Shown piece after piece: positions 1 through 43,557 of a DNA stretch of 43,557 nt. The notes under the pieces were generated by a model that ran no database searches, had not been told where the DNA came from, and saw nothing but the letters and a program-made list of their open reading frames with translations. Made by a program: the position numbers and the translations under genes. Numbering within the stretch: position 1 is the first letter of the stretch; each line of letters opens with the position of its first letter. This DNA is from Campylobacterales bacterium (GTDB lineage: Bacteria > Campylobacterota > Campylobacteria > Campylobacterales > Sulfurimonadaceae), in the NCBI GenBank assembly GCA_014859655.1, contig JACUTT010000017.1, forward strand, positions 1 to 43,557, written 5' to 3'.

Positions 1-75
1 GGACAAATACCCTTGGGGTGCAAGAAAAGTTCTGCACAATCGCATCTCTCTTTTTTCCTCTGAAGGCAGTTGGGG

Positions 76-92
76 TTTTTAGAGGTGCCCTT
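76..92 (+). repeat. Interspersed motif TTTTTAGAGGTGCCCTT, copy 1
   Basis: Full match to the 17-base core that recurs in other intergenic gaps of this window (copies near 1491, 23596, 24244, 25674 and 27446). It lies in a non-coding stretch upstream of the first gene. It is not palindromic and does not form a hairpin by itself. Confidence 0.55.
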
Positions 93-209
93 ATGTTGCA
101 TTAGCCCAATTTTAAAAATCAGGCCCATTATCTTTTCATAGGCCCCGCTCCCCGGCTTTTCCTTTTCCCCTTACCTTAGATACCCCTCAATTTTTTCGCT
201 AAGATAGGC

Positions 210-215
210 TATAAT
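210..215 (+). promoter_or_regulatory. -10 box for the P-loop gene
   Basis: TATAAT in the context GGCTATAATG, 30 bases before the ATG at 246. A second candidate, TACAAT, lies at 231-236 but is too close to the start unless the mRNA is nearly leaderless. No convincing -35 box is visible, as is usual in Campylobacterota. Confidence 0.5.
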
Positions 216-245
216 GCTGTCTAAAACTTATACAATGGATAATTT

Positions 246-965
246 ATGGAACAAAAAATAGGAAAATTCAAAGGCAGTATCGCCAATCATAAGCTTATCG
301 AGCGGGTCCTTGCACAAAACACCATCATCATGGCAGAAGAGGGCTCAGGCAAGACGCATCTGGCGAACCTTATCCGCGAATACGTCATGGACAACGCTGT
401 CCCGACACTCTATCTCGACTTTTCCAATCCCGATGTGGATGCAGTCGAGTCGCGTTTTAAGAAGAGCGGGCGTTTCTTTTATATGCGTTTTGAAGAGAGC
501 GACAGCTTTGACGCTGCGCTTCAAGAAGCCGCCTCCAGACGAGAAAACATCTATATGGCCGTCAATCCAAGCTATTTTTCCAACAAACGTGACATTAAGA
601 GCCGGCTGTCGCGCACTTTTCAGACCCCTGAGCTGCTTGAAAACTACTACTACTTTTTCCACGAGATCTCCTTACTCAATGCCTTTTATACGAAGTTCGA
701 GGACTTTATGTTCTACATACTCTCTCTGGTCAATCTCAAAAAATATGGTCTGACCTTTCTGACCCAGCCGCATCAGATCTTCGAGGACCATAAGATAAAA
801 CTGCTCTTCTCTTTTCTGTATCTCGGAAAATGCACCAACTCGGAGTACTATAACACGGAGCTCAAAACACTCCCGCCGCACACCTTTGTCTACCAGCACC
901 GCCAGGACAGACGCACCCTCTTGTTCAACGTCGTCGAGACCGATGTTGTCATGATCGACCACTGA
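246..965 (+). CDS. P-loop ATPase-like protein of unknown function
   Basis: The 239-residue product has a Walker A-like stretch EEGSGKTH at residues 31-38, preceded by a hydrophobic strand (NTIIMA) as expected for a P-loop fold. No clear Walker B (hhhhDE) is visible; the nearest candidate is TLYLDF at about residue 54. The middle of the protein is rich in aromatic residues and there is no signal peptide. It may be a nucleotide-binding protein of the AAA/ExeA-like type that has lost part of its core, but I do not recognise a named family. The start at 246 has only a weak Shine-Dalgarno (GGAT) but sits well below the TATAAT at 210. It appears monocistronic, with a possible terminator over its stop codon. 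Confidence 0.7.
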   Translation: MEQKIGKFKGSIANHKLIERVLAQNTIIMAEEGSGKTHLANLIREYVMDNAVPTLYLDFSNPDVDAVESRFKKSGRFFYMRFEESDSFDAALQEAASRRENIYMAVNPSYFSNKRDIKSRLSRTFQTPELLENYYYFFHEISLLNAFYTKFEDFMFYILSLVNLKKYGLTFLTQPHQIFEDHKIKLLFSFLYLGKCTNSEYYNTELKTLPPHTFVYQHRQDRRTLLFNVVETDVVMIDH

Positions 966-994
966 GCCCCGAGCTCGGCTCGACTTCTCTTTTT
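964..994 (+). terminator. Possible rho-independent terminator
   Basis: GAGCC (964-968) can pair with GGCTC (977-981), with the self-complementary CGAGCTCG in the loop region, followed by a pyrimidine run ending in five T. The stem begins inside the TGA stop of the preceding gene. The stem is short, so this is a modest call. Confidence 0.35.
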
Positions 995-1067
995 CCCCTC
1001 TTTTTTCGCATCATTCCACTATTTAGATACAATATAAATTAACTTTTTTAAATATTATGAAACAATA

Positions 1068-1398
1068 ATGCAAACTCCCCTGCTCGATATCAAAGTACTC
1101 GACCTCGTGATCAACAAAGGCGAGGTCAATATCCTCTTTGGCCCCAAGGGTTCAGGCAAATCGACCCTGCTCTGAACTTCTGGCAGAAAACCTTCTTCTT
1201 GAGCTCTCCCACGAGGCCAGCGTCGGCATGATCTCCAAAGAGGAGCTTGAGTATCTGATGGCCTCGGGCAGGAAGGAGAGGGCAAAATCGCTGATCATCG
1301 AAGGCTTCCTCGATCTGCACATCCCCTCCCTGCCCGAGGCCCTGCAGCGCCAGATCAACGCTGTCGTCAAAAAGACGAAGGCAGATGAGATGATTTAA
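1068..1398 (+). pseudogene. Relic of a suf pair: sufC 5' end joined to sufB/sufD 3' end
   Basis: From the ATG at 1068 a 35-codon frame reads like the start of a SufC-type ABC ATPase, with strand INKGEVNILF and P-loop GPKGSGKSTLL, then stops at TGA 1173-1175. From about 1175 the +1 frame reads ELLAENLLLELSHEASVGMI and continues with LMASGRKERAKSLIIEGFLD, which resembles the C-terminal tail of SufB/SufD scaffold proteins (the family motif is L-x-S-R-G-x-x-x-x-x-A-x-x-L-I-x-G-F). It ends at TAA 1396-1398. The simplest reading is one deletion that removed the 3' part of sufC and the 5' part of a neighbouring sufB/sufD gene, fusing the two out of frame. The Fe-S assembly function cannot survive. 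The family calls rest on motif memory, not a search. Confidence 0.55.
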
Positions 1399-1490
1399 GA
1401 AAAGAGGGGATGAGTAGATGGGTTCGCTTCGCTTATGGGGTAGTATGGTGTCGATTTACACCTGCAAATTCATTCCAGTGCCTGCTTCTT

Positions 1491-1507
1491 CTTTTAGAGG
1501 TGCCCAA
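1491..1507 (+). repeat. Interspersed motif, copy 2
   Basis: CTTTTAGAGGTGCCCAA matches the TTTTTAGAGGTGCCCTT core at all but three edge bases. It lies in the gene-poor stretch 1399-1910, between the suf relic and the minus-strand fragment at 1604. Confidence 0.5.
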
Positions 1508-1603
1508 AAGGGACAGCAGTTCGGAAGAAGTGGGAGTATCTTTGATTGAGGGTCGTTTTAGCGGAGCCGTTCGGTCCGGCGATAATCCATAGTTGGGGAG
1601 TTT

Positions 1604-1780
1604 TCATACCGCAATTTTACGGACAACATACTCATTGTAATTTTTATCAAGGCTGACCAGTTCCATTTTTCCATCCGGATACTTTTTGACAATCCCCTTT
1701 GGGTAGGCTTTGCCTTTGATGTAAACCGGTATTCCTTTGTCAAGCATAGGCTGCGTGTTGTCAAATTCAACAAACAATTT
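1604..1780 (-). pseudogene. Orphan coding fragment in the 1399-1910 gap
   Basis: The 1399-1910 stretch has no intact gene. On the minus strand a frame from about 1780 to the TGA at 1604-1606 has protein-like composition: it reads EFDNTQPMLDKGIPVYIKGK and continues with AYPKGIVKKYPDGKMELVSL up to NEYVVRKIAV. The frame is closed upstream by TAA at 1781-1783, while the sequence just upstream in another frame (about 1784-1815, KELKQETLESVKI) also looks coding, suggesting a frameshift. An internal ATG at 1745-1747 could alternatively start a 47-residue peptide. I do not recognise the family. It could be the decayed 3' end of a gene whose 5' part was lost. Confidence 0.3.
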
Positions 1781-1878
1781 TTACTGATTCTAATGTTTCT
1801 TGTTTTAACTCTTTGTTCCTCAGAAGCTTCAGAGGCTAAAATCCTCTCCAAGCCCATGTTTATTACGCACAATTTGGT

Positions 1879-1884
1879 ATAATT
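1879..1884 (+). promoter_or_regulatory. -10 box that decides the start of the DUF234-like gene
   Basis: TATAAT in the context TTGGTATAATTATG. Transcription is predicted to start near 1891, so the ATG at 1885 (which is out of frame and stops after four codons) cannot be the start codon. The leader then contains AAAAGG at 1898-1903. Confidence 0.55.
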
Positions 1885-1910
1885 ATGCAAAACAAATAAA
1901 AGGCTCCGCC

Positions 1911-2828
1911 ATCTCTTCCCAGCACCCTACACTTATCCAACAGTTTCGCTCTTTTTGCTACCAGAACAACCCCAAAGACCTCGAAGAAGCGATCGAGTAT
2001 TTTGCTGTGTTTGGCGGGATGGGCTGGAAGGTAGACACAAGCCGGCCGCTTATCGATCTGATCGAAGAGAAGGTACTGCAAAACTACACCTACATCCACA
2101 GCGACATCACCAAGATGACACGCAGCGGCAATGTCAACCATGCCCTTCTGACGGGCATCGCAATGGGCGACAGACGTACCCACTCCGCCTTCAAGCGTGC
2201 GCGCATCTCCAAAGACGAGGGTGAAGAGGCCATCGAGGACCTCTGCAAAAGCGCCATCATCGAGGTCGAGTATTCGCTCGAAAGCCCGCCGAAACCCGAA
2301 GACAAGGTAGCAGACAGACTTCTGTTTACCGTGCCCTTTATGCGCTTCTGGTTCGCCTTCATCTCGCCTTTTTTCAAAGGGATCAAAGAGGGCGACTACA
2401 CCGAGGTCAAAACGCGCTTTGCCAACCGCGAGCAGGGTTTTTCCGACCTGATCATGCAGAGGCTCTTTATGGCGCTGCTGAAAAAGAGCTTCAAAGAAGA
2501 CCCCATCGTAGAGATCGGAAGCTACTGGGACAGAAACGTGGAGATCGACATTCTTGCCAAGACCAAGTCGGGCAAGATCGTTGCCGGCAGCTGCAAATAC
2601 GCCGCGTCAAAACTCAAAAAGAGCGAACTCACCAAGCTCAAAGAGAAGTGCGCTATAGCAGAACTCAGCCCCGACATCTGCGTTCTTTTTTCTAAAAACA
2701 GCTTCTCCAACGAACTCAAGTCGCTTAAAAGCGAGGAGCTCAAACTCTACTCGCTTAAAAATTTCAAGAGCCTCATCGAAGATCTAAACAGCGAAGACCT
2801 CCTGCAAAACCTCGGCAAAAGATACTAA
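1911..2828 (+). CDS. DUF234-like / PD-(D/E)XK nuclease-like protein, possible ATC start
   Basis: The only standard start in this frame is GTG at 2007 (273 residues). The frame, however, stays open and protein-like upstream to 1911 (HPTLIQQFRSFCYQNN, then PKDLEEAIEYFAVFGGM), and a Shine-Dalgarno AAAAGG lies seven bases before an ATC at 1911, just below a TATAAT at 1879. I therefore place the likely start at 1911 (305 residues) and give GTG 2007 as the conservative alternative. The C-terminal half (VEIGSYWDRNVEIDILAK, then KIVAGSCKYAASK) matches the layout of the DUF234 domain found behind archaeal/bacterial AAA ATPases. In that family the core usually reads ExK (GECKW-like); here it is SCK, so the catalytic acid may be missing. 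No partner ATPase is adjacent. Exact function is unknown. Confidence 0.65.
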   Translation: MSSQHPTLIQQFRSFCYQNNPKDLEEAIEYFAVFGGMGWKVDTSRPLIDLIEEKVLQNYTYIHSDITKMTRSGNVNHALLTGIAMGDRRTHSAFKRARISKDEGEEAIEDLCKSAIIEVEYSLESPPKPEDKVADRLLFTVPFMRFWFAFISPFFKGIKEGDYTEVKTRFANREQGFSDLIMQRLFMALLKKSFKEDPIVEIGSYWDRNVEIDILAKTKSGKIVAGSCKYAASKLKKSELTKLKEKCAIAELSPDICVLFSKNSFSNELKSLKSEELKLYSLKNFKSLIEDLNSEDLLQNLGKRY

Positions 2829-2836
2829 ATTTTCTT

Positions 2837-3175
2837 ATGACACCCCGACAGCAAGAAGCAATAAAAGAGAAAATCATCCAGGAGCTCGCCTTTCTCTCGC
2901 CCAAGATCACAGTACTTCAGGAGATCAGCCAGCCCATCTCGCCTGAGTGCGCCCTGGGAGATCTGGCCCGTTTCGAGCTGATGCATGAGCAGGAGGTCAG
3001 CGACAAGAGCCTGCGTGAGGCGCAGATAAGGCTCAAGAAACTCCAGTATGCCCTGCGAAAAGTCGACGGTGCGGATTACGGACTCTGCATGGAGTGCGAG
3101 GAGGAGATTTCCTTTGAACGTCTTCTGCTCCTGCCTGAGTCAAGCCACTGCATCCGTTGCGCGTCGAACTTATAG
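2837..3175 (+). CDS. DksA/TraR-family zinc-finger protein
   Basis: This 112-residue protein has a helical N-terminal region (a coiled coil is expected at about residues 45-75) and a C-terminal C4 zinc finger with Cys84, Cys87, Cys105 and Cys108 (CMEC and CIRC). DksA/TraR proteins enter the RNA polymerase secondary channel and modulate initiation together with ppGpp. The protein is shorter than E. coli DksA (151) and closer to the short DksA-like proteins. The acidic tip pair (DxxDA) is not obvious; KVDGADYG occupies the position between coiled coil and finger. It starts eight bases after the preceding gene, so it may be co-transcribed, though its Shine-Dalgarno is weak. Family confident, exact role not. 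Confidence 0.8.
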   Translation: MTPRQQEAIKEKIIQELAFLSPKITVLQEISQPISPECALGDLARFELMHEQEVSDKSLREAQIRLKKLQYALRKVDGADYGLCMECEEEISFERLLLLPESSHCIRCASNL

Positions 3176-3250
3176 TAAATATATTAAGAGCTTATTAACG
3201 AAACGGTGACTACAATCACCCCCAACGCTCTTATCAAAAGGAACCTTTTC

Positions 3251-3673
3251 ATGAAAAAAATTTTACTCATCCTGCTTATTGCCTGCTCGCTTTTTGCCGC
3301 AGAGATCGATGACTACGCCAAAGAGATGGGCTTCCACAGAGACTACACCCTGGCCCTGAACGAAGCAAAAAAAGCCGAAAAACCGCTGATGCTGCTTATC
3401 GGAGCGGACAACTGCCCCTGGTGCAGAAAACTCGAACGCCGCACCATCGCCTCCGAGGAGATAAAAGCGCGCCTTGGCGAGGTCGTCACTGTCATCATGG
3501 ACCAGAACTTCGATGCCAAAAAATTCCCGGCCGAGTTTTCAAGCCCTAGAACGCCGAGCATCTTTTTTATCGACCCAAAAAGCGGAAAGCACTTCAACGA
3601 GAGTGTCGGCTATCTCAAAAAGAACGAGTTCTCTGCCCTGCTTGACATGGCTAAGAAGGAGTTCAAAAAATGA
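3251..3673 (+). CDS. Exported thioredoxin-fold protein
   Basis: I chose the ATG at 3251, which gives a 140-residue protein beginning with a classical signal peptide (MKKILLILLIACSLFAAE), over an upstream in-frame start at 3206 that would bury it. AAAAGGAACC precedes the ATG. After cleavage near residue 17 the mature domain has a CPWC redox motif at residues 55-58 and the typical cis-Pro region (SSPRTPSIFFID). It resembles periplasmic thioredoxin-like proteins of the SoxW/DUF255-like type, which reduce or isomerise disulfides or maintain haem/Cu-site cysteines. It overlaps the next exported gene by four bases (ATGA), so the two are probably made together. The substrate is unknown. Confidence 0.8.
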   Translation: MKKILLILLIACSLFAAEIDDYAKEMGFHRDYTLALNEAKKAEKPLMLLIGADNCPWCRKLERRTIASEEIKARLGEVVTVIMDQNFDAKKFPAEFSSPRTPSIFFIDPKSGKHFNESVGYLKKNEFSALLDMAKKEFKK

Positions 3674-4119
3674 GAAAAGCCTCCCTGCTCTTTCTGGCAC
3701 TCTGCCTCTCAAGCGCACTTAGCGCAAGCGGCTTTTTTACCCTTAGCGAAATAAAACCTGCCCACGTTTTTGTCATGAACACCTCAAACCTCCTCGACAA
3801 AGAAGACGTCGCCGAGATAAAAGAGATGCTGACGGAGTTTGTTGTGAGCCTGGGACTAAAACCCGAACAGCGGGACACTCCGACTCTGATGGTAAAGATC
3901 AGCTCCATCACCGCCGACAAGAAGCACTTCATCCATATCAAACTTGCCGTCGGCGAAGATGTCATCACCACTCGAAAAGGCGCCGTCAAAAGCTTTGCAC
4001 TGACCTATGACTCTGAGGATTTTATACAGAGCGAAAAAGACCCTAAAGGCGATATTTTAGACAGCATAGAGTATCTGACCGACGAGTTCTCCTCTCACTA
4101 CAGCGAAGACAACGAGTAG
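3670..4119 (+). CDS. Exported hypothetical protein
   Basis: The 149-residue product has a signal peptide (MRKASLLFLALCLSSALSAS, cleavage near residue 20). The mature part is a small alpha/beta domain with strands such as PTLMVKISSI and HIKLAVGEDV and an acidic C terminus (SEDNE). It has no cysteines after cleavage, so it is not a disulfide substrate in an obvious way. Its start overlaps the stop of the thioredoxin-like gene (ATGA), implying translational coupling and a shared periplasmic role. I do not recognise the family. Confidence 0.65.
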   Translation: MRKASLLFLALCLSSALSASGFFTLSEIKPAHVFVMNTSNLLDKEDVAEIKEMLTEFVVSLGLKPEQRDTPTLMVKISSITADKKHFIHIKLAVGEDVITTRKGAVKSFALTYDSEDFIQSEKDPKGDILDSIEYLTDEFSSHYSEDNE

Positions 4120-4168
4120 TGTGTCAGTGATGTTTCTCAAAAGCTGTCTAAGAAAAAAATGATTTTGG

Positions 4169-4285
4169 AAAAAAGTAGGGAAGAAAGCTTTTTAAAGATA
4201 CTCCGTAGAGTAGTGCTTTACGAGGAAGCTTGAAACCTCTTATTATAGCCCCTGATCTCACTCGGTTTTGCTATGAAGTGATTTT
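4169..4285 (-). ncRNA. tracrRNA of the type II-C CRISPR system
   Basis: On the minus strand, bases 4275-4243 form an anti-repeat to the array repeat: after one G:U pair, TTATAGCCCC and then ATCTCACTCGGTTT match the crRNA-sense repeat perfectly, separated by a two-base bulge (CC opposite CA), with GCTAT matching again after one mismatch. About 31 of 36 positions agree. Downstream are a GAGG/CCTC hairpin (about 4238-4221) and a hairpin TACTC-TACG-GAGTA (4212-4199) with a UACG tetraloop, extended by TAAAG/CTTTA. A run of six U (4174-4169) follows and is the likely 3' end. A TATTGT -10 box overlaps the cas9 promoter on the other strand. Ends are estimates from these signals. Confidence 0.85.
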
Positions 4286-4289
4286 AGGC

Positions 4290-4297
4290 TACAATAG
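4290..4297. promoter_or_regulatory. Overlapping divergent -10 boxes for cas9 and tracrRNA
   Basis: On the plus strand TACAAT (4290-4295, context GGCTACAAT) lies 30 bases before the cas9 ATG. Read on the minus strand, the same bases give TATTGT (4297-4292), about seven bases upstream of the predicted tracrRNA 5' end. Polymerase binding in the two directions would be mutually exclusive, which could couple the ratio of Cas9 mRNA to tracrRNA. Confidence 0.45.
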
Positions 4298-4324
4298 CTT
4301 AACTTCAACTAAAATGGTGAACCT

Positions 4325-7321
4325 ATGATAGAAAAGATTTTAGGCATAGACTTGGGAATAGCATCACTTGGATGGTCCGTCATTGAACATGACAGCAACA
4401 ATGACGCAAACAATAAAATAATTGATTGTGGCGTCAGACTCTTTACCGCAGCCGAAACACCCAAAGAAAAAGAAAGCCCAAACAAAGCGCGCCGTGAAGC
4501 AAGAGGCATACGCCGTGTCATCAAACGACGACGGGGACGGATGAATGCGATCAAGAAGCTCTGCATCAGCAATGCCCTGCTTCATGAAAACGACCTGAAC
4601 ATAGAAAACGGGATCTTTAACAGCCAGGAAAACCGAAGCGACGTATGGCAGCTGCGACACGATGCCCTTTACCGCGCTTTAAATGCTAATGAACTTGCCC
4701 GCGTTCTTATTCACATCGCCAAACACCGCGGTTACAAATTTGTCGGTGATGATGAAACCGACGAAGAGAGCGGAAAAGTAAAGACAGCGGGGGCAGCACT
4801 AAAAGATTCTTTCCAAAAAGCAGGATGCCTGACGGTAGGTGAATGGCTATGGAAAGAGCGCGGAGAACAGGGTAAAAAGCGCAACAAAAGCGGCGATTAT
4901 GAGATCTCTATTCCGCGTGACTTCTTAGGAAAAGAGCTTGATGCCATTTTTGAAGCGCAGCAGAGACTGGGTAACACCCTTGCTTCCGATGCGCTCAAAA
5001 AAACTTACCTTGACATCGCTTTTTTTGTCCGACCAATGCAAAGTATCAAACACATGGTCGGCAACTGCACCTACTTTCCCGACGAAAAACGGGCACCGAA
5101 ATCTTCCCCTAGTGCTGAGCAGTTTGTCGCTTTAGGCAAATTTTTTGCCACTGTCGTTACGGACAACGAAGGTAACGAGCAAAAAATCATTGCGCTAAAA
5201 AGTGTCGATGAACTCATGGATTTTGCCATTAGCAAAGACAAACTCGATTTCAAACAGCTAAGAAAGTTTTTAGCACTTGGGGAACATCAGATATTTAAAG
5301 GACTGACCTACAAAGGCAAGCCGAAAAAACAAAAAAAAGGGGAAGAGGACAAGCCCCTAGAGTGGGAGTTTGACAAGGCAGAAGCCGAGAAAAAAGTCTG
5401 GATCAGTCTCAAGGGCCACGCTAAATTCAAAGAAGTCCTGGGCGAAGAGAAATTTGCCGCGCTGCTTGACAATATCGATCAAGCGGACGAGGTTGCCACT
5501 ATTCTCACCTATTATAAAGATGCTGAACAAAAACAAGCGGCACTGAAAAAACTCTCTTTGGAAACAGACACTATCGAGAGCCTGAGCACAATTGGTTTTA
5601 GCGATTTCAATCAGCTCTCTCTCAGGGCGATCAAAGCTGTACTCCCGGAAATGAGAAACGGAAAACGCTACGATGAAGCCATCGCCATCCTGGGTAAACC
5701 CGCCAATGAAAAATCGATCTTCCTTCCGCCGCTCAAAGATACCGACATAAACATTTTAAATCCTACCGTAATCCGTGCTTTTGCCCAATTTCGCAAAGTC
5801 GCCAACGCTTTGGTCAAAAAATACGGCAGTTTTGACAAGGTCCATTTTGAACTCGCACGAGAGGTCAACACCAAGGCTGACATAAAAGGGATGATCGAAG
5901 GACAGCGTAAAAATGAAAAGGAGCGTGAAGCGGCAAAAATATGGATCGCCGAAAATTTCGGATCGTTTATACCCGCAACACGCAAAAATATCCTCAAAAA
6001 ACGCCTCTATGAACAGCAAGATGGCAGATGTGCCTATACAGGAGACGCCCTTTCGCTCGAAAGGCTCTTTGACGAGGGCTATTGCGAAATCGACCATATC
6101 TTGCCCCGCAGCCGAAGCGCGGATGACAGTTTTGCCAACAAAGTCCTGTGCATGACAAAAGCCAACCAGGACAAGACCAATCGCACCCCCTATGAATGGT
6201 TCGGTCATGACACTGCACGATGGGAGACCTTTGAAGCCCGCATCGGCTCCTCATCCAGCCTTGCAAAAATGGGCAAAGGCAAGGTAAGCCGTTTGCTCAA
6301 AAATAACTTTGACGAGAACAGCGAAAAAGAGTTTCTTTCACGCAACCTTAACGATACCCGCTATATGTCAAAAGCGATCAAGAACTATTGCGAAGAGTAC
6401 TGGCAGCTTGCCCACGATGATGACAAGCTCCGCATCCAGGTACGCAGCGGCAAACTTACCTCAGCCCTTCGCCATCAGTGGGGGCTTGACAGCAAAAACC
6501 GCGATACCCATACGCACCATGCCGCCGATGCGATCATGATCGCTTTTAGCACCCAGGCTATGGTAAAACGGCTTAGCGATTATTATGGGGCCAAAGAGAC
6601 GAACCGTGAAAAAGAGCGGCCAAAGTTTAAAGCACCGATGGAAAACTTCCGTGAAAACGTCGAGACGGCTCTGACCCTCGAGCGCACAGAAACCGTCGTG
6701 ACAAAAGACGGACGTGAAGTCACGCTCAAACGCCTCCTCATAAGCCGTCCACCACGGGCAAGCGTAACGGGTGCGGCACACAAAGAGACCATCCAAAGCC
6801 CCACAGCGTACAAAGGACGCGGCGTTGCCGTCAATGAGGGCAAAGGAATGTGCGACAACGGTGACATGCCCCGTGTTGATGTCTTTACCAAAGATGGAAA
6901 ATACTATCTTGTTCCGATCTACATTGCCGATTTTGCGAAGGCAGATTTTTCAGACATTACTGCTTATGGGTTAGACTTGGCAGAAGATTCCAAATTCTTA
7001 TTCAGTATACATAAAGATGATATTGTTGGAATCAATACAAAAGCAACGGCAAATAAACCAGCAAAAGAAGTAAGAGGTTATTTTACTCAAATGATTGGAC
7101 CAAGCATCTTGCTAAATAGTTTTGACAACGACGAAGCTACTTTTTTCAGATATGACAAGAACAAGAAAAAATTCGTGTGTCAACTCAATGTTTTAAATGC
7201 AATTGGTATCAAAAAATACACCATCGACCCACTAGGCTACTACCATGAAGTTCGCAGTGAAAAACGGCTCGGCACGATACCTCAAGAATCCAAGAAACGC
7301 AAAAAAATAAAAATTAAATAA
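4325..7321 (+). CDS. cas9: CRISPR-associated endonuclease Cas9, type II-C
   Basis: RNA-guided double-strand DNA endonuclease of 998 residues, a size typical of compact II-C enzymes. RuvC-I is at the N terminus (GIDLGIASLGW, Asp9). An arginine-rich bridge helix follows at about 53-80 (NKARREARGIRRVIKRRRGR). RuvC-II has Glu509 (KVHFELARE), HNH has CEIDHILPRSRS with Asp590/His591 and Asn605, and RuvC-III has HHAADA at 731-736. All nuclease residues appear present, so it should be active. The C-terminal 130 or so residues correspond to the wedge/PAM-interacting region. GC content is about 50-57% in the body but near 28-42% over about 6900-7260, suggesting this end has a different history. It is followed by cas1 after 40 bases. 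The PAM cannot be read from the window. Confidence 0.97.
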   Translation: MIEKILGIDLGIASLGWSVIEHDSNNDANNKIIDCGVRLFTAAETPKEKESPNKARREARGIRRVIKRRRGRMNAIKKLCISNALLHENDLNIENGIFNSQENRSDVWQLRHDALYRALNANELARVLIHIAKHRGYKFVGDDETDEESGKVKTAGAALKDSFQKAGCLTVGEWLWKERGEQGKKRNKSGDYEISIPRDFLGKELDAIFEAQQRLGNTLASDALKKTYLDIAFFVRPMQSIKHMVGNCTYFPDEKRAPKSSPSAEQFVALGKFFATVVTDNEGNEQKIIALKSVDELMDFAISKDKLDFKQLRKFLALGEHQIFKGLTYKGKPKKQKKGEEDKPLEWEFDKAEAEKKVWISLKGHAKFKEVLGEEKFAALLDNIDQADEVATILTYYKDAEQKQAALKKLSLETDTIESLSTIGFSDFNQLSLRAIKAVLPEMRNGKRYDEAIAILGKPANEKSIFLPPLKDTDINILNPTVIRAFAQFRKVANALVKKYGSFDKVHFELAREVNTKADIKGMIEGQRKNEKEREAAKIWIAENFGSFIPATRKNILKKRLYEQQDGRCAYTGDALSLERLFDEGYCEIDHILPRSRSADDSFANKVLCMTKANQDKTNRTPYEWFGHDTARWETFEARIGSSSSLAKMGKGKVSRLLKNNFDENSEKEFLSRNLNDTRYMSKAIKNYCEEYWQLAHDDDKLRIQVRSGKLTSALRHQWGLDSKNRDTHTHHAADAIMIAFSTQAMVKRLSDYYGAKETNREKERPKFKAPMENFRENVETALTLERTETVVTKDGREVTLKRLLISRPPRASVTGAAHKETIQSPTAYKGRGVAVNEGKGMCDNGDMPRVDVFTKDGKYYLVPIYIADFAKADFSDITAYGLDLAEDSKFLFSIHKDDIVGINTKATANKPAKEVRGYFTQMIGPSILLNSFDNDEATFFRYDKNKKKFVCQLNVLNAIGIKKYTIDPLGYYHEVRSEKRLGTIPQESKKRKKIKIK

Positions 7322-7361
7322 AACAAGTCGATATCTCTCCCAGACCTTCTAGGAGAAAACG

Positions 7362-8255
7362 ATGGGATGGCGAACACTTCATATCGCGCAGCCGGCACGG
7401 CTGAGCCTGCGGCACGACTCACTGGTACTCGATAACGGCGAGGAGTACACCATACCTCTCAGCGACCTCTCCTGCATCGTCATCGAGACACGACAGGCGA
7501 CGCTTACATCCCCCCTTATCGACGCGCTCGCTGAATGCGGAGCGGTCACCTACATCTGCGACGAAAAACATCTTCCCTCCTCAGTGCTTCTGCCTTTTCA
7601 TGCCCACAGCCGCCAGGCAGGTGTCGCACGAATGCAGGCACTCTGGAGCGAACCTTTTAAAAAACGATGCTGGCAGCGCATCATAAAGGCAAAAGTCGCC
7701 AACCAGGCCAAAGTCATTTCGGAACGCTCCCCAAAGACCCTGGAGTTTCTGCGTCGCCTTGGAACGCACATCGCCTCGGGCGACAGCGGCAACATAGAAG
7801 CGCAGGCCGCACGCGCCTACTGGAGTGCGCTCTTTGAAGATTTTGCCCGCAGGACAAACGAAAACGACATCCGTAACAGCGCGCTTAACTATGGCTATGC
7901 GATCGTGCGGGGGATGGTTGCCCGTGCCCTCGTCGGGGTCGGGTTTTTACCTGCGTTTGGCCTGCACCATTGCAGTGAGCTGAATGCCTTTAATCTTGCC
8001 GATGACCTCATCGAGCCTTTTCGTCCTTTTGTCGATGCGGTGGTACGCGAACTCCTGGACGAGGATGGCGAGGAGTTGCCCTTTCAGCTCGACATGCGCT
8101 ACAAGACCCGTCTTCTCGAACTCATCACCATGCCCTGTCGGTTTGGCACCATAGAGACCACCCTCCCTTATGCCTGCGAGCTCAGCGCCGAGTCGCTTCT
8201 GCGTGCAAGCCGTGGAAAAGACCCTTCTCTTATCGAGACGGTATCTTTTGCATGA
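7362..8255 (+). CDS. cas1: CRISPR integrase Cas1
   Basis: Metal-dependent integrase that, with Cas2, inserts new spacers at the array. The 297-residue protein has the Cas1 metal ligands in order: Glu146 (GNIEAQAARAYW), His202/His203 (LHHCSELNAF) and the acidic motif ADDLIEPFRP (213-222). The N-terminal beta domain (LVLDNGEEYTIPLSDLSCIV) is typical of subtype II Cas1. TAGGAGAAAACG precedes the ATG, a good Shine-Dalgarno. It overlaps cas2 by four bases (ATGA). No csn2 or cas4 gene is present, which defines subtype II-C. GC content is higher than in the end of cas9. Confidence 0.97.
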   Translation: MGWRTLHIAQPARLSLRHDSLVLDNGEEYTIPLSDLSCIVIETRQATLTSPLIDALAECGAVTYICDEKHLPSSVLLPFHAHSRQAGVARMQALWSEPFKKRCWQRIIKAKVANQAKVISERSPKTLEFLRRLGTHIASGDSGNIEAQAARAYWSALFEDFARRTNENDIRNSALNYGYAIVRGMVARALVGVGFLPAFGLHHCSELNAFNLADDLIEPFRPFVDAVVRELLDEDGEELPFQLDMRYKTRLLELITMPCRFGTIETTLPYACELSAESLLRASRGKDPSLIETVSFA

Positions 8256-8575
8256 GCACGGAACGATTTATGCGGCTGCTAGTCTTTTTTGATCTTCCGA
8301 CATCTACAAAAGCACAGCGCAAGCACTACACGCAGTTTAGAAAGTTTCTACTCAAAGACGGGTACGATATGCTCCAGTTTTCAGTCTATTGCAGGATCTG
8401 CAAAGGACAAGACGCCGCAGAACGCTACTTGTTACATTTAGAAACAAACCTTCCGCCAAAAGGAAATATCAGAGCCATGATTGTGACCAACACACAGTAT
8501 GAACGGATGAAAATCCTGATCGGATTGGATAAAAAAGAGGAAAAAATCGGCTCAAAACAACTCTTATTGTTCTGA
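8252..8575 (+). CDS. cas2: CRISPR adaptation protein Cas2
   Basis: Small 107-residue structural partner of Cas1 in the integration complex. It has the ferredoxin-like Cas2 fold signature with a first strand RLLVFFDLPT (Asp14) and the characteristic GYDMLQFSVYCRIC strand region. The C-terminal segment KKEEKIGSKQLLLF is typical of the strand that contacts Cas1. Its start codon overlaps the cas1 stop. It ends 58 bases before the first repeat of the array, separated by a strong hairpin. Confidence 0.95.
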   Translation: MSTERFMRLLVFFDLPTSTKAQRKHYTQFRKFLLKDGYDMLQFSVYCRICKGQDAAERYLLHLETNLPPKGNIRAMIVTNTQYERMKILIGLDKKEEKIGSKQLLLF

Positions 8576-8596
8576 TTTTTAAGTGAGATTTTTTGC

Positions 8597-8625
8597 ACGC
8601 AAAGCCCGCTGTGCGGGCTTTGCGT
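8597..8625. terminator. Perfect 13-bp hairpin between cas2 and the array
   Basis: ACGCAAAGCCCGC (8597-8609) and GCGGGCTTTGCGT (8613-8625) are exact inverted repeats with a three-base loop TGT. There is no U-run after it on either strand, so it is not a textbook intrinsic terminator. It sits where cas transcripts (plus) and crRNA transcripts (predicted minus) converge, so a role as a bidirectional transcription barrier or RNA-end stabiliser is my inference. Confidence 0.6.
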
Positions 8626-8633
8626 AGGGTGGT

Positions 8634-9463
8634 ATTATAGCGAAACCGAGTGAGATGGGGGGCTATAACCTCTTTTAGTGTAGACATCTCATACAAAATA
8701 TTATAGCGAAACCGAGTGAGATGGGGGGCTATAACAAACCCGTTTAAATATATAGGTGCTATGATATTATAGCGAAACCGAGTGAGATGGGGGGCTATAA
8801 CAAGTAATAGGGTCTATTGAATCTCTGAAGTATTATAGCGAAACCGAGTGAGATGGGGGGCTATAACTAGATGATGTAAAGGCGAACTTCAAAAAATATT
8901 ATAGCGAAACCGAGTGAGATGGGGGGCTATAACTCTGCATCGGTGTTGTACTTAAAGCGCAGTATTATAGCGAAACCGAGTGAGATGGGGGGCTATAACA
9001 ATCTAAGCTATCCATGAGCCTCATGAATGATTATAGCGAAACCGAGTGAGATGGGGGGCTATAACTGTATATTTAACCGAATCAGATCTCAAGGTATTAT
9101 AGCGAAACCGAGTGAGATGGGGGGCTATAACATTAAATCGTTTGGTTCAAGAAATCTAAATATTATAGCGAAACCGAGTGAGATGGGGGGGCTATAACTC
9201 GGGTGCTTTCGTTTGAGCGCAAGGATACATTATAGCGAAACCGAGTGAGATGGGGGGCTATAACTAGTCACTACAAATATGACAGTTTTCAATCATTATA
9301 GCGAAACCGAGTGAGATGGGGGGCTATAACCTTGTGTAACCAATAAAGGCAAACACATTGATTATAGCGAAACCGAGTGAGATGGGGGGGCTATAACAAA
9401 TGATATGGTGTGGGCCATCGAATTGTGATTATAGCGAAACCGAGTGAGATGGGGGGCTATAAC
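8634..9463 (-). CRISPR. Type II-C CRISPR array, 13 repeats and 12 spacers
   Basis: The plus-strand repeat is 36 bases, beginning ATTATAGCGAAACCGAG and ending GGGGGGCTATAAC. Repeats start at 8634, 8700, 8766, 8832, 8898, 8964, 9030, 9096, 9162, 9229, 9295, 9361 and 9428, and all 12 spacers are exactly 30 bases. The repeats at 9162 and 9361 are 37 bases because the G6 run is G7; otherwise the repeats are identical. The tracrRNA anti-repeat shows that crRNA is read from the minus strand. In that sense each repeat begins GTTATAGCCC and ends CGCTATAAT, so a TATAAT -10 box abuts every spacer, as in Neisseria and Campylobacter II-C arrays where each spacer has its own promoter. Initiation about six bases into a 30-base spacer would give a 24-base guide. 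No spacer obviously matches elsewhere in the window. Confidence 0.98.
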
Positions 9464-9575
9464 ACAAAGGACTGCTGCCGTAGAGATACTCGATATTTGT
9501 CGTGCTCCACTCCTCTGCCGCAGCTCTCGTACAGATCCCCGCCAGTAGCCACGCCCCATATAACGCTCTTTTCAT
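9429..9575 (-). pseudogene. 5' fragment of an outer-membrane protein gene cut off by the CRISPR array
   Basis: A minus-strand frame starts at ATG 9575-9573 behind a good Shine-Dalgarno (GGGGGAAGAG). It encodes a signal peptide (MKRALYGAWLLAGIC, then TRAAAEE) followed by EWSTTNIEYLYGSS, which resembles the N terminus of mature nucleoside-channel Tsx/OmpK-like porins. At 9463 the frame runs into the terminal CRISPR repeat and stops at TAA inside it (9431-9429), leaving 48 residues. The rest of the gene is not in the window. The array therefore either integrated into this gene or expanded across a deletion. Its promoter and leader (9576-9660) now point into the array in the crRNA direction. The porin assignment is from a short N-terminal match only. 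Confidence 0.55.
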
Positions 9576-9637
9576 CTCTTCCCCCTCTTTGTTTGAAAAA
9601 AACAATACATAAAAATAGATAAATAATTAGATACTGC

Positions 9638-9643
9638 TACAAT
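9638..9643 (+). promoter_or_regulatory. Extended -10 promoter for tex
   Basis: TGCTACAAT (9635-9643) is an extended -10 box (TGN-TACAAT), 27 bases before the tex ATG, followed by the weak Shine-Dalgarno AAAAGAAG. Confidence 0.55.
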
Positions 9644-9670
9644 TGCGTACTTGAATGTAAAAGAAGCCCC

Positions 9671-11770
9671 ATGAAAACCTTAACCGACCTCCTGAGTGAG
9701 AAAACAGGACTTAAAAAAGAGCATATTGACAATATTTTGAAACTCCTCGACGAGGGCTCTACTATCCCCTTTATCGCCCGCTACCGTAAAGAGATGACGG
9801 GCAGTGCCAGTGATGAAGTGCTGCGTGATTTCGAAACATTCTATGTGAGTGCGAAAAAACTTCTCGAGCGAAAATCAGAGATATCACGCCTCATCGAAGA
9901 GCGCGGCATCTTGAGTGCGGCCATCATGCAGAGCATTGCCGACGCGCAGAACCTGCGAACGCTTGAAGACATCTACCGCCCCTTCAAAGAGAAAAAAAGC
10001 TCCCGCGCCGCCACGGCTATAGCAAAGGGACTCACTCCGCTTGCCGACACGCTGGAGCGTGCGCAGCTGAGTCTGGGCGAATTTACGCAGCAGGCAAAAG
10101 CCTTTGTCAAGGGCGAGGTCGCCAATGTAGACGAGGCGATAAAAGGCGCGCAGGACATCCTCGCCGAGCGCTACGCCGACGCGGTGCGCGAGCGGGAGAT
10201 GATCCACGAGAGCATGATGCGTTTTGGGGTTTTGGAAGTCAAAAAAGGCCGGGAGTTCAACGAAAAAGGGCTCTACGCCAACTTCCTCAACCACAGCGAA
10301 AAAGTCGCCTATATCCCCTCTCACCGCTACCTCGGCATCATGCGCGCACTCAAAGAGAAGGAACTCTCCGTCAAGATCTCTCTTGATACCGAACGCATAG
10401 AGGAGAACATCAAAAAATTCAAGATCCCCCGCAATGCCTCGAGCTCGCAGGAGCTTCTGCTTGAAGCCTACAAAGACGGCCTCAAACGCCTTCTGCTTCC
10501 CTCCATAGAGCGTGCGGTCCACACCGAGCTCAAAGAGAAGGCCGACCTTGCCGCCATCGGGGTCTTCGGCAAAAACCTCAGCCAGCTTCTGATGACGCCT
10601 CCGGTGACCAAACGGATCATTTTGGGCGTTGACCCCGCCTTCCGTTCGGGCTGCAAACTGGCCCTTATCAACGAGAACGGCCACTACCTCGAACATGCCG
10701 TGATCTACCCGAGTGAGCCGCAAAACGACTACGAGGGCGCGCGCAAAAAAGTACTGGCTTTGGCTAAAAAGTATGCGATCAAGGCTGTCGCCATCGGCAA
10801 CGGCACCGCTTCGAGAGAGACGCAGGAGTTCTTCGCCCGCCTCAACACAGACGAAGGTGCCGGGCTTAACTACACCGTTGTCTCCGAAGCCGGGGCCTCG
10901 GTCTACTCCGCGTCCAAGATCGCCTCGCAGGAGTACCCTGACCTCGATGTCACCATCCGCGGCGCCATCTCCATCGCCCAGCGCCTGAGAGACCCTATGG
11001 CCGCACTTGTCAAGATCGACCCGAAGTCTCTGGGCATCGGGCAGTACCAGCATGACGTCGATCAGAAGCTTCTGGAGAAAAAACTCGGCGACGTCACCCA
11101 GGATCTGGTCAACCGCGTGGGCGTCGACATCAACTCTGCCTCGGCCTCTCTGCTCTCGTATGTCGCGGGCATCGGGAGCAAGATCGCGCAGAACATCATT
11201 ACCTTTAGAGACGAGGCAGGAAGTTTCAGTTCAAAGGCACAGCTGCTAAAAGTCAAGGGTCTGGGCGCAAAGGCCTATGAGCAGGCCGCAGGCTTCATCC
11301 GCGTCAAAGAGGGAAAAAGCCCCTTTGACAACAGCGGCATCCACCCCGAATCCTACGCTATCGCCGCGAAGCTTGTAGGCACGGATCTGGAAAAAGCCGA
11401 TGTGACGAGGCTCTCTGCAGAGCTTGGCGTAGGAAAAGAGACCCTCAAGGACATCATCAAAGAGCTGCAAAAACCCGGTTTCGACCCGCGCGAAGAGCTC
11501 CCGCCGATTCCTTTCAAAGAGGGCATTACTGACATCAAGATGCTGCGGGAGGGCGCCTTTGTCTCCGGAGTCGTGCGCAATATCGCCGACTTTGGTGCCT
11601 TTGTGGACATCGGGCTTAAAAACGACGGAATGATCCACATCTCGAAGATGAGCACACGGCGCATTGCCCATCCGCTCGAACTCCTCTCTATCAACCAGTT
11701 TTTGCCGCAGATCGAGGTGATAGCTATCGATCAAGAGAAGGGAAAAGTGGGCTTGAGCCTGGTCTTCTAA
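9671..11770 (+). CDS. tex: Tex-family S1 RNA-binding protein
   Basis: Cytoplasmic nucleic-acid-binding protein related to Bordetella/Pseudomonas Tex and eukaryotic Spt6, implicated in transcription. The 699 residues show the standard order: helical Tex N-terminal domain (SEKTGLKKEHIDNILKLLDE, with the Tex hallmark STIPFIARYRKEMTG at 31-45), a YqgF/RNase H-like domain from about residue 317 (LGVDPAFRSGCKLALI), helix-hairpin-helix elements from about 483 (GVDINSASASLLSYVAGIGS) and a C-terminal S1 domain from about 626 (VSGVVRNIADFGAFVDIG). The length is slightly shorter than E. coli YhgF (773). It stands alone, with its own promoter at 9638. Confidence 0.95.
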   Translation: MKTLTDLLSEKTGLKKEHIDNILKLLDEGSTIPFIARYRKEMTGSASDEVLRDFETFYVSAKKLLERKSEISRLIEERGILSAAIMQSIADAQNLRTLEDIYRPFKEKKSSRAATAIAKGLTPLADTLERAQLSLGEFTQQAKAFVKGEVANVDEAIKGAQDILAERYADAVREREMIHESMMRFGVLEVKKGREFNEKGLYANFLNHSEKVAYIPSHRYLGIMRALKEKELSVKISLDTERIEENIKKFKIPRNASSSQELLLEAYKDGLKRLLLPSIERAVHTELKEKADLAAIGVFGKNLSQLLMTPPVTKRIILGVDPAFRSGCKLALINENGHYLEHAVIYPSEPQNDYEGARKKVLALAKKYAIKAVAIGNGTASRETQEFFARLNTDEGAGLNYTVVSEAGASVYSASKIASQEYPDLDVTIRGAISIAQRLRDPMAALVKIDPKSLGIGQYQHDVDQKLLEKKLGDVTQDLVNRVGVDINSASASLLSYVAGIGSKIAQNIITFRDEAGSFSSKAQLLKVKGLGAKAYEQAAGFIRVKEGKSPFDNSGIHPESYAIAAKLVGTDLEKADVTRLSAELGVGKETLKDIIKELQKPGFDPREELPPIPFKEGITDIKMLREGAFVSGVVRNIADFGAFVDIGLKNDGMIHISKMSTRRIAHPLELLSINQFLPQIEVIAIDQEKGKVGLSLVF

Positions 11771-11772
11771 AA

Positions 11773-11805
11773 AGCTCTTGCCTCATGCGAGGTAGAGGAG
11801 TTTTG
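11773..11805. terminator. Possible bidirectional terminator between tex and the cupin gene
   Basis: CTCT and CCTC on the left arm pair with GAGG and AGAG on the right arm around an ATGC loop, with a small bulge, followed by GAGTTTT. It sits between converging gene ends. Confidence 0.4.
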
Positions 11806-11811
11806 CGGTTC

Positions 11812-12171
11812 TTAGCAGCTGAGCACTTCGATCTTGTCTTCACCTTTGGGTACAAGGCACAAAAAACTGTAAACCTCGTCTCCGATCGTCTCATAACAGT
11901 GTGGCACGCCCGCAGGAATAAGCAAAATGTCTCCTTTTCCCGCTTCAAAACTCTCCTCGCCGATCTGCACCTTGGCCCGTCCGCTGAGCACATACTGCTC
12001 ATGTTCGACCGTGTTGGTATGAAGGGGCATGTAGCCGCCCGCGTCGATCGTGAAGTTGCGCATGGCAAAGTTCGACGACTCCTCGGGGGAGAGAAGCATC
12101 TTCATCTTCACCCCCTGGCCCGCTTTTTGGCTCACCGCTTCTATCGTCTCTATCTGTTTGTGCAGGTACAT
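11812..12171 (-). CDS. Cupin-domain protein
   Basis: The 119-residue single-domain cupin has motif 1 around HTNTVEHEQYVLSGRAKVQI (His51, His57 and Glu58 as likely metal ligands) and motif 2 DILLIPAGVPHCYET (final His). Cupins of this size bind a metal in a beta-barrel and act as small isomerases or dioxygenases, or as ligand sensors. The immediate role here is unknown. The gene is convergent to tex and has no operon partner. It begins with MYLHKQIETIEAV, and AGGTGAAGA precedes the ATG as Shine-Dalgarno. Confidence 0.85.
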   Translation of the reverse strand: MYLHKQIETIEAVSQKAGQGVKMKMLLSPEESSNFAMRNFTIDAGGYMPLHTNTVEHEQYVLSGRAKVQIGEESFEAGKGDILLIPAGVPHCYETIGDEVYSFLCLVPKGEDKIEVLSC

Positions 12172-12283
12172 TCTTCACCTCATCCGTTTAAAAATAAAAA
12201 GTATGGAAGCATAACACAGAATCGTTTTTGATTTCGTAATATTTCAGCCAAAAAATAACACCGCAATTTGTTGGATTTGACAG

Positions 12284-12289
12284 TATAAT
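12284..12289 (+). promoter_or_regulatory. -10 box for the small gene at 12319
   Basis: TATAAT in the context CAGTATAATTTCG. It lies 15 bases before ATG 12304 and 30 bases before GTG 12319, in line with the downstream start. Confidence 0.5.
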
Positions 12290-12318
12290 TTCGCACAAAT
12301 TTTATGCCAGGAGATCGC

Positions 12319-12531
12319 GTGTATATAACGATTAAAGATATTCTGACCAACGAACAGGTCAAGCATTTCAAGATGAGTATCACCGAAGATGACCACTTCG
12401 TCAACTACAAGATCGATCTCTCTACGCTGGACGATGCCCTTCTTGAAGAACTCGTTTCGACCTTCGAAATCAAAACCGCCGCGATCGAAGGCAAGCAGTA
12501 CATTACGCTGACACGCTCGCTCGAAGTCTAA
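12319..12531 (+). CDS. Conserved small hypothetical protein
   Basis: I start this at GTG 12319, which has AGGAGATCGC in front of it, rather than at the in-frame ATG 12304, which lies ahead of that Shine-Dalgarno. The result is a 70-residue acidic cytoplasmic protein (MYITIKDILTNEQVKHF to LTRSLEV) with mixed alpha/beta character, no cysteines and no membrane segment. It has its own TATAAT promoter and a strong terminator, so it is an independent small gene. I cannot assign a family or function. Confidence 0.65.
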   Translation: MYITIKDILTNEQVKHFKMSITEDDHFVNYKIDLSTLDDALLEELVSTFEIKTAAIEGKQYITLTRSLEV

Positions 12532-12535
12532 ACCT

Positions 12536-12553
12536 GACGGCTTCGGCCGTTTT
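12536..12553 (+). terminator. Rho-independent terminator with UUCG tetraloop
   Basis: ACGGC (12537-12541) pairs with GCCGT (12546-12550) around a TTCG loop, followed by TTT. The extra-stable C(UUCG)G loop and position right after the stop codon make this convincing despite the short U-run. Confidence 0.65.
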
Positions 12554-12623
12554 GCACACCCCCTACTCCCCTCCGTCCAAGCAGTTTTACGCTAAAATCA
12601 CACATATTTTTAAAAGAGTCCCT

Positions 12624-13514
12624 ATGCATTTTCACCGCGTCCACATCGAAGTGACCAACATCTGCGGTCTCGCCTGCAGCTTCTGTCCGCCAAAACTGCA
12701 CCCTTCAAAGACGATGGAGCTTGGTTTTTTTGAGCATGTCATTTCGCAGCTGCGTCCCTACACCAAAGAGCTTGCCTTTCATGTTATGGGCGATCCGCTG
12801 ACGCTCTCAAACCTGCACGACTATCTTGACCTAACACATCAAAACGGCTTTGAGGTGAGTCTGACCACCAGCGGCTACTACCTCAAAAACAGCTCCTTTG
12901 AGACGCTTTTGCACCCCGGCGTGCGCCAGATCAACATCTCGCTCAACAGCTACAACAAAAACAGCCTCAACCTCAGCTTTGAGGAGTATATGAACGCCGT
13001 TTTGGAGCTCTGCGCCACAAAGCTTGCCTCTTACCCCAAGCCCTTCATCAACCTCCGGCTCTGGAATTTTGATGAGAGCTGCAGCGAAGCGGAGTTCAAC
13101 ACCCTTCTCTTTGAGCGTCTTTCGCGTTTCTTTGAGATCCCTCTAGATACCCAGACACTCTACGCCGAGCGCCCCAAATCACTCCGCCTCGCCTCAAAGG
13201 TCCTCCTGCACTTCGACAGCTACTTCGAATGGCCCTCGCTGAACTCCGCGCACGAGAGCCAGGGGAGCTGCTACGGTCTACGCTCGCATATCGGCATACT
13301 CAGCGACGGCACTCTTGTCCCCTGCTGCCTTGACGGCGAGGGGGTGATGGATCTTGGCAATCTGCATGAAAGTACGCTCAAAGAGCTGCTTGAAGGCAAA
13401 CGCGCTACAGCCATACGCGAAGGTTTTATGCAAGGAAAGGCCGTCGAAGAGCTCTGCAAAAAATGCAGCTACAAAGAGCGTTTCAGCGAAAACTCCGTTA
13501 TAGAGGAAGCATAA
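12624..13514 (+). CDS. Radical SAM protein with SPASM-like C terminus
   Basis: The 296-residue protein binds a [4Fe-4S] cluster and S-adenosylmethionine: the CxxxCxxC motif is at Cys14, Cys18 and Cys21 (VTNICGLACSFCPP). I chose ATG 12624 because it puts the radical SAM motif at the usual distance from the N terminus; the upstream in-frame start at 12552 overlaps the terminator and promoter. The C-terminal region has further cysteines (GSCYGLRSHI; GTLVPCCLDGEG; ELCKKCSYKERF) in a SPASM-type arrangement for an auxiliary cluster. Such enzymes often modify peptides or cofactors, but no precursor peptide is recognisable nearby. It overlaps the next gene (TAATG), which suggests coupling to a membrane permease. 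Confidence 0.85.
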   Translation: MHFHRVHIEVTNICGLACSFCPPKLHPSKTMELGFFEHVISQLRPYTKELAFHVMGDPLTLSNLHDYLDLTHQNGFEVSLTTSGYYLKNSSFETLLHPGVRQINISLNSYNKNSLNLSFEEYMNAVLELCATKLASYPKPFINLRLWNFDESCSEAEFNTLLFERLSRFFEIPLDTQTLYAERPKSLRLASKVLLHFDSYFEWPSLNSAHESQGSCYGLRSHIGILSDGTLVPCCLDGEGVMDLGNLHESTLKELLEGKRATAIREGFMQGKAVEELCKKCSYKERFSENSVIEEA

Positions 13515-14212
13515 TGCAGACCATAGCCCTTGAAAGCCTCCTCTATATGCTCCTTCCTCTGCTTATTGTCGGCTATGTCTACTACCGCTGGATAGGCGAT
13601 GCCAAAGAGGTTGCCTACGCCTCCGCGCGCATGGTCGTTCAGCTCCTGCTTATCGGCTATGCCCTGAGCTTTATCTTTGCCAATGACTCGCTCTGGCTGG
13701 GGGCCTTTATCCTGCTCTTTATGATCTCACTCTCCAGCCTCATCGCCTTGCGCAACTTCAAGGAGAAGAGCCTCAAAAGCTACGCCCTGCTTTTTGCCGC
13801 TATAGCGCTTGGCGGAAGTTTCAACCTTGCTATCGTCATGGTTCTTGTTCTTGATATGGCCACGCTCTACCGTCCCGAGGTGCTCATCCCCCTCGCCGGC
13901 ATGATCTACGCCAACGCGATGAACGCCGTCGCGCTCTGCGCCGAACGTTTTGAGAGCGAGATCCTCATAAACAGTTACGTTTCGGCGCGCAAAACCTCCT
14001 TCAAGGCGTCGATGATCCCGCAGATCAATGCCCTTCTGGCCGTGGGACTGGTCTCGCTTCCGGGGATGATGACAGGGCAGATCCTTTCCGGCGTCGATCC
14101 GCTCATCGCCGTGCGCTACCAGATGGTCGTGATGGCTATGGTGCTCGGAAGCGCAGGCATCTCTACGATCCTGTTTTTATACTGGCAGAAGCCAAAGCTT
14201 CAAGGAAAATGA
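13514..14212 (+). CDS. FetB/UPF0014-family ABC permease
   Basis: The 232-residue integral membrane protein has about seven hydrophobic segments. The stretches AYASARMVVQLLLIGYAL and YANAMNAVALCAERFESEIL are typical of the UPF0014 family, which includes E. coli FetB, the permease of an iron exporter. I start at ATG 13514, whose A overlaps the TAA of the radical SAM gene, rather than upstream within that gene. The usual ATPase partner FetA is not in this window, so the ATPase may be encoded elsewhere. The 3' end overlaps the next gene by four bases (ATGA). Subfamily is confident, substrate is inferred. Confidence 0.85.
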   Translation: MQTIALESLLYMLLPLLIVGYVYYRWIGDAKEVAYASARMVVQLLLIGYALSFIFANDSLWLGAFILLFMISLSSLIALRNFKEKSLKSYALLFAAIALGGSFNLAIVMVLVLDMATLYRPEVLIPLAGMIYANAMNAVALCAERFESEILINSYVSARKTSFKASMIPQINALLAVGLVSLPGMMTGQILSGVDPLIAVRYQMVVMAMVLGSAGISTILFLYWQKPKLQGK

Positions 14213-14991
14213 TGAAACTCACCCCGATAGATGACCTCAACACCCCCGAAATGGAGGTCTATGCCCGTCTAAGAGACAATGCCTTCGACAAGGACAACAG
14301 CTTCATCGCCGACAGCCCCAAGGTCGTCAATCTCCTGCTGCAAAGCGGTATCGAGGTCAAAAGTATTCTCGCCACCCGCGCCTATTACGAGGAGTTTGCC
14401 GAGCTGATAGAAGCAAGAAATATCCCCACCCTCTATGTCGCCGAGAAAAAAGTGATGGAGAGCATCATCGGCCACCGCCTCCACCACAATGTCATGATGC
14501 ACGGCATCCGACCCGAACAGACGCCGCTAGAGGGGCTTGGGGACCAAATCTTGATGCTTGACGAGATCTCCTCGAGCGAAAACATCGGCGCTATAGCACG
14601 CAGCGCCGCCGCACTCGGCGTCAACAGCTACCTCATCCCCGAACACGGCCCCCACCCCTACGGCAGACGCGCACTGCGGGTCTCCATGGGGCATACGGGC
14701 ATGCTCAAAACCCACTGCTACAGCGACATCTTTTCCACCCTCAAAGCCCTCAAAGCCCAAGGCTACACCATATTTGCCGCGGAGGTGACCCAAGAATCCA
14801 TCCCCCTTGCCCAGGTCAAGGTCCCGAAAAAATGGGTACTGCTGATGGGACACGAGGGAAAAGGACTCTCGCCCGAAGTGTTGCGCGAATGCGACCACAC
14901 CGTGCAGATCGAGATGGTCGAAGGCATAAAAAGCTTCAACGTCGCCATAGCCGCCTCGATCATGATGTACCGTTTTACTTACGGGGGCTAG
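14209..14991 (+). CDS. TrmH/SpoU-family RNA 2'-O-methyltransferase
   Basis: SAM-dependent methyltransferase of the SPOUT trefoil-knot class, 260 residues. The three SpoU motifs are visible in order: motif 1 SSENIGAIARSAAALGVN (about 121-138), motif 2 KKWVLLMGHEGKGLSPEVL and motif 3 EMVEGIKSFNVAIAASIMMY near the C terminus. The N-terminal region (DNSFIADSPKVVNLLLQSG) fits the substrate-binding domain found in rRNA-modifying members. The target (23S rRNA or tRNA ribose) cannot be decided. Its start overlaps the FetB-like stop, so it closes a three-gene transcription unit. Confidence 0.9.
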   Translation: MMKLTPIDDLNTPEMEVYARLRDNAFDKDNSFIADSPKVVNLLLQSGIEVKSILATRAYYEEFAELIEARNIPTLYVAEKKVMESIIGHRLHHNVMMHGIRPEQTPLEGLGDQILMLDEISSSENIGAIARSAAALGVNSYLIPEHGPHPYGRRALRVSMGHTGMLKTHCYSDIFSTLKALKAQGYTIFAAEVTQESIPLAQVKVPKKWVLLMGHEGKGLSPEVLRECDHTVQIEMVEGIKSFNVAIAASIMMYRFTYGG

Positions 14992-15070
14992 CCACATAAA
15001 GCCTGACAAAAAACGGTTCGTCTTTCCGCTTTTGGAAGTGGAGAGCTTTGGAGAAGTCGAAAACTGAACA

Positions 15071-15087
15071 AAGGGCACTCCTAAAGT
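15071..15087 (-). repeat. Degenerate copy of the interspersed motif
   Basis: AAGGGCACTCCTAAAGT resembles the reverse complement of the core (AAGGGCACCTCTAAAAA), with the middle CCTCT changed to CTCCT and a different right edge. It is between the TrmH gene and rhuM. Weak on its own. Confidence 0.25.
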
Positions 15088-15186
15088 TATCTGATGATGC
15101 TTTTAGCTAAAATCTAAGATTGCACATTTTGCGACAACTACTAGCGATGGCAAAACATACATGGAAGTTTTGAGGAGATTAAGGTA

Positions 15187-15888
15187 ATGGACAAACGCAT
15201 ACGAAACTCAACGGCGGAATTTTTGATTTTCACTTCTCAAAGCGGTGAAGACAGCATCGAAGTGAAGGTTTTTGATACGTCCGTTTGGCTGACGCAAGCT
15301 ATGATAGCGCAGCTTTTTGATGTACAAAGACCGGCAATCACAAAACACTTGAAAAATATTTTTGAAACTGCCGAATTGGATGAAAATTCAGTTAGTTCCA
15401 TTTTGGAACATACTGCCAGTGACGGCAAAATCTACAACACAAAATACTACAACTTAGATGCCATCATATCCGTAGGCTACAGAGTAAACTCCAAAAAAGC
15501 GACGCAGTTTAGACAGTGGGCGACAAGTGTACTTAAAGAGTTTGCCATCAAGGGCTTTGTGCTCGATAAAAAACGACTTGAAAACGGTTCATTTTTAGGC
15601 GAAAACTATTTTGATAAACTCCTTGAAGAGATACGAGAGATTCGCCTGAGCGAACGGATGTTTTATCAAAAGATAACTGACATTTATGCCACGAGCGTAG
15701 ACTACAATAAAGACGATGCAACAACCAAAAAGTTTTTTGCAAAGGTACAAAACAAGCTTCACTTTGCGATCCATGGACACACGGCGGCAGAACTGATCTA
15801 CAACAGAGCCAAAGAGCACACGGCACTATTGGCTGGAAGCGCCATTATGATAATTATTGAAACTCATAGGGTCCAATATCTACAGTAA
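15187..15888 (+). pseudogene. RhuM-family gene, 3' end lost
   Basis: The first 215 or so residues match the RhuM (virulence RhuM/RhuM-like) layout: VWLTQAMIAQLFDVQRPAIT (helix-turn-helix-like), then YYNLDAIISVGYRVNSKKAT, then FRQWATSVLKEFAIKGFVLD, and KLHFAIHGHTAAELIYNRAK. Family members usually run to about 330-350 residues, but here the frame leaves the family pattern at about 15830 and ends at 15888 with unrelated residues (MIIIETHRVQYLQ). Its 3' end overlaps the 3' end of the large lipoprotein gene, so the missing part was probably replaced when that AT-rich segment arrived. RhuM genes are common in genomic islands; function is unclear. Confidence 0.7.
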
Positions 15889-18865
15889 TGCCAACTTTTC
15901 GAGAGTTTCCATCTAAATCTGTTGTTGGTATAGTAATCCCAGTAAAACTATTAGTTCCTGTATCGATTAAATCTGAAGTAGTAATCAGATGATAATCATT
16001 AGGCTGGTCAATAAAACCAAAGTTAATATTTACGTCTAAATTACTAATAGAAACAATATTTGTTGATGTGACTTTATTTAAATCAAGATAGCTATTAATT
16101 ACATTTAAATTATATGTTGCAGACGTTAGAATTTCTACAAATTCGTGATTATGAGTAAAAGCACTGTTAACAATTGTCATATTATCAAGATTACTTGCAT
16201 TAATAGTTCCTTCTGTATTGTTATTATCAGCAAACATTGAATTGATTATTTTTGCATCATCAAACGAAGTAGCCAATGTACTTCTACCTGTATTCTGTGT
16301 GAACAAACTATTCGTTATTGTTAATGAACGTATGGTGCAATCATAACACATTAGGAATAGCGCAAAGTCATTTGCGTGCTCTTTGAATATACAGCCCTCT
16401 ATATCAAAAGACAAATCACTCACAGAATATATTCCTGTTCCCAATCCATTAGCCCCAGTAAGTTTATTTCTTATAAATTTTGTATTTTTCATTGTTAGCT
16501 TCTGCTGACTATCAGAAGAAAGGTATAAACCTCCCCCCATACTAAGAGCACTATTATTTTCAAATACAGTATCTGTAATACTAGGGCTATATTGGCTATC
16601 CCCACCTACAGCAGCATAAACTGCCCCACCATCCCCACCAGCTATGTTATCTAAAAAAGTTGTATTATCAATTTCAATTTTAGCCGTATTTATTGCTCCA
16701 CCGTTACTCGCGGAATTATTAAAGAATAAAGAGTTAGAAACTTTTGTTGTGACTGCAATTGTAGCACCTCCATTGGATAATATACTTTGATTATGATGAA
16801 AACTACAATTATCTATATGTAAAGTCATCCATGCATGAATAGCACCTCCACCCTTTGAGCTGGAAGTAGCTCTACCATTCTGAAATGTAATATTCTTAAT
16901 GTATAATTCATTTAGATAATTATTCGGTGTAACATTAAGTATCTGCTGCTGATATTCTCCACTTAGTATTACATTTTCACGACTAGAACCAATAATGGTC
17001 AAGCGATAATCTTCATTATCTAAGAAGGTAAAAGTCCCGCCACCATCATCCGTAGTCTTATAGGTTCCATCAGCCAAAATGATTTTATCATTCATACCAT
17101 TTTGTGCAGCATTAGTTAATGCTATTCTAAATTCTGCTGTAGTCGATACATGTGTAACTAAATTATCAGCATTAACTACAATTGTATCGGCTGTGCTGTT
17201 TACCTTTCCATCATTAACAACTAATTCAATTACATAGCTACCATATTTATCTGCTGTAAATGTAGGACTTGTAGAAGATGCCTCTGAAAATGTTGCTGTA
17301 CTTCCAAATGGTTTACTTACAAAACTCCAAAAATAAGTTAAAGTATCAAAGTCTGCATCTGTTCCCGAGCCATTTAAAGTAACGGTAATACCAGTATCTA
17401 CGTTCTGATCTACTCCAGCATTGGCTACTGGAGCTGAGTTTGAAGTTGATGCGATAACTGTTACTGTATCTGCGGCAGAGTTGACTTTTCCATCATTAAC
17501 CACAAGCTGAATTACATAACTTCCATCAAGGTCTGCTATAAGCGTTGGATTAGATACTGTTGCAGATGAAAGAGCTGCATTTGAACCACTAGGTTTAGAA
17601 GTAATCGTCCATGAATACGTCAAAGCATCTAGGTTTGCATCTGAGCTTAGTGAACCATTTAGAGTTACTGTTGAAGTCGTATTAACGTTCTGATCTACTC
17701 CAGCATTGGCTACTGGAGCTGAGTTTGAAGTTGATGCGATAACTGTTACTGTATCTGCGGCAGAGTTGACTTTTCCATCATTAACCACAAGCTGAATTAC
17801 ATAACTTCCATCAAGGTCTGCTATAAGCGTTGGATTAGATACTGTTGCAGATGAAAGAGCTGCATTTGAACCACTAGGTTTAGAAGTAATCGTCCATGAA
17901 TACGTCAAAGCATCTAGGTTTGCATCTGAGCTTAGTGAACCATTTAGAGTTACTGTTGAAGTCGTATTAACGTTCTGATCTACTCCAGCATTGGCTACTG
18001 GAGCTGAGTTTGAAGTTGATGCGATAACTGTTACTGTATCTGCGACAGAGTTTACAATTCCGTCATTTACCACAAGCTGAACTACATAACTTCCATCAAG
18101 GTCTGCTACAAGCGTTGGATTTACAGCTGTTGCAGATGAAAGAGTTGCATTACTTCCTGTAGGCTTTGAGATAATACTCCATACATAAGTCAAAGCATTT
18201 AGGTTTGCATCTGAGCTTAGTGAACCATTTAGAGTTACTGTTGAAGTCGTATTGACGTTCTGATCGACTCCAGCATTGGCTACTGGAGCTGAGTTTGATG
18301 CACTCGGAACCGTCCCTCCTGCAGTTAGGATAGACGTATCCATGCTCTCTTTTGCTTCGATCGCACTTATTAAAGGAGTGCCTATAGCATTTTCGATTTC
18401 CGTTTTTGTGGTTGTCTCAAATGAAACTGAAGTAAGATCAATAACAGAGGGCAATAGAGTTTCCATAGCAGCATCTATATTTATGACACCTACGATTGAA
18501 CGATCATTTAAGGTTTGCAGTATTCTTGCTAAATTTACGGCAGCAACATTATTGTTTGGAAATAATGAGTATGGAGTGATAGGCTCAACTTGTGCGGCTA
18601 CCGTACCAATAGAGAGAGTCCCAATATAAAATGTCACATCACTTCCGATATTACAGGTGTACTCTCCATTATTGTTGGTCATACTGTTTGCGCCTGAGCT
18701 ACAAACGTACTTTAAGCCCTTAACTGGTGCATCTATGAATTGGCCGGTTACTGTTGCAACTGTAGTGGTGTCAGAAGAGCTTTCAGCACCTCCGCCTCCA
18801 CCACAGCCGCTAAATGCCAACACCACGACTATGCCCATTGCTACAATTGGAATAACTTTTTTCAT
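15854..18865 (-). CDS. Large PKD-repeat and beta-helix surface lipoprotein
   Basis: The 1003-residue predicted lipoprotein begins MKKVIPIVAMGIVVVLAF and has a lipobox FSGC followed by glycines. I start at ATG 18865 (AAAAGG upstream) rather than TTG 18871. After a linker domain (about 25-185) come four Ig/PKD-like repeats of 95 residues each (about 190-570), each starting near APVANAGVDQNV and ending near VNSAADTVTVIA. The second and third are identical at DNA level. The C-terminal 430 residues read as a right-handed parallel beta-helix rich in N-x-x-F and GGA turns (SNGGATIAVTTKVSNSLFFN), ending in DLDGNSRKVGITVDIGPYEF, the choice-of-anchor Q type end. This suits a cell-surface adhesin or glycan-binding protein. 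The gene is AT-rich compared with neighbours, consistent with transfer. Confidence 0.85.
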   Translation of the reverse strand: MKKVIPIVAMGIVVVLAFSGCGGGGGAESSSDTTTVATVTGQFIDAPVKGLKYVCSSGANSMTNNNGEYTCNIGSDVTFYIGTLSIGTVAAQVEPITPYSLFPNNNVAAVNLARILQTLNDRSIVGVINIDAAMETLLPSVIDLTSVSFETTTKTEIENAIGTPLISAIEAKESMDTSILTAGGTVPSASNSAPVANAGVDQNVNTTSTVTLNGSLSSDANLNALTYVWSIISKPTGSNATLSSATAVNPTLVADLDGSYVVQLVVNDGIVNSVADTVTVIASTSNSAPVANAGVDQNVNTTSTVTLNGSLSSDANLDALTYSWTITSKPSGSNAALSSATVSNPTLIADLDGSYVIQLVVNDGKVNSAADTVTVIASTSNSAPVANAGVDQNVNTTSTVTLNGSLSSDANLDALTYSWTITSKPSGSNAALSSATVSNPTLIADLDGSYVIQLVVNDGKVNSAADTVTVIASTSNSAPVANAGVDQNVDTGITVTLNGSGTDADFDTLTYFWSFVSKPFGSTATFSEASSTSPTFTADKYGSYVIELVVNDGKVNSTADTIVVNADNLVTHVSTTAEFRIALTNAAQNGMNDKIILADGTYKTTDDGGGTFTFLDNEDYRLTIIGSSRENVILSGEYQQQILNVTPNNYLNELYIKNITFQNGRATSSSKGGGAIHAWMTLHIDNCSFHHNQSILSNGGATIAVTTKVSNSLFFNNSASNGGAINTAKIEIDNTTFLDNIAGGDGGAVYAAVGGDSQYSPSITDTVFENNSALSMGGGLYLSSDSQQKLTMKNTKFIRNKLTGANGLGTGIYSVSDLSFDIEGCIFKEHANDFALFLMCYDCTIRSLTITNSLFTQNTGRSTLATSFDDAKIINSMFADNNNTEGTINASNLDNMTIVNSAFTHNHEFVEILTSATYNLNVINSYLDLNKVTSTNIVSISNLDVNINFGFIDQPNDYHLITTSDLIDTGTNSFTGITIPTTDLDGNSRKVGITVDIGPYEFQ
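17401..18042. repeat. 285-bp tandem repeats encoding PKD domains
   Basis: Units begin at CGTTCTGATC at 17401, 17686 and 17971, and again (CGTTCTGATCG) at 18256, giving an exact 285-base period (95 codons). By eye the 17401 and 17686 units are identical over all 285 bases, and identity continues about 70 bases into the third. The flanking units are diverged. This indicates recent duplication or gene conversion, and the copy number could vary by recombination. Confidence 0.9.
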
Positions 18866-18978
18866 AAACAAACCTTTTGATATTAACTATTTTTAGCAAG
18901 TCTACATTTTCTTAACCAAATCTAAACATAATTAGTGAATATTTAATTTAAAGATATTACAAAATGAAACAGAATGAC

Positions 18979-18990
18979 CCACTATAGTGG
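18979..18990. promoter_or_regulatory. Candidate operator upstream of the XRE gene
   Basis: CCACTATAGTGG is a perfect 12-base palindrome in the gap between the divergent lipoprotein and XRE genes. A related sequence, ACTATGGTGGGTT, occurs at 19034-19046, immediately before the XRE start. Two similar half-site clusters beside a repressor gene suggest autoregulation; this is inference. Confidence 0.4.
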
Positions 18991-19050
18991 TTTGTTGATG
19001 GATGCTATTCCAACTAAAATCAGCCCAACTAATACTATGGTGGGTTACAG

Positions 19051-19332
19051 ATGTCTCAAATCGCTTTTTCAGATGATGAAATACAGAACATCTATAGACT
19101 CATCGGTGAAAATGTCAAGCATTACCGTAGTCTGAAAGAGATGAGCCAACTGGCTCTCTCTTATGAGATGGGGTATAAGTCTGTTAGTCTTGTTTCCGCT
19201 GCTGAACTCTGCAATGATGGTAAACATTTCAATATCGAGCATCTCTACAAGATAAGCAAGATACTAGATGTGCCTATTGCTAGATTTTTTGAGCCTACGC
19301 CGCTTCCAAGTGATGAATCACATAGTAGTTGA
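19051..19332 (+). CDS. XRE-family helix-turn-helix regulator
   Basis: The 93-residue protein has a single HTH_3/XRE-type DNA-binding domain: helix IYRLIGENVKHYRSLKEMSQ, turn and recognition helix around LALSYEMGYKSVSLVSAAEL, then FNIEHLYKISKILDVPIARF, the canonical final helices of a phage-repressor fold. A GGTGGGTT stretch precedes the ATG. It stands divergent from the PKD lipoprotein gene with a palindrome in the gap, and just upstream of the toxin-antitoxin pair. It may control the lipoprotein gene or itself. AT-rich like the rest of this patch. Confidence 0.8.
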   Translation: MSQIAFSDDEIQNIYRLIGENVKHYRSLKEMSQLALSYEMGYKSVSLVSAAELCNDGKHFNIEHLYKISKILDVPIARFFEPTPLPSDESHSS

Positions 19333-19399
19333 TCAAGCCTCCAAACAAGGGTTCTAAAAAAAGGACCGACAACCCTTTCCCTCTTTTGCTCAAAAAAAT

Positions 19400-19418
19400 G
19401 TTATCATTAGATGATAAC
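19400..19418 (+). promoter_or_regulatory. Palindromic operator over the toxin-antitoxin promoter
   Basis: GTTATCAT-TAG-ATGATAAC is a perfect 8-bp inverted repeat with a three-base spacer. The left arm contains TATCAT, a plausible -10 box. A regulator bound here would block the promoter, as expected for autoregulation by a TA complex with a DNA-binding antitoxin. The ATG inside the right arm (19411) is therefore unlikely to be the toxin start. Confidence 0.55.
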
Positions 19419-19431
19419 TAAAGGAGTCAGA

Positions 19432-19770
19432 TTGGGTGACTTAGAAAACCTGCTTTTGTTAGATGGCGAGATCTTCCCTATGGACAACGGATACTGGGTG
19501 AAGTTTGAGGCCAAGGTGGTAGAGGTAAGCGAAAACATTCCGCATGGGATTCGGTATTCACTTACCCTTCACGACAAAAACAACCACCGTATCATCGGCT
19601 ACGATAATGCCCATAGTTTTAAACCAAGTACATTCAGATACGGTGCGCGAAAGACAAGCTTAGACCATATCCACAAAAAAGAAGAGACTTTTGCATATGA
19701 GTTCGATTGTGCAGGCATTCTCATCGAGGACTTTTGGAAAAGCGTCAACTACTATTTAGAAAACCATTAA
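19432..19770 (+). CDS. TumE-family (DUF6516-like) toxin candidate
   Basis: I start at TTG 19432, five bases after AAAGGAG, because the in-frame ATG at 19411 lies inside the operator palindrome. The 112-residue product (MGDLENLLLLDGEIF) has a compact beta-rich fold with YWVKFEAKVVEVSENIPHG, then RYSLTLHDKNNHRIIGYDNA, then DHIHKKEETFAYEF. This pattern of strands followed by GYDNAH and HxH matches the TumE/DUF6516 toxin family that pairs with HTH antitoxins. The HIH motif could be catalytic or metal-binding, but the mechanism is not something I can read here. The antitoxin-like gene follows after nine bases. The toxin-first order matches this family. Confidence 0.7.
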   Translation: MGDLENLLLLDGEIFPMDNGYWVKFEAKVVEVSENIPHGIRYSLTLHDKNNHRIIGYDNAHSFKPSTFRYGARKTSLDHIHKKEETFAYEFDCAGILIEDFWKSVNYYLENH

Positions 19771-19779
19771 GGAGACCCA

Positions 19780-20154
19780 ATGAAATCTAAAATTTTACAT
19801 GTCGGAATCATGAACAAAGCCGACTACATAAAGCGTACCATAGCCATTGCAAAAGGAGAACACACGCCCAAAGCCGATGAGCCGAAAGTATGGTTTGAAT
19901 CGATCAAGTCACTTGCGCAGGTTCTCAGCAACGAAAATCAAGCGCTTTTAAAGATCATCGATGAAAAACACCCGCAGTCTTTGAGCGAGCTTGAATCCTT
20001 GACAGGACGGAAAAAGTCAAATCTTTCGCGTACCCTCAAAACGCTTGAGCGCTACGGCATCGTAAAACTTTACAAAGAGAAGAACAGCCTCGTTCCGAAA
20101 GTTCAGGCAACAGATTTTCGCGTCGAGTTCGGTCTGGGCAGTTCAGCCGCCTAA
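19780..20154 (+). CDS. TumA-type (HVO_A0114-like) HTH antitoxin candidate
   Basis: The 124-residue protein carries a winged helix-turn-helix of the MarR/HVO_A0114 type in its C-terminal half: QALLKIIDEKHPQSLSELES, then LTGRKKSNLSRTLKTLERYG with IVKLYKEKNSLVPKVQA as wing and last strand. The N-terminal region (MKSKILHVGIMNKADYIKRT) is the part expected to contact the toxin. It has AAGGAGACCC before its ATG and follows the toxin-like gene by nine bases, so the two form one operon. It probably neutralises the toxin and represses the operon via the palindrome at 19400. Family from motif recognition. Confidence 0.75.
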   Translation: MKSKILHVGIMNKADYIKRTIAIAKGEHTPKADEPKVWFESIKSLAQVLSNENQALLKIIDEKHPQSLSELESLTGRKKSNLSRTLKTLERYGIVKLYKEKNSLVPKVQATDFRVEFGLGSSAA

Positions 20155-20246
20155 GCGCATTGTGAATATTGTTGTTGGATTGCGAAGCTTGACAAGAGTT
20201 GTTAGGGAAGAAGATTTTTAAAAGAGTGCTATAGCAGGATTCCACA

Positions 20247-20324
20247 TGGTCGGAGCGACCCGACTCGAACGGGCGACCTCTACCACCCCAAGGTAGTGCG
20301 CTAGCCAAACTGCGCTACGCCCCG
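20247..20324 (-). tRNA. tRNA-Pro(GGG)
   Basis: On the minus strand the acceptor arms CGGGGCG and CGCTCCG pair (one G:U) and the anticodon stem CTACC/GGTAG encloses the loop TTGGGGT, giving anticodon GGG. The T arm has GTTCGAGTC. Discriminator A and an encoded CCA are present. CCACAT and ATGTGG lie just outside the two ends as an inverted repeat. Confidence 0.95.
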
Positions 20325-20391
20325 ATCTAAATGTGGACTGCAACAATAGTCCAAAGATAATTAAACTCTCCTAAAAGTTGCCATTTTGATT

Positions 20392-21246
20392 CTATTTCAG
20401 GAGATTTTCGATGCGTTTTTCCAAAGGCGGGTGGGAGCTGAAGAGGCTTTTTAGTGTGCTTCCGCTGATCCCGAAGGCGGCCATCTCTTTGGGAAGGGGC
20501 GGATTTTCGCTCAAAGAGCCCAGTTTTTTGAGGGCATTGACCATCTTGTTGGTGCCCACAAGTCTGGCGCTGAACTCGTCCGCTCGGTATTCGCGATGGC
20601 GGCTGAACCAGAAGACGATGATGGAAGCGAGTATGCCCAGCACCATCTCAGAAATGATGACCGCGGCGTAGTATCCCATGCCCCGGCCTTCTCTATTTTT
20701 AAAGACCGCCTTGTCGATGAGGCTTCCGACGATGCGCGCAAAGAAGATCACCAGGGCATTGACCACGCCCTGGATAAGCGAGAGCGTCACCATATCGCCG
20801 TTGGCCACGTGGCCTATCTCGTGCGCGAGTACCCCCTCGATCTCCTCTTTGTTCATTAGCTCCATCAGTCCGCTCGAGACGGCCACCAGGGCATCATCCT
20901 TGTTCCAGCCCGTCGCGAAGGCATTGGGCGCGCCCTTGTAGATGCCGAACTCGGGGGTCTTTATCCCCGCCTTGGTGCTGATCTCGACCACGCGGTCGTA
21001 AAGCCAGCTTATCTGCGCGTCGCGGATGCTGGAGGGGTTCACGATCTGCACATTCATCGAGCGTTTTGCCATCCATTTGGAGAGAAAGAGCGAGATGATG
21101 CTCCCGCCCATCCCTATCACGAGCGCAAAGCCCAAAAGCACGCCATAATCGTCTCCCAAGGCCTTGTCGAGGCCCAGAAGCTTGGTCGTAAGCAGCAGGA
21201 CCGCCATCACCGCGAGGTTGGTCAGTAAAAATAGAAATATTCGCAT
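20392..21246 (-). CDS. htpX: Membrane metalloprotease HtpX
   Basis: Zinc-dependent M48 endoprotease of the inner membrane, involved in quality control of membrane proteins. The 284-residue protein starts with two transmembrane segments (MRIFLFLLTNLAVMAVLLL; VLLGFALVIGMGGSIISLFL), then the zinc motif HEIGH at 142-146, two more hydrophobic segments (GVVNALVIFFARIVGSLI; YAAVIISEMVLGILASIIV) and the third ligand in RHREYRADEFSARLVG. The length fits the family (280-295). AGGAGAAAAA precedes the start. It is the last of a row of minus-strand genes from the CDF transporter down. Confidence 0.95.
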   Translation of the reverse strand: MRIFLFLLTNLAVMAVLLLTTKLLGLDKALGDDYGVLLGFALVIGMGGSIISLFLSKWMAKRSMNVQIVNPSSIRDAQISWLYDRVVEISTKAGIKTPEFGIYKGAPNAFATGWNKDDALVAVSSGLMELMNKEEIEGVLAHEIGHVANGDMVTLSLIQGVVNALVIFFARIVGSLIDKAVFKNREGRGMGYYAAVIISEMVLGILASIIVFWFSRHREYRADEFSARLVGTNKMVNALKKLGSLSENPPLPKEMAAFGISGSTLKSLFSSHPPLEKRIENLLK

Positions 21247-21274
21247 TTTTTCTCCTGTGATTTTGGATTAAATT

Positions 21275-22171
21275 TTAATGTGCATGCACCTCTTCGATGC
21301 GGCAGAGCTCCTGAGGAAACTCGATCTCGAGCGTTGTGTGGCCGAACCCGAACTGCTCCAGGCGCGTTTTGATCTGCTCTTTGAGTTCGCTGTATTCCTC
21401 TGCACCGAGTGCTTCGGTGGTGAGGATATGCGCCGAAAAGACCGCATGAAACTCGTCCAGACTCCAGAGGTGCACATGGTGCAGACTTCTGACATGGGGT
21501 ATTTTTTCAAGCTCCAGGATAACCGCGTTGATGTTTGAGGCCAGAGGTGCGGCCTGCAAAAAGATGGGAATCGTCGAACGGATGTTTTTGAGCACATTGC
21601 TGAGGATATAAAGCGTGATAAGTATAGCCAGGATCGGATCAAGGATAGGAAGATCGGCAAAGAGCATCACAATGGAAACGACCAGAACCGCCACCCACCC
21701 GAGCACGTCTTCAAGAAGGTGCAGGGCAACCGCCTTGGAGTTTATCCCCTCGTTTTTTGAGAGGCGCAAGATGGCAAAACCGTTGACCGCCACACCCATA
21801 AGTGCGAGCAGTATCATCCCCTCGGCATGGGCCTGCTGCGGCTCAAACAGACGTGCAATCGCCTCGGAGAGGATGTAAATCGAGCTGATCAGCAAGACCA
21901 GAACACTGATCACAGCACCTAGAAGTGCGAAACGCTTGTAGCCGTAGGTATAGCGGGTGTTGGCGCTGTTTTGCGACAATCTCTCAAAATACCAGGCCTG
22001 TCCCAGCGCAAAAGTATCGCCAAGGTCATGCACCGCATCGGCTAAAATAGCCGTCGAGTTGGTAAGAATGCCTCCGATAAACTCCACGATCGTAAAAGCG
22101 AAGTTGAGAAAAAATGCAATTTTGATATTTTTGACGCTGGCATGATGGTGGTGGCTATGATCGTGACCCAT
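21275..22171 (-). CDS. Cation diffusion facilitator (zinc/cobalt/cadmium exporter)
   Basis: CDF-family inner-membrane antiporter, 298 residues. It has a histidine-rich N terminus (MGHDHSHHHHASVKNI), six transmembrane segments and the transport-site motifs in TM2 (ILADAVHDLGD, with Asp45 and Asp49) and TM5 (ALHLLEDVLGW). The C-terminal cytoplasmic dimerisation domain (about 210-298) has HVRSLHHVHLWSLDEFHAVF, with metal-binding histidines. The His-rich start and HxxxD-type TM5 point to zinc, typical of the ZitB/CzcD branch. It probably exports excess metal using the proton gradient. Confidence 0.93.
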   Translation of the reverse strand: MGHDHSHHHHASVKNIKIAFFLNFAFTIVEFIGGILTNSTAILADAVHDLGDTFALGQAWYFERLSQNSANTRYTYGYKRFALLGAVISVLVLLISSIYILSEAIARLFEPQQAHAEGMILLALMGVAVNGFAILRLSKNEGINSKAVALHLLEDVLGWVAVLVVSIVMLFADLPILDPILAILITLYILSNVLKNIRSTIPIFLQAAPLASNINAVILELEKIPHVRSLHHVHLWSLDEFHAVFSAHILTTEALGAEEYSELKEQIKTRLEQFGFGHTTLEIEFPQELCRIEEVHAH

Positions 22172-22209
22172 GAACTTTTCCTTGGTCTGTAGTGAAGAAT
22201 TATACCTTT

Positions 22210-22659
22210 TTAGCCATGGTGTTTTGTCAAGAAACGGTGCAGTTGGTTGGCGAACGCATGAGCATCTTTGCTAGCGAAGGCCTTTGGGCCCTTGGTCATC
22301 TCCCCGCTTTCGCGGATCTTCTCCATCAGGTTTCGCATCGCGAGGTATTGTTTGATGTTGTCCACGCTGTAGAGCTCGCCGCGGTGGTCGATGGCATGGG
22401 CATTTTTACTGATGACACGGTCCGCCAGAGGGATGTCTGCCGTAATGACCAGATCGCCGGGCTTGACCATCTCCACGATAAGGTGGTCCGCCTCATCCGC
22501 GCCCTGCTCGACGATCAGGTAGCGTATGAGCTTTGACTTGCCGATGTCGATGCGCTTGTTTGAGACGACAACCGTTGGCAGGCTGAGGCGCTCGATGGAG
22601 CGAAACACGATGGGCTTCAAGAGGTTAGGAAAGGCGTCGCCGTCGATGTAGAGTGTCAT
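22210..22659 (-). CDS. YaiI/YqxD (UPF0178) family protein
   Basis: The 149-residue protein of the YaiI/YqxD family has a PIN-like fold with conserved acidic residues: MTLYIDGDAFPN (Asp6, Asp8) at the N terminus, EQGADEADHLIVEMVKPGD in the middle and VITADIPLADRVISKNAHAI. These acidic clusters suggest a metal-dependent nuclease-like site, but the function has not been established. The C-terminal part (HAFANQLHRFLTKHHG) is typical of the family. It is transcribed in the same direction as htpX and the CDF gene with a modest gap. Confidence 0.88.
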   Translation of the reverse strand: MTLYIDGDAFPNLLKPIVFRSIERLSLPTVVVSNKRIDIGKSKLIRYLIVEQGADEADHLIVEMVKPGDLVITADIPLADRVISKNAHAIDHRGELYSVDNIKQYLAMRNLMEKIRESGEMTKGPKAFASKDAHAFANQLHRFLTKHHG

Positions 22660-22693
22660 GAATTGTGCCTTTTTTACTCGAAAATTTGGAAGT

Positions 22694-23497
22694 CTAGTGT
22701 TTAATGCTGGCCTGAAACATAGCTTTTAATTCGGATATTTCCTCTCTCAACCTTGCGAGTTCAAGGTGTGTATGACCATCCGCCGTCTGCACTTCATCAA
22801 TGATATGCTCTTCTTCTTTTTTGTTGATGATAGACATCGCATCAACGACAATCGCAACAATAAGATTGACCATAATAAATGTCACCACAAAGATAAACGG
22901 AACGAAGAAGGTCCACGCATAAGGGTAAACTTCCATGATGGGGCGCACGATTCCCATGGACCATGATTCGAGTGTCATGATCTGAAACAGCGTGTAAAAA
23001 GATGCGCCCAGTGTTCCAAACCATTCCGGGAATTTCTCCCCGTAAAGTTGCGTTGCCATAATGGAAAAGATGTAAAAAAACAGACTCATCAATGCGGCGA
23101 TGGAGAGCATGCCAGGGATAACACTGATGAGTGCAGAAACTATTTTTCTCATCTGAGGCACAACGGTGATAAGTCTGAAGAGCCTTAAGACCCGCAGGAC
23201 CCTCAAGATCTCAAAACCTGCACTCAGCGGAACAAGCGAGATCGCAACAATACAAAAATCAAAAATACTCCACGGATCTTTGAAAAACGACACTCTGTGA
23301 ACATAAATCCTCAACACTATCTCAACAGTGAAAACAGAGATGACAAAGGTGTTAAACAGCGAAGATATCGCGCCGAAACTTGTCACAAAATCTTTTGAGG
23401 TTTCCAGGCCCATGCTGATGCCGTTGAGTACAATAAGGTAAGTTATAAAATTTTGAAAGCTCTTGCTCTCGATTATGACTTTAATTTTATCGAACAT
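22694..23497 (-). CDS. NavAb-type voltage-gated sodium channel
   Basis: Single-domain, homotetrameric, six-TM channel. I start at ATG 23497 (AGAGGA upstream), giving 267 residues, the same length as Arcobacter NavAb, rather than the longer frame to 23602. S4 carries four gating arginines at positions 99, 102, 105 and 108 ([15 protein letters not shown]). The selectivity filter is TLESWS at 175-180 with Glu177, the NavAb sodium filter. S6 reads [20 protein letters not shown], followed by an acidic neck and coiled-coil tail ([15 protein letters not shown]) that tetramerises. Such channels are linked to motility and chemotaxis in alkaliphiles; the role here is not known. A C9 run lies in the mRNA leader (23518-23526), a possible site of length variation. 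Confidence 0.93.
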
Positions 23498-23517
23498 AAA
23501 AATCCTCTGTTTGATTT

Positions 23518-23526
23518 GGGGGGGGG
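23518..23526 (-). repeat. Nine-base G/C homopolymer in the leader of the channel gene
   Basis: G9 on the plus strand, which is C9 in the message, 21-29 bases upstream of the channel ATG. On the minus strand a TAAAAT-type -10 box (context CTGATAAAATTG) lies about 20 bases further upstream, so the tract is in the 5' untranslated region. Confidence 0.85.
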
Positions 23527-23595
23527 ATGAGCTTTGCAATTTTATCAGATTTTGTGGCCAGAGGTGCTTTTTATGAGTACATAATTTTATATTAT

Positions 23596-23612
23596 AGGGC
23601 ACCTCTAAAAAA
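23596..23612 (-). repeat. Interspersed motif, copy 3
   Basis: AGGGCACCTCTAAAAAA is the reverse complement of TTTTTTAGAGGTGCCCT. It lies in the 23498-23817 gap, upstream of both divergent neighbours. The rest of this gap holds the channel leader and two ATTCGAAAA direct repeats (around 23656 and 23687), but no gene I can support. Confidence 0.55.
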
Positions 23613-23817
23613 TAACTGCACTATTTTATCTGCTCTAATGCAAAACAGATAGAATTCGAAAATTATTTATTTCTACGACTTACTATTCGAAAAGTAGTAC
23701 ATATGACGAAATCAATGCGATCTTGCATCAAAGGCCCTACTCCCTGCGTTGGACGAGACTGCCGCGACCTTAAACTCCACGGGAAACTGGCGCTGTGCTG
23801 CCGCGAAGAGATCCAGG

Positions 23818-24231
23818 ATGAAAAAAGAGGCCGTACTCAGTCTCATCAACACCATAGACGACTGCGCCAAAGATCACAAAAGTCTTCTCAAGGTCAGCTC
23901 CAAACTCTCCTACGCTGCGCATACAATCAACAAAAATAACGAAGAGGAGCGCATCGAAGTTCTGCCTGTCGTCAAGCGTTTTTCGTTCCTGCTTTATGAG
24001 TTTCAGGACAAGATCCTGCATGACAGCACTACTAGAGACCTTGCCTGCACCTTTACGCACGAGGTGCAGAAGTGGTTTAGATACCGCTTCTTGGGAGACG
24101 AGTACCCTTTTTCCCCTCCTGTGCAGTACCAGTCGATACTCGCCGACATGAACACCATAGAGATGGGTCTTGGCGTTTGTATGCTTCCGATCTACAGTGA
24201 GAACGACTCACTGGATGATCTCTTTTTCTAA
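23818..24231 (+). CDS. Hypothetical protein
   Basis: I place the start at ATG 23818 (CCAGG upstream), giving 137 residues beginning MKKEAVLSLINTIDDCAKDH. The frame is open upstream to 23749, but that part has no protein-like pattern. The product is soluble and mostly helical, with an aromatic-rich middle (EVQKWFRYRFLGDEYPFSPP) and an acidic end (SENDSLDDLFF). There is no signal peptide or membrane segment. I do not recognise the family. It is flanked on both sides by copies of the interspersed motif, and is convergent with dbpA. Confidence 0.55.
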   Translation: MKKEAVLSLINTIDDCAKDHKSLLKVSSKLSYAAHTINKNNEEERIEVLPVVKRFSFLLYEFQDKILHDSTTRDLACTFTHEVQKWFRYRFLGDEYPFSPPVQYQSILADMNTIEMGLGVCMLPIYSENDSLDDLFF

Positions 24232-24243
24232 GGCCCCCGCCTC

Positions 24244-24260
24244 TTTTTAGAGGTGCCCTT
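24244..24260 (+). repeat. Interspersed motif, copy 4
   Basis: TTTTTAGAGGTGCCCTT in the 28-base gap between the convergent ends of the hypothetical gene and dbpA. A full-length copy of the core. Confidence 0.6.
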
Positions 24261-25636
24261 TAGTTCATCACCCAGACCGAAAAGCTTTTCCCTTTGATCT
24301 TTGTGTTTTTGAGCTGCTTGTGGGCTTCGTCTACCATACTTCGCTCTATCGCGACGTAGGACTGATGCGCATAGATGTCTATCTTTCCGATGTGTTTGGC
24401 GGCGATACCTGCCTCGCCGGTCAAGGCGCCAAGGATATCTCCGGGGCGGATTTTCTCTTTTTTTCCGCCTTCGATGACGAGGGTGACATTGGGCGGTTTC
24501 ATCTCAAAGCTGCTCACCTCATCCAAGGCGGAGGCCTCTTCAAAGAGGCGCTTGGTGTTTCTATAGAGGTCGGCGTCGCGCGCTTCATCGGGTGTAAAGA
24601 GGGTAAAAGCCAGGCCCTCCTCTCCCGCGCGTCCTGTCCGGCCTATGCGGTGGGTGTAGATCGCCTCGTCGTGGGGAAGGTCATAGTTGATGACCATGGA
24701 GAGTTCTTTGATGTCTATGCCCCGTGCGGCGACGTCGGTTGCGACGAGTACGCTGGCACTTTTGTTGGCAAACTGTACCATCACGTCCGTGCGGTCGATC
24801 TGTTCAAGGTCGCCGTGAATGGCCAGGGCATCGATCTCTTTTTGGCGCAGGTGTTTGGCGATCTCCTGGGACTCAATCTTCGTGTTACAAAAGACGATGA
24901 CATTTTCGGGTTTGTAGTGGGCAAAGATCTTTATGAGCATCGGCAGTTTCTCTGTCTGCTCCAGCTCGTAAAAACGCTCCGTGATCGGGTTCGCACTCTC
25001 GGCCGAGATGGTCTGGATATTGAGGGCGTCTTTTTGGATGGAAGCGCTCAGCTGCATGATCTCTTCAGGATAGGTGGCCGAAAAGAGAAGGGTCTGACGC
25101 TGTGCCGGCATAAAAGCAATCACCCGGTCGATCTCTTCGATAAAGCCCATGTCGAGCATGCGGTCCGCCTCGTCAAGCACCAGCGTGTCCAGGGCGTCAA
25201 AGAGCAAAGAGCCCTTGTCAAGGTGCGCCAGGACTCTGCCGGGCGTGCCTACTATGATGTGCGCCCCATGGCGCAAGGAACCGAGCTGGGGTCCAAAGGG
25301 CATACCGCCGCAGAGCGTGAGTATCTTGATGTTGTGCGTGCCTCGGGCCAGACGCCGAAGCTCTTTAGCGACCTGGTCGGCGAGTTCGCGCGTCGGGCAA
25401 AGTACCAGCGACTGTACTTTGAAGTTTTTGACATTGAGCTTGTGCAGCAGACCTATGCCGAAGGCGGCCGTCTTGCCGCTTCCGGTCTTGGCCTGCGCGA
25501 TCACATCGGCATTTTGCAAGATAGGAGGCAGGCTCTGAGCCTGTACGGGGGTCATCTCTTTGAACCCGAGTTCGTTCAGGTTGTGGAGCATCTCGGCGCA
25601 GAGCGGAAGGCTAGAAAAGTTTGTAGTATTCATCAT
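24260..25636 (-). CDS. dbpA: DEAD-box RNA helicase DbpA
   Basis: ATP-dependent RNA helicase that acts in 50S ribosome assembly. The 458 residues include the Q motif (LGFKEMTPVQAQSLPPIL), Walker A AQAKTGSGKT, the DEAD box VLDEADRMLDMGF, motif III SATYPEE, and motif VI HRIGRTGRAG. The C-terminal 75 residues (VTLVIEGGKKEKIRPGDILG, then AKHIGKIDIYAHQSYVAIER) form the DbpA-type RNA-recognition domain that targets hairpin 92 of 23S rRNA, which separates this from RhlE/SrmB-type helicases. E. coli DbpA has 457 residues. The start is ATG 25636, with a further Met directly after it. Flanked by interspersed motif copies on both sides. Confidence 0.93.
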   Translation of the reverse strand: MMNTTNFSSLPLCAEMLHNLNELGFKEMTPVQAQSLPPILQNADVIAQAKTGSGKTAAFGIGLLHKLNVKNFKVQSLVLCPTRELADQVAKELRRLARGTHNIKILTLCGGMPFGPQLGSLRHGAHIIVGTPGRVLAHLDKGSLLFDALDTLVLDEADRMLDMGFIEEIDRVIAFMPAQRQTLLFSATYPEEIMQLSASIQKDALNIQTISAESANPITERFYELEQTEKLPMLIKIFAHYKPENVIVFCNTKIESQEIAKHLRQKEIDALAIHGDLEQIDRTDVMVQFANKSASVLVATDVAARGIDIKELSMVINYDLPHDEAIYTHRIGRTGRAGEEGLAFTLFTPDEARDADLYRNTKRLFEEASALDEVSSFEMKPPNVTLVIEGGKKEKIRPGDILGALTGEAGIAAKHIGKIDIYAHQSYVAIERSMVDEAHKQLKNTKIKGKSFSVWVMN

Positions 25637-25672
25637 CGTCTTTTTTTTAAAGAAGTATACCCTGACTTTCCA

Positions 25673-25689
25673 TAGAGGTGCCCTTACTT
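25673..25689 (+). repeat. Interspersed motif, copy 5
   Basis: ATAGAGGTGCCCTTACT: the TAGAGGTGCCCTT core without the upstream T-run. Located in the divergent gap between dbpA and plsC. Confidence 0.45.
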
Positions 25690-25738
25690 TTAAACAGAAA
25701 ACGGTTATGATACTTTTACTACTTTTAAGGAACAGCGC

Positions 25739-26428
25739 TTGACATTCAACCAGATCAAAATAGCCATCTACACTACCTTTCTAACCAATTTATATGGCTT
25801 CAAACTCAAAAAAACAAATGATCCAAAAGAGAAAAAACGCCTGCGCATCGAGTACGCGGAAAGATTGCTAAAAAAATTGAACATAAAAATATCGCTCATC
25901 CACAAAGAGAAGCTTCCTCGAAAAGGGCAGTTTCTGTTAGTCTCCAACCACCGAAGCGTCATCGACCCGCTTATCATAGAGATCGCGACGCGCGATACGG
26001 AACTTTTCGGTTACTGGATAGCCAAGAAAGAGCTCTACAACTCCTTCTTTTTCGGAAGCTTCGTGCGAAACGGCGGGACTATCCTCATAGACCGCGACTC
26101 TTCGCAGATGGGCGAATTTTTCTCCGATATCAAAACCCGCGTAAAAGAGGGTATTTCGATCTATGTCTTTCCCGAGGGCACGCGCAACAAAGCGGGGACG
26201 GAGCTTGGCGAGTTCAAAGAGGGCTCTCGTATCATCGCTGTCAAAAACCGTCTTGATATGCTTCCCGTCTTTATCCGTAGCCAGGCCAACGAGGTTCTGA
26301 TGTCCGCACTAAAGGATGAGAAAAAAGAGCGCACGATCGAGATCGTCATCGGCGATATCATCAGCTACAAGGAAAAGTCCAGGAGCCTTGCCGAGGCCTA
26401 CAAAAAGCAGTTCGACATCAGATCTTGA
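25739..26428 (+). CDS. plsC: 1-acyl-sn-glycerol-3-phosphate acyltransferase
   Basis: Membrane-associated enzyme that adds the second acyl chain to lysophosphatidic acid in phospholipid synthesis. The 229-residue protein has the H-x4-D catalytic motif (NHRSVID, about residues 70-76) and the substrate motif VFPEGTRNKAG (about 143-153), in the spacing of PlsC. The start is TTG 25739, with AAGGA eight bases upstream; no in-frame ATG is suitably placed. The N-terminal region is basic and amphipathic. It stands between dbpA and an EamA gene, with no clear operon. Confidence 0.9.
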   Translation: MTFNQIKIAIYTTFLTNLYGFKLKKTNDPKEKKRLRIEYAERLLKKLNIKISLIHKEKLPRKGQFLLVSNHRSVIDPLIIEIATRDTELFGYWIAKKELYNSFFFGSFVRNGGTILIDRDSSQMGEFFSDIKTRVKEGISIYVFPEGTRNKAGTELGEFKEGSRIIAVKNRLDMLPVFIRSQANEVLMSALKDEKKERTIEIVIGDIISYKEKSRSLAEAYKKQFDIRS

Positions 26429-26477
26429 CTTCTTTTAGTGTTTCACATCTAGACCATCGCAGCTAAGTTTCTTGTGT

Positions 26478-26483
26478 TACAAT
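26478..26483 (+). promoter_or_regulatory. Extended -10 box for the EamA gene
   Basis: TGTTACAAT (26475-26483) is an extended -10 box that covers the in-frame ATG at 26482, so translation should begin downstream at ATG 26506, which has AGGGG in front of it. Confidence 0.5.
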
Positions 26484-26505
26484 GCCGGAAAATTCAGGGG
26501 TCGTG

Positions 26506-27393
26506 ATGCTGCGTAACATTGATAAAGGCGTTCTTTTTATGCTCTTGAGTGCGCTGATAGCAGCTTTTGACGGGGCTATAGCAAAGATTCTAAGCGAAGA
26601 CATCTCTGCCTTGGAGATCGTGTTCTATAGAAATATAATAGGCGTCTTTTTCTTGATCTCAATGCTCAAGCACACGCCCGCCAAACTCCCCGGCGGCCAA
26701 AAGTTCTTGCTTGTCATGCGCGGTCTTCTTGGTTTTAGTGCGATGATTCTGTATTTTTATACAATCGCCACTATCCCGCTGGGTATTGCGATAACACTGA
26801 ACAAAACTTCACCGCTTTTTGTCTCCATCCTTGCATTTTTCCTGCTTAAAGAGCATCTTGGTCTTAAAAGTATTGCGGCGCTCATCATCGGCTTTATCGG
26901 GGTGGTGATGATCACAAAGCCTATCGGTTTGAGCCTTGAGTATGAGTACTTTCTGGGGATTTTAGGCGGCTTTCTTGCCGCAGCGGCCTACACGACCATC
27001 AAGAAGATAAAAAATATCTACGATGCACGGACCATTGTCCTCTCGTTTGCGATAACAGGGACTGTCATACCCCTCTTGCTTTTTGTGATTGCGCCCTTCA
27101 TCGAAGCACCGGCATCGATCGCCTTTCTCTTTGTCGATTTCACACTGCCTACAACACTCAAACTCTGGGCGCTCATCTTGCTTGTCGGTACCATCTCGAC
27201 GTTCTCACAGTGGCTGCTGACCAAGGCATACAGCGTCTCAAAAAGTGCAGGCATCATCGGGATCGTCAGCTACACCAACATCCCCTTCGCCATCGGCTTT
27301 GGCTATATGCTCGGTGATGCCTTCGCTGACTTTTGGGTATTTTGCGGAATTGGCCTGATCGTACTTGGCGGACTCCTGGTTAAAAAGGGATAA
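26506..27393 (+). CDS. EamA/DMT-family permease
   Basis: The 295-residue inner-membrane protein has ten hydrophobic segments arranged as two EamA repeats: the first from LFMLLSALIAAFDGAIAKIL to VVMITKPIG, the second from FLGILGGFLAAAAYTTIKKI to GLIVLGGLLVKKG. Drug/metabolite transporters of this type move small metabolites, amino acids or nucleosides by exchange or proton coupling. I start at ATG 26506 rather than 26482 because of the promoter and the AGGGG Shine-Dalgarno. No substrate can be inferred from neighbours. Confidence 0.88.
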   Translation: MLRNIDKGVLFMLLSALIAAFDGAIAKILSEDISALEIVFYRNIIGVFFLISMLKHTPAKLPGGQKFLLVMRGLLGFSAMILYFYTIATIPLGIAITLNKTSPLFVSILAFFLLKEHLGLKSIAALIIGFIGVVMITKPIGLSLEYEYFLGILGGFLAAAAYTTIKKIKNIYDARTIVLSFAITGTVIPLLLFVIAPFIEAPASIAFLFVDFTLPTTLKLWALILLVGTISTFSQWLLTKAYSVSKSAGIIGIVSYTNIPFAIGFGYMLGDAFADFWVFCGIGLIVLGGLLVKKG

Positions 27394-27445
27394 AGAGGCA
27401 GGCTGCTCTCTTGGGATAGGTATCGCTTTTTAAATCGATTTTTTT

Positions 27446-27462
27446 AAGGGCACCTCTAAAGG
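27446..27462 (-). repeat. Interspersed motif, copy 6
   Basis: AAGGGCACCTCTAAAGG, reverse complement of CCTTTAGAGGTGCCCTT, in the gap between the EamA gene and the glycosylase gene. Confidence 0.5.
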
Positions 27463-27505
27463 GCGATATCCTTCATAAAAAACTCTTTTTTATGCTGACT
27501 TGTCT

Positions 27506-27511
27506 TATAAT
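27506..27511 (+). promoter_or_regulatory. -10 box for the glycosylase gene, implying a leaderless or nearly leaderless mRNA
   Basis: TATAAT in the context GTCTTATAATGTCAGC. Transcription would start near 27518, so of the three in-frame starts (27492, 27510, 27519) only 27519 can be transcribed. Confidence 0.45.
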
Positions 27512-27518
27512 GTCAGCT

Positions 27519-28016
27519 ATGCAACAGCACCCTTTTGAACCCCTTATCTTTCCCGACGCACACATTCTTATCCTCGGCTCCTTTCCCAGCCTTGCCTCGT
27601 TTGAAGAAGGATTTTATTATGCCCATCCGCGCAACCAGTTCTGGCCGCTGCTGGCCGAGGTCTTTGGAACTGAGCTTTGTACAAAAGAGGCGAAGATAGA
27701 GCTGTGCCGACAGGAAAAGCTTGGGCTGTGGGACAGTGCGAAGAGTCTCAAACGAGAGACGGGAAACTCCAGCGATGCCAACTTGAAAGCAATAGAAGTG
27801 AATGATTTTAAGAAGCTGCTTATGGACTACCCCGGCATAAAGCTCATTCTCTTTACCGGGAAAAAAGCGGAGCAGATATTTAACTCCCGGTACAAGGAGC
27901 TGAAGGTGAGAAAAGCGCTTCTTCCCTCCTCCTCGCCGGCCTATGCCGCGATGCGGTTTGAGCAGAAGCTCGAACGCTACAAAGAACTTTTGAAGAGTTC
28001 CCAGGGCTTTGAGTAG
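27519..28016 (+). CDS. Family 6-type DNA glycosylase (hypoxanthine/mismatch-specific)
   Basis: The 165-residue protein belongs to the uracil-DNA-glycosylase superfamily. The signature LILGSFPSLASFEEGFYYAH followed by PRNQFWPLL matches the hypoxanthine-DNA glycosylase (family 6) pattern GSxPS-x-S-x(4)-YY-x-x-P-x-N-x-FW. A strand KLILFTGKKAEQIF and the loop LPSSSPAYA correspond to the later motifs. It removes deaminated bases at the start of base-excision repair. The start at 27519 is chosen because TATAAT lies at 27506-27511. Its last 40 bases overlap the 3' end of the convergent RluA-family gene. Confidence 0.85.
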   Translation: MQQHPFEPLIFPDAHILILGSFPSLASFEEGFYYAHPRNQFWPLLAEVFGTELCTKEAKIELCRQEKLGLWDSAKSLKRETGNSSDANLKAIEVNDFKKLLMDYPGIKLILFTGKKAEQIFNSRYKELKVRKALLPSSSPAYAAMRFEQKLERYKELLKSSQGFE

Positions 28017-28654
28017 GCACGAAGCTGCTCGACGCACTCGCTGCTTAGAAAACGCTCGCCCTCCTTAGGCGCACAGACAAATTCAAAACTCTCGCCCTCT
28101 AGCATAAAGCGCAAAGCATAGGCGTGCAGATAGCCGCGCTCCTCCTCTTTTGCCTCCTGCACGGCGCTATAGCGCAGGTCCCCGGCTATGGGCGAACCGA
28201 GGCTTTTGAGCGCCACCCGGATCTGATGCGTCTTGCCCGTGTGCGGTTTTACCACAAAGAGCCGCTCATGCACCCGCAGGGCCGTGCTGATAAACTCTGT
28301 TACGGCCGGGTTGCTGTTGGTGCTTAGAAGTTTGCAGGAGCCGCGCCGCGCACTTCCCATGTCTGCTTTGACCCAGCCCTGCTTCTTTTTGGGTTTTCGC
28401 AGGCTCAGCGCAAGGTAAAACTTCTCTATCATACGCGCTTCAAAAAGGCGGCTGAGGGCGTTCGCATCCTCGCTGGATTTGGCCAGAAGAATCAGCCCCG
28501 AGGTCATCTTGTCGAGGCGATGCACGCTGTAGAGTTTCAGCCCCGTCTGCTTTTCGGCCAGCACGACGAAACCCTCTCCCGCTTCGCTGTGAAAACTCAC
28601 TCCTGAAGGTTTGTTGAACAGTATAAAGCGGGAATTTTCAAAGATGATCTGCAT
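27977..28654 (-). CDS. RluA-family RNA pseudouridine synthase
   Basis: The 225-residue enzyme isomerises uridine in rRNA or tRNA. It has the conserved strand FILFNKPSGVSFHS, the catalytic VHRLDKMTSGL (Asp48) and KPHTGKTHQIRVALKSLG with PIAGDLRY, all hallmarks of RluA/RsuA-type synthases. There is no S4 domain, and the short length suggests the RluA/TruC-like subgroup. I start at ATG 28654; the frame is open to GTG 28732, but the strong Shine-Dalgarno there fits a separate 22-codon frame (28727-28659) that stops four bases before this ATG. The 3' end overlaps the glycosylase gene by 40 bases. Confidence 0.88.
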   Translation of the reverse strand: MQIIFENSRFILFNKPSGVSFHSEAGEGFVVLAEKQTGLKLYSVHRLDKMTSGLILLAKSSEDANALSRLFEARMIEKFYLALSLRKPKKKQGWVKADMGSARRGSCKLLSTNSNPAVTEFISTALRVHERLFVVKPHTGKTHQIRVALKSLGSPIAGDLRYSAVQEAKEEERGYLHAYALRFMLEGESFEFVCAPKEGERFLSSECVEQLRAYSKPWELFKSSL

Positions 28655-28658
28655 GGGC

Positions 28659-28727
28659 TTATTTTTCACGGCGAAGCGACACCGGGTTAGAAACAAAACT
28701 CCGCTCACTCTGCAAGAAATCAAACAT
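28659..28727 (-). CDS. Putative 22-residue leader ORF upstream of the RluA-family gene
   Basis: ATG at 28727-28725 follows a perfect AGGAGG (28739-28734) with six bases between. The frame reads MFDFLQSERSFVS, then NPVSLRREK, and stops at TAA 28661-28659, four bases before the ATG of the synthase. The synthase has no clear Shine-Dalgarno of its own, so translation is plausibly coupled through this ORF. A TATAAT (28756-28751, minus strand) lies just upstream. No similar peptide is known to me. Confidence 0.45.
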   Translation of the reverse strand: MFDFLQSERSFVSNPVSLRREK

Positions 28728-28796
28728 ACCACGCCTCCTGAAAAAGCGAAATTATAGCCAAAGACTCTTTTGCTTTGCGATTAAAGAAAAACTCCC

Positions 28797-28802
28797 TATA
28801 AT
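28797..28802 (+). promoter_or_regulatory. -10 box for the PP0621-type gene
   Basis: TATAAT in CCCTATAATTACG, 28 bases before the ATG at 28830. About 40 bases to the left, TATAAT on the minus strand (28756-28751) serves the RluA-family gene. Confidence 0.5.
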
Positions 28803-28829
28803 TACGCATCTTCCCATAAAGAAACAAAT

Positions 28830-29048
28830 ATGCAGTGGTTACTCGTTATCGGTCTTATTGCCCTCGTCTACTTCTTTTTCATCAAGAAAAAACCGCTCTC
28901 GCAGGGGAGCAGACCTCATCATAAAAAAGACAAAAACCGCGGAGACGAGATGGTTGCCTGCGAGAAATGCGGCACCTACATCTCTTTGAACGAGGCCCTC
29001 ATCAAAGATGGAAAATATTTCTGCTCACCTGAATGCATGAAGGCTTAG
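28830..29048 (+). CDS. PP0621-family small membrane zinc-ribbon protein
   Basis: The 72-residue protein has an N-terminal transmembrane helix (MQWLLVIGLIALVYFFFIKK), a basic linker (SRPHHKKDKNRG) and a C-terminal zinc ribbon with Cys44, Cys47, Cys65 and Cys69 (CEKC and CSPEC). This layout is that of the PP0621 family. Function has not been established, but a membrane-anchored metal or redox site is implied. It is followed after two bases by the next gene (ATG 29051), so the two are co-transcribed. Confidence 0.85.
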   Translation: MQWLLVIGLIALVYFFFIKKKPLSQGSRPHHKKDKNRGDEMVACEKCGTYISLNEALIKDGKYFCSPECMKA

Positions 29049-29050
29049 GT

Positions 29051-29440
29051 ATGCTTCTTTTCGGACATCCGCACCTTAACAATGAGAAACTTTATCACGT
29101 CAGCTCCATCGAAGCGATTGGGCATACGCCCTCGAATGCCTGCCTGCTTTTTAGCTACAACGAAGAGGTCTTTGAGCTGATCTCGCATGCACGCGCAAAC
29201 GGCATTGCCTTTGCTCTGGATGTCTCAAACCTCAAAGAGGCACTCATCGGCGAGAACCTTGACGCGAAATATCTTCTGCTGAGCGAAGAGATCTGTGTGC
29301 GGGTGCAAAAAGCGGCGGACAATTATCTCTTTGACGCCCGGATCCTTGTGCACATCCATGACGAAGATGAGATCGAGAACCTGGCGGACAGGGGAATTGA
29401 CGGGGCCATTTTTTCGCAGGCCATCATCAAGATCTCCTGA
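29051..29440 (+). CDS. Conserved hypothetical protein
   Basis: I start at ATG 29051, two bases after the previous stop; the in-frame start at 29033 lies within that gene. The 129-residue product begins MLLFGHPHLNNEKLYHVSSI and has an alternating strand-helix pattern (NGIAFALDVSNLKEALIGEN, then AKYLLLSEEICVRVQKAADN, then DARILVHIHDEDEIENLADR) that suggests a Rossmann-like or TIM-barrel-fragment fold. There are no catalytic motifs I recognise. It sits between a membrane zinc protein and a cell-wall hydrolase lipoprotein in what looks like one operon. Confidence 0.75.
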   Translation: MLLFGHPHLNNEKLYHVSSIEAIGHTPSNACLLFSYNEEVFELISHARANGIAFALDVSNLKEALIGENLDAKYLLLSEEICVRVQKAADNYLFDARILVHIHDEDEIENLADRGIDGAIFSQAIIKIS

Positions 29441-29453
29441 TGCGGTACGTCTT

Positions 29454-29936
29454 TTGCTAGGCTTACGTATAAAAACAGTTCTTTTTGCTCTTGCCTTCTC
29501 GCTTCTTTTTAGCGCCTGCTCTTCCAAGGCGCCAGCACCCGTGCAGTCCATCTCCTCAACACAGTCGTCCGCGGTAAAAAAACTTTATGCACACTACAAC
29601 AAGTGGCGCGGCACGCCCTACAAATACGGCGGGCTATCGCTCAACGGCGTTGACTGTTCGGGATTTGTCCATCAGACCTACAAAGCGGTTTACAACATCT
29701 CCCTTCCGCGCTCAACTGACCAGCAGATCAGACAGGGAAAGCCCGTCAGCATCACTGCCCTCAAAACAGGGGATCTTCTCTTTTTCAAAACAGGATGGAA
29801 GGTGCGCCATGTCGGCATCTACCTCGAAAAGGGCAAGTTTGTACACGCCTCGACAAGCCGCGGGGTGACGATCTCCAATCTCAACGATACCTATTGGCAA
29901 AAAAGCTACACGCAGGCAAGACGGCCCCGGAGTTAA
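29454..29936 (+). CDS. NlpC/P60-family cell-wall peptidase lipoprotein
   Basis: The 160-residue lipoprotein has a signal peptide (MLGLRIKTVLFALAFSLL) ending in the lipobox FSAC, from a probable TTG start at 29454; an upstream frame extension has no protein character. The NlpC/P60 domain contains the catalytic Cys in NGVDCSGFVHQTYKAVY, the His in KVRHVGIYLEKGKFVHAS and the third residue in the following strand. These enzymes cut peptidoglycan stem peptides, similar to E. coli Spr/MepS. Its 3' end lies right at the breakpoint where the truC relic on the other strand has been lost. Confidence 0.88.
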   Translation: MLGLRIKTVLFALAFSLLFSACSSKAPAPVQSISSTQSSAVKKLYAHYNKWRGTPYKYGGLSLNGVDCSGFVHQTYKAVYNISLPRSTDQQIRQGKPVSITALKTGDLLFFKTGWKVRHVGIYLEKGKFVHASTSRGVTISNLNDTYWQKSYTQARRPRS

Positions 29937-30048
29937 AGTAGCGCGTTTCTGTTTTGCCGATCAGGGAGCGGTGGGTGAACAGCCCGTAGGGTGTGTTGAT
30001 CGCAACAAGGTATTCGTCGCGGTAAATGATCTCAAACGTCTCATCCAA
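29937..30048 (-). pseudogene. truC: Truncated truC (tRNA pseudouridine synthase C) relic
   Basis: From a TTG at 30048-30046, overlapping the end of alr, the minus strand reads MDETFEIIYRDEYLVAIN, then TPYGLFTHRSLIGKTETRYF. This matches the N terminus of TruC, whose usual form is EIIYxDExLVAINKPxGLLVHRS, except that the conserved Lys before Pro is Thr here. After about 38 residues the match stops and the frame runs into the complement of the NlpC gene (stop inside it). The catalytic RLD region and the rest of the gene are gone, so the gene is dead. The breakpoint is near 29937-29945. Confidence 0.7.
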
Positions 30049-31048
30049 TGATCTTGCGCTCGATCGTCGAAGAGAGCCGCACCAGGATCTCGTAGCCTAT
30101 GGTGCCGGCAAAGGAGGCGATTTCATTGGCATCGTCAAAGACCAAAAGCTTATCTTCCGTGCAGTCGTAGGAGCTGTTATCCATGGATACCCTGCCCAAA
30201 AGCGCATGGCCAAAAGGGGTGCGGTAGGTGTTGGAAAGCGAGCGCAGAAGGCCGTCCGCATAACCGACGTCATAGTTGGTGACAAGCATCTCTCTATCCG
30301 CCTCGAAGGTCGCGTTATAGCCGATCTTCTCGCCTTTTTTGAGTTCTCTGCGGCTGATCTTCTCGGCCCACAAAGAGAGCACGGGCCTAAGTCCTACGGC
30401 CTCGAAACCCTCGTCCATTTTCAAACAGCCATAGGCCGCGATACCCACGCGTACCATCTCATCATCTACACGGCCGCTACGAAAAAGCGCGGCGGAGTTG
30501 CAGGAGTGAAAGCGCAGGTTTTTATTAGAACGGCGGGCCTTCGACTTGATCTGCTCAAAGTTCTTCTTCTGCCAGAACCATTCGCCGCTGAGTGCATCCG
30601 CGCTTCGGTAGTGAGTAAAGATACCTTCAAGTTCAAGCCCGCAGGCCTCTATCTTTGCAAGGGCCTCTTCGAGCTGCTCCATGGCAATGCCGTTGCGGTG
30701 CATTCCCGTGTCTATCTTCAGCTCTACGCGGCTTGAAGGGGGGAACTTCTCGATATCCTCTAAGGCATTGATCGTGTGGCGGTAGCTTGGATGCATAGAA
30801 ACAGGAAAGGAGGGATTCAAGATCAGGATATAAGGGAAAAAATCCTTGATCATCTGCGCTTCGGCCTCGTTTCGCACAACGGCCCGGCTGATTCCGTACT
30901 CACTTGCCATAGCAGCGATTTCGAGCAGTCCGTGTCCGTAGGCATTATCTTTTAAAACGAGGGATATTTTAGTTATATCTGCGGTTTTTTTCGCGATAAT
31001 GTCGAGGTTGTTAAAAAAAGCTGATTTATTTAATTCAATGAAAGACAT
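30041..31048 (-). CDS. alr: Alanine racemase
   Basis: PLP enzyme that makes D-alanine for peptidoglycan. The 335-residue protein has the Schiff-base lysine in SLVLKDNAYGHG (Lys33) and the tail motif RVSMDNSSYDCTE typical of the C-terminal domain, with the catalytic Tyr in KIGYNATFEADRE. Other conserved features are VELKIDTGMHRNGI and GIFTHYRSAD. It is somewhat short (families are 350-370) but has both the TIM-barrel and beta domains. Its stop overlaps the start of the truC relic. It is divergent from agmatine deiminase. Confidence 0.95.
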   Translation of the reverse strand: MSFIELNKSAFFNNLDIIAKKTADITKISLVLKDNAYGHGLLEIAAMASEYGISRAVVRNEAEAQMIKDFFPYILILNPSFPVSMHPSYRHTINALEDIEKFPPSSRVELKIDTGMHRNGIAMEQLEEALAKIEACGLELEGIFTHYRSADALSGEWFWQKKNFEQIKSKARRSNKNLRFHSCNSAALFRSGRVDDEMVRVGIAAYGCLKMDEGFEAVGLRPVLSLWAEKISRRELKKGEKIGYNATFEADREMLVTNYDVGYADGLLRSLSNTYRTPFGHALLGRVSMDNSSYDCTEDKLLVFDDANEIASFAGTIGYEILVRLSSTIERKIIG

Positions 31049-31092
31049 GCGCGAATTATAGCATGTAAACCCTAGCCAAGGAACAGATTTTT

Positions 31093-32097
31093 ATGAGACG
31101 TTTTCCCGCCGAATTTGAAAAACAATCCTTTATTCAGGTCATCTTCCCCCATGCCGGCAGCGACTGGGCGGACTACCTGAAAGAGGCCGAAAAAAACTTC
31201 ATCGACATCATCACAGCCATTGCAAATTTTCAGAGCTGTCTTGTCGTCTGCGATGACAAGGCCTACGTGCAGGCGAAGTTTCAGCCGAATAAAAACATCC
31301 GTTTTGTGCAGGTGCGCACAAATGACACCTGGGCCAGGGACTGCTCCACGCTGAGTGTTTATGAAGACGGCGAGGCGAGGCTGCTGGACTTTACCTTCAC
31401 GGGATGGGGCGGAAAATTTGACGCGCGTCTTGACAACGCTATGAGCCGAGAACTTGCTCCGCTTTATGATGCGCCGATGCAGACCATCGACCTCATCCTT
31501 GAAGGCGGAGCGGTGGAGAGCAACGCAAAAGGAACACTTCTCACCACCTCCGAGTGCGTTTTCAATCCCAACCGCAATCCCCACCTGACACGCGAGCAAA
31601 GTATTAAACTTCTCAAAGAGCAGTTCGGTGTCAGCCAGGTCCTCTGCCTTGAAAACGGCTACCTTGCAGGCGACGACACGGACAGCCATGTCGACACCCT
31701 GGCGCGTTTTGCCGACGAGAGCACCATCGTCTACCTCAAGTGCGATGACGAAGAAGATGAGCACTACAGCGCGCTCAAGGCGATGGAAGAGGAGCTGCAA
31801 GGCTTCACTGACCAGGACGGAAAGCCCTTTAGACTCGTGAGCCTCCCCTTTACGAAAGCGATCTATGACGGGGATGAGCGCCTTCCGGCGACCTATGCTA
31901 ACTTCTTGATCCTGAACGAAGCGGTCTTGCTTCCCGTCTACAACGACCCCAGCGACGACAAAGCCGCAGAAGTCCTTTCCGGCGTCTTTCCTACACGCCG
32001 CATCGTTCCCATAGACTGCTCGACCCTGATCCGCCAGCACGGAAGCCTTCACTGCGTCACGATGCAGTTCCCTGAAAAAGTAAAACTAACTATTTAA
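31093..32097 (+). CDS. aguA: Agmatine deiminase
   Basis: Cytoplasmic enzyme that hydrolyses agmatine to N-carbamoylputrescine and ammonia in putrescine synthesis. The 334-residue protein belongs to the guanidine-modifying (PPAD) superfamily: NDTWARDCSTL (about 76-86) with substrate-binding Asp, the metal-free site motif LILEGGAVESNAKGTLL, the His in GDDTDSHVDTLARF and the nucleophilic Cys near the C terminus in HGSLHCVTMQFP. The length fits bacterial AguA enzymes (about 330-370). The neighbouring aguB is not in this window. It is divergent from alr. Confidence 0.93.
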   Translation: MRRFPAEFEKQSFIQVIFPHAGSDWADYLKEAEKNFIDIITAIANFQSCLVVCDDKAYVQAKFQPNKNIRFVQVRTNDTWARDCSTLSVYEDGEARLLDFTFTGWGGKFDARLDNAMSRELAPLYDAPMQTIDLILEGGAVESNAKGTLLTTSECVFNPNRNPHLTREQSIKLLKEQFGVSQVLCLENGYLAGDDTDSHVDTLARFADESTIVYLKCDDEEDEHYSALKAMEEELQGFTDQDGKPFRLVSLPFTKAIYDGDERLPATYANFLILNEAVLLPVYNDPSDDKAAEVLSGVFPTRRIVPIDCSTLIRQHGSLHCVTMQFPEKVKLTI

Positions 32098-32118
32098 ATT
32101 TATTTTAATTACAAGTAG

Positions 32119-32211
32119 TCAGGGATGAAAAAGAATCGAGAATCCCTGATAGAGGAAATAACCGGAAGCGGCAAGCATAAGCACAATCATGATCTTGTTT
32201 TTCAAAGCCAT
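32119..32211 (-). CDS. Small single-span membrane peptide (30 residues)
   Basis: On the minus strand an ATG at 32211 follows AAAAAGGTCTC and a TAAAAT-type -10 box. The frame gives 30 residues: MALKNKIMIVLMLAASGYFL, then YQGFSILFHP. The short basic start and uninterrupted hydrophobic helix indicate a single-pass inner-membrane peptide. It occupies the gap between aguA and the first prepilin gene, and resembles in style the 31-residue peptide at the end of the pilus operon. It may be a genuine small gene; no homolog can be claimed. Confidence 0.5.
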   Translation of the reverse strand: MALKNKIMIVLMLAASGYFLYQGFSILFHP

Positions 32212-32362
32212 TTTTGAGACCTTTTTATGCGAATTTTATCATAGGGTGGCTTTTTTATCACATTTGAAAGAGATCTGAGAGAAAAGATTTGATTCAAGTT
32301 TTTATTAAAGCTGCCAATGCTATAGTGCTTAGAACAAAAACAAAAAAAATAGGGGTTTTCAT

Positions 32363-32827
32363 ATGAGAAAAGGTTTCACGCTAGTAGAGTTGATCTTCGT
32401 TATCGTCATTATCGGTATTTTAGCAGCGGCTGCTATTCCGCAGTTTACCAATCTAAAGCAGAGTGCTGAAGTTAATAATCTTATCAAGACAACAACTGAC
32501 ACGGCGTCTGCAGCTGCCACTTCGGCATTAAATGCAATGGACTTGCAAGGTCTCAATGCAAGTGATGTGGTACTTAGCAACCTTGTTCAAGTCAGCGGAA
32601 AAGGCTGGACTTCCACTGCGAATACATATACCTATAAAGGGACAAACGATAAGGATACGGTTGCTGTAATAGAGTTGGATGCTGCCAATAGAAATGTACG
32701 TTATTATATTGATTGCGACCAATTTGGTGACGACCAATCTCTAGCGAAATGTAAAACTGGCTGGACCGGTGTCGGTGAAGATAAGAATGGTACTGCTGCT
32801 GGAAATTTTGCCATACTTTCATTCTAA
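32363..32827 (+). CDS. Type IV prepilin / major-pilin-like protein 1
   Basis: The 154-residue prepilin has the class III signal MRKG-FTLVELIFVIVIIGIL, in which the prepilin peptidase cuts after Gly4 and methylates Phe; Glu5 of the mature chain is present. The hydrophobic N-terminal helix ends near residue 28, followed by a polar domain with a C-terminal disulfide candidate (CDQFGDDQSLAKC). It is AT-richer than the second pilin. It lies upstream of a second prepilin gene with four bases between them, both convergent to the pilus assembly operon. MSHA-like or type II-secretion-like pilins both fit. Confidence 0.88.
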   Translation: MRKGFTLVELIFVIVIIGILAAAAIPQFTNLKQSAEVNNLIKTTTDTASAAATSALNAMDLQGLNASDVVLSNLVQVSGKGWTSTANTYTYKGTNDKDTVAVIELDAANRNVRYYIDCDQFGDDQSLAKCKTGWTGVGEDKNGTAAGNFAILSF

Positions 32828-32831
32828 AGAA

Positions 32832-33281
32832 ATGAAAAAAGCCTTTACCCTCGTAGAGCTTATCTTTGTTATCGTCATCATCGGCGTTCTCGCCGCGGTG
32901 GCTGTTCCCCAATTTTCAAAACTCACCGACAACGCCAAGATCTCCGCTGAACTCTCCACCGCTTCTGCTGTTCAGACTGCGCTTGAAGCCGTTCATGGGG
33001 AGTGGATCATCAGCGACTGTGATTTTACCTGGGGGAATAACCAGCCCTACAGCGGGCTCAACGCCAGTGGCTATCCGAGTTCTCTGGGAACTGCGGCAAA
33101 TCCGCTGGGGTATGTACTCAAAAATGCGGAAACCTCCAAGTGGAGTACAAGCGACGGCATAAGCTTCAAAGGTCCCGCTTCGGGAAGCAGCGGCACAAAC
33201 CACTGCAAGACGGGAAAACCCTGCATAGGCAAGTCATGGAGCTATGATTCGGCGACGGGAGAGTTTAAGCTTGTGGAGTGA
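32832..33281 (+). CDS. Type IV prepilin / pilin-like protein 2
   Basis: The 149-residue prepilin starts at ATG 32832 (MKKA-FTLVELIFVIVIIGVL): a cleavage signal with Ala instead of Gly at -1 and Glu5 retained. The helical stalk extends to about residue 50. The C-terminal domain has a likely disulfide between cysteines in NHCKTGKPCIGKSW. It begins four bases after pilin 1 and its N-terminal 30 residues are close to those of pilin 1, so this is probably a tandem duplication that has diverged. The Ala at -1 is allowed in several prepilins. Probably co-transcribed with pilin 1. Confidence 0.88.
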   Translation: MKKAFTLVELIFVIVIIGVLAAVAVPQFSKLTDNAKISAELSTASAVQTALEAVHGEWIISDCDFTWGNNQPYSGLNASGYPSSLGTAANPLGYVLKNAETSKWSTSDGISFKGPASGSSGTNHCKTGKPCIGKSWSYDSATGEFKLVE

Positions 33282-33303
33282 TAAACAGGCTTAAAGCTGA
33301 GCG

Positions 33304-33399
33304 TTAAATATTGGTGATCTTGCTGATCACCCAAAATGCAAATCCCAAGATGACTGCGCTGACAATACCGACGATGATCGTCCCATACTCTGTTTCCAT
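33304..33399 (-). CDS. 31-residue membrane peptide at the end of the pilus operon
   Basis: ATG at 33399 behind AAGGGAGC, ending in TAA 33306-33304. It reads METEYGTIIVGIVSAVILGF, then AFWVISKITNI: an acidic start, one hydrophobic helix and a short basic end. It begins 11 bases after the stop of the GspF-like gene (33410), so it is the last gene of the pilus operon. Too small for standard gene finding but with all the signals of a real gene. Possibly a pilus-assembly accessory subunit; that is inference. Confidence 0.6.
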   Translation of the reverse strand: METEYGTIIVGIVSAVILGFAFWVISKITNI

Positions 33400-33409
33400 T
33401 TTTGCTCCC

Positions 33410-34648
33410 TTATCCGGCTATTTCGACCATTGACCACATCGGCAAAAAGATGCCCAGGGCCAAGAGCAGGACAAATCCCGCAATGGCCGCAATGAGTATC
33501 GGCTCGATCATCGTCGCCACATTATCCACAATATAATCATACTTGCTTTTGAAAAGTTTTGTCAGTTTCTCCAGCATCGCCCCGATAGACCCGCTCTGCT
33601 CGCCGGCTTTGAGCATCTGCAGCGGCATGGCCTCAAAAAGCTCCGTCTCGACAAAGCCCTGATGCAGGGTCTTGCCCTCTTCTATCGCGTTCGCGACCTT
33701 TTCAAGCTGGGTATGCATGTAAAGATTGTCCACGATGCCGTTGGCTGTGCGAAGCGCGTCGATGATAGGAATCCCCGCCGCCGTCAAAACATCAAAGATA
33801 TAGATAAAACGCCCTATCATCGCAAAATAGGTCACCTGGCCGACGATGTAGATGCGAAGCAGGGCCTTGTCTGTCTTAAGGCGCATGCTCAGACTGTTTT
33901 TGTAGAGCCTGGCAAAAAGAGCCGAGACGACAATGGCCCCGCCGAGAATGTAAGGGCCGTAATGGACGATGGCATTTTCCAGCCAGAGCAGAAACTTCGT
34001 CGGAAAAGGAAGCTCGAGTTTTGCCGAACGGAAAAGATCTTCAAACTGCGGCACGACGAAGGTGATGACGACCGTAAAGGCGATCCCCATAGCAACGATG
34101 ATAAAAAGCGGATAGCGCGTCGCCTTTTTAAACTTGACCCGGTTGTCGTAGATCTCCTGGATGATGTCGGCCAGGCGGCGGATGGAGTTTGAGAGCGATC
34201 CCGTCTTTTCTCCCAGATCAAACATCGAGATACTCAGTGTCCCCAGCTGCAGAGTATATTTTCGTGCGGACTCCGTGAGACTCTGGCCGCTTTCGATATC
34301 ATCAAGGATCTCTTGAAATATCGCCTTGAGCATTGCGTCTTCTGTCCCCGAGATCGCCTGCTCCATTGCATTGTTGATCGGTATGCCCGCATCGAGCATC
34401 ACATAGAGCTGTTCAAGCAGCGCAATGTAGGGTTCATCCTTGACCACCCTCGCCTTGATGGGATCGTCCCACTTCTGCTGAAACTTCCTAAACCTCATGC
34501 TCAGCGGCTGCGCGATCTCATCGATATTTTGCATCACACCCAGAGATTTTTGCGAAAAGAGCTTCAGTGCTTCGAGACGGTTTTGCGCTTCTATCGTTTC
34601 AAAATAGCGGTTTTTTCCCTGCTTGTAGCGTATGCGAAAATATTTCAT
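33410..34648 (-). CDS. Type IV pilus/type II secretion inner-membrane platform protein (PilC/GspF-like)
   Basis: Polytopic inner-membrane protein that couples the cytoplasmic ATPase to pilin assembly. Its 412 residues include two T2SSF domains, each beginning with a helical bundle (FIALLEQLYVMLDAGIPINN-like: YIALLEQLYVMLDAGIPINN and IGRFIYIFDVLTAAGIPIID) and ending in hydrophobic segments (FIIVAMGIAFTVVITFVVPQ; LIAAIAGFVLLLALGIFLPM). The domain repeat and length are those of the family. The start overlaps the stop of the ATPase gene by one base, so the two are translated together. Confidence 0.93.
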   Translation of the reverse strand: MKYFRIRYKQGKNRYFETIEAQNRLEALKLFSQKSLGVMQNIDEIAQPLSMRFRKFQQKWDDPIKARVVKDEPYIALLEQLYVMLDAGIPINNAMEQAISGTEDAMLKAIFQEILDDIESGQSLTESARKYTLQLGTLSISMFDLGEKTGSLSNSIRRLADIIQEIYDNRVKFKKATRYPLFIIVAMGIAFTVVITFVVPQFEDLFRSAKLELPFPTKFLLWLENAIVHYGPYILGGAIVVSALFARLYKNSLSMRLKTDKALLRIYIVGQVTYFAMIGRFIYIFDVLTAAGIPIIDALRTANGIVDNLYMHTQLEKVANAIEEGKTLHQGFVETELFEAMPLQMLKAGEQSGSIGAMLEKLTKLFKSKYDYIVDNVATMIEPILIAAIAGFVLLLALGIFLPMWSMVEIAG

Positions 34649-36321
34649 CAGATATCTTTGACAACCCGAAGGACTTCATCCAGCGTAATGATTCCCTGGG
34701 TCGCTTTTTTAAGACCATCGAGCAGCATGGGCTGAAACCCGTCATGTTCTTGTGCGTAGCTGGCGATCTCATGGTTGGTGGCACCCGTAGCTATCATTTT
34801 TGAGATCTCTTCGCTGATCACAAGGATCTCCGAGATCATGATACGCCCGCTATAGCCGCTCATGTCACATTTGGAGCACCCTTTTCCTTTGTAGAAGATC
34901 GTATCTCTTGAGATATGCGACTCGACCTTTGCCAAAAGATTTTTATGCGGCTTCACCTCATGCCTACATGATAGGCAGATCTTACGCACCAGCCGTTGAG
35001 CAACGATCGCCAGAAGCGAATCCGCGATCAGATAGTTTTGAAGTCCCATCTGCGCCATACGGCTGATCGCTGCAGATGCGCTGTTGGTGTGCAGGGTTGA
35101 GAAAACAAGGTGGCCAGTCAGCGATGCCTGCGCGGCTGCATCGAGCGTCTCTGTGTCGCGAATCTCGCCCACCATGATAACATCAGGGTCCTGACGCAAA
35201 AATGATTTTAAGGCGGCATTGAAGGTAAAGCCGACCTTCTCGTTGACTTGAACCTGCTGGACAAGCGGCAGCTGATACTCTATGGGGTCTTCAATCGTCA
35301 GGACCTTGTTCTGTATGCTCTTGATCTCGTTGAGCGCAGCGTAGAGTGTTGTCGTCTTTCCGCTTCCTGTCGGTCCCGTAATAAGGACGATGCCGTAGGG
35401 GGAGTGGATGGCATTGGAGAAGGTCTCCAGGTTTTCATCGACAAAGCCGAGCTCTTCAAGCTTAAGAAGGATCTTGTGCTGATCGAGAATACGCATGACG
35501 ATCGATTCGCCGTAAAGCGTAGGCGTCGTAGAGAGACGGAAATCGTATTTTCTCCCCTCTATCTCGTAAGAGAAGCGGCCGTCCTGGGCTTTGCGCTTTT
35601 CTGAGATATCAAGATGGCCCAGGATCTTTATGCGCGAGGCCAGTGCATAATAGATATCCAGATCAAAAACAAAGGTCTCGTGCAGTACGCCGTCAACACG
35701 CACACGAATAGACATCCCGTCAGCTGTCGGCTCGATATGAAGGTCGCTGCCGTTTCGTAAAATTGCATCTTTGATCGAGAGGGCGATAAGGCGCATAATC
35801 GCGCTCTCTTCGCTCTCGTTTTTCATGCCTTCTGCGTGAATCTCACGCTTAACCTCAGCCGCTATAGCGCGGGTCCGGTTGATGATGTCAAGGCGCTGGA
35901 AGATACGTTTGACATCATCTTCGAGCGTGAGTTTCAAGGCGATAGGCTTGGTGGCAATAAAGCGTTCAAGTGCTTCCAGCGCCTCGTAGTTCAGGGGATT
36001 GGAGGTGGCGATATAGATATACTCGCTGTCTTCTTTAAAGGGAATGGCCTGGGCACTCTCCAGGAGATTGAAGGGGTACTTTGAGAGGTTCTCAAAATTT
36101 ATCTTCACGCCGAAAAGGTCGATAAACTCGATATCGAGCTGTTTTGACAGAAGTAGGGACATCTCTTTTTGGGTGATGTAGCCCTCGTCTATCATCAGCT
36201 CACCCATCTTCTTGGTGTAGGAAAACTCTTTTTGAAGAGCAAGGATATGGCTTAGCTGCTCACCTGTGATCAGCCCCTCAGAGACAAGAAGGTCGCCTAG
36301 CCGTAGTGTTCTTTTAATCAT
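34648..36321 (-). CDS. Type IV pilus/type II secretion assembly ATPase (PilB/GspE-like)
   Basis: Hexameric cytoplasmic ATPase that powers pilus extension. The 557 residues show the N-terminal MshEN-type domains (LGDLLVSEGLITGEQLSHIL; LMIDEGYITQKEMSLLLSKQ), Walker A GPTGSGKTTTLY near residue 320, Asp box and Walker B (IEDPIEYQ; LRQDPDVIMVGEIRDTETLD) and a tetracysteine zinc knuckle with CLSC and CSKC. It therefore is an assembly rather than retraction (PilT) ATPase; no pilT is in the window. It overlaps its neighbours at both ends by one base, and precedes the platform protein gene. Confidence 0.95.
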   Translation of the reverse strand: MIKRTLRLGDLLVSEGLITGEQLSHILALQKEFSYTKKMGELMIDEGYITQKEMSLLLSKQLDIEFIDLFGVKINFENLSKYPFNLLESAQAIPFKEDSEYIYIATSNPLNYEALEALERFIATKPIALKLTLEDDVKRIFQRLDIINRTRAIAAEVKREIHAEGMKNESEESAIMRLIALSIKDAILRNGSDLHIEPTADGMSIRVRVDGVLHETFVFDLDIYYALASRIKILGHLDISEKRKAQDGRFSYEIEGRKYDFRLSTTPTLYGESIVMRILDQHKILLKLEELGFVDENLETFSNAIHSPYGIVLITGPTGSGKTTTLYAALNEIKSIQNKVLTIEDPIEYQLPLVQQVQVNEKVGFTFNAALKSFLRQDPDVIMVGEIRDTETLDAAAQASLTGHLVFSTLHTNSASAAISRMAQMGLQNYLIADSLLAIVAQRLVRKICLSCRHEVKPHKNLLAKVESHISRDTIFYKGKGCSKCDMSGYSGRIMISEILVISEEISKMIATGATNHEIASYAQEHDGFQPMLLDGLKKATQGIITLDEVLRVVKDI

Positions 36322-36872
36322 TATCGGTACCTATGCGTTTGGATTTTTTGCTGCTCTTTATAGCGGTCGATGTGAATCATCTTATCGGTGTAAATATCCA
36401 GGAAATCATCTTTGGAGCCTATCTGTATATGCTTTGGGCTCAAGGAGATGAGGATGAACTCCTCTTTTTTGATCGCCTCAAAGACCCGTGAGAGGAGATG
36501 ATTGCTGCGAGGAAGCACATATGCCGAGAGATCCGCGTCTTCAAACATAAACTGCGAAATCAGACGTTTTTGCAAGATGAGTGAGGAAAAGTAGACAGCC
36601 GCTTCACGTGAGGGCCTGCTTGAATGCAGGCGCTGCTGCAAAACGGCAAGAAAATCGATATAGTCCACTTCTGCGCAGACCTGGCCGGTTGCAATCAGTA
36701 TCTTCTCATCCTTGGTCCCGGCGTGAAAAAGCTTGCGTCCGAAATGACAGGCCCTCTGCACGTCCTTGTTTTTGTACGCCTCTAAAAAGTTTGTCGCATC
36801 ATCGGATGCACCCAGAAGAGTCCATCCGATCACCGCTGCCAAGAGCCACTTCATCTTTTTTAGTTTTCCCAC
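36321..36872 (-). CDS. Exported hypothetical protein of the pilus operon
   Basis: The 183-residue product has a signal peptide (MKWLLAAVIGWTLLGASDD from an internal Met, or from MGKLKKM). The mature part is helical, with SEL1/TPR-like segments (FLEAYKNKDVQRACHFGRKL; IDFLAVLQQRLHSSRPSREA) and a basic C terminus (YKEQQKIQTHRYR). Two cysteines in the repeats could form a disulfide. It overlaps the TPR gene at its start (36860-36872) and the ATPase start at its stop, so it is part of the operon. It probably acts in the periplasm; function not known. Confidence 0.7.
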   Translation of the reverse strand: MGKLKKMKWLLAAVIGWTLLGASDDATNFLEAYKNKDVQRACHFGRKLFHAGTKDEKILIATGQVCAEVDYIDFLAVLQQRLHSSRPSREAAVYFSSLILQKRLISQFMFEDADLSAYVLPRSNHLLSRVFEAIKKEEFILISLSPKHIQIGSKDDFLDIYTDKMIHIDRYKEQQKIQTHRYR

Positions 36873-37576
36873 TCGGACAAGAGCATCTCTGCCTTGGCCG
36901 AATCTTTGTACTGAAGAAAGACGTTAAGGATCTTTTTCGCCTTCTCCTTGTCTCCTAGCGCAAAGACTGATTTGGCATACAGGAGCCAGGCATCTTCTTT
37001 GTTTCTGTCGAGCTGGTTTGCCTTTTTTGCCCAGATACCTGCATTTTTAAAGTCTTCATTAAAATAGTACTGTCTGGAGATGTAGATCGCAATAGCGTAG
37101 GACTTCTTTTTGTCATACTTCTGGACCCATTCATCTAGCGATTTGTCTTCGTTTACTGCCGAAAAGTAGACCTTGTCTGTGCTCTTTTTTGGCGGCGGGG
37201 ATCTGTTTTCACTAATCTGTAAGATCTGCTTTTGCGGCGGTTTTTGCACAGCAGGCAGTGAAAGAGGAGCTTTTTTCTGCTGAATCTTCTCGACTGCTTT
37301 TTCAACTTCATCCGCAGAGACAGGGCTCAGGTAGGAGGGACTCACTGTTTTTTTCTCAATGATTTTTTCTTTTGGTGCCGCAGCCACTTCTACGACTGCT
37401 GTCTGCACGGCAGCGGCCTGCATCTGCTGCCACGCTCCCCCGGAGAAATCCTCATAGATATAATAAAGACTGAAGGGCAAAGAGACGAGTACAATAAAGA
37501 GACCTAGCCCTTTTAATGAGCGTTTGAGATGATAGCTTCTGCATTGTGAGTGCAGCCTTTGCAAACGGTTAGACAT
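36860..37576 (-). CDS. Membrane-anchored TPR protein (MshN-like)
   Basis: The 238-residue bitopic protein has a basic N terminus, one transmembrane helix (about residues 23-42, KGLGLFIVLVSLPFSLYYIY), a Pro/Lys-rich linker (APKEKIIEKKTVSPSYLSPV) and C-terminal TPR repeats (about 150-238, KSYAIAIYISRQYYFNEDFK; AGIWAKKANQLDRNKEDAWL). The layout is that of MshN of the MSHA pilus system, which sits in the periplasm and is thought to help secretin or pilus assembly. It overlaps the ExeA-like gene by eight bases. The operon position between ATPase genes matches msh clusters. Confidence 0.75.
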   Translation of the reverse strand: MSNRLQRLHSQCRSYHLKRSLKGLGLFIVLVSLPFSLYYIYEDFSGGAWQQMQAAAVQTAVVEVAAAPKEKIIEKKTVSPSYLSPVSADEVEKAVEKIQQKKAPLSLPAVQKPPQKQILQISENRSPPPKKSTDKVYFSAVNEDKSLDEWVQKYDKKKSYAIAIYISRQYYFNEDFKNAGIWAKKANQLDRNKEDAWLLYAKSVFALGDKEKAKKILNVFLQYKDSAKAEMLLSEWEN

Positions 37577-38357
37577 TGATCAGTCCTATCTCGATTGCTG
37601 CCATGTTTAGAAGACATTTTGAAGGCTCTTGAAACTTTTTTATCCCCATCTCCTGGGCCTCATGCAGAAGCATAAACTCCGTGTAGAGAAGTTTTTTCAG
37701 GTAGCGAAAATTTCCCTGGGTCAAAGCATAGATCTTTTTAGCATGACGCTGATGAAAGGTGAGCACAGAGCTGTCTTTTGAAAAAATAAGCTGTGTATTG
37801 AGGTAGATATCCAGCTCTTTGACGCTGAGCCTTCCTAGTTCGATCAGCCTGTGCGGCCGCGACTTGAAGTGCGACTGCTGCAGGATCTTTCTTCCCTCTG
37901 CCTCATGCATGGCAAAGACGATCCAGAAAAGCCGTGAATCACTTAAAATACGTACAAATTCGAGCATCTCGTCGCTCAAAAGCTGCGCTTCATCGAGCAT
38001 CACAAGGGTCTTCTTCTCTTTATAGAGTTCCTGGGCCTGTTTTTTAAGCTCTTCTATCTCAATGCCTGCGGGAAGCTCTCCATGGTGCTCGATAAGGCGG
38101 CGTAAAAAGATCAAAGGTGTCAAGAGCGGGGTCTCAAACAGCAGGGGCGGGTTGCTTGTCTCCTGCGTGTTTTTAAGATGGTTGAGGAGGTGGGTTTTTC
38201 CGCTTCCGGGCTGGCCGATAAGAAAGATCATCTGCCCTAGCTTCTCCTGCAGAGCAGACTTGATAGTCGAAAGCGCTGTATAAGCCGAGCGGACTTCAAA
38301 GTATGGACTTTCTACCCCTTCTTCAAAAAGCAAGGCGTGTTCTAACCATCGCGACAT
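37569..38357 (-). CDS. ExeA/MshM-like AAA ATPase
   Basis: The 262-residue cytoplasmic ATPase has Walker A GQPGSGKTH (48-56), Walker B TLVMLDEAQLLSDEMLEF and sensor motifs (RILSDSRLFWIVFAMHEAE). ExeA-type proteins, with or without a peptidoglycan-binding domain, help place secretins; MshM is the MSHA pilus version. This one ends without the peptidoglycan-binding domain seen in ExeA, like MshM. Its stop overlaps the TPR gene by eight bases and its start overlaps the secretin gene's stop by one base, supporting joint action with the secretin. Confidence 0.82.
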   Translation of the reverse strand: MSRWLEHALLFEEGVESPYFEVRSAYTALSTIKSALQEKLGQMIFLIGQPGSGKTHLLNHLKNTQETSNPPLLFETPLLTPLIFLRRLIEHHGELPAGIEIEELKKQAQELYKEKKTLVMLDEAQLLSDEMLEFVRILSDSRLFWIVFAMHEAEGRKILQQSHFKSRPHRLIELGRLSVKELDIYLNTQLIFSKDSSVLTFHQRHAKKIYALTQGNFRYLKKLLYTEFMLLHEAQEMGIKKFQEPSKCLLNMAAIEIGLINV

Positions 38358-39967
38358 CAGTTCTCCTCTGTCTTGTTCGCCGGGTCTGTGTCAAACTGAC
38401 GCCCCTGCGTGCGCTGAATGATCTCTTCTTCTTCGATAGTCGGTATGCGGTTTTGTTTGATGATCTGCGGAACGACAACGACAAAGAACTCTTTTCTGGA
38501 GACCTTTTTTGTCGTGCTGTGAAAGAGTCTGCCAAGAAAAGGAATATCTCCCAATAGCGGAACCTTGGTATTGACATTCAGCTTTTCTTTTTGGACCAGT
38601 TCGCCGATAAGGACTTTTGAGCCGTCTTTGACCTTGACGATAGAGGTCAGCTGCTTGATCTGCATATCGGGCGGAATGCTGCGTACCCCGCTCTCATCTT
38701 CCGGACTTGTCTCCCCGCCCGTCTCGGAACTGTCCTGAATCCGGCTGCTTACGGGATTGATACGCAAGATGACATGCCCGTCATCGGTGACTTCAGGGAT
38801 GATTGTCAGCGAAAGTCCGACAAATACCGAGCCCAAAGAAAAGGTCGTCGAGGCACTCGGCGTCACACTGCCGATCGTATCGATCTGGCCGTTTTGGTAC
38901 CGATAGTTCAGCTGATCGCCGACATTGATCAACGCCGGCTGGTTGTTCAGGGTCATCACTTTTGGCGCAGAAAGAATCTCCACTTCCCCATAGACCTTCA
39001 AGAAATTGATCAGTCCCTCCATCGTGAAATTAAAACCGGCGGTATAGAGACTGTCGCTGCTTATCAGACCGTTATCGCGTGTTCTTGAACCTGCACCATT
39101 GGAACCGAGTGATAGCTCGAACTTGCTCCAGTCAATTCCTATCTGCTGCTCATCCGTAAAAGTCACTTCAAGGATACGGGTTTCGAGCAACACCTGTTTG
39201 TGCATTCGCTTTTGAACATGGTCTATGTACTCTTTTACCCGATCGAGCTGTTTGTAAGAACCGCTGACGGTAATGATGCCCGCATCACGGTTAACCATAG
39301 ACCATGAACGTACCTCATTGCTGTCACCGTCACGCTGGAGTATTCCGTCGATCTGGTACTTCAACTGTTCCCAAAATGTAAAATCAGAGATCGCCTTCGT
39401 GGAGGTGAAGTCCGTATTGTCCCCTTTTTTGATCGAACCAAGACCGCTGTACTCAACAATGTTTTGCGATCCTCTCTCTTGCGCGCTGGCACGGGTTTGC
39501 ATGCCGCCCATGCTCGCACTGTCTTGGTTTTGGTTGGTGGAAGCGCCGACTGTGACCTCTCTGGCGGAAAAGGTACGCATCTGCGTGACATTGATGTAGT
39601 CGATATTGAATGAATGCGTCTTGAGATAGGCGACATTCAGACGCGAGAGCGCGCTGTCGTACTCGTAAAAAAGGTTGTTCTCATGCAAGAGCAGTTCAAA
39701 GAGCTCGTTGAGTGTAAAGTCTTTGATGTAGAGTGTATTCAGCCTTGCGTCAAGCTTCGCAGACGTCAGCGCGTCGGAGTGCAGGACGGAGATCCGGCAA
39801 GAGGCTGCAAGATCGGAAAGAACATCCTTGATCGTGATGCTGTGTGCCGCGGTGGGTTCGACATTGAGTGAAAAAAGTTTGTTGTCACAGTTGCCGGCTT
39901 GGAGGCTTGAGCCGATCAGACCATAGGCTAGACCCAAAGACATAATAAACCTTTTCATCAAACTCAT
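38357..39967 (-). CDS. Secretin (PilQ/GspD/MshL-like)
   Basis: Outer-membrane channel through which the pilus passes. The 536 residues include a signal peptide (MKRFIMSLGLAYGLIGSSLQ, after MSL), an STN-like domain (about 45-110, ITIKDVLSDLAASCRISVLH), an N1-type domain and the C-terminal secretin domain (about 260-500: LLETRILEVTFTDEQQIGID; SAPKVMTLNNQPALINVGDQ; VPLLGDIPFLGRLFHSTTKK). The VPxLGDIPxLGxLF motif is the secretin hallmark. The layout with one N0/STN and one N domain fits MshL more than GspD, which has three to four N domains. It overlaps mshK/pilP-like at its start. Confidence 0.92.
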   Translation of the reverse strand: MSLMKRFIMSLGLAYGLIGSSLQAGNCDNKLFSLNVEPTAAHSITIKDVLSDLAASCRISVLHSDALTSAKLDARLNTLYIKDFTLNELFELLLHENNLFYEYDSALSRLNVAYLKTHSFNIDYINVTQMRTFSAREVTVGASTNQNQDSASMGGMQTRASAQERGSQNIVEYSGLGSIKKGDNTDFTSTKAISDFTFWEQLKYQIDGILQRDGDSNEVRSWSMVNRDAGIITVSGSYKQLDRVKEYIDHVQKRMHKQVLLETRILEVTFTDEQQIGIDWSKFELSLGSNGAGSRTRDNGLISSDSLYTAGFNFTMEGLINFLKVYGEVEILSAPKVMTLNNQPALINVGDQLNYRYQNGQIDTIGSVTPSASTTFSLGSVFVGLSLTIIPEVTDDGHVILRINPVSSRIQDSSETGGETSPEDESGVRSIPPDMQIKQLTSIVKVKDGSKVLIGELVQKEKLNVNTKVPLLGDIPFLGRLFHSTTKKVSRKEFFVVVVPQIIKQNRIPTIEEEEIIQRTQGRQFDTDPANKTEEN

Positions 39968-40356
39968 TTTTTGTCCTTTTCACTAATTTCAAATAATTTT
40001 TTATGCTCACTCAATCGAAGAATTTTTATTTTGTTTCCTTTTTTCAGCGTGACGCTGCGCGCATCAATCTTAATGATCTTTCCCTCAGAAAGGCTCTCTC
40101 CCAGGCTATACCAGCGTCCATTGATATATGCCCGCTTGCCCATAATGGCGATCAGTTCAGTTTTTACACTTTTATGAGGAGGCCTTTTGGTCTGTTTTTT
40201 GTTCAAAAGCGGTTGTGTTCTTTTAAAAGGGTCGTATCTCGGTATCTCCAGGCTTTTCTGCTCTTCATTTTCCAAAAGCTCGTCTATCGTTTTGTGGATC
40301 GGCGAAGCGGCCGCAACAAGACAAAGCATAAGGCTCATCGAAATTGTCCGTCTCAT
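39964..40356 (-). CDS. PilP/MshK-like periplasmic pilus protein
   Basis: The 130-residue product has an N-terminal signal/anchor segment (MRRTISMSLMLCLVAAASPI). Downstream, PRYDPFKRTQPLLNK precedes a small beta domain (TELIAIMGKRAYINGRWYSL, then EGKIIKIDARSVTLKKGNKI) of the HR/PilP/GspC homology type, and ends in a basic KEISEKDKK-like tail. Such proteins link the inner-membrane PilN-O-type proteins to the secretin. It lies between the PilO-like gene and the secretin gene, the usual position for PilP or MshK, with four-base overlaps on both sides. Confidence 0.7.
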   Translation of the reverse strand: MRRTISMSLMLCLVAAASPIHKTIDELLENEEQKSLEIPRYDPFKRTQPLLNKKQTKRPPHKSVKTELIAIMGKRAYINGRWYSLGESLSEGKIIKIDARSVTLKKGNKIKILRLSEHKKLFEISEKDKK

Positions 40357-40985
40357 AGTTTTATCCCGTAACCTGTGATGGTGATGGCAAAAGCGGGCAC
40401 AGAGCTCTTCTGTTCAAGCGTAAATTTGACATGATCTACCACCAAAAGGGCTTCTTGCGACTCTATAAAGCTTAAAAGTTTCAGCACCGAACGGAAGTCG
40501 GCCTCGCCTTCGATGAGGATGCTTCCGCGCTTGTCGATCTGCGCCTCGTAGGGACTAAGCGTGTTATCTATGGTGAGCTTGTCTATCGCTACGCCCAGCG
40601 TAACAGACTCTTTCAAGATCCGCTCGAGGGTGTCAGCCATCCCCTTGGCATCGGCACTGAGGTAGTCCATCCGCTCAAGTTTTGTCCGCAGCGCTGTCGC
40701 CTTGAACTCGCCCTCTTGGTGCACCTGGGCCAAAAGCAAAATCTTTTTTTGCTCTTTTTCGATCTTCGCCTCGAAGGCTGAGATCGCATTGTTGTCCAGC
40801 TTGCTCTGCAACTGTGCCGCTTTTTCACTCTTGGCCAGAGCCTCTTCTGCCAGATCAGCACCGAAAAAATAGTAGAGGCCTAAAACAATGCCAAGCGCGA
40901 CAGAAAGCATCAGCATTGTCCTGTTTTGTTTTGGCATCGCCCCGAGCTTATAATCGATATCCTGGAGTTGTTGCTGAAAACTCAT
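40353..40985 (-). CDS. PilO/MshJ-like inner-membrane pilus protein
   Basis: The 210-residue bitopic protein has a cytoplasmic start, a transmembrane segment at about 23-45 (RTMLMLSVALGIVLGLYYFF), a coiled coil (about 50-100) and a C-terminal ferredoxin-like domain (LTIDNTLSPYEAQIDKRGSI, then FRSVLKLLSFIESQEALLVV). This is the PilO/GspM/MshJ layout, partner of PilN. It is encoded between the PilM/N-like and PilP-like genes with four-base overlaps, as in pil and msh clusters. Confidence 0.8.
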   Translation of the reverse strand: MSFQQQLQDIDYKLGAMPKQNRTMLMLSVALGIVLGLYYFFGADLAEEALAKSEKAAQLQSKLDNNAISAFEAKIEKEQKKILLLAQVHQEGEFKATALRTKLERMDYLSADAKGMADTLERILKESVTLGVAIDKLTIDNTLSPYEAQIDKRGSILIEGEADFRSVLKLLSFIESQEALLVVDHVKFTLEQKSSVPAFAITITGYGIKL

Positions 40986-42457
40986 CGCAGCACTTCTATT
41001 TTACTTTCGTAAATATTCTTGTCCAGAGAGATCTCGTTCGTGCTCGCCTCTTTGTAGCCTGCTTCCATCCATCTTTGCATGCAATTGGCAATCGTTGCTC
41101 TTTGCACATAGTCGGCGATGACATGAATCTGCATACTTTTCGTCCCGTTTTGCTCCATCGAAACAGCTGAAAGCCTGTACTCTTCGAGAATGTCGATCGC
41201 ATCATACATCATCTTCTGGCGGATATCTCTTGCGTGCATCAGTATGGGCAGGCTTTGCAGTGTGAGCTCGTAGACACGGATGCCATCGTGGAGTGTTTTT
41301 ATCTTTGCCTCGTCTTTAGAAACTTCTGCGCGGATGGTTTGGAGTTTTTCGCTTAAACGTTTCGACCTCTCTTCGATCTGCTGAAGACTGCTTTGCAAAA
41401 CAGAGATCTTCTTATCAAGTGCCGCACCTTCGCTGTAGTAGTAGATAGGATGAAGCAGACCCAGCACCAAGGCTGCTGCACTCACCGAAATCAATTGACC
41501 GGAATAGCGCTTATGCCAGGCAGCGCGGCGCTCGTAAGGACTGAGATTGAGTGGACTTTGGACCTGATCATTGGCGCAGAGATAGAGATAGCTCGCCTTG
41601 GCAAAGCGATGAGCATTGATGCTCTTGTCTTTTTCGCAGAACAGTGTCTGCATAGGAATATTCTCCATACCGTAAGCGGCATAGATCCGGTCTAGCCCCT
41701 CCAGCGTGTTTGCGTTAAAATCGACATAGATCTTATCAATACTCTCTATACCAAAAAGACCGCGCTTGTGGTTAATCGTATGGATGATCTTTTCGACTTC
41801 TTTTGAAAAGGTCAGCTGAAGCTGGTCAAAAAAGACCCTCTCTTCTACGGGGTAGTTCTCTTCGCTCAGTCCGTAGTTGCTGAGTATGTTTTTGCAGCGC
41901 TGGGTGTCCACATTGATCGCTTTGGCCAATGCTTCGACCGAAGAGGTGCGTCGATGGGCGATGTACTTTCCGTGATGAAAGAGTACGGCGTAAGACTCCC
42001 GGTCGCCAAGATAGAAGAAAAGATCTGTCTGCGCCTCGACTTCATTACGCTGGTAGTAGCTCTCATAGGTGATAAACGAGGGGACGATCCAGTCAAGTGC
42101 CTTGTTCTTTTTAACAAAATTTCCGTAATATTCATTCAAGGCATCGTGCGAACAGGCAAAGGCCTCGACTATCGTGCTACTTTCAAGCTCTAAGGCATGG
42201 TTATAGGTAGCAACTTCATACTCTTGCGCGGAGTTCAGTCCCCCCTCTTCGTGCATCTTGATCTCTGTTTGTATCTGCCGTTCCGTCTCTCCCAAAGAAG
42301 AGAGAAACTTGAAACTGCCGATGTGCAGACGCGAGAGGGGAATACAGGTGCCTACCTGATATTTTTTGGCTACACTGCTGTCGCATGGGGTAAATGTTGT
42401 ACCGTCAAACAGCCATGTCTCGCCATACTCGATATAAACGATCGGTTTCATACTCAA
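40982..42457 (-). CDS. PilM-PilN-like (MshI/GspL-like) pilus protein
   Basis: The 491 residues combine an N-terminal actin-like region (about 1-310), of which MKPIVYIEYGETWLFDGTTF and FFYLGDRESYAVLFHHGKYI fit a PilM/GspL nucleotide-binding-like fold, with one transmembrane helix near 320-345 (SAAALVLGLLHPIYYYSEGA), a coiled coil and a PilN-like ferredoxin domain (LSAVSMEQNGTKSMQIHVIA). PilM and PilN are separate in most type IV pilus systems, but fused in GspL and BfpC-like proteins. It starts the inner-membrane complex genes of this operon, overlapping the PilO-like gene by four bases. Confidence 0.72.
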   Translation of the reverse strand: MSMKPIVYIEYGETWLFDGTTFTPCDSSVAKKYQVGTCIPLSRLHIGSFKFLSSLGETERQIQTEIKMHEEGGLNSAQEYEVATYNHALELESSTIVEAFACSHDALNEYYGNFVKKNKALDWIVPSFITYESYYQRNEVEAQTDLFFYLGDRESYAVLFHHGKYIAHRRTSSVEALAKAINVDTQRCKNILSNYGLSEENYPVEERVFFDQLQLTFSKEVEKIIHTINHKRGLFGIESIDKIYVDFNANTLEGLDRIYAAYGMENIPMQTLFCEKDKSINAHRFAKASYLYLCANDQVQSPLNLSPYERRAAWHKRYSGQLISVSAAALVLGLLHPIYYYSEGAALDKKISVLQSSLQQIEERSKRLSEKLQTIRAEVSKDEAKIKTLHDGIRVYELTLQSLPILMHARDIRQKMMYDAIDILEEYRLSAVSMEQNGTKSMQIHVIADYVQRATIANCMQRWMEAGYKEASTNEISLDKNIYESKIEVLR

Positions 42458-42475
42458 AAGCTTTTTCCCCCGGTC

Positions 42476-42949
42476 CTAATTACACGGCATTATAGCAAAA
42501 CCGCTTTGTGGCAGTATTGAAATGCTTTTTGTTTCACCATTATAGGTTAAACTTATCATTTTCTTGGCGCTAAGAAGCGTTGCCGACGTAAAATCCCCTT
42601 CATGCGGCCGCCCTTTTGCGTCAAAACAGAGCGTCCCCGCATCCGGATCGTCAATATGCAGAAGATAAGCGATTTCCCCATCGCTTGCATAGCTCTGAAG
42701 GGCCGCTTTTGTCAGTTCTATGCAGCCATTCGCATAGTCAGGCGCAGCATTTTCCGTGCCAAAGCCATTGTGTTCATAGCCTATCCCCTTATACTGAGCC
42801 TGGCGTATCTTCGCGGCAATGAACTGGGCATCATTCATTAGATAGTTCTCTTTAAAACTCGACCCGGCGACCCCGGCTAAAATTCCAATGATAACGACGA
42901 TAAAAATAAGCTCGGTGAGGGTAAAACCGGATCTTTGTTGCTCTTTCAT
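42476..42949 (-). CDS. Pseudopilin (GspH/FimT-like)
   Basis: The 157-residue prepilin has a cleavage signal EQQRSG-FTLTELIFIVVIIG with Glu5 retained and a hydrophobic stalk helix. The mature part contains a GspH/FimT-like domain (NDAQFIAAKIRQAQYKGIGY; CIELTKAALQSYASDGEIAY) and two or three cysteines. It overlaps the next upstream gene by four bases. Such minor pilins prime pilus assembly. Stop TAA at 42478-42476, 18 bases before the PilM/N-like gene starts. Confidence 0.85.
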   Translation of the reverse strand: MKEQQRSGFTLTELIFIVVIIGILAGVAGSSFKENYLMNDAQFIAAKIRQAQYKGIGYEHNGFGTENAAPDYANGCIELTKAALQSYASDGEIAYLLHIDDPDAGTLCFDAKGRPHEGDFTSATLLSAKKMISLTYNGETKSISILPQSGFAIMPCN

Positions 42950-43401
42950 GGGCGTTGCAATGTCCTTCTTAAGATTTGGCTTACGCTCTTAGTGCCCATG
43001 CTCGCCCTGGCTTCAACCTCCATGAGCACCATCCCGTGGCTCTGCTCCGTCTGGATGGGATAGCTCAAGGTCCCGCACAAGATGGCGTCCGCACTGCCTT
43101 CAAGCAGGTAGTAGCGTGTGATATTGACATCTGCGGCATAGGTGATCCCGTTTTTCGTGACCGCAGGAGGCGTGTAACTCGAAAGACAGCCTGTATTTCT
43201 GTCATGCAGGCTGATCGCAAGCATACTCATCTCAATAGCGCTGTTAAGATAGAGCTCTGTCTGTTCGCGGATATAGGTGTCAGCGGTATGCTGTGACGCA
43301 ATGCGGGCATACTGTAAGATAACGATCATCAGACCGCTGATAATAAGAATGATCATTAAAGCCTGCCATAATCCGAAGCCTTTCCTGGCAAAAACTTTCA
43401 A
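42946..43401 (-). CDS. Pseudopilin lacking Glu5 (GspK-like tip pilin candidate)
   Basis: The 151-residue product starts at TTG 43401 (AAAAGG upstream) with RKG-FGLWQALMIILIISGLM. The hydrophobic stalk and Gly-Phe cleavage site are those of a prepilin, but the position of the conserved mature Glu5 is Gln. Only the tip pseudopilin GspK/PilX-like proteins regularly lack Glu5, so I suggest a tip position. The mature domain has two cysteines (NTGCLSSY, DAILCGTLSY). It is the first complete long gene of the operon inside the window. Its TTG start overlaps the TGA of the micro-ORF upstream (TTGA). Confidence 0.78.
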   Translation of the reverse strand: MKVFARKGFGLWQALMIILIISGLMIVILQYARIASQHTADTYIREQTELYLNSAIEMSMLAISLHDRNTGCLSSYTPPAVTKNGITYAADVNITRYYLLEGSADAILCGTLSYPIQTEQSHGMVLMEVEARASMGTKSVSQILRRTLQRP

Positions 43402-43463
43402 AAAAGAGCCTTTTCAAAGAAAGTCGAAACATACTGCTTTCCTGTTTGAATGAAAGTCTTCAT
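43398..43463 (-). CDS. Micro-ORF 3 in the 65-bp tandem repeat (21 residues)
   Basis: ATG at 43463-43461, preceded by AAAAGGCGG, reads MKTFIQTGKQYVSTF, then FEKALF, and stops at TGA 43400-43398. The TGA overlaps the TTG start of the pseudopilin gene. It differs from the next unit by two residues (Leu to Phe, Val to Leu). Whether the peptide is made is unknown, but the Shine-Dalgarno and stop/start overlaps fit translational coupling into the pilus operon. Confidence 0.4.
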   Translation of the reverse strand: MKTFIQTGKQYVSTFFEKALF

Positions 43464-43528
43464 TAAAACACCGCCTTTTCAAGGAAAGTCGAAACATACT
43501 GTTTTCCTGTTTGAATGAAAGTCTTCAT
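43463..43528 (-). CDS. Micro-ORF 2 in the 65-bp tandem repeat (21 residues)
   Basis: ATG at 43528-43526, with AAAAGGCGG upstream, reads MKTFIQTGKQYVSTF, then LEKAVF, and stops at TAA 43465-43463. The last base of that stop is the first base of the next ATG (TAATG). Confidence 0.4.
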   Translation of the reverse strand: MKTFIQTGKQYVSTFLEKAVF

Positions 43529-43557
43529 TAAAACACCGCCTTTTCAAGGAAAGTCGA
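43528..43557 (-). CDS. Partial micro-ORF 1 or C terminus of an upstream gene, cut by the window edge
   Basis: The minus strand from the edge reads STFLEKAVF and stops at TAA 43530-43528, which again overlaps the next ATG. It may be a further micro-ORF or the true end of a longer gene outside the window from which the repeat was copied. Confidence 0.35.
   Translation of the reverse strand, partial: STFLEKAVF

Follow-up and report, generated by a model that had tools for sequence, protein, structure and literature searches.

The window, that is the whole stretch of DNA analysed here, corresponds to the entire contig C52 (43,557 bases), one of the 85 contigs that make up a 2.17-Mb assembly. Its right end is occupied by a repeat array whose units are read on the minus strand, in front of the genes of a pilus operon (Table 1). 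This operon carries the secretin, ATPase, T2SSF protein and prepilins of an MSHA-type type IV pilus. The secretin matched the MshL model with an E value of 9e-72 and 241 bits, just under the cut-off of 250 of that model, and the ATPase combines T2SSE and MshEN domains; a T2SSF protein and N_methyl prepilins were also found. The array lies between two prepilin genes, which we take to be MshO-like (upstream) and MshP-like (downstream), names given from gene order and from the Vibrio MSHA locus and not from a profile match. A second, diverged pair of homologues of the upstream and downstream prepilins is present in the same genome (G000:C74:54802-56171, locus L011): these show 28-31% identity, and the aligned parts are separated by ~80 bases.

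Table 1. Coordinates of the array, its putative translation signals and the adjoining pilus genes in the window.
Feature	Position	Strand	Remarks
3′ tail of an A-type unit	43529..43557	-	STFLEKAVF; TAA overlaps the next ATG; cut by the contig end
Complete A-type 65-base unit	43464..43528	-	Micro-ORF MKTFIQTGKQYVSTFLEKAVF; stop overlaps the next ATG (TAATG)
Last unit (G-type, variant)	43398..43463	-	Micro-ORF MKTFIQTGKQYVSTFFEKALF; TGA overlaps the prepilin TTG (TTGA)
Shine-Dalgarno-like AAAAGGCGG	43536..43544	-	Seven bases ahead of the complete unit's ATG
Shine-Dalgarno-like AAAAGGCGG	43471..43479	-	Before the ATG of the last unit
AAAAGGC, weakened Shine-Dalgarno	43408..43414	-	Before the prepilin TTG; direct-repeat edge of the array, likely ancestral junction
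Downstream prepilin-like gene, 151 aa	42946..43401	-	TTG start; KGFGLWQA cleavage-type motif; MshP-like by position
Rest of the MSHA-type pilus operon	33410..42949	-	N_methyl prepilin, MshL-near secretin, AAA ATPase, TPR protein, MshE-like ATPase, T2SSF protein

Tandem Repeats Finder reported the array at 43408-43557, with a period of 65, 2.3 copies and 97% matches. As proposed in the sequence-only reading of this DNA, each unit is a reading frame of 21 codons and these micro-ORFs are chained stop to start, with an overlap of one base per step: TAATG was found at all unit borders and TTGA at the last, the short ORFs overlapping the starts and stops of their neighbours. The TGA of the last micro-ORF is located inside TTTTTTGA, where the TTG is the prepilin start (43401), in agreement with the overlap described earlier. 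The unit length was also rightly said to keep the chain, 65 bases being the right phase for stop-start overlaps. The micro-ORF frame is open in both unit types, A and G, which differ at only a few bases and by two conservative residue changes.

The Shine-Dalgarno-like sequence of the units (AAAAGGCGG) is situated seven bases before the ATG, and not eight as previously given. Duplexes with the anti-Shine-Dalgarno were predicted at -11.1 kcal/mol for the units versus -3.4 kcal/mol for the prepilin's own sequence (AAAAGGCTC). The variant unit had been described as keeping frame, Shine-Dalgarno and overlap; this holds inside the array, whereas the Shine-Dalgarno of the prepilin itself is degraded. 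Since the latter is weaker than those of the units, coupling to the prepilin may be poor. RNA folding of the units and of the array was no better than that of shuffles (z 0.58, -0.21 and 0.48).

Searching the genome with the repeat turned up a single additional match of 55 bases, with which contig C75 begins; on the minus strand, these final 55 bases of C75 were found in C52 at offset 13. The array continues past the contig border: C75 starts inside it and adds the upstream junction. The genome holds no other copy of the unit, which is confined to a single locus split over C52 and C75. In several other contigs, exactly the first 55 bases belong to a dispersed repeat, indicating that the assembler probably used k=55. 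On its minus strand, C52 opens with 55 bases that occur again 65 bases further along, followed there by a different base (A or G). We modelled the region with differing unit numbers at k=55 and compared the longest exact repeat, which was 8 bp with one unit, 42 bp with two and 107 bp with three. Two units would thus assemble through in a graph without branch, while three or more would cause a break, so that the observed contig break points to at least two A-type units and the G-type unit. Accordingly, the array probably contains at least three units, a lower bound set by this assembly-loop argument.

The repeat is real as assembled. We regard it as very improbable that the array was collapsed or is spurious at the contig break and that the true chromosome carries one unit: the array does lie at a contig end in an assembly fragmented into 85 contigs, but one or two units would create no break at k=55, the loop requires reads joining one A-type unit to another, and the contigs beginning with exactly 55 repeat bases back this overlap reading.

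On the minus strand of C75, the array is preceded by a gene for a 296-residue prepilin ending CGVHVSKQKAVF (SKQKAVF); the TAA stop of this gene shares a base with the first unit's ATG, and further upstream are encoded a second prepilin, of 190 aa, and a protein of 760 aa. It had been predicted that the upstream gene would end in STFLEKAVF; this was largely borne out, as the gene ends in SKQKAVF and shares AAAAGGCGGTGTTTTAATG with the unit. Sixteen of the 65 unit bases (AAAAGGCGGTGTTTTA) constitute the coupling junction and are identical to the end of the upstream gene. The other 49 resemble neither of the two flanking genes nor the surrounding 21 kb to a significant extent, and local alignment of this linker with those two genes, the pilus region and C75 gave no more similarity than shuffles did. 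The unit is thus best described as a linker joined to a copy of the coupling junction. Of the decayed duplication of the upstream 3′ end suggested earlier, the shared end (AAAAGGCGGTGTTTTAATG, SKQKAVF) stands, but the remaining 49 bases do not bear it out. An ancient duplication of the whole last 65 bases of the upstream gene is not supported, the linker matching at 15 positions against 11.8 expected by shuffling (p ~0.18); in this ungapped comparison both sequences start with ATG and reach the same stop, coinciding over 21 codons. AAAAGGC is found at either edge of the array. The last junction (AAAAGGCTCTTTTTTGA) is closer to the junctions of genus-mates (e.g. AAAAGGCTGTATTTTGATG) than the unit's own junction is, and by this resemblance it is probably the ancestral one, which would place the insertion upstream of it.

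Homologues of the downstream prepilin were found in 196 of the 228 genomes of the family. We compared the junctions of 29 homologous family loci (L018-L046), counting the first match in each. In all 29, the stop of the upstream prepilin gene overlaps (28) or abuts (1) the start of the downstream one, as TAATG (11), TGATG (10), TTGA (7, some of which also read TGATG) or TAGATG (1). Across the family, the C-terminus of the upstream protein is an almost constant SKQK[AV]VF, whose codons (AAA CAA AAG GTG GTN TTY) usually supply the following gene with its Shine-Dalgarno; the predicted duplexes reach -11.2 kcal/mol. The marks of a coupled pair, a stop-start overlap and a Shine-Dalgarno at the upstream 3′ end, are conserved in relatives. 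What constrains the SKQK[AV]VF residues may be translation of the neighbouring gene and not the protein itself. A micro-ORF between the two prepilins was absent from all 29 junctions, and the junction of the closest genus-mates (G001 and G002, with an upstream protein ~70% identical) has no insertion. Among the 228 family genomes, both the repeat unit and the general tandem-junction pattern were detected in this genome only; matches to the unit DNA in relatives were chance-like (best E value 4e-4, at most ~40 bases), a few falling on the shared junction. The array is thus lineage-specific as far as sampled and is located at an old, conserved coupling junction.

We favor, with a probability of roughly two in three, a recent, lineage-specific insertion followed by tandem amplification at this conserved coupling junction, tolerated as coupling was kept. 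A short segment, composed of a junction copy (Shine-Dalgarno, last codons and TAATG) and the 49-base linker, would have inserted at the translational-coupling junction between the MshO-like and MshP-like prepilin genes and then been amplified in tandem. A ribosome finishing the upstream pilin would terminate, reinitiate and pass along the micro-ORFs to the downstream pilin. The array would be kept only because coupling is unbroken, and the peptide itself would have no function. The anatomy of the array, the conserved junction and the absence of micro-ORFs elsewhere are observed in the sequences, whereas use of the chain by ribosomes is inferred as probable. With reporters in E. coli and Haloferax, termination-reinitiation was found to need short overlaps, a spacing of ~20 nt nearly abolishing coupling, and the last 15 nt of the upstream gene can suffice (PMC10666635). 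A chain-breaking insertion would hence probably uncouple the two pilins, while the 65-base period, by keeping every stop-start overlap, would leave them coupled. That the frame is preserved says little about selection, as one third of duplications would keep phase by chance and the unit types have diverged so little.

The earlier suggestion of a variable-copy relay or of a peptide made in several copies was right as to architecture: overlaps and Shine-Dalgarnos are intact in the array and the same coupling is seen family-wide. As explanations, both are rivals to insertion and amplification. In a variable-number translational rheostat, slippage would alter copy number and tune the ratio of two minor pilins, giving heterogeneous or phase-variable piliation. 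The identical A-type units do form an assembly loop, like a slippage-prone array, and a strong Shine-Dalgarno and an overlap in each unit, next to a weak prepilin junction, mean that ribosome delivery through the units could matter. Furthermore, a synthetic short upstream ORF with an internal RBS lifts downstream translation up to 20-fold (PMC13255528). The array was nevertheless found in one species among 228 genomes, and we consider this reading unlikely. Slightly less likely still is an expandable ribosome relay, in which the slippage-changed number of micro-cistrons, functionless as peptides, would set how many ribosomes reach the downstream minor pilin.

It is improbable, to a further degree, that the unit represents a small element, mobile or MIRU-like, inserting at stop-start junctions, its short ORF sparing the host operon. 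The flanking AAAAGGC resembles a short direct repeat, insertion occurred exactly at a coupling junction and MIRUs behave so in mycobacteria (PMC12548453), but neither this genome nor the 227 relatives contain a further copy of the unit. A function for the 21-residue peptide itself, made in several copies, would agree with the open frame and the two conservative changes; against it, the peptide had no match in a Pfam search and no homologue was found in relatives, and differences between units are too few to show protein-level selection from synonymous and non-synonymous changes. We give this last reading very little credence.

MIRU loci exhibit stop-start overlap with flanking genes, tandem arrays and variable copy number. 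Likewise, the units described here carry a short ORF overlapping the starts and stops of its neighbours. MIRUs are dispersed, whereas this array occupies one locus only; its internal overlaps are TAATG (-1) in place of -4, and the unit is Shine-Dalgarno-rich, belongs to a Campylobacterota-type genome and gives no sign of mobility. In mycobacteria, MIRU insert at coupling junctions such as senX3-regX3 (PMC12548453). Compared by its architecture, the array may work like a MIRU, and neither membership nor relationship is claimed. As in overlapping gene pairs that use termination-reinitiation (ATGA, TGATG or TAATG), stop and start overlap, the upstream gene carries a Shine-Dalgarno at its 3′ end, and the coupled genes specify components of a single machine (PMC10666635); what sets the locus apart is the multiplication of the junction into several non-essential micro-ORFs in a row. 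The array also resembles bicistronic design leaders and booster short ORFs, in which a short leader cistron with an internal Shine-Dalgarno by its stop feeds the next start (PMC13255528). Among engineered systems, these synthetic elements come closest to the array, which differs from them in being natural, operon-internal and repeated in series.

If translated, the chain would represent a natural series of consecutive termination-reinitiation steps, on which the ribosome flow lost per step could be measured and which could serve to test whether operons tolerate insertions only with coupling kept. The array also suggests that coupled repeats of the MIRU kind can emerge outside mycobacteria even where no mobile family exists. 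Were the relay expandable, pili would be controlled by a variable-number tandem repeat acting at the level of translation.

Other repeats were observed elsewhere in the window. The left contig end (1-97) is formed by a dispersed repeat of ~100 bases containing TGAAGGCAGTTGGGGTTTTTAGAGGTGCCC, with some 46 matches in the genome, many of them at contig ends and in both orientations. A type II CRISPR-Cas locus (4325-9463) encodes a Cas9-like protein (998 aa), Cas1 and Cas2, and its CRISPR array comprises ~12 repeats of TATTATAGCGAAACCGAGTGAGATGGGGGGCTATAAC with a 66-base period. Finally, three tandem 285-base repeats, 94% alike (17400-18298), are situated within a minus-strand ORF of 1005 aa (15854-18871), that of a large repetitive protein.
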